From Pseudoxanthomonas broegbernensis (GTDB taxonomy: Bacteria; Pseudomonadota; Gammaproteobacteria; Xanthomonadales; Xanthomonadaceae): a stretch of 64,000 bases of DNA. The stretch spans positions 620,001 through 684,000 of the forward strand of contig NZ_JACHGU010000002.1 of NCBI RefSeq assembly GCF_014202435.1, given 5' to 3'. The notes beneath the pieces are model-generated. The model was not told where the DNA came from and did not search any database. It saw only the letters and a program-made list of their open reading frames with translations. The translations under genes and the position numbers were made by a program. Below, in pieces: positions 1-64,000 of the stretch. Within the stretch, counting starts at the first letter, position 1. Every line of letters starts with the position of its first letter.

Positions 1-229
1 GCCGCGGCGTGCCGATGCCGGCGGCGGCGAAGGCGGCGGTGGGGATCATGCCCAGCACGCCGGCCACGGTGGTGCCGAAGCCGAACTGCTGCCCGAGCAC
101 GTCCAGCAGCGGCGTCAGCGAGGTCACCGCGGTGCGCAGGTTGAATGCGGACAGCAGGATGCCGCACAGCACCAGCAGCCGGCCGGGGATCCGTGCGGAG
201 GGGGAAGCGGGGGAGGTCTGCGCGTTCAT
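1..229 (-). CDS. MFS transporter, CynX/NimT-like, N-terminal part (cut by window edge)
   Basis: Only the first 76 codons are inside the window. The ATG lies at 229-227. After a short polar leader (MNAQTSPASPSARIPG) a first membrane helix follows, containing ILLSAFNLRTAVTSLTPLL. The NLRxAxTSxxPLL pattern is typical of the cyanate/nitroimidazole transporter (CynX/NimT, YycB) branch of the major facilitator superfamily, and a second helix rich in Gly and Ala follows. The substrate cannot be told from this fragment. The gene runs away from the tRNA-Pro gene on the same strand. Family assignment rests on the N-terminal helix only. Confidence 0.65.
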   Translation of the reverse strand, partial: MNAQTSPASPSARIPGRLLVLCGILLSAFNLRTAVTSLTPLLDVLGQQFGFGTTVAGVLGMIPTAAFAAAGIGTPR

Positions 230-331
230 CGGCCTTGCCGGGAGCGGCCCGCGAGCAGGGGGCGGCGGCGCCGTTTCCAAAAAATGCAAAGACCGGCACG
301 AGGCCGGTCTGCGTACCGCATCGATAACCGT

Positions 332-408
<77 letters not shown>

Positions 409-479
409 ACAAGGCCGCCCATGATACTGGATGGACTTGGACGTGGGCAACAACGACGGCCGGTTTTTTTCGCAGACGC

Positions 480-608
480 TCAGTCGGCGCCGTCCGGGCC
501 GGCCCCGCCGCGGGCCTGCGCGTCTTCGCGCATCTCGAACCACATGCCGTTGAGGATGGCGAAGCTGGCCGCCAGGCCCACGCCCAGGATCCAGGAGAAA
601 TACCACAT
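480..608 (-). CDS. cydX: Cytochrome bd oxidase small subunit CydX
   Basis: A 42-residue protein encoded just after cydB and too short for usual ORF cut-offs. It begins MWYFSWILGVGLAASF and continues through NGMWFEM, giving one membrane helix and a short charged C-terminal tail. E. coli CydX (37 aa) starts MWYFAWILG, so the match is clear. In that family CydX binds the CydAB heterodimer and stabilises its haems. The ATG at 608-606 is 18 bases downstream of the cydB stop at 627, so it is the third cistron of cydABX. The C-terminus (GGAGPDGAD) differs from E. coli, as is usual. Confidence 0.93.
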   Translation of the reverse strand: MWYFSWILGVGLAASFAILNGMWFEMREDAQARGGAGPDGAD

Positions 609-626
609 GGCGGGACCTCCTTGCGG

Positions 627-1781
627 TCAGTAGGCGTTGGGGTTTTCTTCCAGCGAGTCGGCGCTGACCTTGCCGCGCAGCACCCGGTACACCCAGGCCG
701 TGTAGAGCATCACGATCGGCAGCAGCAGCGCGGTGACCAGCAGCATCACCCACAGGGTCAGGCGGCTGCTGGAGGCGTCCCACAGGGTCAGGCCGGCGTC
801 GGGCAGGCTGGAGGAGGGCAGCAGGAACGGGAACACGGCGAAGCCGAAGGTCAGCACCGTGGCCGGCACTGCCATGCTGGTGCACACCAGCGCGGGCCCG
901 CCGCGGCCCAGGTACAGGAAGTACGCGCCCAGCACCATCCCGGCCACCGCGCCGACCGGCGCCAGCCACAGCGCGGGCACCGCCCGGTAGTTCTCCAGCC
1001 ACAGCCCGGGGGCGGCCGTCACCGACTTCAGCAGCGGGTTGGACAGCCCGCCGCCGTCGATGGCCGAATCGATCCGGTAGCCCGGCAGCGCCGTCGAGAT
1101 CCATGCCCCGGCGGCCACGAACAGCACCGCGCAGACCAGCGCCGCCGCGCCGCCATAGCGCGCCGCGCGCACCGCCACCGGCCCGTCGGTCTTGACCAGC
1201 AGCGCGGCGGCGCCATGGGCCACCAGCAGCGACAGGCTGACCAGGCCGCAGACCAGCGCGTAGGGATTGAGCAGGGCGAAGAAGCCGCCGGTATACACCG
1301 GCCGCAGCGTGGCCGGCTCGAAATGGAACGGCACGCCGAGCTGCACGTTGCCCACCGCCACCCCGAACACCAGCGCCGGCACCGCGCCGCCCACGAACAA
1401 CGCCCAGTCCCAGGTGGCGCGCCAGCGCGGGTCGGCGACCTTGCCGCGGAACTTGAAGCCCACCGGACGCAGGATCAGCGCGAACAGGATCAGGAACATG
1501 GCCAGGTAGAAGCCGGAGAAGCTGACCGCGTACAGCGCCGGGAACGCGGCGAACGCGGTGCCGCCGCCGACCACCAGCCAGACCTGGTTGCCCTCCCACA
1601 CCGGCCCGACGGTGTTGACCACCAGCCGGCGCTCGGGATCGGTCCGCGCCACGAAGGGCAGCAGCGCGCCGACGCCCAGGTCGAAGCCGTCCATCACGGC
1701 GAAGCCGACCAGCAGCAGGCCCAGCAACAGCCACCAGATCACCCGCAAGGTGGCGTAGTCCAGGGGAATGAATTCGGCCAT
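627..1781 (-). CDS. cydB: Cytochrome bd ubiquinol oxidase subunit II
   Basis: A 384-residue polytopic membrane protein beginning MAEFIPLDYATLRVIWWLLLG, close to the E. coli CydB length (379). Family motifs are visible: GFAVMDGFDLGVG near the N-terminus, the GPVWEGNQVWL stretch in the following loop, and LLNPYALVCGL in the middle. CydB supports CydA structurally in the quinol:O2 oxidoreductase of the inner membrane, which pumps no protons but generates a proton gradient through chemistry on the two faces. It starts 17 bases after the cydA stop and is followed by cydX, so the three are one operon. Confidence 0.97.
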   Translation of the reverse strand: MAEFIPLDYATLRVIWWLLLGLLLVGFAVMDGFDLGVGALLPFVARTDPERRLVVNTVGPVWEGNQVWLVVGGGTAFAAFPALYAVSFSGFYLAMFLILFALILRPVGFKFRGKVADPRWRATWDWALFVGGAVPALVFGVAVGNVQLGVPFHFEPATLRPVYTGGFFALLNPYALVCGLVSLSLLVAHGAAALLVKTDGPVAVRAARYGGAAALVCAVLFVAAGAWISTALPGYRIDSAIDGGGLSNPLLKSVTAAPGLWLENYRAVPALWLAPVGAVAGMVLGAYFLYLGRGGPALVCTSMAVPATVLTFGFAVFPFLLPSSSLPDAGLTLWDASSSRLTLWVMLLVTALLLPIVMLYTAWVYRVLRGKVSADSLEENPNAY

Positions 1782-1798
1782 TTCTCGGTTCTCCCGGT

Positions 1799-3424
1799 TC
1801 AGCCTGCGTCGCCGCCGGATTCGACCGGCATCACCGGCGCGGTCGGCCGTTCGTGCGCGGGCTGGCCGCCGCCGCCGTCGCCCGAGCCGCCGAAGCGCAG
1901 CATCGGGATGTCCTTGGGGCCCTTGCGCACCGTGGCCAGCATCAGCCGCACGTCGATCACCGCCAGCACCGTGTACAGCGCCACGAAGCCGGTCAGGGTG
2001 ATGAGGATGTCGCGCAGGGCCAGGTGCGAGGCGGCGTAGAAGGTGGGCAGCACGCCTTCCACCGCCCAGGGCTGGCGGCCGTACTCGGCCACGAACCAGC
2101 CGCACTCGATCGCGATCCACGGCAGCGGCAGGCTCCACAGCGCCAGCTTCAGGAACCAGCGCCTGCCCTCGAAGCCGCGGGTGCTGGCCAGCCAGAAGGC
2201 GAAGGCGAAGAAGGCGATGAAGTAGAAGCCCAGCCCCGCCATCACCCGGAAGGTCCAGAACAGCGGCGCCACCCGCGGCACCGTATCCAGCGCCGCCTGC
2301 GCGATTTCCTCCTCGGTGGCGTTGCCGATGTCCTCCCGGTAGCGCTTGAGCAGCAGCCCGTGGCCCAGGTCCGCCCAGTGCCGCTCGAACACCGCGCGCG
2401 CCTGCGCGTCCCCCGGGTCGGCCTTGACCCGCTGCAGCGCCGCGTAGGCCAGTTGGCCGCCGCGGATGCGGTGCTCGGCGCGCTCGACCAGCTCCAGGAT
2501 GCCGGGGATCTCCCCGTTCAGCGAGCGGGTGGCGATCAGGCCCATCAGCCAGGGGATCTTCACCTCGAAGCGGTTGTGCTGGCTGCGCTGGTCGGGCAGG
2601 CCGAAGGCGGTGAAGTCGGCCGGCGCCGGTTCGGTGTGCCACATCGCCTCGATCGCGGCCAGCTTCATCTTCTGGTGCTCGGTGGCCGCGTAGCCGCTCT
2701 CGTCGCCCAGCACCACCACGCTCAGCGAGGCGGCCAGGCCGAAGCTGGCGGCCACCGCCATCGAGCGCCGGGCCAGTTCCGCGTGGCGCCCGCGCAGCAG
2801 GTACCAGGCGCTGATCGACATCACGAACATCGCCCCGGTCACGTAGCCGGCGCTGACCGTGTGCACGAACTTGGCCTGGGCCACCGGGTTGAACAGCACC
2901 GCCACGAAGTCGGTGATCTCCATGCGCATGGTGTCGGGGTTGAAGACCGCGCCCACCGGGTTCTGCATCCAGCCGTTGGCGACCAGGATCCACAGTGCGG
3001 AGAAGTTGGCGCCCAGCGCCACCAGCCAGGTCACCACCAGGTGCTGGACGCGGCTGAGCCGATTCCAGCCGAAGAAGAACAGGCCGATGAAGGTCGCTTC
3101 CAGGAAGAAGGCCATCAGGCCCTCGATCGCCAGCGGCGCGCCGAAGATGTCGCCCACGTAGTGGCTGTAGTAGGCCCAGTTCATGCCGAACTGGAACTCC
3201 ATCACGATGCCGGTGGCCACGCCCATGGCGAAATTGATGCCGAACAGCGTGCCCCAGAACAGGGTCATCTTGCGCCAGACCTCGCGCCCGGTCATGACGT
3301 ACACGCTCTCCATGATCGCGATCAGGAACGACAGCCCCAGCGTCAACGGCACGAACAGGAAGTGGTACATCGCCGTGAGCGCGAACTGCAGGCGCGACAG
3401 CTCCACGACGGTCGGATCGAACAT
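1799..3424 (-). CDS. cydA: Cytochrome bd ubiquinol oxidase subunit I
   Basis: A 541-residue protein. I chose the ATG at 3424 (MFDPTVVELSRLQFAL) rather than an upstream in-frame start, because this N-terminus with TAMYHFLFVPLTLGLSF matches CydA and carries the haem-ligand His region. The motif ECGWFVAEYGRQPWAVEG near residue 450 is the conserved GRQPW region of CydA. The length is similar to E. coli CydA (522 aa), consistent with a long Q-loop bd-I type rather than the short-loop CIO type. This subunit binds the three haems, oxidises ubiquinol and reduces O2 with high affinity. It is the first gene of cydABX. Confidence 0.97.
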   Translation of the reverse strand: MFDPTVVELSRLQFALTAMYHFLFVPLTLGLSFLIAIMESVYVMTGREVWRKMTLFWGTLFGINFAMGVATGIVMEFQFGMNWAYYSHYVGDIFGAPLAIEGLMAFFLEATFIGLFFFGWNRLSRVQHLVVTWLVALGANFSALWILVANGWMQNPVGAVFNPDTMRMEITDFVAVLFNPVAQAKFVHTVSAGYVTGAMFVMSISAWYLLRGRHAELARRSMAVAASFGLAASLSVVVLGDESGYAATEHQKMKLAAIEAMWHTEPAPADFTAFGLPDQRSQHNRFEVKIPWLMGLIATRSLNGEIPGILELVERAEHRIRGGQLAYAALQRVKADPGDAQARAVFERHWADLGHGLLLKRYREDIGNATEEEIAQAALDTVPRVAPLFWTFRVMAGLGFYFIAFFAFAFWLASTRGFEGRRWFLKLALWSLPLPWIAIECGWFVAEYGRQPWAVEGVLPTFYAASHLALRDILITLTGFVALYTVLAVIDVRLMLATVRKGPKDIPMLRFGGSGDGGGGQPAHERPTAPVMPVESGGDAG

Positions 3425-3532
3425 GGCGGCCACACCCCACGCGACGGCGGACGGGTACAGCCTACTCCTGGTGCATGTGTGTTTCGGGTGGACGGATTGT
3501 CCCACCCCCTCGCCCGGCGCGGCCGGGGCCGG

Positions 3533-4444
3533 CTATTCGCCGGGCTTGGCCGCCGCCCCGGCGCCCTCGGAGGAGGCGCGGCGGACCAGGGTGGCCTCGC
3601 GATGGGCGATGTAGGCGTTGGCGACCAGGATCACCAGCGCGCCCAGCACCGTCCAGCGGTCCAGCGATTCGCCGAACAGCAGCCAGCCGAACAGCACCAC
3701 GATGGGCAACTGCATGAAGCTGATCGGGGTCAGCGCCGAAACCTCGCCCAGCTTCAGCGCGCGCGTCCACAGCATGTGCCCGCCGGTGCCGAGTACGCCG
3801 GCGGCCACCACCCACACCCAGACGATGCCGACCGGCCACTCCCACACGCCCAGCGCCGGCACCAGCGACATCGGCACCCACAGCAGGGTGGTGTAGATGA
3901 CGATGCGGTCGGCCGGCTCGGTGGCGGAAAGCTGCTTGATCTGGATGGCCACGATGCTCGACAGCAGCGCCGCCATCAGCGCCACCAGCGTACCCATGCT
4001 GAAGCCGGCCGAGCCCGGACGCACGATCAGCAGCACGCCGACGAAGCCCAGCACCACCGCCGCCCAGCGCCGCGCGCGGACCTGCTCGCCCAGCATCGCG
4101 GCCGCGGCGATGGTGACGAACAGCGGCGTGGCATAGGACAGCGACACCGCCTGCGCCAGCGGCAGGTGGCCGATGGCCCAGAAGCCGGCCAGCATCGAGC
4201 ACACCCCGACCAGGCAGCGGAACAGGTAGCGTGGGAACTGGGTGGTGCGCAGGAACGCGGGGCCGTGGCGCAGCAGCAGCGGCAGCGCCGCGAGCAGGCC
4301 GAAGAAGTTGCGGAAGAAGGCGATCTCGAAGGTATGCAGGCTGGCCGAGGCCAGGCGGATGGCCACCACCATCAGCCCGAACAGCGCGGTGCTGCCCAGC
4401 ATCAGCAACGCCGCGCGCAAGGGCGTGGGCAGGCGCTCGTTCAT
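3533..4444 (-). CDS. EamA/DMT-family membrane transporter
   Basis: A 303-residue integral membrane protein with about ten hydrophobic helices in two EamA halves. It starts MNERLPTPLRAALLMLGSTALFG. The first half contains FEIAFFRNFFGLL and the second half ends FGESLDRWTVLGALVILVANAYI, both typical of RhaT/DMT exporters. The ATG at 4444 was chosen because the upstream extension in this frame lies antisense to nothing but inside murB and lacks hydrophobic character. Members export metabolites such as amino acids or nucleosides, but the substrate here is not predictable. It begins 22 bases after the murB stop on the same strand, so it could be cotranscribed with pyrD and murB. Confidence 0.88.
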   Translation of the reverse strand: MNERLPTPLRAALLMLGSTALFGLMVVAIRLASASLHTFEIAFFRNFFGLLAALPLLLRHGPAFLRTTQFPRYLFRCLVGVCSMLAGFWAIGHLPLAQAVSLSYATPLFVTIAAAAMLGEQVRARRWAAVVLGFVGVLLIVRPGSAGFSMGTLVALMAALLSSIVAIQIKQLSATEPADRIVIYTTLLWVPMSLVPALGVWEWPVGIVWVWVVAAGVLGTGGHMLWTRALKLGEVSALTPISFMQLPIVVLFGWLLFGESLDRWTVLGALVILVANAYIAHREATLVRRASSEGAGAAAKPGE

Positions 4445-4466
4445 CGCGTACGCGCGGGCATGGCGG

Positions 4467-5534
4467 TCACCAGCACGCGCCGACGATGCGCGGCTCCGGC
4501 TCCAGGGCCACGCCGAAGCGCGCCTGCACCGCGCCGGCGATCCTGCGCGCCAGCTCCAGCAGTTGCGCGCCGCTGGCCCGGCCGTGGTTGACCAGCACCA
4601 GCGCGTGCGCCTCGGAGACGCCGGCATCGCCCTCGCGCTCGCCCTTCAGGCCGCAGGCATCGATCAGCCAGGCGGCCGAGAGCTTGTGCGTGTCCGCGCC
4701 CTGGCCGGGGAAGGCGGGCATGCGTGGATGCGCGGCCAGCAGCGCCTGCGCCTGGGCCGCCGGCACCACCGGGTTCTTGAAGAAGCTGCCGGCGTTGCCG
4801 GCGGCACCGGGGTCCGGCAGCTTGCGCCGGCGCAGGCGGATCACCGCCTCGGCCACGTCGCGCGCGGTCGGCGCGTGCGTGCCCGGGTCCAGGCCCATCG
4901 CCGCCAGTTCCTCGCCGATGCCGGCGTAGCCCAGGCGCGGGCCGGCCGGGTGCGCCCGGCCCTGGCGGGACAGTTCCAGTTCCACCGCCGCCACGATCCA
5001 GCGCTCGGGATTGCGCTTGAACAGGCTGTCGCGGTAGCCGAAGGCGCAGGCCTGGCGGCCCAGCCGCACCCACCGGGCCTCCTGCCGGTCCCAGGCCTCG
5101 ACCGCCAGGATGCTCTCGCCCACTTCCACGCCGTAGGCGCCGATGTTCTGGATCGGGGCCGCGCCCACGCTGCCCGGGATCAGGGCCAGGTTCTCCAGCC
5201 CGCACAGGCCCTGGTCCAGGCTCCACATCACCAGGCCGTGCCAGTCGGCGCCGGCCTGGGCGCGGACCCGCACGACCGGGCCGCGGTCCTCGACGATGCC
5301 GACGCCGCCGGCGCGCAGCTCCACCACCGCCCCGGGCGCGTCGCCGGCGAACAGCAGGTTGCTGCCGCCGCCGAGCATCAGCAGCGGCAACCCGCGGATC
5401 TGCTCCAGCTCCAGCGCTTCCGGCAGCGAGGCCAGTTCGTTGACCCGCAGCAGCCAGGGCGCCCGCGCGGCCACGCGGAAGGTGTTGCGCGCGGAAAGAT
5501 CGGCGTCGGCCTGCAGGTGGAAAAGGGCGGTCAC
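4467..5534 (-). CDS. murB: UDP-N-acetylmuramate dehydrogenase
   Basis: MurB (355 aa) reduces UDP-GlcNAc-enolpyruvate to UDP-MurNAc with NADPH and FAD in peptidoglycan precursor synthesis. The FAD-binding stretch [11 protein letters not shown], the [18 protein letters not shown] motif, YRDSLFK, the catalytic SFFKNP serine loop and a C-terminal [10 protein letters not shown] glutamate are all present. It starts with GTG ([19 protein letters not shown]). The start codon overlaps the pyrD stop by four bases (GTGA at 5534-5531), so translation is probably coupled. It is of the longer type I form, as in E. coli (342 aa). Confidence 0.96.
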
Positions 5535-6586
5535 GTGGGGTCGGCCGTGCCTCGGCTGGGGGATTCCTTGCGCCGGCGCATCGCGTCGATGCATTCGCCG
5601 ACCAGTTCCGGGCCGCGGTACACCAGGCCGGTGTAGCACTGCACCAGGCCGGCGCCGGCGGCCATCTTGGCCACCGCGTCGGCCCCGGAGAGGATGCCGC
5701 CCACGCCGACCAGCGGGATCGACTCGGGCAGGCGAGTGCGCAGCCGGCGCAGCACCAGGGTGGCCTGGCCCATCAGCGGGGCGCCGGACAGGCCGCCGGC
5801 CTCGCCGGCATGGCGATGGCCCTGCACCGCGATCCGGGCCACGGTGGTATTGGTGGCGACCACGCCGTCCACCTCCAGGTCCGACAGCACCCGCGCGGCG
5901 GCGTCGATGTCGCTGTCGCTCAGGTCCGGGGCCACCTTCACCAGCATCGGCACCCGCTTGCCGTGCTGCGCGGCCAGGCGCTCCTGGGCCTCGCGCAGGG
6001 TGCCGACCAGGCGGCGCAGGGATTGTTCCTCCTGCAGCTCGCGCAGGCCGGCGGTGTTGGGCGAGGAGATGTTGACGGTGACGTAGTCGGCCAGCGGGTA
6101 GACGCGCTCGAGGCAATGCAGGTAGTCGCTGGCCGCGTCCTCGTTGGGCGTGTCCTTGTTCTTGCCGATGTTGATGCCCAGCAGGCCGCCCTTGCGCCGC
6201 GCGCGCGCGACGTTGCGCACCAGCGCGTCCACGCCCTCGTTGTTGAAGCCCAGGCGGTTGATCAGCGCCTGCTCCCGCGCCAGGCGGAACATGCGCGGCC
6301 GCGGGTTGCCCGGCTGCGGGCGCGGGGTGACGGTGCCCACCTCGACGAAGCCGAAGCCCAGTGCCAGCAGCGCGTCGATGTGGGCGCCGTTCTTGTCCAG
6401 GCCGGCGGCCAGGCCGACGGGGTTGGGGAAGACCAGGCCCAGCAGCTTGGTCGGCAGCGGCGGCCGCTTGCGTGCCAGCAGGCCGACGGTGCCGCTGGCC
6501 AGGGCCAGGTCTAGGGCCTTCAGGCCGATCCGGTGGGCGCGTTCGGCATCCAGGCCGAAGAGGAAGGGACGGGCGAGGGAATACAT
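5531..6586 (-). CDS. pyrD: Dihydroorotate dehydrogenase (quinone), class 2
   Basis: A 351-residue class 2 enzyme that oxidises dihydroorotate to orotate in pyrimidine synthesis and passes electrons to ubiquinone at the inner membrane. The N-terminal amphipathic segment ([19 protein letters not shown]) is the membrane- and quinone-associating part. FMN-binding [20 protein letters not shown] (catalytic serine region), VKVAPDL, VATNTT and the C-terminal GVGGI and [11 protein letters not shown] motifs are intact. Its last bases overlap the murB start, which makes a pyrD-murB transcription unit. Confidence 0.97.
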
Positions 6587-6599
6587 CGGGCGGCGCGGC

Positions 6600-6878
6600 T
6601 CAGTTCAGCGTGGCCAGCCAGGCCATCCCGCCCAGGAACAGGAACACCACCAGCACTCCCGCCACCCACAGCGCCGTCGCCAGCCAGCCCAGTATCAGGC
6701 CGCCGATCGCCAGGCCGTCCCCGTCCAGCCGCCCGCCGCTGTTGCGGATCTCCTTGCGCGCCATGTGGCCGGTGACGATGGCCACCAGCGTGCCCAGGAA
6801 CGGGAGCAGGGTCCAGCCGAGGATGCCCGAGACGAGGCTGGTGATGGCGAGACTGCTGGTCTGGCGGGTCGAATTCAT
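6600..6878 (-). CDS. Small membrane protein, DUF4190-like
   Basis: A 92-residue protein starting [22 protein letters not shown]. It has two hydrophobic helices flanking [29 protein letters not shown], the hallmark of DUF4190 proteins (GHxAxxxIrrS ... GxGlAiaGLilGy). The ATG at 6878 was preferred over an upstream in-frame start since the extension is a low-complexity Arg/Pro stretch. Function is unknown. It ends 14 bases before the pyrD start on the same strand and may be the first gene of that unit. Confidence 0.82.
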
Positions 6879-7247
6879 CGCAGGGATTCCTGGCAGGGGA
6901 CGGGGCGCACGGATGCCGGGCCGCGGGCGGACCGGGTCGCAGGCGGCTGCGGGGGAACAGCGCTGCGTGCGGGGCGTGATTATTCCAGAACGCGACCGCG
7001 GCCGCGTGCCCCGGTGCACGGAAATCGCGGCCGCGGCGCTCCGGCCATACCGGTGCGGCGCGAGGGCGGGAAGGCCGCGTGCGTTTTGGCGGCCCCGGTG
7101 GGTGCCTCAGGGTCGTCGTGCCCGGGCCGTCGTGCTAGGGCCGGACCCGCCCGCGAGGGCCGCGGTGCCGATTGGCCCGGGTCGGACGGTGGCGCGGCCC
7201 GGCGCGATCGCGCGGCCGGGCCGGGCGCCGGCCGGCCGTTGCGGCGC
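6879..7247. other. Intergenic region without a recognised gene
   Basis: About 370 bases of very GC-rich DNA between the DUF4190-like gene and the aldehyde dehydrogenase. No convincing small ORF was seen. A strong hairpin near 7196-7222 pairs GGCCCGG with CCGGGCC around the palindrome CGCGATCGCG. It lies just downstream of the aldehyde dehydrogenase stop on the minus strand and could help end that transcript, although no T-run follows. Confidence 0.5.
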
Positions 7248-8780
7248 CTACAGGTCGAAGCGGATGCCCTGGGCCAGCGGCAGCGAATCGGACCAGTTGA
7301 TCGTGTTGGTCTGCCGGCGCATGTACACCTTCCACGCGTCCGAGCCGGACTCGCGGCCGCCGCCGGTGTCCTTCTCGCCGCCGAAGGCGCCGCCGATCTC
7401 CGCGCCGGAGGTGCCGATGTTGACGTTGGCGATGCCGCAGTCGCTGCCCGCCGCCGAGAGGAAGCGCTCGGCCGCCTTCAGGCTCTGGGTGAAGATCGAG
7501 GACGACAGGCCCTGCGGCACGCCGTTCTGCATCTCGATGGCCTCGTCCAGCGTGGCGTACTTCATCACGTACAGGATCGGGGCGAAGGTCTCGTGCTGCA
7601 CCACCGCGTCGCTGTTCTTCAGCCCGGCGACGATGGTCGGCAGGACGAAGTGGCCCGGGCGGTCCAGCGCGGTGCCGCCGGCGACGACGGTGCCGCCGGC
7701 GGCCTTGGCCCGTTCCACCGCCGCCAGGAACTGCTCCACCGCGCCGGCGCTGTTGAGCGGGCCCATCAGGTTGGCGGTGTCCAGCGGATCGCCGATCTTG
7801 CCCTCGACCTGCTTGTAGGCCCTGACCAGCGTGTCCAGCACCGAATCGTAGATCGACTCGTGCACGATCAGGCGGCGGGTGGAGGTGCAGCGCTGGCCGG
7901 CGGTGCCCACGGCGCCGAAGACGATGCCCGGGATCGCCAGCTTCAGGTCCGCGGACTCGTCAAGGACGATCGCGTTGTTGCCGCCCAGCTCCAGCAGGCA
8001 GCGGCCCAGGCGGCGGGCGACCTTCTGCGCCACGCCGCGGCCGACCTGGGTGGAGCCGGTGAAGCTGATCAGCGGCACGCGCGCGTCTTCCACCAGCTTC
8101 TCGGCCAGCGCGGTGCCGGCGTCGTTGACCAGGAAGAAGATGTCGGGGAAGCCGCCCTCCTTCAGCGCCGCGTTGCAGACGCCCATCGAGGCGATGGCGG
8201 TGAGCGGGGTCTTGTTCGACGGCTTCCAGATGCACACGTCGCCGCAGATCGCCGCCAGGAACGCGTTCCAGCTCCATACGGCGACCGGGAAGTTGAACGC
8301 GCTGACGATGCCGACCAGGCCCAGCGGGTGGTATTGCTCGTACATGCGGTGGCCGGGGCGCTCCGAATGCATGGTGTAGCCGTAGAGCATGCGGCTCTGG
8401 CCCACGGCGAAGTCGGCGATGTCGATCATCTCCTGCACCTCGCCATCGCCCTCGGCCTTGCTCTTGCCCATCTCCAGGGCGACCAGCGAGCCGAGCGCGT
8501 CCTTGTGCCGGCGCAGGGCCTCGCCGCACAGGCGGATGGCCTCGCCGCGGCGGGGCGCGGGAACCGTGCGCCACTCCTTGAAGGCGGCCTGGGCGCGGGC
8601 GATCACCGCCTCGTAGTCGGCCTCGGTGGTGGCCTGGACCTGGGCGATGACCTCGCCGGTGGTCGGGTTGGCCGGGCGCAGGACGCCGGCGCCGGTGGCG
8701 TCGGACCAGCGGCCGTCGCCGAGGTAGGTGCCGGGATTGGTGGCGCGCAGGCCCAGGGCCTGGAGCAGGGAAGCGGACAT
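7248..8780 (-). CDS. ALDH7-family aldehyde dehydrogenase (probable piperideine-6-carboxylate dehydrogenase)
   Basis: A 510-residue NAD-dependent aldehyde dehydrogenase of the ALDH7/antiquitin type. Motifs are [21 protein letters not shown] for NAD binding, FTGSTQVGR, the general-base glutamate in LELGGNNAI and the nucleophilic cysteine in [12 protein letters not shown]. The C-terminal [28 protein letters not shown]-type region (seen around 7330-7420) is characteristic of antiquitins, which oxidise alpha-aminoadipate semialdehyde/piperideine-6-carboxylate in lysine breakdown. No other lysine-catabolism gene is near, so the substrate is inferred from family only. The ATG at 8780 was chosen over an upstream in-frame codon because [20 protein letters not shown] is the family N-terminus. 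Confidence 0.9.
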
Positions 8781-8944
8781 GGGATCTCCTGGAGTCGGTG
8801 CGGGCGCAAGGCCCCGAGACGTGCCGCGCACCGGGAGCGGGGCGGCGTCTTCATGCGTGGCGCGATTCTAGCCCAGGGCCCGTGCATGGCCCGCGCGCAA
8901 CCGCATTGGCCGCGCCCGGGCGCCATGCGACAATCCACGGCCGT

Positions 8945-8985
8945 GGCCCCGTAGCTCAGTTGGATAGAGCGTCCCCCTCCTAAGG
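8945..8985 (+). pseudogene. tRNA-Arg(CCT), 5' half cut off by island insertion
   Basis: Bases GGCCCCG TA GCTC AGTTGGATA GAGC G TCCCC CTCCTAAGG are the acceptor, D-arm and anticodon 5' strand of a tRNA-Arg. After the anticodon loop the sequence runs into GGTGGAGGGTTAG, which cannot complete the anticodon stem and has no T-arm. Its missing 3' half is found 5.7 kb away at 14705-14752, where GGGGA pairs perfectly with TCCCC. The joined molecule would be 77 bases with CCA. Confidence 0.93.
8974..8985 (+). repeat. Left attachment site core (attL)
   Basis: The 12 bases CCCCTCCTAAGG are identical to 14705-14716 at the other end of the island. They cover the anticodon loop of the interrupted tRNA-Arg gene, a known sublocation for tyrosine-recombinase crossover in tRNA genes. 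Confidence 0.85.
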
Positions 8986-9100
8986 TGGAGGGTTAGAGAG
9001 GCTCAGAAGATCTGCAATATCTCCTTGATTTTACATGGGATATAGGCGTTGACGGTTCGACCAAGAAGAGCTATGTAAAAGTCGCCGTCTTGCAGGCTTG

Positions 9101-9118
9101 TGTCCCAAATCTGTCCCA
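9101..9118 (+). repeat. Paired TGTCCCA sites, left end of island
   Basis: TGTCCCA occurs at 9101-9107 and again at 9112-9118, an 11-base repeat distance or about one helical turn. The same pair with the same spacing and orientation is at 14627-14644. The arrangement resembles arm-type binding sites of tyrosine integrases. The role is inferred from position. Confidence 0.55.
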
Positions 9119-9242
9119 GCAAAAGAGCGTTCCCTTCGGCTGCCCCTATTCTTCAGATATCACGGGCACCTGCGAGCAGGACACCCCAGTTGCATGAGGG
9201 CGCCTCGCTTCTTGTGGGCGAGATTGAATCGTGTCAACGCAA

Positions 9243-9962
9243 TCATGCCGTGGGCGCTTGGTAGGCTTCTGCCAAGTAGCGCAAGGCGCTCTTATCCGCC
9301 TTAGTAGTGGCCAGGAATGCACGAATTGCTATCAGGCTCTTCGGCCCCAAACCCTTGATGTCCAGTAACTCCGTGTCGCTGGCCTTGTCCATCTTGGCCA
9401 AGGTATTGAAGCCAGCATCGAGCAACGCATCGCGCACTGGCTTGGAGGCAGGCAAGAGGTGGATGGTGCGCGGCAATGCGTCCTCCACTAGGTCCTTGGC
9501 GGTATGAAATGTGCGGTAGGGCGTGCCACCTGGTCCGGTGCCCTTGGCGAGTGCCCGCAACGCAGCCTCTTTCTCTTGAATCGACTCATTGCCCTCGGTG
9601 ATCAAGCGATAGGCTATGAGGAAGGCTAGGTAGTCACCGCCATCAAAAGGGATGTGGCCGATTTCTGAGGCCATGCCAACGCTATCGAGGAAGTGTTCGC
9701 CTAGATCGGGTAACCAGATGCCCTCCCACATCTCCTCAGTTATGGTTGGTGGGCCGCCCGGTGTGCGCGAGACCGTGCGTCCGTGTTGTTTTAGGACTGC
9801 TAGCGATGTTCGACGTTGCATCGTGGCACTGAACCGCCAGCCGGTGATAATGTCCTCATTGCCCGATACGGAATCGTGCACGGGCATATCGTGCCGTTGC
9901 GAATAGGGCGATGGAGTGGGCTGAGAAGAACCACCGAACAGACGGCGCAGAAAGCCAATCAC
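9243..9962 (-). CDS. Unknown island protein with C-terminal helix-hairpin-helix domain
   Basis: A 239-residue protein starting with GTG at 9962, whose first bases overlap the stop of the upstream gene (GTGA at 9962-9959). The N-terminus MIGFLRRLFGG is followed by a Pro/Ser-rich linker, then a region with GWRFSATMQRRTSLAVLKQHG that I do not recognise. The C-terminal 70 residues contain LLDAGFNTLAKM and LLDIKGLGPKSLIAIRAFL, a helix-hairpin-helix pair like that in the RNA polymerase alpha C-terminal domain or DNA repair proteins, so DNA binding is plausible. No catalytic motif is evident. Translational coupling ties it to the 287-residue protein before it. Function unknown. Confidence 0.75.
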   Translation of the reverse strand: MIGFLRRLFGGSSQPTPSPYSQRHDMPVHDSVSGNEDIITGWRFSATMQRRTSLAVLKQHGRTVSRTPGGPPTITEEMWEGIWLPDLGEHFLDSVGMASEIGHIPFDGGDYLAFLIAYRLITEGNESIQEKEAALRALAKGTGPGGTPYRTFHTAKDLVEDALPRTIHLLPASKPVRDALLDAGFNTLAKMDKASDTELLDIKGLGPKSLIAIRAFLATTKADKSALRYLAEAYQAPTA

Positions 9963-10822
9963 GAGCCGTCTCCAAAGAGCTTGTTGGCAATGGTCACCAT
10001 CTGCTGGGTTTTCTCTTCACTGAGGTCAGGGTGGGTCCAGAAATGAGTTTGGCGGCATTCGCGGATGCCTTCATCCTCAACGAAGATGGCGGCGCAGGTG
10101 GAGACGGCGACTGTCGAAATGCGGCCCGTGGATAAATACCGCAATAGCGTGTTGTGGAAGTGAGTGACGAAATTTATGTTGCACTCATTGAGCCCATAGG
10201 CCGCGTGTTGAATGGTTGACGCGGTCACGATCTGATCGGGTGGAATAACCAGGTCTTCAATAGCTACGGCCAGAATGCCCGGTAAACCCGTGGCTTCAAT
10301 CTGTGCAACACCTTGTGAGAATGGCTTGGTGGCGTTCTTTATGGAGTAAAGCCGTTTGCAGGCAACGGCGATGTCACCCGCAGGTGTGCTGACCACGATG
10401 TCGGGTTCGGCCAGCATAGAGGGAAGGCCTCGTTCATTGAGCTGCTGCCACAACTCCAGCTCCCACAACTTGTTCTTGGCCAGTGAGGAGATGCGGGAGA
10501 ATGGGTCGAGGCTGCCTCGGCCAAGGTCCGCCAAATGCCTGGCGCGGTTGGGGTCATTGGCCAAGGGGAGAGCAGCCCAAGCAATCTTGTCCAAGTGTTG
10601 TCCCCGAATTAGCGGCACCGGGTCGCTATCGCTCACGATGGTGCCGCCTTCCCAGTCATTGGCCAACTTAATGGCATGGGAAATAAGTTGGGCCAGTGAG
10701 CTTTGTGGATGCAGTGGAACCCCAGCCTCCGCATACAGGGCCTGTAAATCCTGGGCGGATTTGCGCGCATCCAAAAAGGTAGAACTCAGGCGATGAATAA
10801 TGCTTCGGTCGAGGACGCTCAT
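9959..10822 (-). CDS. Unknown island protein, possibly a degenerate PD-(D/E)xK nuclease fold
   Basis: A 287-residue protein of unknown function starting MSVLDRSIIHRLSSTF at an ATG at 10822. Around residues 115-160 it has a helix LWELELWQQL, then EPDIVVSTPAG and IAVACKRLYS. The order Glu-helix, PD strand and then xCK resembles the PD-(D/E)xK nuclease core, but the acidic residue two before the Lys is Ala. The C-terminal part contains FVTHFHNTLLRYL and a Cys pair. It starts about 200 bases after the hamB stop and is coupled to the next gene by a four-base overlap. It may be a separate defence module or a helper of Hachiman. Confidence 0.72.
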   Translation of the reverse strand: MSVLDRSIIHRLSSTFLDARKSAQDLQALYAEAGVPLHPQSSLAQLISHAIKLANDWEGGTIVSDSDPVPLIRGQHLDKIAWAALPLANDPNRARHLADLGRGSLDPFSRISSLAKNKLWELELWQQLNERGLPSMLAEPDIVVSTPAGDIAVACKRLYSIKNATKPFSQGVAQIEATGLPGILAVAIEDLVIPPDQIVTASTIQHAAYGLNECNINFVTHFHNTLLRYLSTGRISTVAVSTCAAIFVEDEGIRECRQTHFWTHPDLSEEKTQQMVTIANKLFGDGS

Positions 10823-11020
10823 GGCCCAAGTATGGAGTAGGGGGCGAGGAGGGCTGTTGCCGTCGGTGCCCTGGAAGTCCGGACGGCTCTCCAGGTTGTT
10901 GGTCGCATGCGGACACCTATCGACAGTTCAAGGAGACAGACGAAGCTGGGGCGCTAAATGGATTCGGCGCCACGGTGCCTACGGAGTTCCTTGGGCTAAC
11001 CTCGTAGAGTGATGGCATGG

Positions 11021-13183
11021 TCAATCGAAAGTCGGGACATTGCGCAGCTGCACATGCAGCCCCAATCCAGTTTTCGCATCGAGCACCAATTCTTGCTCGA
11101 ATTCAGTTAGTCCTTTGACCCGTTGAATATCGATGCGCCGCAATTGTTCCAATGCCTCATCCACTGTGTCGTGGGCAGCAAAATGTGGCCGCAGTTTTTC
11201 GGCTATCTGAAGTGGCACCCCATATTCATCGAGCGCGACTAGGCCGCTGGTTGAGAACATGTTTTCAACGGAGGCAGCATAAGCTGAGTAATCCCCTGCA
11301 GTGCCGAGCCAGTCTCTATAGATGGCTTCCTGGATGCGATGCAATGCCATCAAGTATCGAGGAAAATGAAATCCTGCCCATGTTCGAACAAAATCGAGCA
11401 CATCTTCAACAGCGCGATCCGCATCTGGAGATTCTTGCTCGGCTAGCTCTCGAACAATCAGCCCTTTTACGCTTCTGGCTTTCGCGAGACGGTTAAGTTT
11501 TAGAGCTAGTTGACTTCCGGAAACTACGCCGCCACCTATGCGCTTCTTGCCTATAAAGAATTTCCAGATGAGTTCGCAGGTGTATTTCAATTGATCATAA
11601 TCAGGAAAGCCTGTCCAACGGAGATTCGCAAAGCCCGCCGAGCCTTGGGCTTGTAGGTGCTTTGCAAGATCGTTTTGGGCTGCCGGGTCAATGCCGGCGT
11701 TGCTTCGAAGAACTTCGAAACTCAGTAAGGAGTGCGCTTCTAACGCATCAATTCGAGCTCGTGATCTGGGGGACAAGAACTCATCGTCAAGTTGGATCAA
11801 GAGCGATTCTGGAGTCGAATCATCTTGATTTACGAGCGGGATGTCGACAAATGGAAGGTCTTCTTGGGGTGGGGTATTGAAAAGAAATACGCGCCCAACA
11901 AAATGCCGCAGCATGCGTCCTGAGCGTCCCCTAATATTATTGAAGGTGAAGAAGTCGAACTTTTTCTGAGCTACACGATTGTCAAAAACGATTACGTTCT
12001 TGGCCTTAGTGTTTACTCCTTCAATTAAGGTGGATGTGCATACCAAGAAGGGAAGCTGCCCTTTGTTGAATTGACGAACTGCATATTGAGCTAGTGCACG
12101 AGGAACCTTGCCGTGATGGACGCCGATGCCGGTGAGAAAGCCCCGCGCAACCGCCCAGTCCGGGTGGTAGTTGGCAGCTAACCAGTCATATGCGCCCTTT
12201 AGTCTTCCGCCATCTGAGCCCACTCCTGCTGCGGCTAGGGCTGTTGCGACTCGTCGTGCACTTGCCGGGGAAGCGCAATAGATGAGTGTGGAGTCATTGA
12301 GTGCTCGGCATAGTTCGATCAGGGTTCCTTTGCTGTCTCCTTCACCCGTATGGACATGCACTTGCTCGGTCACAACGGTGGCATAGTCTGTGTCAACAAA
12401 CGACGATCCTGTGAGATTAGCCAGTCCGTCAGGGATCTGTTTGATGCTGGGTCCAAGCATGTAGAACTGGGCTCCAGTCTTCAGTAAGCGGTGGAGCGCC
12501 TGATTAAGGAGAAGGGCTCGATCTATGTCTTGCCGTGGGTCAAGTTTATAGAATTCGTCAATAACGAATAGGTCAATTTTTGGCAAGTTATCTACGTCTA
12601 ATACTCGTTCCTGAGTCATGACGAAGATGTTGTTTGTTTCCAGCTTCTGAGTTGGATGTGTCAATAATTTGAAATCTCGGCCGAAGCGTTCTGCCAGCCT
12701 GCGGCGTGTCTCATCAATTAAGGCAATCGTGGGCACGACAACAGCAATATTTCTGTATTTCTTTGATGCGATCAGGGCATCAATAAGAAGGCTCTTTCCA
12801 AAGCTTGTTGGGGCACTGAGAACAATGCTTTCTCCATTAAGAAGGCGTTGATATACTTCAGCTTGTTTTCGATGGAGGACAACATCAGTCATCCCATTGG
12901 GACGATGGGCTTCGAGTGCCAATTCATCCCGAACGCTTAGATCGTCATTTGCGATGTAGGGGTATAGTCCTCTGGCCCGAGCTAAGCTCTCAACGATTAC
13001 GCCACATTCACCGAATGACGCCTTGTTCTCCAATGCATACAGAATGGCAGCTTGGATGGCGATGTCATCAAACTTGCCAATGGCTGCGCGACTAACCATT
13101 GAGGCGAGTTCTTGTGCAGCCCGAAAAGGATTAGCCTCAATCGACTTTGGGTCTGATAGCGCAATAGAAGATTCGGTGCTCAT
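11021..13183 (-). CDS. hamB: Hachiman defence protein HamB, SF2 helicase
   Basis: A 720-residue superfamily 2 helicase. Walker A is APTSFGKS at residues 124-131, motif Ia is in VVVPTIALIDE, and the Walker B box is VIDEFY (DEFY at 209-212 instead of DEAH). The second RecA domain shows VCTSTLIEGVN and motif VI RGRSGRM at 418-424. A long C-terminal region of about 290 residues has no motif I can name. In Hachiman systems HamB is the DNA-sensing helicase that holds and releases the HamA nuclease. Its ATG overlaps the hamA stop (ATGA at 13183-13180), as expected for a stoichiometric complex. The AT-rich codon use marks it as foreign to the flanking chromosome. Confidence 0.88.
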   Translation of the reverse strand: MSTESSIALSDPKSIEANPFRAAQELASMVSRAAIGKFDDIAIQAAILYALENKASFGECGVIVESLARARGLYPYIANDDLSVRDELALEAHRPNGMTDVVLHRKQAEVYQRLLNGESIVLSAPTSFGKSLLIDALIASKKYRNIAVVVPTIALIDETRRRLAERFGRDFKLLTHPTQKLETNNIFVMTQERVLDVDNLPKIDLFVIDEFYKLDPRQDIDRALLLNQALHRLLKTGAQFYMLGPSIKQIPDGLANLTGSSFVDTDYATVVTEQVHVHTGEGDSKGTLIELCRALNDSTLIYCASPASARRVATALAAAGVGSDGGRLKGAYDWLAANYHPDWAVARGFLTGIGVHHGKVPRALAQYAVRQFNKGQLPFLVCTSTLIEGVNTKAKNVIVFDNRVAQKKFDFFTFNNIRGRSGRMLRHFVGRVFLFNTPPQEDLPFVDIPLVNQDDSTPESLLIQLDDEFLSPRSRARIDALEAHSLLSFEVLRSNAGIDPAAQNDLAKHLQAQGSAGFANLRWTGFPDYDQLKYTCELIWKFFIGKKRIGGGVVSGSQLALKLNRLAKARSVKGLIVRELAEQESPDADRAVEDVLDFVRTWAGFHFPRYLMALHRIQEAIYRDWLGTAGDYSAYAASVENMFSTSGLVALDEYGVPLQIAEKLRPHFAAHDTVDEALEQLRRIDIQRVKGLTEFEQELVLDAKTGLGLHVQLRNVPTFD

Positions 13184-14007
13184 AAAGCTTTCATCGCCTC
13201 CAGCTTCGCGTGAAGCTCCTCGACTAGGATCTTCTTTGTCTTCAACGGAACTAGGAATAGGTGAATTCTGTGCGGAATTGCGCTTGTGCGCGTATCAAAT
13301 CTTTCCTTGATATTTCGCATTTCCGCCACTAATGCCTCTTTATATTCTTCCGAAAAAGATTCATGCTCGGCAGTTGACTTTCCGTCATATGTTAGAAGCA
13401 CTGGGATGCAAAATGCATTGAACACTTGATCCAAAGAAGTTCTTTCATCCAAAAGTGCCATCAGCTGCTGTGCGTGAGGCCAGTGCTCGTCAACTTTATT
13501 CAGAATTGCTACGAATTCACTTCGAAGATAATCGGCCGCCAGGTGCTGTTCCAGCTCACCAGTCACGTCTCGAATTGCGGCGGATATGTCTTCATAGAAC
13601 TTAACTTCACCAAGCCAGAGCTCTAAGCCGCTCGCTGAGGGGACAACATGCACCGCATCAAATCCTTTGACGGTGTCATTCGCTGCATCCTTGTAGTAAA
13701 TCTTGGAAACTGCAGGCAGCGTGTTCATGGTCATCTTCAGGATGACATGGAGTAGTAGCTCTCCAAACTCGCCACGGTTTTTGAACTTGCCAGTGCTATA
13801 GACGGCTTTGGCCGCCTTTCTGATCATTCTTACGGCAGACTCGTGCCCAATCTCGCTATATTCACTATAGGTAAGGCAGAAATCTGGAAGTGATTCCATG
13901 AGGTAATCGGCAAGTGCTGAATGTCTCCACTTTTTCGCTTCATAGCCCGCGCATAGGCCAGTGATTGATCTATCACTGGCAAGTTCATGCAAAACGAGTT
14001 GTAACAT
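13180..14007 (-). CDS. hamA: Hachiman defence protein HamA, DUF1837 nuclease
   Basis: A 275-residue DUF1837 protein. The conserved LCAGYE and LPDFCLTYSE segments lie in the first 50 residues. The nuclease core shows GFDAVHVV with D117 and LWLGEVKFYED with E134 and K136, which fits the D-ExK catalytic set of HamA. The RGEFGELLLH helix (about 79-87) precedes it. In described systems HamA degrades DNA when freed from HamB during phage infection. It is the first gene of the island operon. The Shine-Dalgarno-like AGGGG touches the ATG directly, so translation start may be weak or slightly elsewhere. Assignment rests on these motifs and the adjacent helicase. Confidence 0.88.
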   Translation of the reverse strand: MLQLVLHELASDRSITGLCAGYEAKKWRHSALADYLMESLPDFCLTYSEYSEIGHESAVRMIRKAAKAVYSTGKFKNRGEFGELLLHVILKMTMNTLPAVSKIYYKDAANDTVKGFDAVHVVPSASGLELWLGEVKFYEDISAAIRDVTGELEQHLAADYLRSEFVAILNKVDEHWPHAQQLMALLDERTSLDQVFNAFCIPVLLTYDGKSTAEHESFSEEYKEALVAEMRNIKERFDTRTSAIPHRIHLFLVPLKTKKILVEELHAKLEAMKAL

Positions 14008-14425
14008 CCCCTGTTCTCATGGCTTGAGACGCTGGTGCCCCAAAGATTACGGTAGCAGAATTCCAGTCAGCTCCGTCATTGTCGGCATACTGTTTGTGTG
14101 TGTCGGTTGAGTGGGGGCTGGCACGACTTGAAGGTTTGTGCCGTAGTGCCTCGATCGAGGGCATGGCGAAACCCATCTATTTCTTTGCGTTATGCCACTT
14201 TGGTGGCCAAGAATCTGCATTGCTGAATACTGATGGTTGTTCGCATCTCAATCAGCGTGGACAACTGATGCGTCCAATCGCAATTCAGTGATCAAGAGGG
14301 ACCGATCTGGCTAACCCCAGGGTGCGCCGCCAGTCCAATTCCACCTGAGGGTGGCTGGGGTAGCAGCAGCACCGATCGCAATGTTCTTTGGGGTGGTGGG
14401 TGCCATGCGGTATCCTTTTCTGACT
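14008..14425. other. Non-coding stretch upstream of hamA
   Basis: About 420 bases between the hamA start and the island tRNA. It must contain the promoter of the minus-strand defence operon, but I could not pick a convincing -35/-10 pair. A 70-codon plus-strand ORF (14079-14291) has no clear ribosome site or recognisable sequence, so I did not call it. No CRISPR or retron structure was seen. Confidence 0.45.
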
Positions 14426-14502
14426 GGCCCCGTAGCTCAGCTGGATAGAGCGGTCGCCTCCTAAGCGGCAGGTCGCGCGTTCGAATCGCGCCGGGGTCAC
14501 CA
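14426..14502 (+). tRNA. tRNA-Arg (anticodon CCT), island-borne intact copy
   Basis: A complete 77-base tRNA with CCA. Parts are GGCCCCG acceptor, D-arm GCTCAGCTGGATAGAGC, anticodon stem GTCGC/GCGGC around CTCCTAA, T-arm GCGCG TTCGAAT CGCGC and 3' CGGGGTCACCA. It reads AGG codons. It differs from the split chromosomal gene in the D-loop, anticodon stem and T-stem, so it is not a simple duplicate. It lies inside the island, about 200 bases from the right end, and very likely replaces the destroyed host tRNA. Confidence 0.95.
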
Positions 14503-14626
14503 TTCCCTTTCGATGGTCTACCGGAGGGTGCCGTCGTGCTCAATAGGACGGGCGGGCCCCGCCGGGTGGAGCCTAGGGGTTGGGCCGCCGCTTGGGCTGA
14601 ACCGCACTGGGCAGGACATAGTCATT

Positions 14627-14644
14627 TGTCCCAGACGTGTCCCA
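14627..14644 (+). repeat. Paired TGTCCCA sites, right end of island
   Basis: TGTCCCA at 14627-14633 and 14638-14644, the same 11-base distance and orientation as the pair at 9101-9118. They lie about 60 bases inside the right attachment core. Confidence 0.55.
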
Positions 14645-14704
14645 GAATTGTTCGTGTATGTAGCGCTGGCCCATAAAACAAGGGGTTTCCCGCAGCGCAC
14701 GGTG

Positions 14705-14716
14705 CCCCTCCTAAGG
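14705..14716 (+). repeat. Right attachment site core (attR)
   Basis: CCCCTCCTAAGG, identical to 8974-8985. It joins the island to the 3' part of the host tRNA-Arg gene. Confidence 0.85.
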
Positions 14717-14752
14717 GGAAGGTCGCACGTTCGAATCGTGTCGGGGCTGCCA
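14705..14752 (+). pseudogene. tRNA-Arg(CCT), 3' half
   Basis: CTCCTAA GGGGA AGGTC GCACG TTCGAAT CGTGT CGGGGCT G CCA is the anticodon loop, variable loop, T-arm and acceptor 3' strand of the gene whose start is at 8945. The GGGGA arm pairs with TCCCC of the 5' half, and CGGGGCT with its GGCCCCG. Upstream, GCGCACGGTG is island sequence, so no D-arm is present here. Confidence 0.92.
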
Positions 14753-14792
14753 CTTCCCCATGTCCGGGCCGTCACCGGCGCGGGACGACTCC

Positions 14793-14873
14793 GTAGGAGC
14801 GCCCCCGGCGCGATGGGCTTTTCCGGACATGGCCGCGCGTACGCGAAGGGGGCGCGCCCAAGGGCGCTCCTAC
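14793..14873. repeat. REP-like inverted repeat, type 1
   Basis: GTAGGAGCGCCC at 14793-14804 is the exact reverse complement of GGGCGCTCCTAC at 14862-14873, which would give a large stem-loop in the tgt upstream region. Similar extragenic GTAGGAGCG...CGCTCCTAC units are common in Xanthomonadaceae. A relative with CGCAGGAGCG and GGGCGTTCCTGCG lies at about 36283-36375. Confidence 0.6.
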
Positions 14874-14879
14874 AAGTGA

Positions 14880-16055
<1,176 letters not shown>

Positions 16056-16140
16056 GGGTCCGGCGGGATCGGGACCGAAAGGCGTTAGGGGCCGGGCACA
16101 GCCGGCGACCGTCATCCCCGCTTGCCGGCCATTGCATGGT

Positions 16141-16178
16141 CCGGGCCATGCCGCCGACCGGAGTCGGCTCCTGCAGAA
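16141..16178 (-). repeat. REP-like element, type 2
   Basis: On the minus strand this reads CTGCAGGAGCCGACTCCGGTCGGCGGCATGG in two parts: a GGAGCCGAC head, then GGTCGGCGGCATGG. The same pattern (GGGAGCCGATTTCAGTCGGCGACATGG) occurs on the plus strand at 38079-38104. It lies in the 280-base gap between tgt and yajC, which has no other recognised feature. Confidence 0.5.
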
Positions 16179-16335
16179 GGGATGAGGGTGAGCGGTGGCA
16201 TGCCGAGGGCAAGGCGCCGGCGTCCGCCCGGGAACCCTGAGCGGCCAGAACGGTCGCACCCAAGGCTTGCAAAGGGCCGGGCGCGCCCCTATGGCATAAT
16301 CCCCCGCTATTTTCCGCACGACACTGGAAGACCCC

Positions 16336-16668
16336 ATGAGCCTTCTCGCCTCCCTGGCCCCGACCCCCGTCCTCGCCGCTGCGCCGCAGGGCGGCGGCCT
16401 GGGCATGCTGCTGTTCCCGGTCATCCTGATCGCGATCATGTACTTCCTGATGATCCGCCCGCAGATGAAGCGGCAGAAGGAGCACCAGGCCATGCTCGGC
16501 AAGCTCTCGCGCGGCGACGAGGTGCTGACCAACGGCGGCGTGGCCGGCGTGGTCATCGACATCGGCGACAACTTCGTGACCGTGGAAGTGGCCGACAACG
16601 TCCGCATCCGCGTGCAGCGGGCCGCCATCGCCAACGTGCTGCCCAAAGGCACCTTGAAGTCCGCCTGA
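16336..16668 (+). CDS. yajC: Sec translocon accessory protein YajC
   Basis: A 110-residue single-pass inner membrane protein, the same length as in E. coli. After a short N-terminus (MSLLASLAPTPVLAAAP) comes the helix LLFPVILIAIMYFLMIRPQMKRQKEH, the signature of YajC, and then a small cytoplasmic beta domain (GDEVLTNGGVAGVV). It associates with SecDF and SecYEG. It is followed 58 bases later by secD and expressed with it. Confidence 0.97.
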   Translation: MSLLASLAPTPVLAAAPQGGGLGMLLFPVILIAIMYFLMIRPQMKRQKEHQAMLGKLSRGDEVLTNGGVAGVVIDIGDNFVTVEVADNVRIRVQRAAIANVLPKGTLKSA

Positions 16669-16692
16669 TCCTCCCGTCCCACCGCTGAGCGT

Positions 16693-16725
16693 GGTCCCGC
16701 GAGGCGGGACCGCGCGGGGTCCCGC
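16693..16725 (+). promoter_or_regulatory. Possible bistable hairpin before secD
   Basis: GGTCCCGC occurs at 16693-16700 and 16718-16725, with its exact complement GCGGGACC between them at 16704-16711. The middle arm can pair either way, but not both at once. The downstream pairing would hide the GGGG at 16716-16719, the likely ribosome site of secD, and would end one base before the ATG context at 16727. The upstream pairing leaves it free. A switching role is inference. Confidence 0.4.
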
Positions 16726-16726
16726 A

Positions 16727-18568
16727 ATGCTCGAATTTCCCCGCTGGAAATATTTCGTCATCCTGCTGGTGCTGGTGGTCAGCGCGCTGTACTCGCTGCC
16801 CAACGTCTACCAGAACGACTATGCCGTGCAGATCACCGCCAACCGCGGCGCCAGCCTGGACGAGGCCCTGCGCGACCGCGTGGAAGGCGACCTGAAGGAA
16901 GCGGGCCTGGTGCCCAAGTCGGTGGCCATCGAGGGCGACAGCCTGATGGTGCGCCTGACCGACCCCGAGGCGCAGACCCTGGCCGCCGACACCCTGCGCA
17001 CCGGCCTGGGCGAGAACCACACCGTCGCCCTGAACCTGGCCTCCAACGTGCCGGACTGGCTGGACATGCTGGGCGCCAAGCCCATGGTCCTGGGCTTGGA
17101 CCTGCAGGGCGGCGTGCACTTCGTGCTGCAGGTCGACCAGAAGGCCGCGCTGGAGAAGCGCGTGGACGCCTACGTCGAAGACGTGCGCGTGACCCTGCGC
17201 GACAACCGCATCCGCTACACCGCGGTGGACCGCCGCGCCGACCACGGCATCGGCGTGTCGCTGGCCTCCGACGCCGACCCGGCGCGGGCCCGCGAACTGC
17301 TGACCAAGGCCATGCCGGCCCTGGGCGTGAACATCCAGGGCAACCGCCTCACCGTGGTGATCCCGGAGGCGGAGCTGACCCAGATCGCCGGCTCGGCGAT
17401 CGAGCAGAACATCACCACCCTGCGCAACCGCGTCAACCAGTTGGGCGTGGCCGAGCCGATCATCCAGCGCCAGGGCAACGACCGCATCGTGGTGCAGTTG
17501 CCGGGCGTGCAGGACACGGCCGAGGCCAAGCGCATGATCGGCGCCACCGCCACCCTGGAATACCGCGCGGTGATCGACGGCAACGCTTACGACGCCCTGT
17601 CCACCGGCCGGGTGCCGCCGGAAGCGAAGATCTACTACCGCCGCGACGGCAGCCCGGTGCTGCTGAGCAAGCGCGTGATCGTCACCGGCGACCAGATGGT
17701 GGCCGCCACCAGCGCCATCGACCAGAACGGGCAGCCGGCGGTCAGCGTGACCCTGAACAACGTCGGCGGCGACCGCATGTTCGACTTCACCAGCCAGAGC
17801 GTGGGCAAGCCGATGGCGGTGGTGTACACCGAGCGCATCCCCCAGGTGACCACGGTCAACGGCGAGGAGGTGCGCAGCTTCCGGGTCAAGGAAGAGGTCA
17901 TCTCGGTGGCCAACATCAACGGCGTGTTCGGCAAGAACTTCCAGACCACCGGCCTGGAGAAGGGCGAGGCCGACGACCTGGCCAAGCTGCTGCGCGCCGG
18001 CTCGCTGGCCGCGCCGATGGACTTCGTCGAGGAGCGCATCGTCGGCCCCAGCCTGGGCAAGGAGAACGTGGAGCGCGGCGTGACCGCGGTGCTGTACGCG
18101 TTCCTGTTCACCCTGGTGTTCTTCGGCGTGTACTACCGCATGTTTGGCGTGCTCACCGGCCTGGCGCTGCTGTTCAACCTGCTGATCGTGGTGGCGGTGA
18201 TGTCGCTGTTCGGCGCGACCATGACCCTGCCGGGCTTCGCCGGCCTGGCCCTGTCCATTGGCCTGTCGGTGGACGCCAACGTGCTGATCAACGAGCGCAT
18301 CCGCGAGGAACTGCGCGCCGGCGTGCCGCCCAAGGCGGCCATCGCCGGCGGCTACGAGAAGGCGTCCGGCACCATCCTGGACGCCAACCTCACCGCCATC
18401 CTCGCCGGCGTGGCGTTGTACGCCTTCGGCACCGGCCCGCTCAAGGGCTTCGCGGTGACCATGGTTGTCGGCATCATCGCCTCGATGTTCACCGCGATCA
18501 CCGTGTCGCGTGCGCTGGCGGTGCTGATCTACGCGCGCCGCAAGAAGCTCAAGTCCCTGGCCATCTGA
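16727..18568 (+). CDS. secD: Protein translocase subunit SecD
   Basis: SecD (613 aa, E. coli 615) uses the proton-motive force with SecF to complete export of proteins through SecYEG. The start MLEFPRWKYFVILLVL was chosen over an in-frame codon at 16691, since it matches the family and the upstream part is a hairpin region. Membrane helix 1 is followed by the periplasmic P1 domain, with GLDLQGGVHFVLQVD near residue 125. The C-terminal five helices contain LGKENVERGV and ANVLINERIREE. Confidence 0.97.
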   Translation: MLEFPRWKYFVILLVLVVSALYSLPNVYQNDYAVQITANRGASLDEALRDRVEGDLKEAGLVPKSVAIEGDSLMVRLTDPEAQTLAADTLRTGLGENHTVALNLASNVPDWLDMLGAKPMVLGLDLQGGVHFVLQVDQKAALEKRVDAYVEDVRVTLRDNRIRYTAVDRRADHGIGVSLASDADPARARELLTKAMPALGVNIQGNRLTVVIPEAELTQIAGSAIEQNITTLRNRVNQLGVAEPIIQRQGNDRIVVQLPGVQDTAEAKRMIGATATLEYRAVIDGNAYDALSTGRVPPEAKIYYRRDGSPVLLSKRVIVTGDQMVAATSAIDQNGQPAVSVTLNNVGGDRMFDFTSQSVGKPMAVVYTERIPQVTTVNGEEVRSFRVKEEVISVANINGVFGKNFQTTGLEKGEADDLAKLLRAGSLAAPMDFVEERIVGPSLGKENVERGVTAVLYAFLFTLVFFGVYYRMFGVLTGLALLFNLLIVVAVMSLFGATMTLPGFAGLALSIGLSVDANVLINERIREELRAGVPPKAAIAGGYEKASGTILDANLTAILAGVALYAFGTGPLKGFAVTMVVGIIASMFTAITVSRALAVLIYARRKKLKSLAI

Positions 18569-18584
18569 GGGAAGGAACCAGAAC

Positions 18585-19550
18585 ATGAAGATCTTTCCCC
18601 TGACCCTGATCCCCCACGACCCGCGCATCGGCTTCATGAGGATGCGCTGGGTGGCGATGGCCGCCGCGGCGCTGCTGTGCGTCGCCTCGGTCGCCGGCAT
18701 CGCCATCCATGGCTTCAACTACGCACTGGACTTCACCGGCGGCACCGTGGTGGAGGTCCGCTTCGAGCATTCGGCCAGCGTCGACGACGTGCGCGAGCGC
18801 GTCGCCCACGCCGGCTACGAAGGCGCGCAGGTGCAGAACTTCGGCAGCGGCAGCGACCTGCTGGTGCGCCTGCAGCCGCGCGATGGCCAGACCACCACCG
18901 ATGCCAACAACCGCACCGCCCAGGAAGTGATGGCCGCGGTGGACACGCCGGAGAACAGGGCCACCTTGCTGCGCACCGAGTTCGTCGGTCCGCAGGTGGG
19001 CAAGGAACTGGCGATGAACGGCCTGTACGCGGCGATCTTCGTGGTGGTCGGCTTCCTGATCTACATCGGCTTCCGCTTCGAGTTCAAGTTCGCCGTGTCG
19101 GCCACGCTGACCACGATGTTCGACGTGCTGGTGGTGGCCGGCTACTTCGCCTGGAGCGGACGCGAGTTCGACCTGACCGTGCTGGCCGGCCTGCTGTCGG
19201 TGATGGGCTTCTCGATCAACGACACCATCGTGGTGTTCGACCGCGTGCGCGAGAACTTCCGCAGCCTGCGGGCGGACCCGGACGAGGTGTTCGACCGCTC
19301 CATCAACCAGACCCTGTCGCGCACCATCATCACCTCGGTGGTGTTCTTCCTGTCGGTGCTGGCGCTGTACCTGTACGGCGGCGGCTCGCTGGAAGGGCTG
19401 GCGCTGAGCCAGATGATCGGCGCGGTGATCGGCACCCTGTCCTCGATCTTCATCGCCTGCCCGCTGCTGACCCTGGGCTTCCTGAAGGTCACCAAGCAGG
19501 ACCTGCTGCCCAAGGCCAAGGACGAGGCCGCGCTGGCCCGCCGGCCGTAA
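18585..19550 (+). CDS. secF: Protein translocase subunit SecF
   Basis: SecF (321 aa, E. coli 323) begins MKIFPLTLIPHDPRIGFMRMRW and has the family motif FTGGTVVEVRF in its periplasmic part. Six membrane helices are expected, with VGPQVGKEL, SINDTIVVFDRVREN and RTIITS seen in the C-terminal half. It starts 16 bases after the secD stop. A strong terminator follows, ending the tgt-yajC-secDF unit. Confidence 0.97.
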   Translation: MKIFPLTLIPHDPRIGFMRMRWVAMAAAALLCVASVAGIAIHGFNYALDFTGGTVVEVRFEHSASVDDVRERVAHAGYEGAQVQNFGSGSDLLVRLQPRDGQTTTDANNRTAQEVMAAVDTPENRATLLRTEFVGPQVGKELAMNGLYAAIFVVVGFLIYIGFRFEFKFAVSATLTTMFDVLVVAGYFAWSGREFDLTVLAGLLSVMGFSINDTIVVFDRVRENFRSLRADPDEVFDRSINQTLSRTIITSVVFFLSVLALYLYGGGSLEGLALSQMIGAVIGTLSSIFIACPLLTLGFLKVTKQDLLPKAKDEAALARRP

Positions 19551-19574
19551 GGCCCGCGTCGCGGCGCAAACGCA

Positions 19575-19603
19575 GAAGCCGCCCTCGGGGCGGCTTCTTC
19601 TTT
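19575..19603 (+). terminator. Rho-independent terminator after secF
   Basis: Perfect 10-base stem GAAGCCGCCC / GGGCGGCTTC with loop TCG, followed by TTCTTT. It is placed 25 bases downstream of the secF stop. Confidence 0.85.
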
Positions 19604-19761
19604 GGGCCCCTCGCTGCCGCGATGGCGGACGGTGGATGCCTTCCGAGGTACACGCAGCCGAAGTACGCGCAGCCCGCCGCCGCCGCCGTTGCCGTTCGAT
19701 GGGGGTCGGCGCGGGGTATGGGCCGCGCGGAGGGCGCCTTGCGGCGCTCTCCTGGGAGGGC

Positions 19762-20586
19762 TCAGTTGAACGCGGCGGCGTAGCCGGTGTTGACCACCAG
19801 TTTTTGCAGCTCGTCGGCGACCTTGACGTTGGCGGCGATGATCTGCCGCGCCTCGGGGCCGCGCTCGTCCAGGCGCGGGGTGCCCGCGCCGCGGAAATCG
19901 CAGACCCGGCCGCCGGCCTCGCGCACCAGCAGCACGCCGGCGGCGATGTCCCACGCCTTCAGCCCGGCCTCGAAGTAGGCGTCCAGGCGGCCGCAGGCCA
20001 CGTAGGCCAGGTCCAGCGCGGCCGAGCCGGTGCGGCGCACGTCCTCGGCCTGCACCAGCAGCGAATCCATGCACTTGAGCTGGGCGCTCGCGCGGGCGCG
20101 CTCGCGCGGCGGGAAGCCGGTGCCGACCACGGTGCCGGCCAGGTCCTTGCGGTCCGCGACGCGGATGCGCTTGTCGTTGAGCACCGCGCCGCTGCCGCGG
20201 CTGGCGGTGAACAGTTCGTTGCGCAGCGGGTCGAAGATCACCGCGTCGATCGGCTCGCCGTTGTCGACCAGGGCGATGGAGACGCAGTAGTGCGGGAACC
20301 CGCGCAGGTAGTTGCTGGTGCCGTCCAGCGGGTCGATCACCCACTGGAAACGGCTCTGGCGGCCCGGCTGGTGGCCGCCTTCCTCGCCGAGCACGCCGTA
20401 CTCGGGATAGGCGCGGCGCAGTTCCTTCACGATCGCCTTCTCCGCATCCGCGTCGACCTCGCTGGCGTAGTCCATGCGCTGCTTCTGGACCACGTTGAGC
20501 GCATCGAGGCGGTTGATGCTGCGTAGCAGGACATTGCCGCCTAGGCGGGCGGCCTTGACCATGACGTTGACGGCGGGCTTGAGCAT
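19762..20586 (-). CDS. suhB: Inositol-1-monophosphatase family protein SuhB
   Basis: A 274-residue Mg-dependent phosphatase of the IMPase family, close to E. coli SuhB (267 aa). Metal-binding motifs are visible: LGEEGG, the [15 protein letters not shown] box near residues 80-95 and the C-terminal [16 protein letters not shown]. Besides inositol phosphate hydrolysis, E. coli SuhB takes part in ribosomal RNA antitermination with the Nus factors. The ATG at 20586 ([18 protein letters not shown]) fits the family start. It is divergent from trmJ with 94 bases between. Confidence 0.94.
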
Positions 20587-20680
20587 GGCGAAGGTTCCCG
20601 GAAAGGGCAGGGGGAGGCGCGGACGAAGGAAAAGAGCGGACCGGCGCGCAAGGCCGGCCGCGCAGTTTACCATTTGCGCC

Positions 20681-21472
20681 ATGTCCGCTTCCGCATCGCA
20701 CGGCCCGGCAGGCCGCATCCGCATCGTCCTGGTCGGCACCCAGCATCCCGGCAACATCGGCGCGGCCGCGCGCGCGATGAAGACCATGGGCTTGTCGAGG
20801 CTGGTCCTGGTGGCGCCGGAGAAGCCGCTGGACGAAGCCGCCTACCGGCGTTCGGCCGGCGCCGAGGACGTGCTGGGCCAGGCGCCGGTCCTCGCCACCC
20901 TGGCCGAGGCGGTGGCCGACTGCCGCCTGGTGCTGGGCTGCACCGCGCGCAGCCGCCGGGTGCGGCTGGAGGAACTGGAGCCGTCCGCGGCCGCGGGCCG
21001 CTTGCTGGACCTGGCCGCCGAGGGGCCGGTGGCGCTGGTGTTTGGGCGCGAGCGCACCGGGCTGACCAACGAGGAACTGCAGTTGTGCCATGCCTCGGTC
21101 CACATCGCCTCGGACCCGGAGTTCAGCTCGCTCAACCTGGCCGCGGCGGTGCAGGTGCTGGCCTACGAGGTCCGGCGCGCGCTGCTGGGGGCGGCGCCGG
21201 CGCAGGCGCCATCGCCGCGAAGCGACGAGCAGCCGGCGACCCACGAGCAGGTGGAGGGCTTCTTCGCCCAGCTCGCCGACACCCTTGACGCGATCGACTT
21301 CCACAAGGGGCGCGCGCCGGACTCGGCCATGCGCAAGCTGCGCCGGTTGTTCCTGCGCACCGACCTGACCGTGCACGAGGTGCGCCTGCTGCGCGGCGTG
21401 CTGGCCGATGCGCAGCGCATGGCGCGGCTGGCCCGGGAGGCCGGGAACGCACATCCGCCGCTGTCCCCCTGA
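20681..21472 (+). CDS. trmJ: tRNA (cytidine/uridine-2'-O-)-methyltransferase TrmJ
   Basis: A 263-residue SPOUT-class methyltransferase that 2'-O-methylates position 32 in the anticodon loop of several tRNAs. The N-terminal motif [20 protein letters not shown], the knot segment [13 protein letters not shown] and [15 protein letters not shown] are diagnostic. The C-terminal helical extension ([24 protein letters not shown]) distinguishes TrmJ from shorter TrmL. The start was set at the ATG at 20681, as the in-frame upstream region is antisense to suhB. Confidence 0.95.
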
Positions 21473-21498
21473 ACGGCTTTCCGCTAGGCTTCGCGGAT

Positions 21499-22449
21499 AT
21501 GGAACGGGTTGGATTTTCGTCCGGCGTGCGCAGGGGTATCCAGGCCGTATGCTGGGTGCTGCTGGCCGCCCTCTTGCCGATGGCGCCGCATGCGCGGGCG
21601 TCCGAGGACTCGCACGTGCTGGTGCTGGGACGGATCAGCGACGATCCCCGCGCCCACTACGACCAGCTCAAGGCCCTGCTCGATTACGTGGTGCCGCGCA
21701 TGCGCGAGGTGGGCATCACCGAAGGGCGGGTGCTGATGGCGCGCGACGCCCAGCAGATGGCCAGCTACCTGCGCCGCGGCCGGGTCGACTGGGTGACCGA
21801 GACCGCCAGCACCGCGGTGCAGTTGCAGCAGCGCGCCGACGCCCGGCTGCTGCTGCTGACCGAGCGCAACGGCGTCAGCCGGTACCGCACGGTGTTCTTC
21901 GCCCGCCGCGAAAGCCCGGTGCAAGACCTGGCCGGCCTGCGCGGCCACACCCTGGCGCTGCAGAGCATCGCCTCCACCAGCGCCTACCAGGTGCCCATGA
22001 TCACCCTGCTCGAGGCGGGGCTCACGCCCGAGATCCTGCTCGGCCCCGGCGACCAGCCCGCGGCCGACCGGGTGGGCTACGTGTTCGCCCGCTCGGAACT
22101 GAACATCTCGGCATGGGTGCACAAGCGCATGGTCGACGCCGGCGCGATCAGCGACCTGGACTGGAACGACCCGGAGCGGGTGCCGCCCGCGTTCAAGCCC
22201 TTCCTGAAGGTCATCCACCAGACGCCCACCTACCCGCGGGCGCTGGAACTGGTGCGCGCCGACATGCCCGTGGAGGTGGAGGCGCGCCTGCGCGAGGTGC
22301 TCCTGCAGGCGTCCCGGGACCCGGCCGCCGCGCCGGCGCTGCGCCTGTTCTTCAACACCTCGCGCTTCCTGCCGCTGGACGATGAGGTCCGGCGTTCGCT
22401 GGCGGGCCTGCGCGAAGGCGCCGCACGCGTGCACGCGGAGGTCGAATGA
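21499..22449 (+). CDS. PhnD-like periplasmic substrate-binding protein
   Basis: A 316-residue protein with an N-terminal signal sequence (AVCWVLLAALLPMAPHARAS, cleavage likely after ARA). It has the PhnD / phosphate-phosphonate binding fold: VLGRISDDPRAHYDQLKALLDYV, then a Thr/Ser-rich loop and GHTLALQSIASTSAYQVP near residue 150. No ABC permease or ATPase lies nearby. Its stop overlaps the ATG of the GGDEF-EAL gene (ATGA at 22446-22449), so it likely acts as the periplasmic sensor part of a c-di-GMP signalling pair rather than in uptake. That role is inferred from context. Confidence 0.85.
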   Translation: MERVGFSSGVRRGIQAVCWVLLAALLPMAPHARASEDSHVLVLGRISDDPRAHYDQLKALLDYVVPRMREVGITEGRVLMARDAQQMASYLRRGRVDWVTETASTAVQLQQRADARLLLLTERNGVSRYRTVFFARRESPVQDLAGLRGHTLALQSIASTSAYQVPMITLLEAGLTPEILLGPGDQPAADRVGYVFARSELNISAWVHKRMVDAGAISDLDWNDPERVPPAFKPFLKVIHQTPTYPRALELVRADMPVEVEARLREVLLQASRDPAAAPALRLFFNTSRFLPLDDEVRRSLAGLREGAARVHAEVE

Positions 22450-24572
22450 AGTTCCGGCTCGGCCTGCAGGCCCGCTTCCTGCTGGCCATGGCGCTGGTGC
22501 TGGCGGTGGTCATGGCGCTGCTGCTGTTGCTGCTGCACCGGCAGAACCTGGTGCAGCGCGAGTCGCAGGCGATCAGCAGCCGGGTCATGCACCAGATGGT
22601 GGACGACTATCTGCATTCGCACGGCCGCTCGGTCGCCGAGCACCTGGCCGAAAGCCTGGCCAACCCGCTGTACTACCTCGACCTGGACGCCATCGGCAGG
22701 ATCCTGCGCGACAACCGGCGCGACGGCTTGATCCAGTACTTGCTGGTCTTCGACAGGCACGGCCGCCTGGTCCACGACGGCACGCCCGAAATAGAGGGCT
22801 ACGGCGGGGCGATGGACGACCCGCTGGCGGCCGGCGCCTTGGCCGCCGAGCGGACGGTGAGCCAGGATTCGCCGCAGGTGCTGGAGATGTCCGCGCCGAT
22901 CCGGGTGGGCAGCGAACGCATCGGTGGCGTGCGTGTGGGATTGTCGATGCAGGTCGCGCACGGCTACGAGCAGCGCAGCGCCGAGCGCCTGCGTGCGCGG
23001 GTCGAGGAACTGGCCCGCCGCCACCAGGGCTGGGTGGCGCTGATGCTGCTGCTGCTGCTGGGGGTGGCGATGCTGGCCGCGCTGTACGTGCAGCGCATTC
23101 TGGTGCATCCCATCCGCCAGTTGGCGGCGGCCGCGCGCCGGATCGAGGCCGGCGACTACAGCGTGCGCAGCCAGGGCAGCGCACGCAACGACGAACTGGG
23201 CGACCTGGTCCGCGCCTTCGACCGGATGAGCGAGAGCGTGGCCCGCCACGACCGCGACGTGCGGCGCATGGCCTATACCGACGCGCTCACCGGGCTGACC
23301 AACCGCCTGGCCTTCCGCGAGAACCTGGACCACCGGCTGATGCGGCTGCGCGGCTCCGGCCGCCAGTTGGCGCTGCTGTTCGCCGACATCGACGACTTCA
23401 AGCGGGTCAACGACACCCTCGGCCACGAGGCCGGGGACGAGGCCCTGCTGCAGTTCGCCAACCGCATCGCCGAGGCGGTGGGCAGGTACGGCGGCGACGA
23501 TGCGCTGCTGGCGCGGTTCGGCGGCGACGAGTTCGTGATCCTGATCCAGGAGGGCGAGGTGCGTTCCGCCGCCACCCGCCTGGCCGAGGTGCTGGTGGCC
23601 GAGCTGCGGCGCCCGCTGGACATCCACGACCGGCAGGTGTTCCTGGGTACCTCCATCGGCATCACCCTGTTCCCCGAGGACGCCTCCAGCGCCACCGCGC
23701 TGATGAAGAACGGCGACATCGCCATGTACCAGGCCAAGGTCGCCGGCAAGAACGGCTTCCGCTTCTACAGCCGGGCCATGGACCACGCGGTGGAGCGCCG
23801 CGTGCACATGGAGCAGGAACTGCGCGGGGCCTGGGAGCGCGGCGAGCTGAGCGTGGTCTACCAGCCGGTGTGCCGGACCAGTGACGGCCGCGTGGTCGGC
23901 GCCGAGGCGCTGCTGCGCTGGCAGCACCCGATGCTGGGCATGATCGCGCCGTCGGTGTTCATCGACGTGGCCGAGCAGAGCGGCCTGATCGAGCAGATCG
24001 GCCCGCGCGTGCTGCACGTGGCCTGCACCGAGGCGGTGCGCTGGATGGACCTGGACAGCGGCGAGCGGCTGTTCGTCTCGGTCAACGTATCGCCGCGCCA
24101 GTTGCGCCGCGGCGACCTGCCGGACGTGGTGGCCGACTGCCTGCGCGAGACCGGCCTGCCGGCCTCCTGCCTGCACCTGGAGCTGACCGAGACCTCGGTG
24201 ATCAGCGACGAGCTGCAGGCCGCGGCCTTGCTGGCGCGGCTGCACAGCACCGGGGTGAAGGTCTGGCTGGACGATTTCGGCACCGGCTTCTCCGGCCTGA
24301 GCCACCTGCGCCGGGTGCCGGTGGACGGGGTCAAGATCGACCGCAGCTTCGTGGCCGACCTGCAGCGCGACCCTGACGACCTGGCCCTGACCACCGCGAT
24401 CATCGCCATGGCGCACTCGCTGGGGATCACGGTGGTGGCCGAGGGCGTGGAGAAGGAGGCGCAGTACAACCTGCTGGCCGAGCGCGGCTGCGACCTGGTC
24501 CAGGGCTACTGGCTCAGCCACCCGGTCAGCGCCAGCGAGTTCGCCCATTTGCTGACGCAGCGCATGCGCTGA
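22446..24572 (+). CDS. Membrane GGDEF-EAL c-di-GMP signalling protein with HAMP domain
   Basis: A 708-residue inner membrane protein. Helix 1 covers residues 10-31, a periplasmic sensor of about 165 residues follows, helix 2 covers about 197-215 and then a HAMP linker (HPIRQLAAAARRIEAGDY). The GGDEF domain has an intact RFGGDEF (359-363), so cyclase activity is possible. The EAL domain has EAL at 487-489, LELTE, DDFGTG and AEGVE, which suggests an active phosphodiesterase. Which activity dominates cannot be told. It is translationally coupled to the PhnD-like gene before it. Confidence 0.94.
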   Translation: MKFRLGLQARFLLAMALVLAVVMALLLLLLHRQNLVQRESQAISSRVMHQMVDDYLHSHGRSVAEHLAESLANPLYYLDLDAIGRILRDNRRDGLIQYLLVFDRHGRLVHDGTPEIEGYGGAMDDPLAAGALAAERTVSQDSPQVLEMSAPIRVGSERIGGVRVGLSMQVAHGYEQRSAERLRARVEELARRHQGWVALMLLLLLGVAMLAALYVQRILVHPIRQLAAAARRIEAGDYSVRSQGSARNDELGDLVRAFDRMSESVARHDRDVRRMAYTDALTGLTNRLAFRENLDHRLMRLRGSGRQLALLFADIDDFKRVNDTLGHEAGDEALLQFANRIAEAVGRYGGDDALLARFGGDEFVILIQEGEVRSAATRLAEVLVAELRRPLDIHDRQVFLGTSIGITLFPEDASSATALMKNGDIAMYQAKVAGKNGFRFYSRAMDHAVERRVHMEQELRGAWERGELSVVYQPVCRTSDGRVVGAEALLRWQHPMLGMIAPSVFIDVAEQSGLIEQIGPRVLHVACTEAVRWMDLDSGERLFVSVNVSPRQLRRGDLPDVVADCLRETGLPASCLHLELTETSVISDELQAAALLARLHSTGVKVWLDDFGTGFSGLSHLRRVPVDGVKIDRSFVADLQRDPDDLALTTAIIAMAHSLGITVVAEGVEKEAQYNLLAERGCDLVQGYWLSHPVSASEFAHLLTQRMR

Positions 24573-24637
24573 CGTAACGGCGCCGGGATTCGCGGCTTTC
24601 GGGCGGGGCCGCCGCCCTGTCGTTGCAGGGGTGCCGC

Positions 24638-25294
24638 TCAGCCCGGCCGCAAGCGCTGCCACGCGTGCGCGGCCAGCTCGGCGAGCTGCTCGGACAGCAG
24701 GCCCATCGCCAGCAGGCCGGCGGCGGTGGCGATCCATAGCGCCAGCAGCAGCGCGCCGTCGCGCTCGATCAACGCCAGCGCATAGAGCAGCAGCACGCCA
24801 GCGAACAGGTAGTTGGTCATCGGCAGGGGCAGGGCGAGCAGGATGCCAAGCAGCACCAGCAGCAGCCCGGTGAACGCGTTGGCGAGGCGGCTGCCGGTCA
24901 ACCGCGGCAGGCGGGGCCGCACCAGGTGTTCCAGCCGCGCCAGCCACGGTGCGATGCGGTTGCAGAAGCGGGCCATGGTGCGCCGCCGCGGTCCGCGCCG
25001 GCCGATGAAGCCCGGCAGCCAGGGACGCGCCAGGCCGACCAGCAACTGCAGGCCGATCAGGATCACCAGCGGCCCGCCCACCGCGCCGCCGACGCCGGGG
25101 ATGGGAACGAAGCCCGGCAGGATCGACACGAACAGGAACATCCCGAACGCGCTGTGGCGCAGGCCGGCCAGCAGGCTGTCCAGGTCCAGCAGCTCGTCCG
25201 GGTCGCCCTGGGCGAAGGTGCCCAGCAGGCGCGCGATGCCGTTGCCCGCCGGTGCGCCGGCAGGCCGGGAAGCGGGTTCAGACGGCGAGTTCAT
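24638..25294 (-). CDS. ExoD-family membrane protein
   Basis: A 218-residue protein starting MNSPSEPASRPAGAPAG. It has a soluble N-terminal part with DPDELLDLDSLLAGLRHSAFG, then hydrophobic segments including FVSILPGFVPIPGVG and ITNYLF-like PMTNYLFAGVLLL. The PGxPxxG-type helix and overall plan fit the ExoD family, first described in rhizobial exopolysaccharide synthesis, whose biochemical role is unclear. Its start overlaps the end of the preceding CNNM gene by 17 bases, so the two form one unit. Confidence 0.8.
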   Translation of the reverse strand: MNSPSEPASRPAGAPAGNGIARLLGTFAQGDPDELLDLDSLLAGLRHSAFGMFLFVSILPGFVPIPGVGGAVGGPLVILIGLQLLVGLARPWLPGFIGRRGPRRRTMARFCNRIAPWLARLEHLVRPRLPRLTGSRLANAFTGLLLVLLGILLALPLPMTNYLFAGVLLLYALALIERDGALLLALWIATAAGLLAMGLLSEQLAELAAHAWQRLRPG

Positions 25295-26591
25295 CTTCCC
25301 GGGCCGACAGACGGGTGAGCAGCAGCTTGTCGATGCGCGCGCCATCCAGGTCCACCACCTCGATGCGCCAGCCGGCCCAGTCGAAATGCTCGCCCACGTG
25401 CGGGATGCGGCCGAAGTGCGCGATGCACATGCCGGCCAGGGTGTGGTAGTCGCCGTCCTCGGCGTCGGGCAGGGCGGCGCCGTCCATCAGTTCGCGCAGG
25501 TCCTCGGTCGGCAGGGTGCCGCCGACCAGCAGCGAGCCGTCGTCGCGGGTGCTCACCAGGGCGTCGTCGTCGGCGTTCTCCACCGCCTGCAGGCGCCCGA
25601 CGATGGCGCCCATCAGGTCGCTGACCGTGACCACGCCCTGGATCTCGCCGTACTCGTCCACCACCAGGGCCATGGACTGCTGTTCCTCGCGGAAGATCTC
25701 CAGCAGCTTCATCGCGTGGGTGGACTCGGATACGAACAGGGCGGGGCGCAACTGCCGGAACAGGCGCTCGGACAGCGAGGCGCCGGGTACGTGCAGCAGC
25801 GACTTGACCTCGAGGATGCCGGCCACGTCCTGGTCGCTGTCGCGGTAGACCGGATAACGCGAGAACTGCTGCTCGTGCATCGTCTCCAGGTTCTCCTCCA
25901 GCGGGGCGAGGATGTCGAGCCAGGCGATGCGGTTGCGCGGGGTCATCAGGCTGGCGGCGGTACGGTCGCCCAGGCGCATGACCCGGTTGACCATGTCGCG
26001 CTCGTGGGCGTCGATCACGCCCTGCTCGTGGCTCTCGGCCACCAGCATGCGGATCTCCTCCTCGCTGATCGTGCTGGCCTCCTGCTTGCCCAGGCCCAGC
26101 AGGCGCAGCATCAGGCGGGTGCTGGCGGCCAGCAGCGCCACCGCCGGCGCGGCCGCGCGCGCCAGCCAGCCCATCGGCAGGGCGACGATGCCGGCGATGC
26201 GCTCCGGCGCGGTGATCGCCACGCGCTTGGGTACCAGTTCGCCGAAGATCAGGGTCAGGAAGGTGATCAGCGCCACCGCGACGAACTTGCCCATCCCCGC
26301 CGCGTACGCGGACAGCGCAGGGATCGTCCCGGCGATCCAGTCGCCGATGGCCAGGCCGATGGCCTCGCCGCCGAACAGGCCGGTGAGGATGCCGATCAGG
26401 GTGATGCCGATCTGCACCGTGGACAGGAAGTTCTCGGGCCTTTCCGCCAGCGCCAGCGCCTTGGCCGCGCGCTTGCTGGCCTGGGCCATCTGCTTGAGCC
26501 GGCTCTTGCGCGAGGTCATCACCGACATCTCCGACATCGCGAAGAAGCCGTTGAGCAGGATCAGGGCCAGGACGATGAACAGCTCAACCAC
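25278..26591 (-). CDS. CNNM/CBS-domain membrane protein (hemolysin C/CorC-like)
   Basis: A 437-residue protein starting with GTG at 26591. The N-terminal DUF21/CNNM membrane domain holds LILLNGFFAMSEMSVM, QIGITLIGILTGLFGGEA and FGELVPKRVAI. Two CBS domains follow (from MTPRNRIAWLD to VVDEYGEIQGVVT), then a CorC_HlyC transporter-associated domain ending in WRIEVVDLDGARIDKLL. Related proteins such as YtfL and PaeA influence Mg2+ or polyamine handling. The exact substrate is unknown. It heads a two-gene unit with the ExoD-like gene. Confidence 0.92.
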   Translation of the reverse strand: MVELFIVLALILLNGFFAMSEMSVMTSRKSRLKQMAQASKRAAKALALAERPENFLSTVQIGITLIGILTGLFGGEAIGLAIGDWIAGTIPALSAYAAGMGKFVAVALITFLTLIFGELVPKRVAITAPERIAGIVALPMGWLARAAAPAVALLAASTRLMLRLLGLGKQEASTISEEEIRMLVAESHEQGVIDAHERDMVNRVMRLGDRTAASLMTPRNRIAWLDILAPLEENLETMHEQQFSRYPVYRDSDQDVAGILEVKSLLHVPGASLSERLFRQLRPALFVSESTHAMKLLEIFREEQQSMALVVDEYGEIQGVVTVSDLMGAIVGRLQAVENADDDALVSTRDDGSLLVGGTLPTEDLRELMDGAALPDAEDGDYHTLAGMCIAHFGRIPHVGEHFDWAGWRIEVVDLDGARIDKLLLTRLSAREDELAV

Positions 26592-26835
26592 GGCGCAGGC
26601 CCCCGCGGCGTGAGGCGCAAGGACGGCGGCCGGCGGCGGCGATGCGGCGGCGGCGGGGGCGCGGGGAAGTCGGGTCGTGGTCCATAGGGTGCGTCCGGAG
26701 GACGCGGCGGCATCTTAGCAAACCGGCGGCGGCGGTCCCGGAACGGCCCCTGCGCGGCGGTGCAGTACCCCGGCGGGTGGCTGGCTGTCATAATTCCGGG
26801 AATAACCGCCCATCCCGCGGCCCAGGACAGCGTTC

Positions 26836-27462
26836 ATGTTCTCACTGCAGACCATCTTCGGTTCCGGCAAACAGTTCTTCGTGCTGCTCGACGAGGCGGC
26901 CGAAGCGGCCCAGGACAGCGCCAAGGCCCTGCACCAGATGATGAAGGCCGCGGACCGGCAGCCGTCCCTGGACGCCTTCAAGCTGGCCCGCCAGCGCGAG
27001 CGCACGGCCTCGGAGAAGATCGGCAAGGCGCTGGTGGAGAGCTTCATCACCCCGCTGGAGCGCGAGGACATCGAGGCGCTGGGCTCGGCGCTGTACAAGA
27101 TCCCCAAGCAGGTGGAGAAGTTCGCCGACCGCTACTCGCTGGCTACCCAGCACCTGGCCCACATCGACTTCGCCCCGCGCGCGGCGATGCTGGAGCAGGC
27201 CGCCGACGTGGTGGTGGAGATGGTCCACGAGCTGCGGCACCTGAACCTGGACCGGATGACCGCGCTCAACGAGAAGCTGCGCTCGATCGAGAACGAGGCC
27301 GACCGGCTGATGCTGGAGCTGTACCGCGACATCTACTCCGGGCGCCTGGACCACATGCAGATGTTCCTGCTCAAGGAGTTCTTCGAGATCCTGGAAAAGG
27401 CCATCGACCGCTGCCGCGAGGCCGGCGTGGTCGCCTACCAGATCGTGCTTTCGAATTCGTGA
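26836..27462 (+). CDS. DUF47 (PhoU-like) phosphate transport regulator
   Basis: A 208-residue, almost wholly helical protein of the DUF47/YkaA family, distantly related to PhoU. It begins MFSLQTIFGSGKQFFVLLDEAAE and shows paired E-x3-D metal-site patterns, for example LRSIENEADRLM near residue 155. Such proteins are nearly always encoded with PiT transporters and are thought to control them. Here the PiT gene starts 197 bases downstream on the same strand. A -10-like CATAAT at 26789-26794 precedes the gene, but no good -35 was seen. Confidence 0.92.
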   Translation: MFSLQTIFGSGKQFFVLLDEAAEAAQDSAKALHQMMKAADRQPSLDAFKLARQRERTASEKIGKALVESFITPLEREDIEALGSALYKIPKQVEKFADRYSLATQHLAHIDFAPRAAMLEQAADVVVEMVHELRHLNLDRMTALNEKLRSIENEADRLMLELYRDIYSGRLDHMQMFLLKEFFEILEKAIDRCREAGVVAYQIVLSNS

Positions 27463-27658
27463 TGGGGTGCGCCATGGCCTGTTCCGGTGCCGGCGTCGGG
27501 GAGTGGGGCGGCGCCCGCGCCACCGCCCCGGCGATTGGCCTCCATATCCCCCGGCCCGCCGCGGTGCGGCGGGGCCGCTACCTCGGCCCTAGGAAGCTCG
27601 CCTTCGGCGCGCCGGGTTCGAAGCGGTGGCCGATGGCGCGCGCGGAGGGAGCATCGCC

Positions 27659-28780
27659 ATGCTGACCCTCGTGCTGGTGGTGATCCTGGCCGCGCTGGTG
27701 TTCGAGTTCATCAACGGCTTCCACGACACCGCCAACTCCATCGCCACGGTGGTGGCGACCAAGGTGCTCTCGCCCGGCGCGGCGGTGTCGCTGGCGGCGG
27801 TGATGAACCTGATCGGCGCGCTGATGGGCACCGCGGTGGCGGCGACCATCGCCACCGGCATCATCAACACCGGCGTGGTGGAGGCGTCCTCGCAGGTGAT
27901 CCTGTGCGCGCTGATGGGCGGCATCGTCTGGAACCTGATCACCTGGTGGTTCGGCTTGCCGTCCTCGTCCTCGCATGCGCTGATCGGCGGGTTGTGCGGC
28001 GCGGCGCTGGCCGCAGCCAACAACGACTGGGACGCGCTGGTGTGGTCGCAGGACCTGGGCAACTGGGCCGCCAACAAGGGCCTGCTGTGGAAGGTGTTCC
28101 TGCCGATGGTGACCTCGCCGCTGGCCGGCTTCGTGATGGGCATGGCGGTGATGGTGCTGCTGTGGGCGATCATCGCCGGCATGGCCCGCGCCGGCGGCCT
28201 GCTGCGCCGGCTGGCGCGGCCGCGCTGGGTCAACGCCTTCTTCGGCAAGGCGCAGATCCTGTCGGCGGCGTACATGGGCTTCGCCCACGGCCACAACGAC
28301 GCGCAGAAGACCATGGGCATCATCGCCCTGACCCTGCTCGGCGCGGAAACCGCCGGCACCCTGGACGAATTGCCGGGCTGGCTGGCGTTCCTGCACCCGG
28401 GCCAGAGCGACGGCTCCCAGATCGCGACCTGGATCGTGGTCACCTGCGCGCTGGTGATGGCCGCCGGCACGGCGTCCGGCGGCTGGCGGATCATCAAGAC
28501 CCTGGGCCACAAGATGGTCAAGCTGCACCCGATCCACGGCTTCGCCGCGGAGACCAGCTCGGCCACGGTGCTGACCCTGGCGGCGCACTTCGGCATGCCG
28601 GTGTCGACCACGCACAGCATCTCCACCGCGATCATGGGCGTGGGCTTCGCCAAGAACCCGCGGGCGCTGAAGATCGGGGTGATCGAGCGGATCGTGTGGG
28701 CGTGGATCCTGACCATTCCCGCCGCCGGTGGGCTGGCCTACCTGTCGCTGCGCGGGATGAAGGCGGCCGGCTGGCTCTGA
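27659..28780 (+). CDS. Inorganic phosphate transporter, PiT family
   Basis: A 373-residue membrane symporter. The PiT signature GFHDTANSIATVVATKV occurs near the N-terminus (residues 20-36), and the inverted-repeat counterpart AHGHNDAQKTMGII lies in the second half. GLPSSSSHALIGGL and MPVSTTHSISTAIMGVG are the matching motifs of the two halves. It takes up phosphate (as metal phosphate in E. coli Pit) with protons. I used the ATG at 27659 because upstream in-frame codons lack membrane character. Confidence 0.94.
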   Translation: MLTLVLVVILAALVFEFINGFHDTANSIATVVATKVLSPGAAVSLAAVMNLIGALMGTAVAATIATGIINTGVVEASSQVILCALMGGIVWNLITWWFGLPSSSSHALIGGLCGAALAAANNDWDALVWSQDLGNWAANKGLLWKVFLPMVTSPLAGFVMGMAVMVLLWAIIAGMARAGGLLRRLARPRWVNAFFGKAQILSAAYMGFAHGHNDAQKTMGIIALTLLGAETAGTLDELPGWLAFLHPGQSDGSQIATWIVVTCALVMAAGTASGGWRIIKTLGHKMVKLHPIHGFAAETSSATVLTLAAHFGMPVSTTHSISTAIMGVGFAKNPRALKIGVIERIVWAWILTIPAAGGLAYLSLRGMKAAGWL

Positions 28781-28811
28781 GCCGGCCGCCGGCGGCGCGC
28801 CTTCGCCGCCG

Positions 28812-29222
28812 TCAAAGCAGGTCGCCGCCGGCCGACAGCGCGCGCTCCATGCGGTCGCCCAGGCCGCCGATCTCCAGCACCAGGCGCTCGACCTCGGCCG
28901 GGGCCAGGCCGTCGTAGGGGCGGTTCTCGCACAACTGCAGGTAGGGCACGCCGTCCAGGTCGCCCACGGCCAGGTAGCCGACGCCGCTGTGCCAGTTGAA
29001 TACCAGCGCGCGCCGGGCGTCGATGCCGGTGGTCGGTGCGACCGCGGTGCTCACCCGCAGCAACGGGCGGCCGTCGTCGCCGTCCAGTTGGGACAGGAAG
29101 ATCGACTGGTGCCGGCTGCCGCCGTCCAGCGACAGTTCCACGCAGGCCACGTAGGGCTCCTGCATGATCAGGCGGAAGCCGGAGGTATGCAGGTGGCTGC
29201 GGATCTGCTCGAAGTTGCGCAT
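28812..29222 (-). CDS. Conserved hypothetical protein
   Basis: A 136-residue soluble protein starting MRNFEQIRSHLHTSGFRLIMQEP. It is acidic, has no signal peptide or membrane segment, and contains a beta-rich middle (SLDGGSRHQSIFLSQLDGD, VFNWHSGVGYLAVGDLDG) with a helical C-terminus. The layout is reminiscent of YbjN or type III chaperone-like folds, but I cannot assign it. It is convergent with the PiT gene and divergent from the alkyltransferase-like gene 38 bases away. Confidence 0.75.
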   Translation of the reverse strand: MRNFEQIRSHLHTSGFRLIMQEPYVACVELSLDGGSRHQSIFLSQLDGDDGRPLLRVSTAVAPTTGIDARRALVFNWHSGVGYLAVGDLDGVPYLQLCENRPYDGLAPAEVERLVLEIGGLGDRMERALSAGGDLL

Positions 29223-29260
29223 GGCGGTCCTCGCCGGTTCGCCGGCTATGCTAGCGGCTG

Positions 29261-29605
29261 ATGTCCGCTCCGTCTGCCGACGCCACCGTACGCATCCTCG
29301 CCGCGGTCCGCGCGATCCCGCGCGGGCAGGTGGCCGGTTATGGCGAGGTGGCGCGCCGCGCCGGGCTGCCGGGCCGGGCGCGGCTGGCCGCGCGGGTGCT
29401 GGCCGGCAACACCGACCCGGACCTGCCCTGGCATCGCGTACTGCGCGCCGACGGCCGGATCGCCTTTCCGGAGGGCTCGGCCGGCTGGCGCGAGCAATGC
29501 CGGCGGCTGCGTGCCGAGGGGGTGGCGGTGGAGTGCGGCCGGGTACGGCGTGCAGCGGCGGCGGGCGACCTCGACGCGGCCGTGTGGGGGCCGGGGCCGC
29601 CGTAG
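29261..29605 (+). CDS. Alkyltransferase-like protein (ATL, MGMT family without active Cys)
   Basis: A 114-residue protein with the DNA-binding domain of O6-alkylguanine transferases: IPRGQVAGYGEVARRAGLPGRARL and RVLAGNTD. The active-site PCHRV of true transferases is PWHRV (residues 56-60), so Trp replaces Cys and methyl transfer is not possible. ATL proteins bind O6-alkylguanine and hand the lesion to nucleotide excision repair. The flipping Tyr is at about residue 27. A small stand-alone gene. Confidence 0.92.
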   Translation: MSAPSADATVRILAAVRAIPRGQVAGYGEVARRAGLPGRARLAARVLAGNTDPDLPWHRVLRADGRIAFPEGSAGWREQCRRLRAEGVAVECGRVRRAAAAGDLDAAVWGPGPP

Positions 29606-29682
29606 CGGCCACTGCCGCGAGGGGGGCGGGCCGCCGCCGTGGCGGGCGTTATGATGGCCCTCCCTTCCTTCCGGAGCCGCGG

Positions 29683-30354
29683 ATGTTCTCGCGACTGCCC
29701 ACCATCACCCGTGCCCTGCTGATCGGCAATGGCGCACTGTTCCTGCTGCAACTGCTGCTGGGCCAGTCCACCTTCGCCGCGTTCATGCTGTGGCCGCCCA
29801 GCGACATGGGCTTCGATCCGTTCTCGCCGGGGCAGAACTTCCAGCCGTGGCAACTGCTGACCTACGGGTTTCTGCACGGCAGCTTCGGCCACCTGCTGTT
29901 CAACATGTTGGCGCTGTACATGTTCGGCGCACCGCTGGAGCTGACCTGGGGCACGCGCCGGTTCCTGGCCTACTACCTGATATGCGTGGCCGGGGCGGGC
30001 CTGTGCCAGTTGGCCGTGGGCTGGTGGACGGTGTCGCAGGGCGCCGCCGCGTACCCGACGCTGGGCGCTTCGGGCGGGGTATTCGGCCTGTTGCTGGCCT
30101 ACGGCATGCTGTTCCCCAACCAGCGGGTGATGCTGCTGTTCCCGCCGATCCCGATGAAGGCGCGCACCTTCGTCATCGTGTTCGGCGCGCTCGAGCTGCT
30201 GCTGGGTTTCACTGGCTGGCAGCCGGGCGTGGCCCACTTCGCCCACCTGGGCGGCATGCTGTTCGGCTGGCTGGTGATCCGCTACTGGCGCGGGCAGCCC
30301 CCGTTCCGGCGCCGGCCGCCGGGCGGGCCATCGCACTTGGGGCGGGTGAAGTAG
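29683..30354 (+). CDS. Rhomboid family intramembrane serine protease
   Basis: A 223-residue protein with six hydrophobic helices. It starts MFSRLPTITRALLIGNGALFLLQ. The nucleophile serine is in GASGGVFGLL (Ser130) and the catalytic His in HFAHLGGMLFGWL (His188). HGSFGHLLFNMLALYMFG carries the conserved His/Asn of the oxyanion region. These proteases cleave membrane-embedded substrates. A Pro/Arg-rich tail (RRRPPGGPSHLGRVK) follows. The stop codon lies in a 20-base tandem duplication. Confidence 0.94.
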   Translation: MFSRLPTITRALLIGNGALFLLQLLLGQSTFAAFMLWPPSDMGFDPFSPGQNFQPWQLLTYGFLHGSFGHLLFNMLALYMFGAPLELTWGTRRFLAYYLICVAGAGLCQLAVGWWTVSQGAAAYPTLGASGGVFGLLLAYGMLFPNQRVMLLFPPIPMKARTFVIVFGALELLLGFTGWQPGVAHFAHLGGMLFGWLVIRYWRGQPPFRRRPPGGPSHLGRVK

Positions 30355-30380
30355 CCGGCCGGTGGGTGAAGTAGCCGGCC
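30344..30380 (+). repeat. Short tandem duplication over the rhomboid stop
   Basis: GGGTGAAGTAGCCGGCC is present at 30344-30360 and again at 30364-30380, a repeat distance of 20 bases. The first copy supplies the TAG stop of the rhomboid gene. Confidence 0.85.
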
Positions 30381-30408
30381 CCGCCGCGGATGCGCGGTGC
30401 CTGGCGCC

Positions 30409-32418
30409 TCAGCGCCAGACCCGGATCTGCTCGGCCTCGGCGCGCTGCATCGGCTGGCCGGCCTTGCAGCCGTAGGCGGCGGCGAACGCCGGCAGGTTGC
30501 CCAGCGGGACGTTGCTGCGCAGCGGGCCGGGGGCATGGATGTCGGCGGTCAGGCGTTCGCTGGCGGCATTGGGCGAGAGCTGCTGCGCCCACATCCGCGA
30601 CCAGGCCTGGAAGAAGGCCTGGCGTTCGGCCGGCTTGGCATCCGCATGCGCCTTGGCGTACGCCTCCCACGCCAGTTCCAGCCCGGCCAGGTCGCCCAGG
30701 CCCTCGTCCCGGACCAGGGTGCCGTTGACCTTGGCGCCCTTCACGCCGGGATAGTCGTAGGCGGCGTACTGGTTGGCCACGCGCTCGCCCAGGTGCAGCC
30801 AGGCGCTCTTGTCGGCCGGGGTCCACCAACTGCGCAGTTCGCCGCGGGCATCGACCAGCGCGCCCTTGGCATCGACCGCGCGGGTGAGCTGGTTGCCGAC
30901 CAGGGCGCCGTAGGCGCCGTAGACCATGGCCGGGTCCGCGGCGTCGAACACCGGCGGCTGCAGCACCGCGGCGGTGACGATCAGCCGGTTCTGGGCGATG
31001 TCGTAGGCCAGTGCGGGCTGCTGCGGCAGCACGTCCCAGCGGCGGTCGGCGTTGCCCTTGCCGATCCGCCTCATCTCCTCACGGTGGCGCCAGGCCGAGG
31101 CGATCAGCATGTTGCCGCCGAAGCTGCCGCGGCCCATCGGCTGCACCGTGTAGTCCAGGTCGCGGCGCGGGGTGCCCACCTCGATCTTCAGGTCCTTGAG
31201 CTTGGCGGCGGCCTCGGCCTTGGCCTCGTCGCTGAGCCAGGCCGCGCGCGCCACGGCGGCGACCTGGGCTTCGCGGACCTCGTCGATCACCACGCCGGCC
31301 CGGCGGCGCGCGGCCGGCGTGAGGTGGCGTTCGGCGTACTCGCGGCCCAGCATCGGGCCGGCGGCGGTGTTGATCGCCTCCAGCACCTGCTGCCAGCGCG
31401 GCGCGGGCGCGGCCTGGCCGGCCAGCACCTGGCCGCGGAAGCCGAAGCTGGCCTCACGGAAGCTCCTGGACAGGTACGGCGCCATCGCATCGCCCACGCG
31501 CCAGCGCAGGTAGGCTCTCCACTGCTCGGGCTTGACCCGGGCCACCATCGCGTCCAGCTCGGCGAACAGGGCCGGGTCGGGCAGCGAGACCAGATCGTCC
31601 TTGACTCCCTGGGCTTCGAGGAACTGGGCCAACTGCAGGTTGCGGTAGCGCTTGGCGACGTCGGCCGCCGGCACCGGCACGTAGGTGCGGAACGGATTGT
31701 TGAGGTCGGCCATCGACTGCGACTTGCGGGCGATGGCGGTCTCGATGTCGATCACCGCGCGGGTGTCGGCCTCCAGCCTGGCCTGCGGCGTGCCGGTGAG
31801 GGCGAGCACCTGCTTGACGTAGTCGCCGTAGCGGCCGAGCAGGGCCTGGGTGTCGGCGTCGCCGCGGGTATAGAAGGCCGGGTCGGGCAGGCCCATGCCG
31901 CCCTGCATGAAGTAGCCGATGTGGCGGTCCAGCGCCTTCAGGTCCACGTCGGGGGCGAAGTTGAACGCCACCGGGATGCCGACCTGGTGCAGCGCGGCGA
32001 TCGCGGCCGGCACGTCCTTGGCGCGCTTGATCGCATCGATGCGCGACAGCAGCGGGGCGATCGGCTTGGAGCCGTCGGCCTCCACCGCGGCCTCGTCCAG
32101 GCCGCTGGCCCAGAAGTCGCCCAGGCGCTTTTGCACTTCGTTCTGCGGCGACTGCATGGCCGCATCGAGCAGGTCGCGCTGCTGCTGCAGGCTGCGCGCG
32201 GCCAACTGGCCCAGGGCGCTGGCCGCGCCCGGATCGGCGGGAACGGGGTTGGCCTTGAGCCACTCGGCGTTGGCCTGGGCATAGAAATCGGTGCACTGCG
32301 CGGGTACTGCGGGAGCGCGGGCGGCGGCGCGCTTGCGCTGGGCGTGGGCGTCGGTGCTGGCCAGGGCGAGCAGGCCCAGGCTCAGGGCGAGGACGAGCGG
32401 GCGAATAGGTGGCGTCAT
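30409..32418 (-). CDS. M13-family peptidase homologue lacking the zinc motif (probable pseudo-protease)
   Basis: A 669-residue secreted protein with signal peptide (LVLALSLGLLALASTDAHA). The full M13/neprilysin layout is present, including CTDFYAQANAEW, LQPPVFDA and the C-terminal Cys and Trp. The catalytic HExxH is replaced by NQLTR at residues 509-513, where the neighbouring paralogue has HEMTH. The ExxxD motif is degenerate (EGLGDLAG at 572-579) but keeps Glu and Asp. The frame is intact over its whole length, so it is maintained as a protein. It probably binds peptides or modulates another enzyme rather than cleaving. The ATG at 32418 was chosen to place the signal peptide at the N-terminus. 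Confidence 0.9.
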   Translation of the reverse strand: MTPPIRPLVLALSLGLLALASTDAHAQRKRAAARAPAVPAQCTDFYAQANAEWLKANPVPADPGAASALGQLAARSLQQQRDLLDAAMQSPQNEVQKRLGDFWASGLDEAAVEADGSKPIAPLLSRIDAIKRAKDVPAAIAALHQVGIPVAFNFAPDVDLKALDRHIGYFMQGGMGLPDPAFYTRGDADTQALLGRYGDYVKQVLALTGTPQARLEADTRAVIDIETAIARKSQSMADLNNPFRTYVPVPAADVAKRYRNLQLAQFLEAQGVKDDLVSLPDPALFAELDAMVARVKPEQWRAYLRWRVGDAMAPYLSRSFREASFGFRGQVLAGQAAPAPRWQQVLEAINTAAGPMLGREYAERHLTPAARRRAGVVIDEVREAQVAAVARAAWLSDEAKAEAAAKLKDLKIEVGTPRRDLDYTVQPMGRGSFGGNMLIASAWRHREEMRRIGKGNADRRWDVLPQQPALAYDIAQNRLIVTAAVLQPPVFDAADPAMVYGAYGALVGNQLTRAVDAKGALVDARGELRSWWTPADKSAWLHLGERVANQYAAYDYPGVKGAKVNGTLVRDEGLGDLAGLELAWEAYAKAHADAKPAERQAFFQAWSRMWAQQLSPNAASERLTADIHAPGPLRSNVPLGNLPAFAAAYGCKAGQPMQRAEAEQIRVWR

Positions 32419-32594
32419 CGGGGGAATGGGCGCAGGGAAAGGGCGCGGGGAGTGTAGCAAGGCGGTTGCGGCTTGCCGTGGAGGGGGCGGTGCCCTGTTG
32501 CTCTGCGGAAGAGCGAGGCTCCTGCAAGGGGGCTCCGTGAAGCGCCCCGGCGAGCGTCCGGACGCAGCGCTTTCCCGGCGGGCGGGAGAAGTGC

Positions 32595-32627
32595 AAAAAA
32601 ACGAGGCCCGGTACGGCCGGGCCTCGT
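32595..32627 (-). terminator. Rho-independent terminator of the active M13 gene
   Basis: On the minus strand an 11-base perfect stem ACGAGGCCCGG / CCGGGCCTCGT with loop CCGTA, followed by seven T. It starts 22 bases after the stop of the upstream M13 gene, so the two M13 genes are probably transcribed separately. Confidence 0.87.
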
Positions 32628-32649
32628 GGGGTGCCGCGGTGGCGCGCGG

Positions 32650-34734
32650 TTACCAGATCACCACCTGGGCATCGCCCTGGCGGACCATGGGCTTGCCCGG
32701 TTCGCACTTGAACGCGGCGGCGAAGGCCGGCAGGTTCGAGGGCGCGCCGATGGCACGGAACTGGGCCGGGGCGTGCTCGTCGGTGGCGATGCGGTTCTTC
32801 AGTTCCTCCGGGGTGAAGTTGCGGCGCCACACGGTGGCCCAGTTGAGGAAGAAGCGCTGGTCGCGGGTGAGGCCGTCGGTCATCGGGTCGGGGGTATCGC
32901 CGGCGGCGGCCTTCATCGCGTCGTAGGCGGTGGCCAGCCCGCCGAGGTCGGCGATGTTCTCGCCCAGGGTGTGGCGGCCGTTGATCTTCTGCCCGTCGGC
33001 GGTGGCGTAGCCGTCGAATTGCGCCACCAGCTTGCCGGTGCGGCCGGAGAAGCCCTTGGCGTCGTCCTCGCTCCACCAGTTCTCGAACTTGCCGGTGGGG
33101 CCGAAGCGGCTGCCCTGGTCGTCGTAGCCGTGGGTCATCTCGTGGCCGATCACCGCGCCGATGCCGCCGTAATTCACCTCGTCGGGCGCGGCCGGGTCGA
33201 AGAACGGCGGCTGCAGGATCGCGGCCGGGAACACGATCTCGTTCTGCAGCGGGTTGTAGTAGGCGTTGACCGTCTGCGGGCTCATGCCCCATTCGGTCTT
33301 GTCCACCGGCTTGCCGATCTTGGACAGGCTCCAGCGGTAGTTGAACTCCTGCGCGGCCAGCACGTTGCCGATGTAGCTGTCGCGGCCGGTGGCCAGGCCG
33401 GCCCATTCGCGCCACTTGTCCGGGTAGCCGATCTTGGGCGTGAACGCGGCCTGCTTGGCCAGCGCCTTGAGCTTGGTGTCGGCGCCCATCCACTCCAGGT
33501 TCTCGATGCGCGCCTTCAGCGCGGTGCCCAGGTTGGCGACCAGCGCTTCCATCCGGGCCTTGGATTCGGGCGGGAAGGCGACCTGCACGTACAACTGGCC
33601 CAGGGCCTCGCCAGCCTGGGCGTTGATCGTGGCCAGCACGCGCTTCCAGCGCGGCTTCTGCTCCTTCTGGCCGCGCAGGGTCTTGGCGTAGAAGTCGAAG
33701 TTCTCGTCGGCGAAGGCGTCGCTCAGGTAGGGGGCGGCGGCGTCGACGGTATGGAAGCGCAGGTAGGCGCGCCATACCGAGGGGTCGGTGTCGCCCAGCG
33801 CCTTGCCCACTTCCTGGTGGAAGCCGGGAATGGCCAGCGAGAACTTCTCCGGCGCGGCCACGCCCTGCGATTCGAAGAACCGGGTCCACGGGAAGTTCGG
33901 GGCCAGCGCGTCGGCCTCGGCCAGGGTGACCGGGTGGTAGTACAGGGAGACGTCGCGCGACAGGTCCTCGCGCGACTTGGACACCTTGGCCAGGCGGGTC
34001 TCGAACGCCATCACCTCCTGCGCCTGGCCGCCCGCGTCGGCCGCGGCCACCCCGGACAGTTCCAGCACCTTGGCGATGTGGGCGACATAGGCGTCGCGGA
34101 TGTCCTTCTTGTCGGCGTCGAAGTAGTACTTGCTGTCCGGCAGGCCCAGGCCGCCCTGCATGGCGTAGGCGATGTTCATGTCCGGGTCCTGGAAATCGGC
34201 GTCGCCGCCGAAGTCGAACAGCAGGTTCCGGCCCTTGGCGGCGCTGGCGCGCAGGTAGTCGGCGATGGCCGGGCCGTCGGCCAGGGCGTCGATCGCGGCC
34301 AGCTCGGCGGACAGCGGCTCGATGCCCTGGGCGTTGATCCTGGCCTCGTCCATGCCGGTGGCCCACAGGTCGCCGACGATCTTCTTCACGCCGGTGGCCT
34401 CGGCGTCGGCGGCGGCCTGTTCGACGAGCTGGTGCTGCACGCCGTTGGAGCGCTCGTCCAGCATCTCGAACGCGCCCCAACTGGTGCGGTCGCCCGGGAT
34501 CGGGTTGGCGGCCAGCCAGGTGCCGTTGGCGTAGCCGGCGAAATCGGTGCAGGCGTCAACGTCCCGGTCCAGGTCGGCCAGGGCGAAGCGGTTGACCGGG
34601 GGCAGGGCGCTCTCGTCCAGGGTGAATTCCGGCGCGGCGTCGGTCTGCGCGGCGTCTTCCTTCTTGGAGCAGGCGGCCAGGGCCACGGCGATGGCCAGCG
34701 GCAGTAGCAGGATCTGGGAGTTGCGGATGTTCAC
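32650..34734 (-). CDS. M13-family zinc metallopeptidase, lipoprotein
   Basis: A 694-residue neprilysin/PepO-type endopeptidase. The signal peptide ends in the lipobox ALAAC (Cys22), so it is predicted to be lipid-anchored in the periplasm. Zinc-site HEMTH is at 531-535 in GAVIGHEMTHGYDDQGS and the third ligand in GENIADLGG (Glu592). The NAYY motif for substrate binding (VNAYYNP) and the C-terminal CEPGKPM ... W are present. Such enzymes cut oligopeptides. The next gene downstream is its inactive paralogue. Confidence 0.95.
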   Translation of the reverse strand: MNIRNSQILLLPLAIAVALAACSKKEDAAQTDAAPEFTLDESALPPVNRFALADLDRDVDACTDFAGYANGTWLAANPIPGDRTSWGAFEMLDERSNGVQHQLVEQAAADAEATGVKKIVGDLWATGMDEARINAQGIEPLSAELAAIDALADGPAIADYLRASAAKGRNLLFDFGGDADFQDPDMNIAYAMQGGLGLPDSKYYFDADKKDIRDAYVAHIAKVLELSGVAAADAGGQAQEVMAFETRLAKVSKSREDLSRDVSLYYHPVTLAEADALAPNFPWTRFFESQGVAAPEKFSLAIPGFHQEVGKALGDTDPSVWRAYLRFHTVDAAAPYLSDAFADENFDFYAKTLRGQKEQKPRWKRVLATINAQAGEALGQLYVQVAFPPESKARMEALVANLGTALKARIENLEWMGADTKLKALAKQAAFTPKIGYPDKWREWAGLATGRDSYIGNVLAAQEFNYRWSLSKIGKPVDKTEWGMSPQTVNAYYNPLQNEIVFPAAILQPPFFDPAAPDEVNYGGIGAVIGHEMTHGYDDQGSRFGPTGKFENWWSEDDAKGFSGRTGKLVAQFDGYATADGQKINGRHTLGENIADLGGLATAYDAMKAAAGDTPDPMTDGLTRDQRFFLNWATVWRRNFTPEELKNRIATDEHAPAQFRAIGAPSNLPAFAAAFKCEPGKPMVRQGDAQVVIW

Positions 34735-34886
34735 GATAGGGGTCTCCGGCCCGGGGGGCGGGCATGGTCGAGGGCCCGCGGCGGGGCAGTGGCGCCGACT
34801 GTACGCCGCCGTCCTGAAGCGGAGGACTGCCGTAGGTCATGATCCGGGCACAATGGCCGGGCGAGGGACCGGCGGGAGGGCGGGGC

Positions 34887-36260
34887 ATGCAGGTCGAATT
34901 CCACGGCGCGGCCGGCGAGGTGACCGGTTCCATGCACCTGGTCGAGGCCGCCGGGCGGCGGGTGCTGCTGGACTGCGGGATGCTGCAGGGCCGCCGCGAA
35001 CTGGAAGCGGGCAATGCCGATCCGTTCCCCTTCGACCCGGCCGGCCTGGACGCACTGGTCCTCAGCCATGCGCACATCGACCACATCGGCCGGGTGCCGC
35101 TGCTGGTCGCGCGCGGGTTCGGCGGGCCGGTCTGGCTGCAGCGCGCCACCGCCGACCTGCTGCCGGTGATGCTGGAGGACGCCGCCTCGCTGGCCGAGTC
35201 GGAAGCCGAGCGCGCCAACCGCCACCGCGATCCCGGGCAGCCGCCCCAGGTGCCGCTGTTCACCCGCCAGGACGTGGCCGCCGTGCTGGAGCTGCTGCGT
35301 CCGCTGGACTACGACGCGCGCACCGCGATCCTGCCGGGCGTGGAGATCGCCCTGCGCGATGCCGGCCACATCCTCGGCTCGAGCATCGTCGAGCTGTGGG
35401 CCGACGGGAGGAAGCTGGTGTTCTCCGGCGACCTTGGCCCGAAGGGCACGCCGATCCTGCGCGACCCGGCGGCCGTCGAGGAGGCCGACCTGGTGTTGAT
35501 GGAATCCACCTACGGCGACCGCAACCACCGCGAGCGCACGGCCACGGTGCGCGAGCTGGGCGAGGTGTTCGAGCATGCCTGGCGCGAGCGCGGCACCGTG
35601 CTGATCCCGGCCTTCGCCGTGGGCCGCACCCAGGAGCTGCTGTACTGGTTCGCGCGCTACTGGGACGAGTGGAAGCTGGAGCGCTGGCGGATCTTCCTCG
35701 ACAGCCCCATGGCCGGCAAGGTGGTCGGCGTGTACGACCGCCACCACGCGCTGTTCGACGAACAGGCGCGCGAGGTCTGGCGGCGCAAGCCCTCGCCGTT
35801 CCGCCTGCCCAACCTGCACGTCACCGCGACCACGCAGGAGTCGATGGGGATCAACGCCATCGACGGCGGCGCGATCGTGATCGCCGGCTCGGGCATGGCC
35901 AACGGCGGCCGCATCCAGCACCACCTGCGCCACCGCCTGGGCCGGCGCGACACCCACGTGGTGTTCGTCGGCTACCAGGCCGAGGGCACGCTGGGCCGGC
36001 GCCTGGTCGAGCGCGCGCCCTGGGTGCGCATCCATGGCCGCGACCACCGGGTGAATGCGCAGATCCATACCGTCGGCGGGCTGTCCGCCCATACCGACCA
36101 GCAAGGGCTGATCGAGTGGTACGGCCATTTCCGCAACGCGCCGCCGCTGGTGCTGGTGCATGGCGAGGACCGCGCGCGCGAAGCGCTGGCCGGCGAGATC
36201 GGCCAGCGCTTCGGCACGCAGGCGATCCTGGCCCGGCCCGGGATGCGCCGCACGGTCTGA
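34887..36260 (+). CDS. Beta-CASP metallo-beta-lactamase fold protein (RNase/CPSF-like)
   Basis: A 457-residue protein with metal motif SHAHIDH (His61, His63, Asp65, His66), GHILGSS and FSGDLG in the lactamase part. The beta-CASP insert shows ESTYGDRNH, IPAFAVGRTQELL and SGMANGGRIQHHL. The C-terminus has VGGLSAHTDQQGL. This matches bacterial homologues of the mRNA 3'-end factor CPSF73, which are exo- or endoribonucleases. The ATG at 34887 follows GGGAGGG at a good distance, so I preferred it to the in-frame codon at 34839. Confidence 0.93.
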   Translation: MQVEFHGAAGEVTGSMHLVEAAGRRVLLDCGMLQGRRELEAGNADPFPFDPAGLDALVLSHAHIDHIGRVPLLVARGFGGPVWLQRATADLLPVMLEDAASLAESEAERANRHRDPGQPPQVPLFTRQDVAAVLELLRPLDYDARTAILPGVEIALRDAGHILGSSIVELWADGRKLVFSGDLGPKGTPILRDPAAVEEADLVLMESTYGDRNHRERTATVRELGEVFEHAWRERGTVLIPAFAVGRTQELLYWFARYWDEWKLERWRIFLDSPMAGKVVGVYDRHHALFDEQAREVWRRKPSPFRLPNLHVTATTQESMGINAIDGGAIVIAGSGMANGGRIQHHLRHRLGRRDTHVVFVGYQAEGTLGRRLVERAPWVRIHGRDHRVNAQIHTVGGLSAHTDQQGLIEWYGHFRNAPPLVLVHGEDRAREALAGEIGQRFGTQAILARPGMRRTV

Positions 36261-36282
36261 ACCCGCCGCCGGCAACGCGCGC

Positions 36283-36375
36283 CGCAGGAGCGCTCCCCGG
36301 GAGTGGTTGCTTGCCCGCGATTCCCATCCCGCCTTCCGGCCGCGCGCCCGAAGGGCGTTCCTGCGAGGGGCGGAA
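36283..36375. repeat. REP-like inverted repeat, type 1 relative
   Basis: CGCAGGAGCGCTCC near 36284 and GGGCGTTCCTGCG near 36355-36367 form imperfect inverted arms, similar to the element at 14793-14873. It fills the gap between the beta-CASP gene and the oxidoreductase. Confidence 0.45.
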
Positions 36376-36438
36376 GCTATCGCGCCAAGGGCCCCGCTGC
36401 GGAGCGAGCCGCGCTGGCCGAAGTGGTATACCTGCCGC

Positions 36439-38040
36439 ATGCGCATCGGCGATGCCAATCGCGACGTCCTCCTGGTCGGCGGCGGCCACAACGGCCTGGT
36501 CTGCGCGGCCTACCTGGCCCGGGCCGGGTTGAAGGTCACCGTGCTCGAGCGCCGCGGCACGGTCGGCGGGGCGGCGGTGACCGAGGAGTTCCATCCCGGC
36601 TTCCGCAACTCGGTGGCTTCCTACACCGTCTCGTTGCTGCAGCCCAAGGTGATCGCCGATCTGGACCTGCACGGCCACGGCCTGTGCATCGTCCGCCGCC
36701 GCCGTGACAACTTCCTGCCGCTGCCGGACGGCGGCTACCTGCTCACCGGCGCGGGCCGCACCGGTGAGCAGGTAGCCAAGTTCTCCACGCGCGACGCCGA
36801 GGCCCTGCCGGCCTACGAGGCGCGCCTGGAGGCCATCGCCGACGTGCTGCGTGCATTGGCCCTGCAGCCGCCGCCCAACGTCACCGACGGCGGCTGGTGG
36901 AAGGCGTTGCCGGAACTGCTGCGCACCGCGCGCCTGGGCCGGCGCCTGCACGCGCTGGACGAGCCCCTGCGCCAGGAACTGCTGGACCTGTTTGCGCTGT
37001 CGGCGGCCGAGTACCTGGACCGCTGGTTCGAGAGCGCGCCGATCAAGGCGCTGTTCGGCTTCGACGGCATCGTCGGCAACTACGCCAGCCCGTACGCGCC
37101 GGGGACCGCCTACGTGTTGCTGCACCACGTATTCGGCGAGGTGGACGGGGCCAAGGGCGCCTGGGGCCATGCCCTCGGTGGGATGGGCGCGATCACCCAG
37201 GCGATGGCACGCGCGGCGCAGGCGGCCGGTGCGGAAATTCGCACCGGCGCCGGCGTGCGCGAGGTGCTGGTGGAGCGCGGCCGCGCGGTCGGCGTGGTCA
37301 CCGAGGCCGGCCGAACCCTGCGCGCCCGCGCGGTGGTCGCCAACGTCAACCCGAAGCTGCTCTACCAGCGGCTGCTGCCGGCCGAGGCAGTGCCGCCGGC
37401 CACCCGCGAGCGGATGCTCCACTGGCGCTGCGGCTCGGGTACTTTCCGCATGAACGTGGCCCTGTCGCGGTTGCCGGACTTCACCGTGCTGCCCGGGCAG
37501 GGCGACCACCTCACCGCCGGGATCATCCTCGCCCCCAGCCTGGACTACATGGACCGCGCCTGGCGCGACGCGCGCGAACACGGCTGGTCGCGCGAGCCCA
37601 TCGTGGAGATGCTCATCCCTTCCACCCTGGACGACTCGCTGGCGCCGCCGGGCATGCACGTGGCCAGCCTGTTCTGCCAGCACGTGGCACCGGCGCTGCC
37701 CGGTGGACGCAGTTGGGACGACCACCGCGAGGAGGTGGCCGACCTGATGGTCGCCACGGTGGACCGCCACGCGCCCGGCTTCGCCGCCTCGGTGCTGGGC
37801 CGGCAGGCGCTGTCGCCGCTGGACCTGGAGCGCGAGTTCGGCCTGCTCGGCGGCGACATCTTCCATGGCGCCTTGAGCCTGAACCAGTTGTTCTCGGCGC
37901 GGCCGATGCTCGGCCAGGCGGACTATCGCGGTGCCATCCCCGGCCTCTACCTGTGCGGCTCGGGCACCCATCCGGGGGGCGGCGTCACCGGTGCGCCGGG
38001 GCACAACGCGGCGCAGGCGGTGATCGCGGACCTGCGCTAG
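36439..38040 (+). CDS. FAD-dependent oxidoreductase, PYROXD2/phytoene desaturase-like
   Basis: A 533-residue flavoprotein. The dinucleotide-binding GGGHNGLVCAAYLARAG (from Gly14) and VLERRGTVGGAA lie at the N-terminus, and the C-terminal CGSGTHPGGGVTGAPGHNAA closes the FAD site. Overall length and these motifs match the PYROXD2 branch of the carotenoid-desaturase superfamily. No carotenoid genes are near, so a role in pigment synthesis is unlikely. The substrate is unknown. Confidence 0.9.
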   Translation: MRIGDANRDVLLVGGGHNGLVCAAYLARAGLKVTVLERRGTVGGAAVTEEFHPGFRNSVASYTVSLLQPKVIADLDLHGHGLCIVRRRRDNFLPLPDGGYLLTGAGRTGEQVAKFSTRDAEALPAYEARLEAIADVLRALALQPPPNVTDGGWWKALPELLRTARLGRRLHALDEPLRQELLDLFALSAAEYLDRWFESAPIKALFGFDGIVGNYASPYAPGTAYVLLHHVFGEVDGAKGAWGHALGGMGAITQAMARAAQAAGAEIRTGAGVREVLVERGRAVGVVTEAGRTLRARAVVANVNPKLLYQRLLPAEAVPPATRERMLHWRCGSGTFRMNVALSRLPDFTVLPGQGDHLTAGIILAPSLDYMDRAWRDAREHGWSREPIVEMLIPSTLDDSLAPPGMHVASLFCQHVAPALPGGRSWDDHREEVADLMVATVDRHAPGFAASVLGRQALSPLDLEREFGLLGGDIFHGALSLNQLFSARPMLGQADYRGAIPGLYLCGSGTHPGGGVTGAPGHNAAQAVIADLR

Positions 38041-38078
38041 TTGGCGGTACCGCCGGTACCGTGTTCATCGCTTCCTGT

Positions 38079-38164
38079 GGGAGCCGATTTCAGTCGGCGA
38101 CATGGGCCGGCGCCAGGCATGGCCGGGCATCGCGGCATGGCGGTCGCCGGCGATGCACGGCTCC
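38079..38164. repeat. REP-like element, type 2, with inverted arms
   Basis: GGAGCCG at 38080-38086 and CGGCTCC at 38158-38164 can pair, with further complementarity between TCGGCGAC (38094-38101) and GTCGCCGG (38143-38150). It is related to the element at 16141-16178. It sits between two convergent genes, and could act as a two-way terminator. Confidence 0.5.
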
Positions 38165-38204
38165 TGCAGCGGCGGGCCGGGTTCGACGCGTAGCCGCCAT
38201 CCCA

Positions 38205-40115
38205 TCAGGGTTGCGCCGCTTCCGCCGCTTCCGCCGCTTCCGGATCGCCGGCCTTGGCCCCGGGCGCCCCGGGCGCAGGGGCCTGTTCCGCGCGATCCCG
38301 CTGCGCGTCGAGCCACGCGTCGATCTTGGCCTCCAGCACGTCCAGTGGCACCGAGCCGTCCTTGAGCACCTCGGCGTGGAAGGCGCGCAGGTCGAAGCGC
38401 TCGCCCAGGGCGGCCTGCGCGCGCTGGCGCAGTTCGGCGATCTTCATCATGCCGATCCAGTAGGCCAGCGCCTGGCCGGGCATGGCCAGGTAGCGCTCGG
38501 TCTCGGCGGCCGCTTCGTCGCGGCCGATGGCCGAGTTCGAGGTCATGTAGTCGATGACCTGCTCGCGGGTCCAGCCCTGGCTGTGCAGGCCGGTATCCAC
38601 GACCAGGCGGATGGCGCGCAGCAGTTCGTTCTGCAGCCGGCCGAAACGCGAGTAGGCGTCCTCGTGGAGGCCCAGGTCCTCGCCCAGCGACTCGGCGTAC
38701 AGGCCCCAGCCCTCGGTGAACGCGGCCTCGCCGCCATAGCGGCGGAACGCGGGCAGGTCGTGCAATTCCTGCTGCAGGGCCAACTGCACGTGATGGCCGG
38801 GAATGGCCTCGTGCAGGAACAGCACTTCCGCCTCCCAGGTCCGGCGACGGGGCAGGTCGTGGGTGTTGACGTAGAAGATGCCGGGCCCGCTTTCGCCCGG
38901 CGGCGTGTACGCGCCCGCGGGCGCGGACGGGGCGCGGTACGGCTCGGTGGGGCGGATCTCCAGGCCGGTGCGCGGCAGCAGCGAGAACAGGCGCGGCATC
39001 CGCTCCTCCACCTGCGCCTGCAATGCCTGGTAGCGGGCCAGCTGCGCCGCCTCGTCGGCGAACCGGAAGCGCGCGTCCTGCTGCATGAAGCGGAAGAACT
39101 TGGGCATCGAGCCGCGGAACCTGGCCTGCTTCATCAGCGCCTGGATCTGGCCGTGGATGTGCTTGACCTGCTCCTGCCCCATCCGGTGGATGCGTTCGGC
39201 GGGCAGGTCGATGGTGGTGCTCTGGCGCACGTTGTAGGCGTACCACTGCGCGCCGCCGGGCAGGGCGTCCAGACCGGCGCTGGCACGGGTGGCCGGCAGG
39301 TACTCGGTGGCGATGAAGCCGCGCAGCCGGCGATAGGCCGGCATCAGCCGGGTTTCGATCAGCCGCCGGTACTCGGCGTCCAGGCGCGTGCGCTCGGCCT
39401 CGGGGAAGTCGGCGGGCATGTTGCGCACCGGCGCCCAGAACAGCGTTTCCTCGGCGCTGGGCCGGATCAGCGCGTCCAGTTGCGGCAGCACCTTCTCCAT
39501 CAGCGGGCGCGGCTGGACGACGCCGGCGGCCATGCCCTCGCGCATGTTGGCGATGGCCTGGTCGAACAGCGCCGGCACGTCCCGTGCGCGCCGCGCCCAG
39601 GCGTCATAGTCGGCCACGGTGCGGAACGGCTGCGCGCTGGCGCCCGAGCCGAGCATGGCCACCAGCGTGGCCGGGTTGTTGAACGGGCTGACCGGCAGCA
39701 TCCAGCCGGGGAAGCGCTCGCCCTCCAGCGCATCGCGCGCGTTGCGCACGAAGATCCGGTAGCTGAGCAGGTCCTGCCCCTCCAGGCCTTCCTCGCCGAC
39801 CGCTTCGACCTTGCCCAGCCATTCGGCGGTGAGCTCGTGGCTGCGCTGGCGGAAGGCGGCCGACAGGTAGTTGGGCAGGTGGTCGTTGTAGCGGGCTTCG
39901 CCCTGGAAGGTGGCCTGCAGCGGGTTGAGCTTGAGCGCCGCCTCCCAGTAGTCGGCGTACAGCCGCTGCAGCTTCCCGGCCTTGTCCTGTACCGTCGCCT
40001 GCCTGGCGGCTGCAGGCCGTTTCGCCTTGGCGGGCGCGGCCTCGGCGGCGGGCGCGGATGCCGCCAGCAGCAGGGCCAGGGGCATGGCCAGCCAGCGCGA
40101 CCGGGGAGCGGGCAT
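38205..40115 (-). CDS. Secreted DUF885 family protein, putative metallopeptidase
   Basis: A 636-residue protein with a signal peptide (RSRWLAMPLALLLAASAPAAEAA). The DUF885 hallmark HEAIPGHH is at residues 435-442, followed by FTEGWGLYAESLG, consistent with a gluzincin-type zinc peptidase. Further family segments are YYVNTHDLP-like IFYVNTHDLPRR and MPGQALAYWIGMMKI. The tail is an Ala/Pro/Glu-rich low-complexity stretch (EQAPAPGAPGAKAGDPEAAE). Substrates are unknown. The ATG at 40115 puts the signal peptide first. Confidence 0.9.
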   Translation of the reverse strand: MPAPRSRWLAMPLALLLAASAPAAEAAPAKAKRPAAARQATVQDKAGKLQRLYADYWEAALKLNPLQATFQGEARYNDHLPNYLSAAFRQRSHELTAEWLGKVEAVGEEGLEGQDLLSYRIFVRNARDALEGERFPGWMLPVSPFNNPATLVAMLGSGASAQPFRTVADYDAWARRARDVPALFDQAIANMREGMAAGVVQPRPLMEKVLPQLDALIRPSAEETLFWAPVRNMPADFPEAERTRLDAEYRRLIETRLMPAYRRLRGFIATEYLPATRASAGLDALPGGAQWYAYNVRQSTTIDLPAERIHRMGQEQVKHIHGQIQALMKQARFRGSMPKFFRFMQQDARFRFADEAAQLARYQALQAQVEERMPRLFSLLPRTGLEIRPTEPYRAPSAPAGAYTPPGESGPGIFYVNTHDLPRRRTWEAEVLFLHEAIPGHHVQLALQQELHDLPAFRRYGGEAAFTEGWGLYAESLGEDLGLHEDAYSRFGRLQNELLRAIRLVVDTGLHSQGWTREQVIDYMTSNSAIGRDEAAAETERYLAMPGQALAYWIGMMKIAELRQRAQAALGERFDLRAFHAEVLKDGSVPLDVLEAKIDAWLDAQRDRAEQAPAPGAPGAKAGDPEAAEAAEAAQP

Positions 40116-40204
40116 GGGCGATTCCTGAAGACGCGAAGCACCGCAGAGTGCCGCATCCGGCCGGCGCAGGCCAGCACCGCCGGCCATCGCCGACTATCGC
40201 CGGC

Positions 40205-40982
40205 TCAGGCGGCAGCGTGCTCGCGCAGTTCGCGCGCGCGCGCCGCGCCCAGGTAGGCGGCGATGCCGCGCCGCATCAGGTACAGCAACGGGATCAGCGC
40301 GATCGCGCACAGCATCTTGTAGGCGTAGTTGAGCGTGCTCACCGCCAGGAACAGCGATGCCGGCCACTTCTGCGGGCCGAGCACGAAGGCGATCCAGATC
40401 ACCACGAAGCTGTCCACCAACTGCGAGACGGCAGTCGAGCCGGTGGCGCGCAGCCATACCAGCCGCTCGCCGGTGGCGCGGCGGATGCGATGGAACACGG
40501 ACACGTCGATCAGTTGCCCGACCAGGAACGACCAGCGAGCCGGCGATGGTCCACAGGCCCTGGCCGAACACCGCCGCGAACGCGGCCTGGTAGTCCGGCA
40601 CCCCCTGCGCCTGCGCCGCCGTGCGCCACCAGGCGGCCGGCGCCAGCGCGATCGCGGCGAAGGCGAACACGAACCCGTACAGGATCAAGCCCACCGCCAG
40701 CCAGGAGATGAACTTCACCCCGCGCCGGCCGAAGAACTCGTTGATGGTGTCGGTCATGATGAACACGACCGGCCACAGCAGGGTGCCGGCGGTGAAGCTG
40801 AGCGAGCCGGTCTGGCCGAACAGGTTCCATTCCAGCGGGCGCAGCCCCAGGGTGTCCTCCAGGGCGAAGATCTTGACCCCGATGAACTCGGCCAGCGCCG
40901 CGTTGACGCAGAAGAACGCCGCCAGTGCGATGAACAGCCGGACCGCGCGGTCGTCGAGCGTGCGCGCGGCCGGCGCGGTCAC
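40205..40982 (-). pseudogene. yhhQ: YhhQ-type queuosine precursor transporter, frameshifted
   Basis: The N-terminal part (MTAPAARTLDDRAVRLF ... TIAGSLV, from GTG at 40982) and the C-terminal part (FLVGQLIDVSVFHRIRRATGE ... ELREHAAA) both match the DUF165/VUT family importing preQ0 or preQ1. They are in different frames. The break is at about 40529, where one extra G (or two missing bases) separates SLV from FLVGQLID. All other parts look intact, which suggests a recent mutation or a sequencing error. The GTG overlaps the DUF502 stop by four bases. The tgt gene of the same pathway is in this window. Confidence 0.87.
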
Positions 40983-41656
40983 TTGCGCTCGCCCGCGCGG
41001 GTGAAGGGCATGCTCTCCGGCGCTACCGCGCCGCCGGAGATGATGAAGCTCATCGCCTGGTCAACGGTCCAGTCGGTCGGGGTCAGCAGCTCCACCGGCA
41101 CCACCTCCAGGTAGCCGGAGGTGGGGTTGGGCGTGGTCGGCACGTACACCGCCGCCAGCTCGCGCCCGCTGCCTTCCTCCTTCAGCACCCGGGTGACCAG
41201 GCCGATGGACTTCATGTCCCGGTGCGGGAAGTCGATCAGGACCACGCGCTGGGTGCTGCCCGGCTTGGTCTGCAGGATGTCCAGCAGCTTGCGCGCGCTG
41301 GTATAGATCACGTTGGCCAGGGGCACGCGGGAGATGAGCGCCTCGAACCAGCCCAGCAGGCGCTGGCCGATCACCCGCCGCGCCAGCACGCCCACGCCCA
41401 GGATCACCAGCAAGGTGGCCAGCATGGCGATGGTGGTCTGCACCCCCAGCGCGTTGAACCAGCCCAGGGAGCCGGGGAACGAATCGGCGATGCGCTGCGA
41501 CAGCGGCACCACCCAGGGGCTGCTGATGCCCGACAGCAGCACGAACACGAACTTGACCACCACCCAGGTCAGCCAGATCGGCAGCAGGGTCAACAGGCCG
41601 GTGAGGAACAGGCGTTGCAGCGAGGCGCGCTGCGGCGCATTGGCATCGGGGGACAT
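40979..41656 (-). CDS. DUF502 membrane protein
   Basis: A 225-residue protein with two membrane segments near the N-terminus (LFLTGLLTLLPIWLTWVVVKFVFVLL and TTIAMLATLLVILGVGVLARRVIG). It then has the DUF502 motifs IYTSARKLLD, VVLIDFPHRDMKSIGLVT and YVPTTPNPTSGYLEVVP. The family is widespread and its function undefined. Its end overlaps the start of the yhhQ pseudogene, so the two were one operon. Confidence 0.92.
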   Translation of the reverse strand: MSPDANAPQRASLQRLFLTGLLTLLPIWLTWVVVKFVFVLLSGISSPWVVPLSQRIADSFPGSLGWFNALGVQTTIAMLATLLVILGVGVLARRVIGQRLLGWFEALISRVPLANVIYTSARKLLDILQTKPGSTQRVVLIDFPHRDMKSIGLVTRVLKEEGSGRELAAVYVPTTPNPTSGYLEVVPVELLTPTDWTVDQAMSFIISGGAVAPESMPFTRAGERK

Positions 41657-41831
41657 GGCGCGATTGTAGCGTCCGGCGCGGGCGCGCTGTCCGGCAAGGA
41701 AGGCCCGCCGTCCGGGAGGGCGCGCCGGCGGCCCCGGCCGTGGGAAGCGTGCGGCCCGGGCGCCATCCGGCCCGGGCCGCACGCCGTGCGCGGGCATGCC
41801 CGGCGCGTGTGGGTTTCCCCCGCGGCCGCTC

Positions 41832-42311
41832 TCAGCCGCCTGCCGCGTCGTCCGTGGCCGGCCGCCGGTCCGGCTTGCGCCGTACGTACACCTGCTTGCG
41901 CACGCGGGCGACGACCTCGCCCGAGGCATCGGCCACCTCGTTGTCGAACCAGTGCAGGTACTTGTCGCCGCCGGCGGTGGCCGCGTGGATCCCGTCCAGC
42001 ACGGCATCGTCCACCAAGAACGAAGTGGATACGGTGCCGCGCCCGGGCTTGACGAACTCGATGGCCGCGGAGCGGTCCCAGACGAAGTAGTCGCGCCCCA
42101 GCCGGTGCATCAGCAGCAGCATCCAGAACGGGTCGGTCATGGCGAACAGGCTGCCGCCGAAGTGGGTGCCCACGTAGTTGCGGTTCCAGGGGCGCATCCG
42201 CAGTTCCACCCGGGCGCTGCGCCAGTCGGGCGCGATCCGCGCCACGTGGATGCCGGCGAACAGGAACGGCGGCCACAGGTTCATGCCCACGCGCAGGGTG
42301 GAGGCTTTCAT
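41832..42311 (-). CDS. DUF4442 hotdog-fold protein (thioesterase-like)
   Basis: A 159-residue protein starting MKASTLRVGMNLWPPFLFAGI. The segment RNYVGTHFGGSLFAMTDPF, with an Asn/His and a Gly-rich turn, is the DUF4442 hotdog signature, related to PaaI/YiiD thioesterases. The C-terminus is a charged tail. Likely acts on an acyl thioester, substrate unknown. It is divergent from accD, with about 150 bases between. Confidence 0.88.
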   Translation of the reverse strand: MKASTLRVGMNLWPPFLFAGIHVARIAPDWRSARVELRMRPWNRNYVGTHFGGSLFAMTDPFWMLLLMHRLGRDYFVWDRSAAIEFVKPGRGTVSTSFLVDDAVLDGIHAATAGGDKYLHWFDNEVADASGEVVARVRKQVYVRRKPDRRPATDDAAGG

Positions 42312-42465
42312 GGAGGCACGAGCAGGGAGCCGAGGAAGCCCCAGTTTACCGTACGCATTGGTACGGAGTGGGCCCGCCCGGGGCGCCGCGCCGGGATGCG
42401 TGAGCTAGACTGTCGCTCTTTAATCCGGCCGGACTCCGGCCCCTGAACGGAACCGACATTCCCGA

Positions 42466-43359
42466 ATGAGCTGGCTCAGCAAACTGATGCCCTCCGGCAT
42501 CCGCACCGATTCCGGCGCGAGCCGCAAGCGCAACGTGCCCGAGGGCCTGTGGGAGAAGTGCGACCGCTGCGGCGCGGTGCTGTACCGCCCGGAGCTGGAG
42601 GAAAACCTCGAGGTCTGCCCCAAGTGCGCCCACCACATGCCGATCCGTGCCCGTGCCCGGCTGGCGTCGCTGTTCGATCCCGGCAGCACCACCGAGATCG
42701 CCGCCACCCTGGCGCCGACCGACGTGCTCAAGTTCAGGGATTCCAAGCGCTACGCCGACCGGATCAAGGCCACCCAGAAGGCCACCGGCGAGTTCGACGC
42801 GCTGGTGGCGATGGAGGGCCTGCTCAAGGGCCGGCCGCTGGTGGCCAGCGCCTTCGACTTCGCCTACATGGGCGGCTCGATGGGTTCGGTGGTGGGCGAG
42901 AAGTTCTCCCGGGCCGGCGAGCGTGCGCTGGAACTGGGCGCGCCCTTCGTCAACTTCTCCGCCAGCGGCGGGGCGCGCATGCAGGAGAGCCTGTTCTCGC
43001 TGATGCAGATGGCCAAGACCTCGGCGGTGCTGGCCCGGTTGCGCGAGGCCGGCATTCCCTACGTCTCGGTGCTCACCCATCCCACCACCGGCGGGGTGTC
43101 GGCCAGCCTGGCCATGCTCGGCGACCTGAACATCGCCGAGCCGCACGCCCAGATCGGCTTCGCCGGCCCGCGAGTGATCGAGCAGACCGTGCGCGAGAAG
43201 CTGCCGGAAGGCTTCCAGCGCTCGGAATTCCTGCTCGACCACGGCGCCATCGACCAGATCTGCGACCGCCGCGAGCTGCGCGACCGCCTGGCCGCGCTGC
43301 TGGCGATGATGATGCGCCAGCCCAGGCCAGAGGATGCCGACACGCTGGACGCGGCATGA
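42466..43359 (+). CDS. accD: Acetyl-CoA carboxylase carboxyltransferase subunit beta
   Basis: AccD (297 aa, E. coli 304) together with AccA transfers the carboxyl group from biotin to acetyl-CoA to make malonyl-CoA for fatty acids. The N-terminal zinc ribbon has Cys32, Cys35, Cys51 and Cys54. The carboxylase core shows [30 protein letters not shown] and [13 protein letters not shown]. Its TGA overlaps the glmM ATG (ATGA at 43356-43359). Confidence 0.97.
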
Positions 43360-44708
43360 GCGGGGCGCGGCGCTATTTCGGGACCGACGGCATCCGCGGC
43401 CGGGTCGGGCGGGGCGCGATCTCGGCCGACTTCGTCCTGCGCCTGGGCAACGCCCTGGGCCGGGTGCTGTCCGCGGGCCGCGACGGCCGGCGCACGGTGG
43501 TGATCGGCAAGGACACTCGCATCTCCGGCTACATGTTCGAGGCGGCGCTGGAGGCCGGGCTGGTCGCCGCCGGCGTGGACGTGCAACTGCTCGGGCCGAT
43601 GCCGACCCCGGCGGTGGCCTTCCTCACCCGCACCCTGGGCGCGGACGCTGGCATCGTCATCAGCGCTTCGCACAATCCGCACTACGACAACGGCATCAAG
43701 TTCTTCTCCGCCCAGGGCGAGAAGCTGGACGACGCCACCGAACTGGCGATCGAGGCCGCGCTGGACGGCGCGTTCGCCACCGTGGAGTCGGAACGGCTGG
43801 GCAAGGCGGTGCGTGCGCGCGACGCGGTTGGCCGCTACATGGAATTCTGCAAGGCCGGCGTGCCGCGCGGCTTCGACCTGCGCGGGCTGAAGATCGTGCT
43901 GGACTGCGCCCACGGCGCCACTTACCACATCGCCCCGCCGCTGTTCCGCGAGCTGGGTGCGCAGGTGGTGGCCATCGGCGCGGACCCGGACGGGCTGAAC
44001 ATCAATGCCGGCGTCGGCTCGATGCACATCGACACCCTCGCCGGGAAGGTGCGCGAAGCCGGCGCCGACCTGGGCATCGCCTTCGACGGCGACGGCGACC
44101 GGGTGCTGATGGTGGATGATCGCGGCGATCCGGTGGACGGCGACGGCCTGCTGTACGTGCTGGCCCGCGACTGGCAGGCCAGCGGCCGCCTGCACGGGCC
44201 GGTGGTCGGCACCCTGATGACCAACTACGGGCTGGAGCAGGCGCTGGCCCGGGCCGGCATCCCGTTCCAGCGGGCCCGGGTGGGCGACCGCTACGTCCAC
44301 CAGGCGCTGGTGGAGGGCGGCGGCGTGCTGGGCGGCGAGGCCTCCGGCCACCTGCTGTGCCTGGACCGCGCCACCACCGGCGACGCCATCGTCAGCGCCC
44401 TGCAGGTGCTGGATGCGCTGCGCCGTTCCGGCCACAGCCTGCGCCAGGCCCTGGAAGGGCTGTCCACCGTGCCGCAGAAGACGGTCAACGTGCGCCTGGC
44501 CGACCAGGCCGCGCGCCCGGCCGAGGCGCCCTCGGTGAAGGCGGCCTTGGCGCAGGCCCAGGCCGCGGTGCAGGGCAGGGGCCGGGCGTTCCTGCGCCCC
44601 TCCGGCACCGAGCCGGTGGTGCGGGTGACGGTGGAGGCCGACGACCCGGCGCTGGTCCAGGCTACCCTGGACCGCCTGGCCGACGCGGTGCGCCAGGCCG
44701 CGGCCTGA
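43356..44708 (+). CDS. glmM: Phosphoglucosamine mutase
   Basis: GlmM (450 aa, E. coli 445) converts glucosamine-6-phosphate to glucosamine-1-phosphate for cell wall precursors. The start YFGTDGIRG, the phosphoserine loop [13 protein letters not shown] (Ser105), the metal loop [18 protein letters not shown] and the phosphate-binding [11 protein letters not shown] are all intact. Coupled to accD by a four-base overlap. Confidence 0.97.
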
Positions 44709-44767
44709 GGGGCCGCCGGCGCCCAGGCCCGCCCCAGGCCGCAACCGACGCCGAACCGGAGCCGACC

Positions 44768-45721
44768 ATGCATTCGCCCATCCCCACCCTCGACATCGCC
44801 CGCTTCGTCTCCCCGTCCAGCCCGCGCGACCGCGCGGCCTTTGTCGCCGAGCTGGGCGCGGCCTACCGCGAGTGGGGCTTCGCCGGCATCCGCAACCACG
44901 GCATCGCCCAGGCCACCATCGACGCGGCCTACGCCGTGTTCAAGGAATTCTTCGCCCTGCCGGAGGCGGTCAAGTGCAAGTACCACGTGCCCGGCGGCGG
45001 CGGCGCGCGCGGCTATACCCCGTTCGGGGTGGAGACCGCCAAGGGCGCCCAGCATTTCGACCTGAAGGAGTTCTGGCACATCGGCCGCGAGATCCCGGAC
45101 GACTCCGGGTACCGTCCGGTGATGCCGCCCAACCTGTGGCCGGCCGAGGTGCCGGGTTTCCGCGAGCACGGCTACGGCCTGTACCAGGCGCTGGACGCGC
45201 TCGGCGCGCGGGTGCTGTCGGCGCTGGCCCTGCACATCGGCCTGCCCGGGGACTGGTTCGCCGACAAGACCGACTCGGGCAACTCGATCCTGCGCCCCAT
45301 CCACTACCCGCCGATCACCGCCGAGGACGTCCCCAACGTGCGCGCCGGCGCGCACGAGGACATCAACCTCATCACCCTGCTGGTCGGGGCCAGCGCCTCG
45401 GGGCTGGAAGTGCTGTCGCGCCAGGGCCAGTGGGTGCCGTTGACCGCCGACGCGGACACCATCGTGGTCAACATCGGCGACATGCTGCAGCGCCTGACCA
45501 ACCACGTGTACCCGTCGACCACCCACCGCGTGGTCAACCCGCGCGGCGAGGAGGCGCGCAAGCCGCGCTACTCGGTGCCGTTCTTCCTGCATCCCAACCC
45601 GGATTTCCTGATCGACGTGCTGCCCTCGACCGTCACCCCCGCAAACCCCAGCCGCTACCTGGAACCGATCACCGCCCAGGGCTACCTCGAGCAGCGGCTG
45701 CGCGAGATCAAGCTGAAGTAG
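44768..45721 (+). CDS. 2-oxoglutarate/Fe(II)-dependent oxygenase, isopenicillin N synthase-like
   Basis: A 317-residue member of the DIOX_N plus 2OG-FeII_Oxy family. Iron ligands are His196 and Asp198 in AHEDIN and His253 in TTHRVVNP. The 2-oxoglutarate-binding Arg and Ser are in KPRYSVPFF (Arg267, Ser269). The N-terminal domain has WGFAGIRNHGIAQ. It starts 60 bases after glmM. The substrate is unknown and no secondary-metabolite cluster surrounds it. Confidence 0.93.
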   Translation: MHSPIPTLDIARFVSPSSPRDRAAFVAELGAAYREWGFAGIRNHGIAQATIDAAYAVFKEFFALPEAVKCKYHVPGGGGARGYTPFGVETAKGAQHFDLKEFWHIGREIPDDSGYRPVMPPNLWPAEVPGFREHGYGLYQALDALGARVLSALALHIGLPGDWFADKTDSGNSILRPIHYPPITAEDVPNVRAGAHEDINLITLLVGASASGLEVLSRQGQWVPLTADADTIVVNIGDMLQRLTNHVYPSTTHRVVNPRGEEARKPRYSVPFFLHPNPDFLIDVLPSTVTPANPSRYLEPITAQGYLEQRLREIKLK

Positions 45722-45816
45722 AGCCAACCCACGGCGCGGATGTCCTGCGTTGTCCACTCGCGGCATCGCGCACGCCCCACTATCCTGTCGCGCAATTGGC
45801 CTTCGGGGAGTCGTGC

Positions 45817-46572
45817 ATGCGTCGCAGGGTCGTCGCGGGCAACTGGAAACTTCATGGCACGCGTGCGTTCGCCACGGCGCTGGTCGCCGAGATCGAGGCC
45901 GGGGCGGTGCCGGGGGTGGAACTGGTGATCCTGCCGCCGTTGCCCTACCTGGGCGACCTGATCGAGGACTTCGAGGACACGGCGCTGGCCTTCGGCGCGC
46001 AGGACGTGAGCAGCAACGAGGAGGGCGCCTATACCGGCGAGGTGTCGGCGGCCATGCTGGTGGACGTCGGCGCCACCTACGGGCTGGTGGGCCATTCCGA
46101 GCGGCGCCGCTACCACGGCGAGAGCAGCGAGCTGGTCGCGCGCAAGTTCCGCGCGGCCCTCAATGCCGGCCTGCGGCCGATCCTGTGCCTGGGCGAGCAG
46201 CTTGAGCACCGCCAGGGCGGCCGCACCGAAGAGGCGATCCTGGAGCAGTTGCAGCCGGTGCTGGAGCTGGTCGGTGCGGAGGGCTTCGCCGACGCGATGG
46301 TCTCCTACGAGCCGGTCTGGGCGATCGGCACCGGCCACACCGCCAGCCCGGACCAGGCCCAGGAGGCGCATGCCTTCATCCGTCGCCAGATCGCCAGGCT
46401 GGATGCTAGAATCGGCGATTCCCTGCCGATCCTGTACGGCGGCAGCGTGAAGCCCGACAACGTCGGCCCGCTGTGTGCGCAGCCGGACGTGGACGGCGGG
46501 CTGATCGGCGGTGCCTCGCTGGTGGCCGCGGACTTCCTGGCCATTGTCCGGGCGGTCGCACCGCCCCGGTAG
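45817..46572 (+). CDS. tpiA: Triosephosphate isomerase
   Basis: TpiA (251 aa, E. coli 255) interconverts dihydroxyacetone phosphate and glyceraldehyde-3-phosphate. AGNWKLHG holds the catalytic Lys (Lys11), GHSERRR the catalytic His, and VSYEPVWAIGTGHTA the catalytic Glu with the flexible lid. LYGGSVKPDN and GGLIGGASL bind the phosphate. The ATG at 45817 begins MRRRVVAGNWK. The gene is 16 bases upstream of secG. Confidence 0.97.
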   Translation: MRRRVVAGNWKLHGTRAFATALVAEIEAGAVPGVELVILPPLPYLGDLIEDFEDTALAFGAQDVSSNEEGAYTGEVSAAMLVDVGATYGLVGHSERRRYHGESSELVARKFRAALNAGLRPILCLGEQLEHRQGGRTEEAILEQLQPVLELVGAEGFADAMVSYEPVWAIGTGHTASPDQAQEAHAFIRRQIARLDARIGDSLPILYGGSVKPDNVGPLCAQPDVDGGLIGGASLVAADFLAIVRAVAPPR

Positions 46573-46587
46573 TCGAGATCCAAGACG

Positions 46588-47007
46588 ATGCTGATGCTGA
46601 TCCTCAACGTGGTGTACCTGCTGGTGGCGATCGCGATGATCGTGCTGATCCTGCTCCAGCGCGGCGCGGGCGCGGCGGCCGGGTCCGGGTTCGGGGCGGG
46701 CGCCTCGGGCACGGTGTTCGGCTCGCGTGGCGCCTCCAGCTTCCTGACCAAGACCACCAAGTGGCTGGCGGTGACGTTCTTCGGCATCAGCCTGTTCATG
46801 GCCTGGTACGCCATCCGCAACTCGCACCCGGTGGTCCAGCAGGACCTGGGCGTGATGTCGCAGGCGGTCGCGCCCGCGCCGCAGCCCGGCACCGCGCCGG
46901 GCGAGCTGCCCCTGCCGCCGCCGGCCTCCGAAGTGCCGGCCGCCACCCCCGGCCAGGACGCGGCCCCCGTCCCGCAGCCCACGGAGGCTGCGCCGCCGGC
47001 GCAGTAG
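46588..47007 (+). CDS. secG: Protein-export membrane protein SecG
   Basis: SecG (139 aa) is the small third subunit of the SecYEG channel. Two membrane helices surround the typical Gly-rich loop LLQRGAGAAAGSGFGAGASGTVFGSRG (around residues 22-49). The C-terminus is a long Pro/Ala-rich tail (QPGTAPGELPLPPPASEVP), longer than in E. coli (110 aa). It lies between tpiA and tRNA-Leu, a linkage seen in many proteobacteria. Confidence 0.95.
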   Translation: MLMLILNVVYLLVAIAMIVLILLQRGAGAAAGSGFGAGASGTVFGSRGASSFLTKTTKWLAVTFFGISLFMAWYAIRNSHPVVQQDLGVMSQAVAPAPQPGTAPGELPLPPPASEVPAATPGQDAAPVPQPTEAAPPAQ

Positions 47008-47052
47008 GTCGTACAATGCCGGCGCGCCGCGTGCCGGCGGCAGTCTTGCCTT

Positions 47053-47137
47053 GCCCAGGTGGCGGAATTGGTAGACGCACTACCTTGAGGTGGTAGCGAC
47101 GAGAGTCGTAGGGGTTCGAGTCCCCTCTTGGGCACCA
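47053..47137 (+). tRNA. tRNA-Leu (anticodon GAG)
   Basis: 85 bases with a long variable arm, as expected for tRNA-Leu. GCCCAGG acceptor, anticodon loop TTGAGGT in stem CTACC/GGTAG, T-arm with TTCGAGT and encoded CCA at the 3' end. A TACAAT hexamer at 47012-47017 could serve as its -10 box. Confidence 0.95.
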
Positions 47138-47206
47138 ACGGCTGGACGATGCGGGGCGGATGCGAAACCAGGCGCATCCGTCCGCGATCGGCGGCAATGT
47201 GAACGC

Positions 47207-47230
47207 AGCCCGCGCGACGCGGGCTTTTTT
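47207..47230 (+). terminator. Rho-independent terminator after tRNA-Leu
   Basis: Stem AGCCCGCG / CGCGGGCT with loop CGA, followed by six T. It separates tpiA-secG-tRNA-Leu from the nuo operon. Confidence 0.88.
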
Positions 47231-47265
47231 CATGGAATCGTCGCACCCTGGAACGGTTGCCAGCG

Positions 47266-47295
47266 TTTACTAGTGTGCCGCTCAGCCGCTACAAT
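47266..47295 (+). promoter_or_regulatory. Candidate nuo operon promoter
   Basis: TTTACT (47266-47271) and TACAAT (47290-47295) with an 18-base spacer, just after the terminator and about 165 bases before nuoA. It is the best sigma-70-like pair in this gap. Confidence 0.5.
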
Positions 47296-47460
47296 TCCGC
47301 TGCTACGCAACATCGCGTGAAAGCGTGGCACCCACCGCCGCGCCCGCGGCGCGCAGGAGCCTTCGCCGGCCCCGCGCGGAGGGCGCGACGGGCACTCCGC
47401 GGCCCCCGTGGAAACGACCCAAGCCCGGCCATGCCGGGCAGAGGCAAGAGAGAACTGCAC

Positions 47461-47817
47461 GTGCTGGCCCAATACCTGCCGACCCTGTTGTTCCTGATCG
47501 TGGCCACCGGCATCGGCGTGGCGCTGATCATCGTTGGCCGCGTGCTCGGGCCGCGCCGTCCCGATCCGCAGAAGCTCTCGCCCTACGAGTGCGGCTTCGA
47601 GGCCTTCGAGGACGCGCGCATGAAGTTCGACGTGCGCTACTACCTGATCGCCATCCAGTTCATCGTCTTCGACCTGGAAATCATTTTCATCGTGCCGTGG
47701 ACCCTCGTGTTCCAGGAGCTGGGGCCGCGCGCGCTGGTCACCATGGGCCTGTTCGTCGGAATGCTGTTCCTCGGCTTCGTCTACGTGTGGAAGAAGGGAG
47801 CGCTGGAATGGGAGTGA
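47461..47817 (+). CDS. nuoA: NADH-quinone oxidoreductase subunit A
   Basis: NuoA (118 aa) is a three-helix membrane subunit of complex I near the quinone site. Conserved [22 protein letters not shown] and [11 protein letters not shown] are present. It starts with GTG ([11 protein letters not shown]). Shorter than E. coli NuoA (147 aa), as usual in this group. The end overlaps nuoB by ten bases. Confidence 0.95.
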
Positions 47818-48395
47818 CCGGGAACATCATCGGAACCCTGGACCGGCTGATGACCAGCCCGATCCCGGAAGGGCGGGTGGACGACATCCTGCGCCCGGAA
47901 GGCGACAACCCGCTGCTGGAGAAGGGCTACGTCACCACCAGCGTCGACGCCCTGGTCAACTGGGCGCGCACCGGCTCGATGTGGCCGATGACCTTCGGCC
48001 TGGCCTGCTGCGCGGTGGAGATGATGCACGCCGGCGCCGCGCGCCTGGACCTGGACCGCTACGGCGTGGTGTTCCGCCCCTCGCCGCGCCAGTCCGACGT
48101 GATGATCGTGGCCGGCACCCTGGTCAACAAGATGGCCCCGGCGCTGCGCAAGGTCTACGACCAGATGCCCGACCCGAAGTGGGTCATCTCCATGGGGAGC
48201 TGCGCCAACGGCGGCGGCTACTACCATTACTCGTACTCGGTTGTGCGCGGCTGCGACCGCATCGTGCCGGTGGACGTCTACGTGCCCGGCTGCCCGCCGA
48301 CGGCCGAGGCGCTGGTCTACGGCATCCTGCAGTTGCAGAAGAAGATCTGGCGCACCCAGACCGTGGCGAAGAACAAGAACACCATCGCCCGCTGA
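47808..48395 (+). CDS. nuoB: NADH-quinone oxidoreductase subunit B
   Basis: NuoB (195 aa) carries iron-sulfur cluster N2, the direct electron donor to quinone. The tandem cysteines are in LACCAVEMM, with further ligands in GSCANGGG and [11 protein letters not shown]. The ATG lies inside the nuoA 3' end. Confidence 0.97.
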
Positions 48396-48450
48396 CCCTT
48401 TCGATCCACTGCGCCGCTGCGGCGCGCTACCGACGGAAACGCCAAGCCCC

Positions 48451-49203
48451 ATGGCCGAGCCATCTGCCACCTTCGCCCAACGCCTGCGCGAGCGCTTCCC
48501 CGGCGCCCAGGTCGCCGTGGCCGAATCCCGCGGCGAGATCACCCTCGAGGCCGCCGGCCAGGACTGGCTGGCCACCTGCCTGGCCCTGCGCGACGAGTTC
48601 GGCTTCGAGCAGCTCACCGACCTGTGCGGCATCGACTACATGGGCTTCGGCAGCGACGAGTGGGACACCGACGACGTCTCCTCCGGCGGCTTCAGCCGCG
48701 GCGTGGAGGGCAAGGGCGCCGGCCGCTTCGCCTGGGGCGAGCGCACGAGCGAACAGACCGCCGGCAGCATCGACGACATCCTGGTGCCGGAGCGGCGCTT
48801 CGCCGCGGTGGTCCACCTGTTGTCCTACGCGCACAACCGGCGCCTGCGCCTGCGCTGCTTCGCGCCGGACGACGCGCTGCCGGTAGTGCCGTCGGTCACC
48901 GGGATCTGGCCGGGCGCCAACTGGTTCGAGCGCGAGGCCTTCGACCTGTACGGCATCATCTTCGAGGGCCACCCGGACCTGCGCCGCATCCTCACCGACT
49001 ACGGCTTCGTCGGTCACCCGTTCCGCAAGGACTTCCCGCTGATCGGGAATGTGGAAGTGCGCTACGACGAGGAGCGCAAGCGCGTGATCTACGAGCCGGT
49101 GACCTCGGTCGAGCCGCGCGTGGGCGTGCCGCGCGTGATCCGCGACGACGCGCGCTACGAAACCGCCGCCGGCGAAGCCGCACAACGGGAGGCCGCCAAG
49201 TGA
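48451..49203 (+). CDS. nuoC: NADH-quinone oxidoreductase subunit C
   Basis: NuoC (250 aa) is the 30-kDa peripheral arm subunit. Family motif [22 protein letters not shown] and DFPL are present. Between the CGIDY strand and [10 protein letters not shown] there is a 45-residue acidic, Gly-rich insertion ([20 protein letters not shown] and following). In E. coli nuoC and nuoD are fused, while here they are separate with a four-base GTGA overlap. Confidence 0.95.
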
Positions 49204-50540
49204 GCGCGATCCAGGCAGAAGCGATGTCCCCCGACACCACGATCCGCCAGGCCGGGCAAAGCCTGGCCAGCAATCCGGCCGAGGTCCGGCAGGAGATCCG
49301 CAACTACACCATGAACTTCGGCCCGCAGCACCCGGCCGCGCATGGCGTGCTGCGCCTGATCCTGGAGATGGACGGCGAGACCATCGTCCGCGCCGATCCG
49401 CACGTGGGCCTGCTCCACCGCGGCACCGAGAAGCTGGCCGAGTCCAAGCCGTTCAACCAGTCCATCGGCTACATGGACCGCCTGGACTACTGCTCGATGA
49501 TGTGCAACGAGCACGCCTACGTGCGCGCGATCGAGTCCCTGATGGGGATCGAGGCGCCCGAGCGCGCCCAGTACATCCGCACCATGTTCGACGAGATCAC
49601 CCGGATCCTGAACCACCTGATGTGGATCGGCGCCGGTGGGCTCGACCTGGGCGCGATGGCCGTGTTCCTGTACGCCTTCCGCGAGCGCGAGGAGCTGATG
49701 GACGCCTACGAGGCGGTCAGCGGTGCGCGCATGCACGCGACCTACTATCGTCCGGGCGGCGTCTACCGCGACCTCCCCGGCCGCATGCCCAAGTACCGGG
49801 AATCGCCCTGGCACAAGGGCGCCAAGCTCAAGCGCTTCAACGAGGCCCGCGAAGGCTCGCTGCTCGACTTCCTGGACAACTTCACCCGCGAGTTCCCCAA
49901 GCGCGTGGACGAGTACGAGACGCTGCTGACCGAGAACCGCATCTGGAAGCAGCGCACCGTGGGCATCGGCGTGGTGACCCCGGAGCAGGCGCGTGCCTGG
50001 GGCATGACCGGAGTGATGCTGCGCGGCTCGGGCATCGCCTGGGACCTGCGCAAGAAGCAGCCCTACGCGAAGTACGGCGCGGTCGATTTCGACATCCCGG
50101 TGGGCACCGAGGGCGACTGCTACGACCGCTACCTGGTGCGCGTGGCCGAGATGCGCCAGTCCAACCGGATCGTCGCCCAGTGCGTGGCCTGGCTGAAGGC
50201 CAACCCCGGCCCGGTGATGGTGCAGAACTTCAAGGTCGCTCCTCCCTCGCGCGAGGAGATGAAGAACGACATGGAAGCGCTGATCCACCACTTCAAGCTG
50301 TTCTCCGAGGGCTATTGCGTGCCGGCCGGCGAGACCTACGCCGCGGTCGAGGCGCCCAAGGGCGAGTTCGGCTGCTACCTGGTCTCCGACGGAGCCAACA
50401 AGCCGTTCCGCGTGCACCTGCGCGCGCCCGGCTTCGCCCACCTGTCCTCGATGGACGCGATCGTGCGCGGCCACATGCTCTCCGACGTGGTGGCGATGAT
50501 CGGTACCTATGATCTTGTATTCGGCGAGGTGGATCGATGA
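49200..50540 (+). CDS. nuoD: NADH-quinone oxidoreductase subunit D
   Basis: NuoD (446 aa) is the 49-kDa subunit that lines the quinone pocket. [29 protein letters not shown] and the C-terminal [11 protein letters not shown] ... [16 protein letters not shown] motifs are seen. I chose GTG at 49200 because GGGAGG at 49187-49192 is at good distance. An in-frame ATG at 49224 is the alternative. Coupled to nuoC and nuoE by overlaps. Confidence 0.96.
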
Positions 50541-51064
50541 AGGCCACCGGTAATTTCGAGAACGCGCGCAACGTCGACCCGATGGTCGTCCTCAGCGACG
50601 GCACCCGCGCGCACATCGACCACTGGTTGACCAAGTTCCCGCCCGACCGCAAGCGGTCGGCGGTCATTCAGGGCCTGCACGCGGCCCAGGAGCAGAACAA
50701 CGGCTGGCTGAGCGACGAGCTGATCGCCGCGGTGGCCAAGTACCTGGAAATCCCGCCGGTGTGGGCCTACGAGGTGGCGACCTTCTACTCGATGTTCGAG
50801 GTCCAGCAGGTCGGCCGCAACAACGTGGCCTTCTGCACCAACATCAGTTGCTGGCTCAACGGCGCGCAGGACCTGGTCGCGCACGCCGAGAAGAAGCTGG
50901 GCTGCAAGCTGGGCGAATCCACCGCCGACGGCCGCGTCTACCTCAAGCGCGAGGAAGAGTGCGTGGCCGCCTGCTGCGGCGCCCCGGTGGTCGTGATCAA
51001 CGGCCATTACCACGAGAAGCTCACCGCCGAGAAGGTGGACGAGCTGCTCGACGGACTGAAGTGA
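50537..51064 (+). CDS. nuoE: NADH-quinone oxidoreductase subunit E
   Basis: NuoE (175 aa) is the 24-kDa thioredoxin-fold subunit holding [2Fe-2S] cluster N1a. Ligand cysteines are in [11 protein letters not shown] and [13 protein letters not shown]. The ATG overlaps the nuoD stop (ATGA). Confidence 0.96.
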
Positions 51065-51075
51065 GGCGGCGGCAG

Positions 51076-52449
<1,374 letters not shown>

Positions 52450-52552
52450 GCGCGTCGCATTTCCAGCTCCCCGGGCACGCCCGCGCAGCACGCGTGCGCA
52501 CCCAGCCCCTCGATTCGAGGGGCGATGTCGCCTTCATGAAGGGTGTCGCCGC
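52450..52552 (+). other. Leader between nuoF and nuoG with a palindromic hairpin
   Basis: This 103-base gap contains CCCCTCG (52506-52512) pairing with CGAGGGG (52516-52522). No T-run follows, so it is not a classical terminator. The ribosome site AAGGG at 52539-52543 serves nuoG. Confidence 0.5.
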
Positions 52553-54817
52553 ATGAGCGCCCAACCAGTGAACCCGAACCTGCCGCCGGACCACGTCACC
52601 GTCTTCATCGACGGGGTGGAGCTGGCCGCGCCCAAGGGCTCGATGATCATCCAGGCCGCCGACAAGGCCGGCATCCCGATCCCGCGCTTCTGCTACCACG
52701 ACAAGCTGGCGGTGGCGGCCAACTGCCGCATGTGCCTGGTCGATACCGAGGTCGGCGGGCGTTCGGCGCCCAAGCCTTCGCCGGCCTGCGCCACCCCGGT
52801 GATGGACGGGCTGAAGGTCTTCACCCGCAACGAGAAGGCGCTGAAGGCGCAGCGCAACGTGATGGAGTTCCTGCTGATCAACCATCCGCTGGACTGCCCG
52901 GTCTGCGACCAGGGCGGCGAGTGCGAGCTGCAGGACCTGTCGCTGGGCTATGGCCGCTCGGTCAGCCGTTTCGTCGAGCGCAAGCGCGTGGTGCCGGACG
53001 AGGACATCGGGCCGCTGGTGGCCACCGAGATGACCCGCTGCATCCACTGCACCCGCTGCATCCGCTTCACCGGCGAGATCGCGGGCACCTACGAACTGGG
53101 CGGCATGTACCGCGGCGAGAGCCTGCAGATCGGCACCTACGACGGCAAGCCGCTGACCACCGAGCTGTCGGGCAACGTCATCGACGTGTGCCCGGTGGGC
53201 GCGCTGACCAACAAGGTGTTCCAGTTCCGCGCCCGGCCGTGGGAGCTGATCGCCCGCGAATCCCTGGGCTACCACGACGCGATGGGTTCCAACCTGTTCC
53301 TGCATACCCGCCGCGGCGAAGTGCTGCGCACCGTGCCGCGCGAGAACGAGGCGGTCAACGAGTGCTGGCTGTCCGACCGCGACCGCTACTCGCACCAGGG
53401 CCTGGGGGCCGCCGACCGCGCCACCGCGCCGCTGCGCAAGGTGGACGGGCAATGGCGCGAGGTTTCCTGGAGCGAGGGCCTGGCCGCGGCCGCGCAGATC
53501 CTGCGCGCTCATCGCGGCGATGCGCTGGGCGTGCTGGCCCATCCGGCCACCTCCAACGAGGAAGGCGGGCTGCTGGCACTGCTGGCCGCCGAGCTGGGCA
53601 GCGGCAACATCGACCACCGCATCGGCAACCGCGACTTCTCCGACGCGGCCGTGGCCGAGCCGTTCGGGCTGCCGCTGGCCGAGATCGAGGACGCCGATGT
53701 CGTCGTCCTGGTCGGCAGCAACGTCCGCCACGAGCTGCCGCTGCTGCATGCACGGCTGCGCAAGGCCCAGGTCAATCGCAACGCCCGCATCCACGCGGTC
53801 AACCCGGTCGACTTCGACTTCACCTTCGCCCTGGCGGGCAAGCAGATCGTGCCGCCGTCCCGCTTGGCGCAGGCGCTGGGCGACACCTCGCTGCGCCAGG
53901 CCGCGCAGGAGGCGACCCGTGCGGTGGTGATCGTCGGCGCCATCGCCGAGAACCACCCGCAGGCCGCCGCGATCCGCGCCGCCGCGCGCGAGTTCGCGGT
54001 CGCCACCGGTGCGGCGCTGTGCCGCATCCCGCAGGGCGCCAATGCCGTGGGCCTGGCCCGCGCCGGCGTGCTGCCGGACGTGCGCGCGGCGGGTGGACGG
54101 GATGTCGCCGGCATGTTCGCCGAGCCGCGCAGCGCCTACGTGCTGTACGGCATCGAGCCGGGCCTGGATTTCGCCGACACCGCCGCGGCGCTGAAGGCGC
54201 TCGATGCGGCCCAGGTCGTGGCCTTCAGCCAGTTCGCCTGCGAATCCACCCGCGCGGTGGCCGACGTGATCCTGCCGATCGGCGCGTTGCCGGAAATCGA
54301 GGCCACGCTGACCAACCTCAACGGCATCGAGCAGGTCGCCCATGCCGCCGGCAAGCCGCCGGGCCAGGCCCGCGAGGGCTGGCGCGTGCTGCGCGCGCTG
54401 GGCGGGGAGCTGGAGCTGGCCGGCTTCGGGTTCACCGACCTGGCCGGTGCGCGCGCGCTGCTGGAAGGCGGGCGCAAGGTGCAGGTCAAGCCCGGCTCCG
54501 CCGGCGATGTGGGCCAGGGCGGTCTCGAACTGGCGCTGGTGCCGGCCATCTACCGCACCGACGCGGTGGTGCGCCGCGCCGCCGCGCTGCAGGCCCATCC
54601 CCTCAACCGCGCCGCGTGCATCGTGTTGAACCCGGCCGACGCCGCGGCCGCCGGCCTGGCCGATGGCGCGATGGCCAAGGCCAGGGGCGCCAGCGGCACC
54701 GCCGCGCTGCCGGTGGAAGTGGACGGGCGGGTGGCCGCGGGCGCGGCCTGGATCGAAGGCGGCCACGGCGCCACCGCGCCGCTGGGCGCGGGCCGGGTCG
54801 AGGTGGTGGCTGCATGA
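52553..54817 (+). CDS. nuoG: NADH-quinone oxidoreductase subunit G
   Basis: NuoG (754 aa) is the largest peripheral subunit. N-terminal ferredoxin-like [2Fe-2S] site [15 protein letters not shown], His/Cys cluster [14 protein letters not shown], then [10 protein letters not shown] and [13 protein letters not shown]. The C-terminal half is the molybdopterin-oxidoreductase-like domain, probably without cofactor. Shorter than E. coli NuoG (about 900 aa). Coupled to nuoH by ATGA. Confidence 0.96.
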
Positions 54818-55905
54818 ACGAACTGCTGATTCAAGCGATTGGCCCGCTGCGCGAATGGTTCTACGGCCTGGGCGAACTCGGCCCGGCGCTGTGGATCGTG
54901 CTCAAGATCCTCACCGTCGCCATGCCGGTGATCATCGCCGTGGCGTTCTACGTGGTCTGGGAGCGCAAGCTGATCGGCTGGATGCACGTGCGCCACGGGC
55001 CGATGTACGTGGGCATGGGCGTGTTCCAGGCCTTCGCCGACGTGTTCAAGCTGCTGTTCAAGGAAGTCATCCAGCCGGCCAGCGCGCACAAGGTGATGTA
55101 CATCCTGGCGCCGCTGATCGTGCTGGCGCCTTCGTTCGCGGCCTGGGCGGTGGTGCCGTTCGACTACAGGCTGGTGCTGTCCAACGCCAATGCCGGCCTG
55201 CTGTACCTGCTGGCGATGACTTCGCTGGGCATCTACGGCGTGATCATCGCCGGCTGGGCCTCGAACTCCAAGTACGCGTTCCTGGGCGCCATGCGCTCGG
55301 CCGCGCAGATGGTCAGCTACGAGATCGCGATGGGTTTCGCCCTGGTCGGGGTGATGGTCGCCGCCGGCAGCCTCAACCTGACCGACATCGTGATGGCGCA
55401 GTCGGGCGACGCCGGCTTCTTCGAATGGTTCTGGCTGCCGCTGCTGCCGCTGTTCGTCGTGTACTGGGTGTCCGGCGTGGCCGAGACCAACCGCGCCCCG
55501 TTCGACGTGGTCGAGGGCGAGTCGGAGATCGTGGCCGGGCACATGGTGGAGTACTCCGGCTCGGCGTTCGCGCTGTTCTTCCTGGCCGAATACGCCAACA
55601 TGATCCTGGTCAGCTTCCTGATCGCGCTGTTCTTCCTCGGCGGCTGGCTGAGCCCGATCCAGGGCTGGGTGGTCGCCGACGTGTCGCCGTGGGTGGACTG
55701 GATCTGGAAGGGCGGCTGGCCGTGGCTGCTGGCCAAGGTGTTCTTCTTCGCCAGCGGCTACATCTGGTTCCGCGCCACCTTCCCGCGCTACCGCTACGAC
55801 CAGATCATGCGCCTGGGCTGGAAGGTGTTCATCCCGCTGACCATCCTGTGGATCGCGGTCACCGCGCTGATGGCGTTCTATGGCGTGTTCGAGAAGGGCG
55901 CCTGA
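54814..55905 (+). CDS. nuoH: NADH-quinone oxidoreductase subunit H
   Basis: NuoH (363 aa) is the eight-helix membrane subunit that forms part of the quinone channel. [42 protein letters not shown] and FFLAEYANM are conserved family segments. C-terminal [13 protein letters not shown] matches too. Begins inside the nuoG stop. Confidence 0.97.
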
Positions 55906-55909
55906 TCCG

Positions 55910-56398
55910 ATGAACAAAGTCGTCCACTACCTCAAGAGCCTGATGCTGCTGGAGCTGCTCCAGGGCCTGGGCCTGACCCTGCGCTACCTGTTCCGTCCCA
56001 AGTACACGATGATGTACCCGATGGAGAAGTTCCCGCAGTCGCCGCGCTTCCGCGGCCTGCACGCGCTGCGCCGCTATCCCAACGGCGAGGAGCGCTGCAT
56101 CGCCTGCAAGCTGTGCGAGGCGGTATGCCCCGCGCTGGCCATCACCATCGACTCGACCCGGCGCGAGGACGGCACCCGCCGCACCACGCGCTACGACATC
56201 GACCTGTTCAAGTGCATCTACTGCGGCTTCTGCGAGGAAAGCTGCCCGGTGGATTCGATCGTGGAGACGCACGTGCTGGAGTACCACTTCGAGAAGCGCG
56301 GCGAGAACATCGTCACCAAGCCGCAGTTGCTCGCGATCGGCGACCGCCTGGAGGCGGAGATCGCCGAGCGCCGCGCGGCCGACGCCGCCTACCGCTGA
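55910..56398 (+). CDS. nuoI: NADH-quinone oxidoreductase subunit I
   Basis: NuoI (162 aa) carries two [4Fe-4S] clusters. The ligand sets are [12 protein letters not shown] and [18 protein letters not shown]. The N-terminal amphipathic helix ([16 protein letters not shown]) docks to the membrane arm. It starts five bases after the nuoH stop. Confidence 0.97.
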
Positions 56399-56405
56399 GG
56401 CCACG

Positions 56406-57080
56406 ATGGACTGGATCAAGATCGCCTTCTACGCCTTCGCCGCCGTGGCCGTCGCCTCGGCCGGCGCCGTGATCAGCGTGCGCAACCCGGTCAACGCGGT
56501 GCTGTGCCTGATCCTGACCTTCTTCTCCATCGCCTGCACCTGGCTGCTGGTCGGCGCCGAGTTCCTCGGCGTGGCCCTGATCCTGGTGTACGTCGGCGCG
56601 GTGATGGTGCTGTTCCTGTTCGTGGTGATGATGCTGGACATCGACGTGGACGCGCTGCGCGAGGGCTGGGTGAAGTTCCTGCCGGTGGGCGTGGTGGTGG
56701 CGGTGGTGATGCTGGTGCAGATGCTGGCCCTGATCGGGGTCAAGGCGCGCTCGGCAATGCCGTTCCCGGACAATGCCGCCGCCGCGGCCGCCGACACGTC
56801 CAATACCCGCTGGCTGGCCGAGCGCCTGTTCACCGACTTCATCCTGCCGTTCGAATTCGCCGCGGTGATCCTGACCGTGGCGGTGATCGCGGCGGTGACG
56901 ATCACCCTGCGCAAGCGCACCGGAATCAAGAGCCAGAACCCGTCCGAGCAGTCGCGGGTCAGGGCGGGCGACCGCCTGCGCATGGTCTCGATGCCGGCCG
57001 AGCGGCCGGCCACGGACGCGCCGCCCGCCGATGGGCCGGGCACGGACGCGCAGGCCGGAACCCGGGAGGGCGGCGCATGA
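56406..57080 (+). CDS. nuoJ: NADH-quinone oxidoreductase subunit J
   Basis: NuoJ (224 aa, E. coli 184) has five membrane helices. [18 protein letters not shown] and [17 protein letters not shown] are the conserved parts. The C-terminus carries an extra Pro/Ala-rich, charged tail of about 40 residues ([18 protein letters not shown]). It overlaps nuoK by four bases. Confidence 0.95.
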
Positions 57081-57382
57081 TCACCCTTGGACACCTGCTG
57101 GCGCTGGGCGCGGTGCTGTTCTGCATCAGCCTGGCCGGCATCTTCCTCAACCGCAAGAACGTCATCGTCCTGTTGATGTCCATCGAGCTGATGCTGCTGT
57201 CGGTGAACGTCAACTTCGTCGCGTTCTCGCGCGAGCTGGGCGACGCGGCCGGGCAGATCTTCGTCTTCTTCATCCTCACGGTGGCGGCGGCGGAGGCGGC
57301 CATCGGCCTGGCGATCCTGGTCGCGCTGTTCCGCACCCGCGGCACGATCAACGTCGGCGAGGTGGATTCGCTGAAGGGCTGA
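57077..57382 (+). CDS. nuoK: NADH-quinone oxidoreductase subunit K
   Basis: NuoK (101 aa, E. coli 100) is a three-helix antiporter-like subunit. [22 protein letters not shown] contains the key membrane Glu, and [17 protein letters not shown] the second. ATGA overlap with nuoJ. Confidence 0.97.
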
Positions 57383-57610
57383 GCCCTCGCGAGCCACTGG
57401 CTCGCGTGGCCCAGCGCCCGGCCAGGAAGGCCGGGCGGGACTCTCCGGAGGCCGCGCGGTACCGCCATGGATGGCGGAAGACCAATGAATGCGCGGCGTC
57501 CTGTTTTCGAGGCGACGCGCCGGCGAGAGTTTGGAAGTTGCGGCATGCGCAGGCGAGGACCCCGGTCCGCGTCCGCACCGACAGGCACGTACTGGATTAG
57601 ACGGCACACC
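57383..57610 (+). other. Leader between nuoK and nuoL with two hairpins
   Basis: In 228 bases there are two strong stem-loops: CGCGAGCC / GGCTCGCG (57388-57406, loop ACT) and GCCCGGCC / GGCCGGGC (57416-57436, loop AGGAA). No T-run follows either. This is the longest gap inside the nuo operon and may be a processing or attenuation site. Confidence 0.5.
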
Positions 57611-59746
57611 ATGATCATCTCCAAAACCCACCTGCTGCTGATCGTGCTCGCCCCGCTGCTGGGCAGCATCGTGGCTGGCCTGTTCGGGCGCCAGGTCGGC
57701 CGCAAGGGCGCGCAGTACGCGACCATCCTCGGCGTGGCGGCGAGTTGCGCGCTTTCGTGCTGGGTGCTGTACCAACTGGTGGCCGGCGGCGCGTCGCCGT
57801 TCAACCAGAACGTCTACACCTTCTTCGAGGTGGGTGGCTATTCGGCCCACGTCGGCTTCATGGTCGACCGCCTGACCGCGATGATGATGGTGGTGGTGAC
57901 CTTCGTCTCGCTGCTGGTCCACGTCTACACCATCGGCTACATGGCCGACGACCCGGGCTACCAGCGCTTCTTCAGCTACATCTCGCTGTTCACCTTCAGC
58001 ATGCTGATGCTGGTGATGAGCAACAACTTCCTGCAGTTGTTCTTCGGCTGGGAAGCGGTGGGCCTGGTCTCGTACCTGCTGATCGGCTTCTGGTTCAAGC
58101 GGCCCAGCGCGGTATTCGCCAACATGAAGGCGTTCCTGGTCAACCGGGTGGGCGACTTCGGCTTCGTGCTGGGCATCGCCGGGGTGATGCTGTGGTTCGG
58201 CACCCTGGACTACGCCACGGTGTTCGCCAACGCGCCGATGCTGCAGGGAGCGGAGGTGCAGATCTTCGAGGGGCACGCCTGGGGCGTGGCCACCATCATC
58301 TGCGTGTGCCTGTTCGTCGGTGCGATGGGCAAGTCGGCGCAGGTGCCGCTGCACGTGTGGCTGCCCGACTCGATGGAAGGCCCGACCCCGATCTCGGCGC
58401 TGATCCACGCCGCGACCATGGTGACCGCGGGCATCTTCATGGTGGCGCGCATGTCGCCGCTGTTCGAGCTGTCGCAGGCCGCGTTGAACTTCGTGCTGTT
58501 CATCGGCGCGACCACGGCCTTCTTCACCGGCCTGATCGGCATCGTCCAGAACGACATCAAGCGCGTGGTCGCATATTCCACCCTGTCGCAGCTCGGCTAC
58601 ATGACCGTGGCGCTGGGCGTGTCGGCGTACTCGGCCGCCGTGTTCCACCTGATGACCCACGCCTTCTTCAAGGCGCTGCTGTTCCTGGCGGCCGGCTCGG
58701 TGATCATCGGCATGCACCACGAGCAGGACATGCGCAAGATGGGCGGGCTGCGCAGGTACATGCCGGTCACCTACTGGACCAGCGTGATCGGCACCCTGGC
58801 CCTGGTCGGCACGCCGTTCTTCTCCGGCTTCTACTCCAAGGACACGATCATCGAGGCGGCCGCGCACCACGCGCACGAGTCCGGCCACTGGATCGCGACC
58901 TACGGCTACTGGGCGGTGCTGGGCGGGGTGATCGTCACCAGCTTCTACAGCTTCCGCCTGTTGTTCATGACCTTCCACGGGCAGGAGCGCTTCCGCCAGG
59001 CGCATGCCGGCGGCCACGGCAGCCATGCGCACGGTGCCCCCGCGGCCCATGCCGATGGCGCCGCCCCACCCGATGCGCATGCGCACGACGGGGACCATGG
59101 CCACGGCGCGCACGAGCCGCACGAATCGCCGTGGGTGGTGACCGTGCCGCTGATCCTGCTGGCGATCCCGTCGATCCTGGTCGGCTTCTTCACCATCGGT
59201 CCGATGCTGTTCGGCACCGGCTGGCGCGGCGACCACGCCGAGGCGCTGGTCCCGGGGCAGGCGGTGTCGTTCTTCACCGGCGCCATCGATTTCCTGGACC
59301 CGGCGCGCGACACCGTGGCCGCGGTCGGCCGCGAGTACTGGCACGGCGCAGTCGGCTACGCGCTGCACGGCATGACGATGCCGGCGTTCTGGCTAACCCT
59401 GGCCGGCCTGCTGCTGGCGGCCCTGCTGTACCTGTGGAGGCCGGAACTGGCCGCGCGCGCGCGCGGCGCGTTCGCACCGCTGGTGAGGATCCTCGAGGAG
59501 AAGTACGGCTTCGACCACCTGTGGATCAAGGGCCTGGCCGGCGGCAGCGTGGCGCTGGGCCGGATCTCGCGCTGGATCGACAGCAAGCTGATCGACGGCC
59601 TGGTGGTCAACGGCAGCGCCCGCGCGATCGGGCTGGCGGCGCTGCTCCTGCGCCGGACCCAGTCCGGCTACCTCTATCACTATGCCTTCGCCATGATCAT
59701 CGGCCTGATCGCACTGCTGGCCGTGCTCATGCGTTTCTGGCGATGA
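57611..59746 (+). CDS. nuoL: NADH-quinone oxidoreductase subunit L
   Basis: NuoL (711 aa, E. coli 613) is the distal proton-pumping subunit. The antiporter core has FFGWEAVGLVSYLLIGFW, HVWLPDSMEGPTPISALIHAATMVTAG and VAYSTLSQLGYM. Residues 465-504 form a His-rich loop with 11 His in 40 residues (HAGGHGSHAHGAPAAHADGA and on), which accounts for part of the extra length. The C-terminal lateral helix follows (KYGFDHLWIKGLAGG). Confidence 0.96.
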   Translation: MIISKTHLLLIVLAPLLGSIVAGLFGRQVGRKGAQYATILGVAASCALSCWVLYQLVAGGASPFNQNVYTFFEVGGYSAHVGFMVDRLTAMMMVVVTFVSLLVHVYTIGYMADDPGYQRFFSYISLFTFSMLMLVMSNNFLQLFFGWEAVGLVSYLLIGFWFKRPSAVFANMKAFLVNRVGDFGFVLGIAGVMLWFGTLDYATVFANAPMLQGAEVQIFEGHAWGVATIICVCLFVGAMGKSAQVPLHVWLPDSMEGPTPISALIHAATMVTAGIFMVARMSPLFELSQAALNFVLFIGATTAFFTGLIGIVQNDIKRVVAYSTLSQLGYMTVALGVSAYSAAVFHLMTHAFFKALLFLAAGSVIIGMHHEQDMRKMGGLRRYMPVTYWTSVIGTLALVGTPFFSGFYSKDTIIEAAAHHAHESGHWIATYGYWAVLGGVIVTSFYSFRLLFMTFHGQERFRQAHAGGHGSHAHGAPAAHADGAAPPDAHAHDGDHGHGAHEPHESPWVVTVPLILLAIPSILVGFFTIGPMLFGTGWRGDHAEALVPGQAVSFFTGAIDFLDPARDTVAAVGREYWHGAVGYALHGMTMPAFWLTLAGLLLAALLYLWRPELAARARGAFAPLVRILEEKYGFDHLWIKGLAGGSVALGRISRWIDSKLIDGLVVNGSARAIGLAALLLRRTQSGYLYHYAFAMIIGLIALLAVLMRFWR

Positions 59747-59770
59747 ACTGACTGCACGGAAGAACGAGAC

Positions 59771-61282
59771 GTGTCGAACACGCACCTGTTGAGTGTCCTG
59801 ATCTGGCTGCCGGTCGTCGGCGGCGCACTGGTCCTGCTCCTGGGCAACGCCCGGGCGTCGGCGGCGCGCTGGTCGTCGCTGGCGGTGGCGGTGGCCACGT
59901 TCCTGTTCAGCCTGCGGCTGCTGGCGGGGTTCGACTACGGCGAACCCGGCATGCAGTTCGTCGAGCGCTACGCCTGGATTCCGGCCTTCGACGTCCACTA
60001 CAACCTGGGCGTGGACGGCATAGCGGTCGCGCTGATCCTGCTGACCACGCTGGTCGGGGTGCTGGCGCTGATCGGCGCCTGGGGCGTGGTGAACAAGCGG
60101 GTGCACCAGTACGTATCCGCGTTCCTGATCCTGGAGGGCGTGACGGTGGGCATCTTCTCGGCCACCGACGCGATCCTGTTCTACGTGTTCTTCGAGGCCA
60201 TGCTGATCCCGATGTTCCTGATCATCGGCGTCTGGGGCGGGCCGCGGCGCATCTACGCGGCGATGAAGTTCTTCCTGTACACCTTCCTCGGCTCGGTGCT
60301 GATGCTGGTGGCGCTGGTCTACCTGTACCTGAAGGGCGGCAGCTTCCAGTTGGCCGACCTGTACGCGCTGCCGCTCACGGCCAAGGAGCAGACCTGGGTC
60401 TTCTTCGCCTTCATGATCGCCTTTGCGGTCAAGGTGCCGATGTTCCCGGTGCACACTTGGCTGCCGGACGCGCACGTGGAGGCGCCGACCGCCGGCTCGG
60501 TGATCCTGGCCGCCATCGCACTGAAGATCGGCGGCTACGGCTTCCTGCGCTTCAACCTGCCGATCACCCCGGACGCGGGCCACGAGTGGGCATGGCTGCT
60601 GATCGCCCTGTCGCTCATCGCGGTGGTCTACGTCGGCCTGGTGGCGCTGGTGCAGGACGACATGAAGAAGCTGGTGGCGTACTCGTCGGTGGCGCACATG
60701 GGTTTCGTCACCCTGGGCACCTTCATCGCCTTCACCCTGGTGCGCGACTTCGGCTCGGTCGACGCCGCGCGCCTGGGCCTGCAGGGCGCGATGGTGCAGA
60801 TGATCTCGCACGGCTTCGTGTCGGGCGCCATGTTCACCTGCATAGGCATCCTCTACGACCGGATGCACACCCGGCGGATCGCCGACTACGGCGGCGTGGC
60901 CAACGTGATGCCGTGGTTCGCCGCGTTCTCGATGCTGTTCTACATGGCCAATGCGGGCCTGCCGGGCACCAGCGGCTTCGTCGGCGAGTTCATGATCATC
61001 CTGGCCAGCTTCCAGAAGCACCCGGTGATCGCGTTCCTGGCCGCCACCACCCTGGTGATCGGCGCGGGCTACACCCTGTGGCTGTACCGGCGCGTGTACT
61101 TCGGCGAGGTCGGCAACGCCCACGTGGCGCAGATGAAGGACATCGGCGGCCGCGAGGCGCTGGTGCTGGGCGTGTTCGCCGCCGGCGTACTGCTGCTGGG
61201 CGTGTGGCCCAAGCCGCTGACTGACCTGATGGAACCGACGATCGCGAACCTGGCGACCCAGATCGCCACCAGCAAGCTGTAA
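59771..61282 (+). CDS. nuoM: NADH-quinone oxidoreductase subunit M
   Basis: NuoM (503 aa, E. coli 509) is an antiporter-like proton-pumping subunit. It starts with GTG (VSNTHLLSVLIWLP). FYVFFEAMLIPMFLIIGVWGG holds the conserved membrane Glu, and HTWLPDAHVEAPTAGSVILA, KKLVAYSSVAHMGF and NAGLPGTSGFVGEF are typical. Confidence 0.97.
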   Translation: MSNTHLLSVLIWLPVVGGALVLLLGNARASAARWSSLAVAVATFLFSLRLLAGFDYGEPGMQFVERYAWIPAFDVHYNLGVDGIAVALILLTTLVGVLALIGAWGVVNKRVHQYVSAFLILEGVTVGIFSATDAILFYVFFEAMLIPMFLIIGVWGGPRRIYAAMKFFLYTFLGSVLMLVALVYLYLKGGSFQLADLYALPLTAKEQTWVFFAFMIAFAVKVPMFPVHTWLPDAHVEAPTAGSVILAAIALKIGGYGFLRFNLPITPDAGHEWAWLLIALSLIAVVYVGLVALVQDDMKKLVAYSSVAHMGFVTLGTFIAFTLVRDFGSVDAARLGLQGAMVQMISHGFVSGAMFTCIGILYDRMHTRRIADYGGVANVMPWFAAFSMLFYMANAGLPGTSGFVGEFMIILASFQKHPVIAFLAATTLVIGAGYTLWLYRRVYFGEVGNAHVAQMKDIGGREALVLGVFAAGVLLLGVWPKPLTDLMEPTIANLATQIATSKL

Positions 61283-61295
61283 GGATTTCCCCAAG

Positions 61296-62744
61296 ATGAC
61301 CACATCCTACGCGATGCCGTCCGCCGCCGAACTGCTGCCGCTGCTGCCGGAGCTGGTGATGATCGGCGGCGCCTTCGCGCTGTTGATCGCCGACCTGTTC
61401 ATCGGCGCGCGGCACAAGGTCTGGACCCACTTCCTGTCGATCCTGGTGATGGTGGTGACGCTGGCGCTGCTGGCCAGCGGGGTCGGCGGGCAGGGCGAGG
61501 TGTTCGGCGGCATGTTCGTGCGCGACACCGCGGCGGACACCATGAAGATGGCCCTGGTGCCCATCAGCGGCCTGACCCTGGTCTACGGCTGGAGCTACCT
61601 GCGCGAGCGCGGGCTGTACCAGGGCGAGGTCGCGGTGCTGATGCTGTTCGCCACCGCGGGCATGATGATGCTGGTCTCGGCCGGCAGCCTGGTCACGGTG
61701 TACCTGGGCCTGGAGCTGCTGGCGCTGTGTTCCTATGCGCTGGTGGCGATCGACCGCGACAACGGCCTGGCCACCGAGGCGGCGATGAAGTACATCGTGC
61801 TCGGCTCGCTGGCCTCGGGCCTGCTGCTGTACGGCATGTCGCTGGTCTACGGCGCCACCGGCACCCTGATGCTGGACGGCATCCACGCGGCCGTCGCCGT
61901 CTCCGACGAGCGCACGCTGCTGATCGCCGGCACGGTGTTCATGGTGGCCGGGGTGGCCTTCAAGCTGGGCGCGGCGCCGTTCCACATGTGGCTGCCGGAC
62001 GTGTACCAGGGCGCAAGCGCGCCGATCGCGCTGTTCGTCAGTTCCGCGCCCAAGCTGGCCGCGTTCGGCATGGCCTGGCGCCTGCTGGAGATGGGCGTCG
62101 GCCCGCTGGCCCCGGAATGGAAGTGGCTGCTGGCCGGCCTGGCCGCGGTCTCGCTGGTGGTCGGCAACCTGATGGCCATCGCCCAGACCAACCTCAAGCG
62201 CATGCTCGCGTACTCCACCGTCTCGCACATCGGCTTCCTGCTGATGGGCCTGGCCGGGGGCGATGCGCGCGGCTACGTGGCGGCGCTGTTCTACGCCATC
62301 GTCTACGCGCTGATGTCCACGGCCGCGTTCGGCGCGATCATCGCGTTGTCGCGGCAGGGCTTCGAGGCGGAGAACATCGACGACTTCAAGGGCTTGAACG
62401 CGCGCAACCCGTGGATGGCCTTCCTGGTGGCGTGCATCATGTTCTCGCTGGCCGGCGTCCCGCCGCTCCTCGGGTTCTGGATCAAGCTGACGGTGCTGGA
62501 CGCGGCGGTGCAGGGCGGCCTGCTGTGGCTGGCCCTGCTGGGCGTGGTCTGCGCGGTGGTGGGTGCGTTCTACTACCTGCGCGTGGTCAAGGTCATGTAC
62601 TTCGACGAGCCGGTCGGCGCGCCGCTGGCCGCGCACGGCGACCGCGTGCTGGGCGTGGTGCTGGGCGTGAACTCGCTGGCCCTGCTGCTGCTGCCGCTGG
62701 GGCTGAACCCGCTCATGGCCTGGTGCCAGCGCGCGTTCATGTGA
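61296..62744 (+). CDS. nuoN: NADH-quinone oxidoreductase subunit N
   Basis: NuoN (482 aa, E. coli 485) is the third antiporter-like subunit. YLGLELLALCSYALVA, HMWLPDVYQGASAPIALF and KRMLAYSTVSHIGFLLMG are family motifs. It is the last gene of nuoA-N and is followed by a strong terminator. Confidence 0.97.
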   Translation: MTTSYAMPSAAELLPLLPELVMIGGAFALLIADLFIGARHKVWTHFLSILVMVVTLALLASGVGGQGEVFGGMFVRDTAADTMKMALVPISGLTLVYGWSYLRERGLYQGEVAVLMLFATAGMMMLVSAGSLVTVYLGLELLALCSYALVAIDRDNGLATEAAMKYIVLGSLASGLLLYGMSLVYGATGTLMLDGIHAAVAVSDERTLLIAGTVFMVAGVAFKLGAAPFHMWLPDVYQGASAPIALFVSSAPKLAAFGMAWRLLEMGVGPLAPEWKWLLAGLAAVSLVVGNLMAIAQTNLKRMLAYSTVSHIGFLLMGLAGGDARGYVAALFYAIVYALMSTAAFGAIIALSRQGFEAENIDDFKGLNARNPWMAFLVACIMFSLAGVPPLLGFWIKLTVLDAAVQGGLLWLALLGVVCAVVGAFYYLRVVKVMYFDEPVGAPLAAHGDRVLGVVLGVNSLALLLLPLGLNPLMAWCQRAFM

Positions 62745-62786
62745 ACCGCCCGCTCCGAGCCACGCATGCGTGCGGGGCGGAACCGG

Positions 62787-62821
62787 AACCCCCGGCGCCT
62801 CGGTGCCGGGGGTTTTCCTTT
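62787..62821 (+). terminator. Rho-independent terminator of the nuo operon
   Basis: Stem AACCCCCGGC / GCCGGGGGTT, loop GCCTCGGT, followed by TTCCTTTTG. It lies 43 bases after the nuoN stop. Confidence 0.87.
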
Positions 62822-63075
62822 TGTGCCGATGGCGGCGATGCGAACGGAACGGCTGGCCCGGAGTAGGGGCGACTTGGGTGCGTCGGGGCGGCGGCGGCGT
62901 AGCCTCTTCCGCGGATCGGCGGCCTTTCCCTGGCGCCACGCTCCGTGCGAGTCATCGGGCGGCCACGCCTGCGGATTTGGGATCGTGAAGGGCGCGACGA
63001 CCCGTCTCGGAAACAGCCGGAATGGCGGAGCCCAGGGGGAGCAGGCATCGATTCAGCGTTTTCGCACCGTTCGGC

Positions 63076-63104
63076 TTGCAATAAGTGCGGCGAATCACCA
63101 TAAT
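63076..63104 (+). promoter_or_regulatory. Sigma-70 type promoter of tRNA-fMet
   Basis: TTGCAA (63076-63081) and CATAAT (63099-63104) with a 17-base spacer, 11 bases ahead of the tRNA. Position and spacing are ideal. Confidence 0.75.
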
Positions 63105-63115
63105 CCCGCTTCTGC

Positions 63116-63192
63116 TGCGGGGTGGAGCAGTCTGGCAGCTCGTCGGGCTCATAACCCGAAGGTCGCAGGTTCAAATCCTGCCCCCGCTACCA
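63116..63192 (+). tRNA. Initiator tRNA-fMet (anticodon CAT)
   Basis: 77 bases with CCA. Anticodon stem TCGGG/CCCGA with three G-C pairs next to loop CTCATAA, and TGGAGCAG in the D-region mark it as initiator, not elongator. Position 1 is T and position 72 is T, so the end pair is an unmatched T-T instead of the C-A of E. coli. It precedes rimP, as metY does in E. coli. Confidence 0.95.
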
Positions 63193-63303
63193 AGTTCCGA
63201 GGTTGCGTTTTTCCCGGTTCCACCGGGAGTTCCGGAATCTCGAGCTCGGGCTTGTGACGACGCATGTTCCCGTCGTCACACCGATTCCAGCTACATCGGA
63301 TGG

Positions 63304-63356
63304 GAAGCCCGGAAGGGCTTCTTGACTGACAAGAGGCCCGGATGGGCCTCTTGTCG
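63304..63356 (+). terminator. Two successive hairpins between tRNA-fMet and rimP
   Basis: AAGCCC / GGGCTT (63305-63320) is followed by a perfect 11-base stem ACAAGAGGCCC / GGGCCTCTTGT (63329-63354, loop GGAT). The second is followed only by CGTTTC, so termination may be partial. The site can act as attenuator or RNA-processing site in the tRNA-rimP-nusA type operon. Confidence 0.6.
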
Positions 63357-63414
63357 TTTCCGGGCCCGCAAACCGCCGTCCGGTCCGTTTCACGCGTTGG
63401 AGTAGCCGCCACTG

Positions 63415-64000
63415 ATGAGCGAGAAGACCAGCGAAATCGCCGAGCTGCTGGGCCCGACCGTCGCGTCGCTGGGCCTGGAGCTGCTGGGCGTGGAATACCT
63501 GCCGGCGCCCGGTGGCGCGACCTTGCGCCTGTACATCGACGTACCGGGCGGCGAGGGCGCGGACCCGGCCGCCGGTATGGGCGCCGCCGGCACGGACGCG
63601 CGCGTGGTCACGATCGAGGACTGCGAATCGGTCAGCCGCGAGGTATCCGCGCAACTGGACGTGGCCGACCCGATTTCCGGCAACTACACCCTCGAGGTGT
63701 CCTCGCCGGGCCTGGACCGGCCGCTGTTCGTCCCCACCCATTTCGCGCGCTTCGCCGGCGAGCAGGCCAAGGTTGCGCTGAAGCTGCCGCAGGACGGCCG
63801 CCGCCGCCTGCAGGGCACGATCCTGCGGGTCGAGGACGGCACGGTGGTGTTCGCGCTGGATGGCGCCGAGTTCGCGGTGGCCGCCGACAACATCGACCGG
63901 GCACGGCTGGTGCCGGACTGGGCGGCACTGGGCCTTGCGCCCTCGAAGAATTCGCCTTCCAAGGGCAAGCCCGCGGGCAAGTCCGGCAAGGCAGGCAAGC
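63415..64000 (+). CDS. rimP: Ribosome maturation factor RimP, C-terminus cut by window edge
   Basis: About 195 codons are visible from ATG 63415 ([28 protein letters not shown]). RimP helps assembly of the 30S subunit. The conserved [32 protein letters not shown] core is present in two recognisable pieces. A Gly/Ala-rich insertion ([19 protein letters not shown]) sits between the second strand and that core. The C-terminal tail becomes Lys/Ser/Gly-rich before the edge. Confidence 0.93.

Follow-up and report, generated by a model that had tools for sequence, protein, structure and literature searches.

A 5.7 kb island in the window (the whole 64 kb stretch of Pseudoxanthomonas broegbernensis DNA analysed here) splits the host tRNA-Arg(CCT) gene in the anticodon loop and carries a complete tRNA-Arg(CCT) of its own. 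We consider it highly probable that this is a defence island which entered by the action of an integrase, destroyed the host gene and supplied the replacement. The features at the island ends and around the carried tRNA are:

8945..8985, plus strand: displaced 5' half of the host tRNA-Arg(CCT), equivalent to attL, with the core at 8974-8985; no gene called by ARAGORN
9101..9118, plus strand: left TGTCCCA..TGTCCCA repeat pair, its start 127 bp past the first base of the left core
14404..14416, no strand assigned: putative remnant of an integrase start (CAT on the minus strand), with a TATCCT box ahead of the carried tRNA; a weak feature
14426..14502, plus strand: complete replacement tRNA-Arg(CCT), anticodon stem GTCGC/GCGGC, found by Rfam (62.5 bits) and ARAGORN
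14627..14644, plus strand: right repeat pair, its end about 61 bp ahead of the first base of the right core
14705..14752, plus strand: displaced 3' half of the host tRNA-Arg(CCT), equivalent to attR, with the core at 14705-14716; no gene called by ARAGORN

The two halves have the 12-bp core CCCCTCCTAAGG in common, and fusing the flanks at this core gives a single 77-base tRNA-Arg(CCT) with the anticodon stem TCCCC/GGGGA; the insertion into the anticodon loop and the exact joining of the halves, both claimed in a first-pass annotation of this DNA, are thus borne out. That annotation also held that neither junction is functional, and indeed ARAGORN and Rfam find no tRNA at either, the only complete tRNA-Arg(CCT) called being the one inside the island. 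Trans-splicing of a split tRNA was set aside, given the dead junctions and the presence of a complete tRNA. The GC content is about 0.70 outside the island and 0.45-0.59 inside, and the motif TGTCCCA-N3..8-TGTCCCA has exactly two copies in the 64 kb (0.01 expected), one within each island end; the confinement of these pairs to both ends, together with the drop in GC, excludes a chance split of the gene. The paired repeats are probably arm sites of an integrase.

The inner tRNA is separated from the right core by 202 bp and departs from the sequence of the rejoined host tRNA at 12 of 77 positions, so that the earlier description of a divergent, complete tRNA of the same specificity holds. It is the sole CCT gene among the typed tRNAs: no second, uninterrupted tRNA-Arg(CCT), for which the annotation had proposed a search, is present among the 43 genes typed by ARAGORN from 44 RF00005 hits in the genome, a list that is not quite complete, as tRNA-Ile(GAT), tRNA-Ala(TGC) and tRNA-Leu(CAA) are absent among the typed genes. 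The one untyped hit (L064) is weak, at 34 bits, and is not called a tRNA by ARAGORN, which in turn calls one Arg(CCG) gene (L007, 903-979) outside the 44 Rfam hits; a pattern search for a CCT gene recovered nothing beyond the carried gene and the split half. The genome also has a tRNA-Arg(TCT), and such a tRNA could decode AGG by wobble. No sigma-70 consensus promoter turned up in a scan of the DNA ahead of the carried tRNA, and this counts against the preferred reading. The layout from integrase start to tRNA in three relatives (L053, L099, L113) resembles that at 14404-14416; the TATCCT box stands at a variable distance among the islands, and L054 and lineage E have no such box within 60 nt.

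Host-like ORFs in the window contain 48 AGG in 12,798 codons, spread over 22 of 27 ORFs, and 14 AGA. These counts bear on the idea that the tRNA serves the codon needs of the island itself and does not replace the host gene, an idea encouraged by the GC content of the island, which is unlike that of the host and implies different codon use. The four island genes, however, hold 3 AGG and 13 AGA in 1,525 codons, and in every relative found the carried anticodon is that of the split gene, with the reservation that the searches targeted that tRNA; we regard this explanation as very improbable.

The same arrangement, with both displaced halves seen in 15 cases, occurs in at least 16 further genomes among 395 of the family, a lower bound from a non-exhaustive screen in which cases were found through integrase similarity and odd scores in a search with the right-end DNA. 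Six kinds of carried tRNA are found in all, and relatives with other cargo share the plan of a split and a carried tRNA. P. koreensis KCTC 12208 (G004), P. suwonensis J47 (G015) and L. arseniciresistens ZS79 each have an integrase, a complete tRNA-Arg(CCT), a paired repeat and the 3' half of the host tRNA; the split 5' half was also located in all three, and both chromosome flanks of the P. suwonensis island match intact relatives. Measured from the first base of the left core, the left repeat starts after 128 bp in each of the three and after 127 bp in the window, and the right repeat ends 50, 50 and 59 bp, respectively, before the first base of the right core, against 61 bp in the window. 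Nine genomes of genus g17 show the same order without the TGTCCCA paired repeat. Their carried tRNA, the kind sampled best, has no variable column among 77, compared with 33 of 104 in the spacer and 208 of 614 in the integrase DNA; likewise the carried tRNAs of a Pseudoxanthomonas pair are identical at 77/77 positions, against 72/85 in the spacer. A relative of the integrase is found at 1e-20 in 16 of the 395 genomes, with a tRNA-Arg(CCT) beside it in 12 of these 16, and a tyrosine integrase is on board in the relatives L053, L054, L099 and L113-L118; five genomes (G045, G105, G271, G314, G380) gave contig fragments or no clear case.

The same gene also hosts canonical islands in five genomes (G049, G128, G139, G308, G389), where the 5' half is split off and a full tRNA has been rebuilt, as would be expected if the inner tRNA of the window were simply one rebuilt at a junction, perhaps after two tandem insertions. 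Such a reading can hardly be right given the distance of the inner tRNA from the right core, its differences from the host sequence and two dead junctions, and given that the same order recurs in other islands with distinct tRNAs.

Comparison with the empty site was only partly favourable. Of 17 genomes in the genus, 14 have a single intact tRNA-Arg(CCT), and the aldehyde dehydrogenase on the left side of the island adjoins the tRNA in 11 of 12 intact loci tested, so the comparison covers the left flank and the tRNA itself. The right flank (14753-26000, the tgt side) was unmatched in 14 genus loci, of which 12 have the gene intact, although in 8 of these 12 only about 1.4 kb downstream were compared; thrA, thrC and trpB, which lie downstream of the tRNA in relatives, are absent from the window. 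The genome thus has a rearrangement or other difference to the right of the island, and our confidence in the preferred reading is slightly lowered by this mismatch. That the halves were separated in part by chromosome rearrangement, and not by simple insertion, is nonetheless unlikely: the core, the end repeats in the geometry of a bona fide island and the GC boundary all fit insertion, and the downstream side varies even among intact relatives, with the thrA side in several and the trpB side in L066.

The cargo of the island consists of a Hachiman pair and two unnamed genes:

9243..9962, minus strand: 239-aa protein whose C-terminal part weakly matches a helix-hairpin-helix family, below curated cut-offs; no PADLOC hit
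9959..10822, minus strand: 287-aa protein, no family in Pfam or PADLOC
11021..13183, minus strand: HamB, DEAD-box helicase of Hachiman (PADLOC PDLC00180, E 1.4e-241; Pfam DEAD and Helicase_C)
13180..14007, minus strand: HamA (DUF1837) of Hachiman (PF08878, E 1.4e-57; PDLC00166, E 2e-127)

The adjacent, nearly full-length hamA and hamB (PDLC00166 and PDLC00180) make this a predicted Hachiman system; it is cargo only and has no bearing on how the island is held. Pfam and PADLOC found no phage families among the four island proteins, and the island does not class as a temperate phage. Nor did they find an integrase among the four genes; tblastn with three integrases of the P. koreensis/L. arseniciresistens clade gave a best E of 0.15, and at 1e-20 the genome gave no hit to an integrase of this clade. 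A complete relative of the window island was sought with its right-end DNA as query against the 395 family genomes, where few candidates were scored per genome; the matches listed from outside its own genome cover the tRNA part alone (query 203-317 of 505). Matches listed from phage and plasmid collections are mostly to tRNAs, with one to a helicase. An integrase profile found nothing at 1e-40 in 360 genomes of the class, but with this strict threshold and no positive control among the genomes the negative carries no weight by itself. The 42 loci in IMG/VR reach at most 32% identity to the clade integrases, as do the phage relatives listed (20 of 53 in one search), over part of the length.

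In the reading we prefer, a tyrosine integrase would recombine the short attP core with the host tRNA-Arg(CCT) gene in the region of its anticodon loop; since only about 12 bp are common to attP and attB, the host gene would be destroyed on integration, and the island would compensate for the loss with its own complete tRNA-Arg(CCT) near attP. The inserting integrase may have come from the P. koreensis/L. arseniciresistens clade and been lost later, or may always have acted in trans. The carried tRNA is presumably expressed and charged, and would now put a cost on any inexact deletion of the Hachiman genes. The first-pass annotation had suggested that the host may depend on the island for reading AGG codons; such dependence is possible, with indirect indications in the lack of another CCT gene among the typed tRNAs, the conservation of carried tRNAs in relatives and the use of AGG by host-like ORFs, and with the tRNA-Arg(TCT) as a point against it. 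The annotation had also spoken of an addiction-like stabiliser; addiction of the toxin-antitoxin type is the wrong picture, since exact excision would restore the host gene and the tRNA is lost only through inexact loss of the island. This may matter here, because no clade integrase was found in the genome.

Compatible with this origin, the island may today be a decayed, immobile remnant whose tRNA persists solely to make up for the broken host gene, a prospect we take seriously while rating it somewhat below even. No integrase was found in the island; in one relative (G221) the carried tRNA persists among transposases, 3.3 kb from the host 3' half and with no integrase hit, and the integrase hits of two others (G267, G392) contain an internal stop. 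Yet the window retains the core, both repeat pairs and the Hachiman genes in apparently intact form, and islands lacking an integrase could be mobilised in trans.

The carried tRNAs of lineages C and E have CCC/GGG at stem positions 29-31, and those of A, B, D and F have other bases there; a pattern search of the family gave 368 genomes with the CCC stem versus 374 with any stem, six matching the looser pattern only (five in one genus). Judged from the sequences, it is suggestive that carried tRNAs were re-paired to evade their own integrase, and the re-paired stems yield a direct prediction on integrase specificity and self-protection. We offer tentatively, as a possible but rather doubtful extension, that a single anticodon-loop site in the tRNA-Arg(CCT) of Xanthomonadaceae was taken more than once independently by defence islands whose replacement tRNAs are re-paired away from the core, out of reach of their own integrase, and that without an integrase (the window, lineage E) the tRNA would lock the island in its host, fixing the defence genes.

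By this plan, defence genes would have a simple means of resisting loss. Further cases could be sought by the signature of a broken tRNA accompanied, close to one junction, by another of the same isotype, and island finders which expect a restored tRNA and one fragment would misdescribe such islands. The Islander definition is of this kind (PMC4383910): the islands it describes share with ours integration into tRNA genes, an anticodon-loop subsite and an integrase usually on board, but there the disrupted tRNA is restored at a junction, whereas the window island restores none. The annotation's contrast with most islands stands as regards the junctions, and is qualified by the fact that the arrangement is already known in prophages. 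Replacement of a host tRNA gene by an element-borne one is mentioned for Sinorhizobium meliloti (PMC11476347), where the elements, unlike the window island, are prophages in Alphaproteobacteria; phiLM21-like prophages are said not to show tRNA substitution (PMC12429752). The Lj965 prophage of Lactobacillus johnsonii, as cited in PMC10865867, resembles our island in a junction that is not rebuilt and a cognate tRNA aboard, and differs in being a prophage. Genetic proof of tRNA-dependent lysogeny comes from actinobacteriophages (Guerrero-Bustamante & Hatfull 2024, PMC10865867), where tRNA-dependent integration was proven for mycobacteriophages and its occurrence elsewhere was posed as a question. 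By that account, actinobacteriophage lysogeny shares with the Xanthomonadaceae elements a tyrosine integrase (here in the relatives), a short core (about 10 bp in the phages), the absence of a rebuilt tRNA at the junctions, an element-borne tRNA of the same isotype, putative pairs of arm-type sites around the core and the existence of related elements that do rebuild the tRNA (PMC10865867). Unlike those phages, the Xanthomonadaceae elements carry defence and other cargo, the tRNA is kept beside attP in all islands seen but that of G221, and the window copy has no element-encoded tyrosine integrase found. The mechanism itself is known from prophages; the same plan is met in Xanthomonadaceae on elements with phage defence in place of a phage, and in the literature searched its adoption by such defence islands appears to be new.

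The window island lies between two halves of a host tRNA-Arg(CCT) gene, which share a core of 12 bp spanning the anticodon loop. The first-pass annotation's reading of this locus was borne out in three respects: a script joining the flanks at the core gave a single 77-base tRNA-Arg(CCT); both junctions are non-functional, with no tRNA recognised at either half by ARAGORN or Rfam; and the tRNA of the same specificity inside the island is divergent, differing from the rejoined host tRNA at 12 of 77 positions. GC content is near 0.70 outside the island and 0.45-0.59 within.

Features of the window island and its flanks
7248-8831, aldehyde dehydrogenase, an ordinary gene of the left flank
8945-8985, displaced 5' half of the host tRNA-Arg(CCT), core 8974-8985
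9243-9962, gene of no defence family, weak helix-hairpin-helix match
9959-10822, gene of no defence family
11021-13183, HamB (Hachiman)
13180-14007, HamA (Hachiman)
14426-14502, carried complete tRNA-Arg(CCT) (ARAGORN and Rfam)
14705-14752, displaced 3' half of the host tRNA-Arg(CCT), core 14705-14716
14940-16055, tgt, an ordinary gene of the right flank

HamA and HamB form a Hachiman pair. Next to them, at 9243-10822, are two adjoining genes of unknown family; these are candidate defence genes, accessory or separate. Antisense to the carried tRNA runs an ORF (14292-14543, minus strand) that reads DPGAIRTRDLPLRR..PAELRG and is probably spurious, an artefact of translating the tRNA backwards.

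One intact tRNA-Arg(CCT) is present in 14 of the 17 genus genomes, the gene being split in the window's own genome, in G004 (contig as in P. koreensis KCTC 12208, L097) and in G015 (P. suwonensis J47, L098). The expected agreement with empty sites held for the left flank and the tRNA, but not for the right flank. By BLAST, the left flank aligns up to the core in five loci (L053, L055, L056, L065, L066; 83-88% identity) and in two pieces (91% and 86%) in L054, where the second extends to the core; of 12 intact loci examined by tblastn, 11 have aldehyde dehydrogenase next to the tRNA. In the exception, L042 (G009), the sequence upstream of the intact tRNA is similar to the one preceding the L107 rebuilt tRNA; this and the missing neighbour suggest a canonical island there. 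The right flank on the tgt side (14753-26000) had no match in 14 genus loci, 12 of them with an intact tRNA, and thrA, thrC and trpB of the relatives were not found in the window. A rearrangement in this genome, located at the 3' end of the tRNA or close to it, is likely, and the mismatch slightly lowers our confidence in the best explanation, insertion of a defence island with a replacement tRNA, which we still hold to be highly probable. In G015, by contrast, the sequence past the island aligns for >1 kb with that downstream of the tRNA in eight relatives with an intact gene (the thrA side in L055, L056 and L065), and the G015 island is thus a clean insertion on both sides. Elsewhere in the family, L135 (G330) has a seemingly uninterrupted host tRNA-Arg(CCT) whose anticodon loop is short of one A (CTCCTAGGGG), either a sequencing error or a real lesion.

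No uninterrupted second tRNA-Arg(CCT) was found in the window's own genome. Of its 44 RF00005 matches, ARAGORN typed 43, working through 30 loci as well as the window and additional stretches, and the carried gene is the only CCT among them; the remaining weak match (34 bits, L064) received no tRNA call, and a tRNA pattern search returned nothing beyond the carried gene and the split half. The list is slightly incomplete, since Ile(GAT), Ala(TGC) and Leu(CAA) are missing from the ARAGORN-typed tRNAs and an Arg(CCG) called by ARAGORN (L007, 903-979) is absent from the RF00005 matches. The genome also has tRNA-Arg(TCT), which may decode AGG by wobble, so that dependence of the host on the carried tRNA is a hypothesis. 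AGG occurs 48 times in 12,798 codons (22 of 27 ORFs) in window ORFs judged host-like by base composition, a heuristic choice; for the four genes of the island the counts are 3 AGG and 13 AGA in 1,525 codons. Addiction-like stabilisation by the carried tRNA is a reasonable idea that would apply to inexact deletion.

The same plan recurs in relatives. In G004 and G015 the split 5' half is followed by a paired repeat and then by cargo that includes a Res-like helicase and a methylase (Pfam assigns ResIII and N6_N4_Mtase in G004, and the ORFs of G015 are similar). Next come a tyrosine integrase, a complete tRNA-Arg(CCT), a second paired repeat and the 3' half. Lysobacter arseniciresistens ZS79 has the same order from integrase to 3' half, with a third tRNA and an Mrr-type endonuclease gene; its attL, the displaced 5' half, is on a separate contig. 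Integrase searches matched 16 of 395 family genomes at 1e-20, and tRNA-Arg(CCT) adjoins the integrase in 12 of these (the other four match at 35-37% identity). Nine of the 12 belong to genus g17; all nine share one tRNA (lineage D) and have the split 5' half. For lineage D, the cargo covered is part of that of a single genome, G384, which carries CBASS genes (patatin, DncV-like cyclase, E1-E2) and QatA with a QueC-like protein, and in addition encodes a T4SS coupling protein, RHS proteins and a zeta-toxin domain. Four further genomes were added by following odd scores: G376, with a lineage D tRNA; G221 (L230, 7866-12612), where a D-type tRNA lies 3.3 kb from a 3' half, surrounded by a transposase ORF present in three copies, and the 5' half was not found; G319 (L231, 2279-5400; lineage E), a ~3-kb island that has its own tRNA-Arg(CCT) and encodes a cytosine methylase as well as HNH and HTH_17 proteins, no integrase being seen among its ORFs; and G019 (lineage F), where the one gene examined was a DUF6161 gene. 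The common core of G319 is longer on the 3' side, which probably indicates a different recombinase. In total the arrangement occurs in at least 17 of 395 genomes, the window counted, with both displaced halves seen in 16, on different contigs in six (G163, G359, G318, G247, G376, G019).

Three clade integrases (P. koreensis / L. arseniciresistens type) gave a best E of 0.15 by tblastn in the window island, and the window's own genome has no relative at 1e-20. The window has two copies of the motif TGTCCCA-N3..8-TGTCCCA, one within each end of the island. Measured from the core's first base, the distance between the left core and the start of the left repeat is 127 bp in the window (128 bp in each of P. 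koreensis, P. suwonensis and L. arseniciresistens), and that between the end of the right repeat and the right core is 61, 50, 50 and 59 bp, respectively; a slightly looser form has exactly two copies each in L053 and L054. We infer that the repeats serve as integrase arm sites and that the window island was put in place by a clade integrase. This motif is absent from the D and E loci, which are thus sister designs.

Relatives conserve the carried tRNA. Across the nine D genomes it has 0 of 77 variable columns, against 33 of 104 in the spacer towards the core, 17 in the 117 bases upstream and 208 of 614 aligned columns in integrase DNA (600 bases); the Pseudoxanthomonas pair is identical at 77/77, 72/85 (spacer) and 31/44 (44 bases upstream). 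Displaced 5' halves are altered in some D genomes (two changes in G347, loop changes in G376, an insertion adjoining the core in G267), and in G347 and G267, assemblies of 2 and 3 contigs, the one further Arg match of nearly full length that was typed proved to be CCG. Carried tRNAs keep 5/5 anticodon-stem pairs, with one G-U in the window, in stems that differ from the host TCCCC/GGGGA.

Anticodon stems of carried tRNAs
Window, GTCGC/GCGGC
Lineage B, ACGCC/GGCGT
Lineages C and E, CACCC/GGGTG
Lineage D, CGTCC/GGACG
Lineage F, CATCC/GGATG

Five of the 12 differences between the window's carried and rejoined host tRNAs fall in the ten stem positions, as do four of eight in lineage B. Host genes mostly keep CCC beside the loop (one pattern matched 368 genomes, a looser one 374); the carried tRNAs of lineages C and E have it too, so avoidance of self-targeting by carried tRNAs is at most suggested.

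The window island, with no recognisable integrase, has the layout of an island family using tRNA-dependent integration. Our searches of the open-licence PMC literature turned up neither defence islands that carry a replacement tRNA nor use of the tRNA-Arg(CCT) site in Xanthomonadaceae. Islands have been defined by tRNA restoration (PMC4383910), and tRNA-dependent lysogeny was defined and genetically proven in mycobacteriophages (PMC10865867, whose discussion cites a Lactobacillus prophage). Host tRNA substitution is mentioned for S. meliloti (PMC11476347), and phiLM21-like prophages do not show it according to PMC12429752. Canonical islands, with a split 5' half and a rebuilt complete tRNA, occur at this site in G049 (L100), G128 (L104/L105, on two contigs), G139 (L107/L108), G308 (L101) and G389 (L102/L103). 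G049 also has a paired repeat like that of replacing islands, 139 bp from the attL core. The tRNA-Arg(CCT) site thus has two solutions, islands that rebuild the tRNA and islands that replace it, and a similar contrast is described for phages in PMC10865867.
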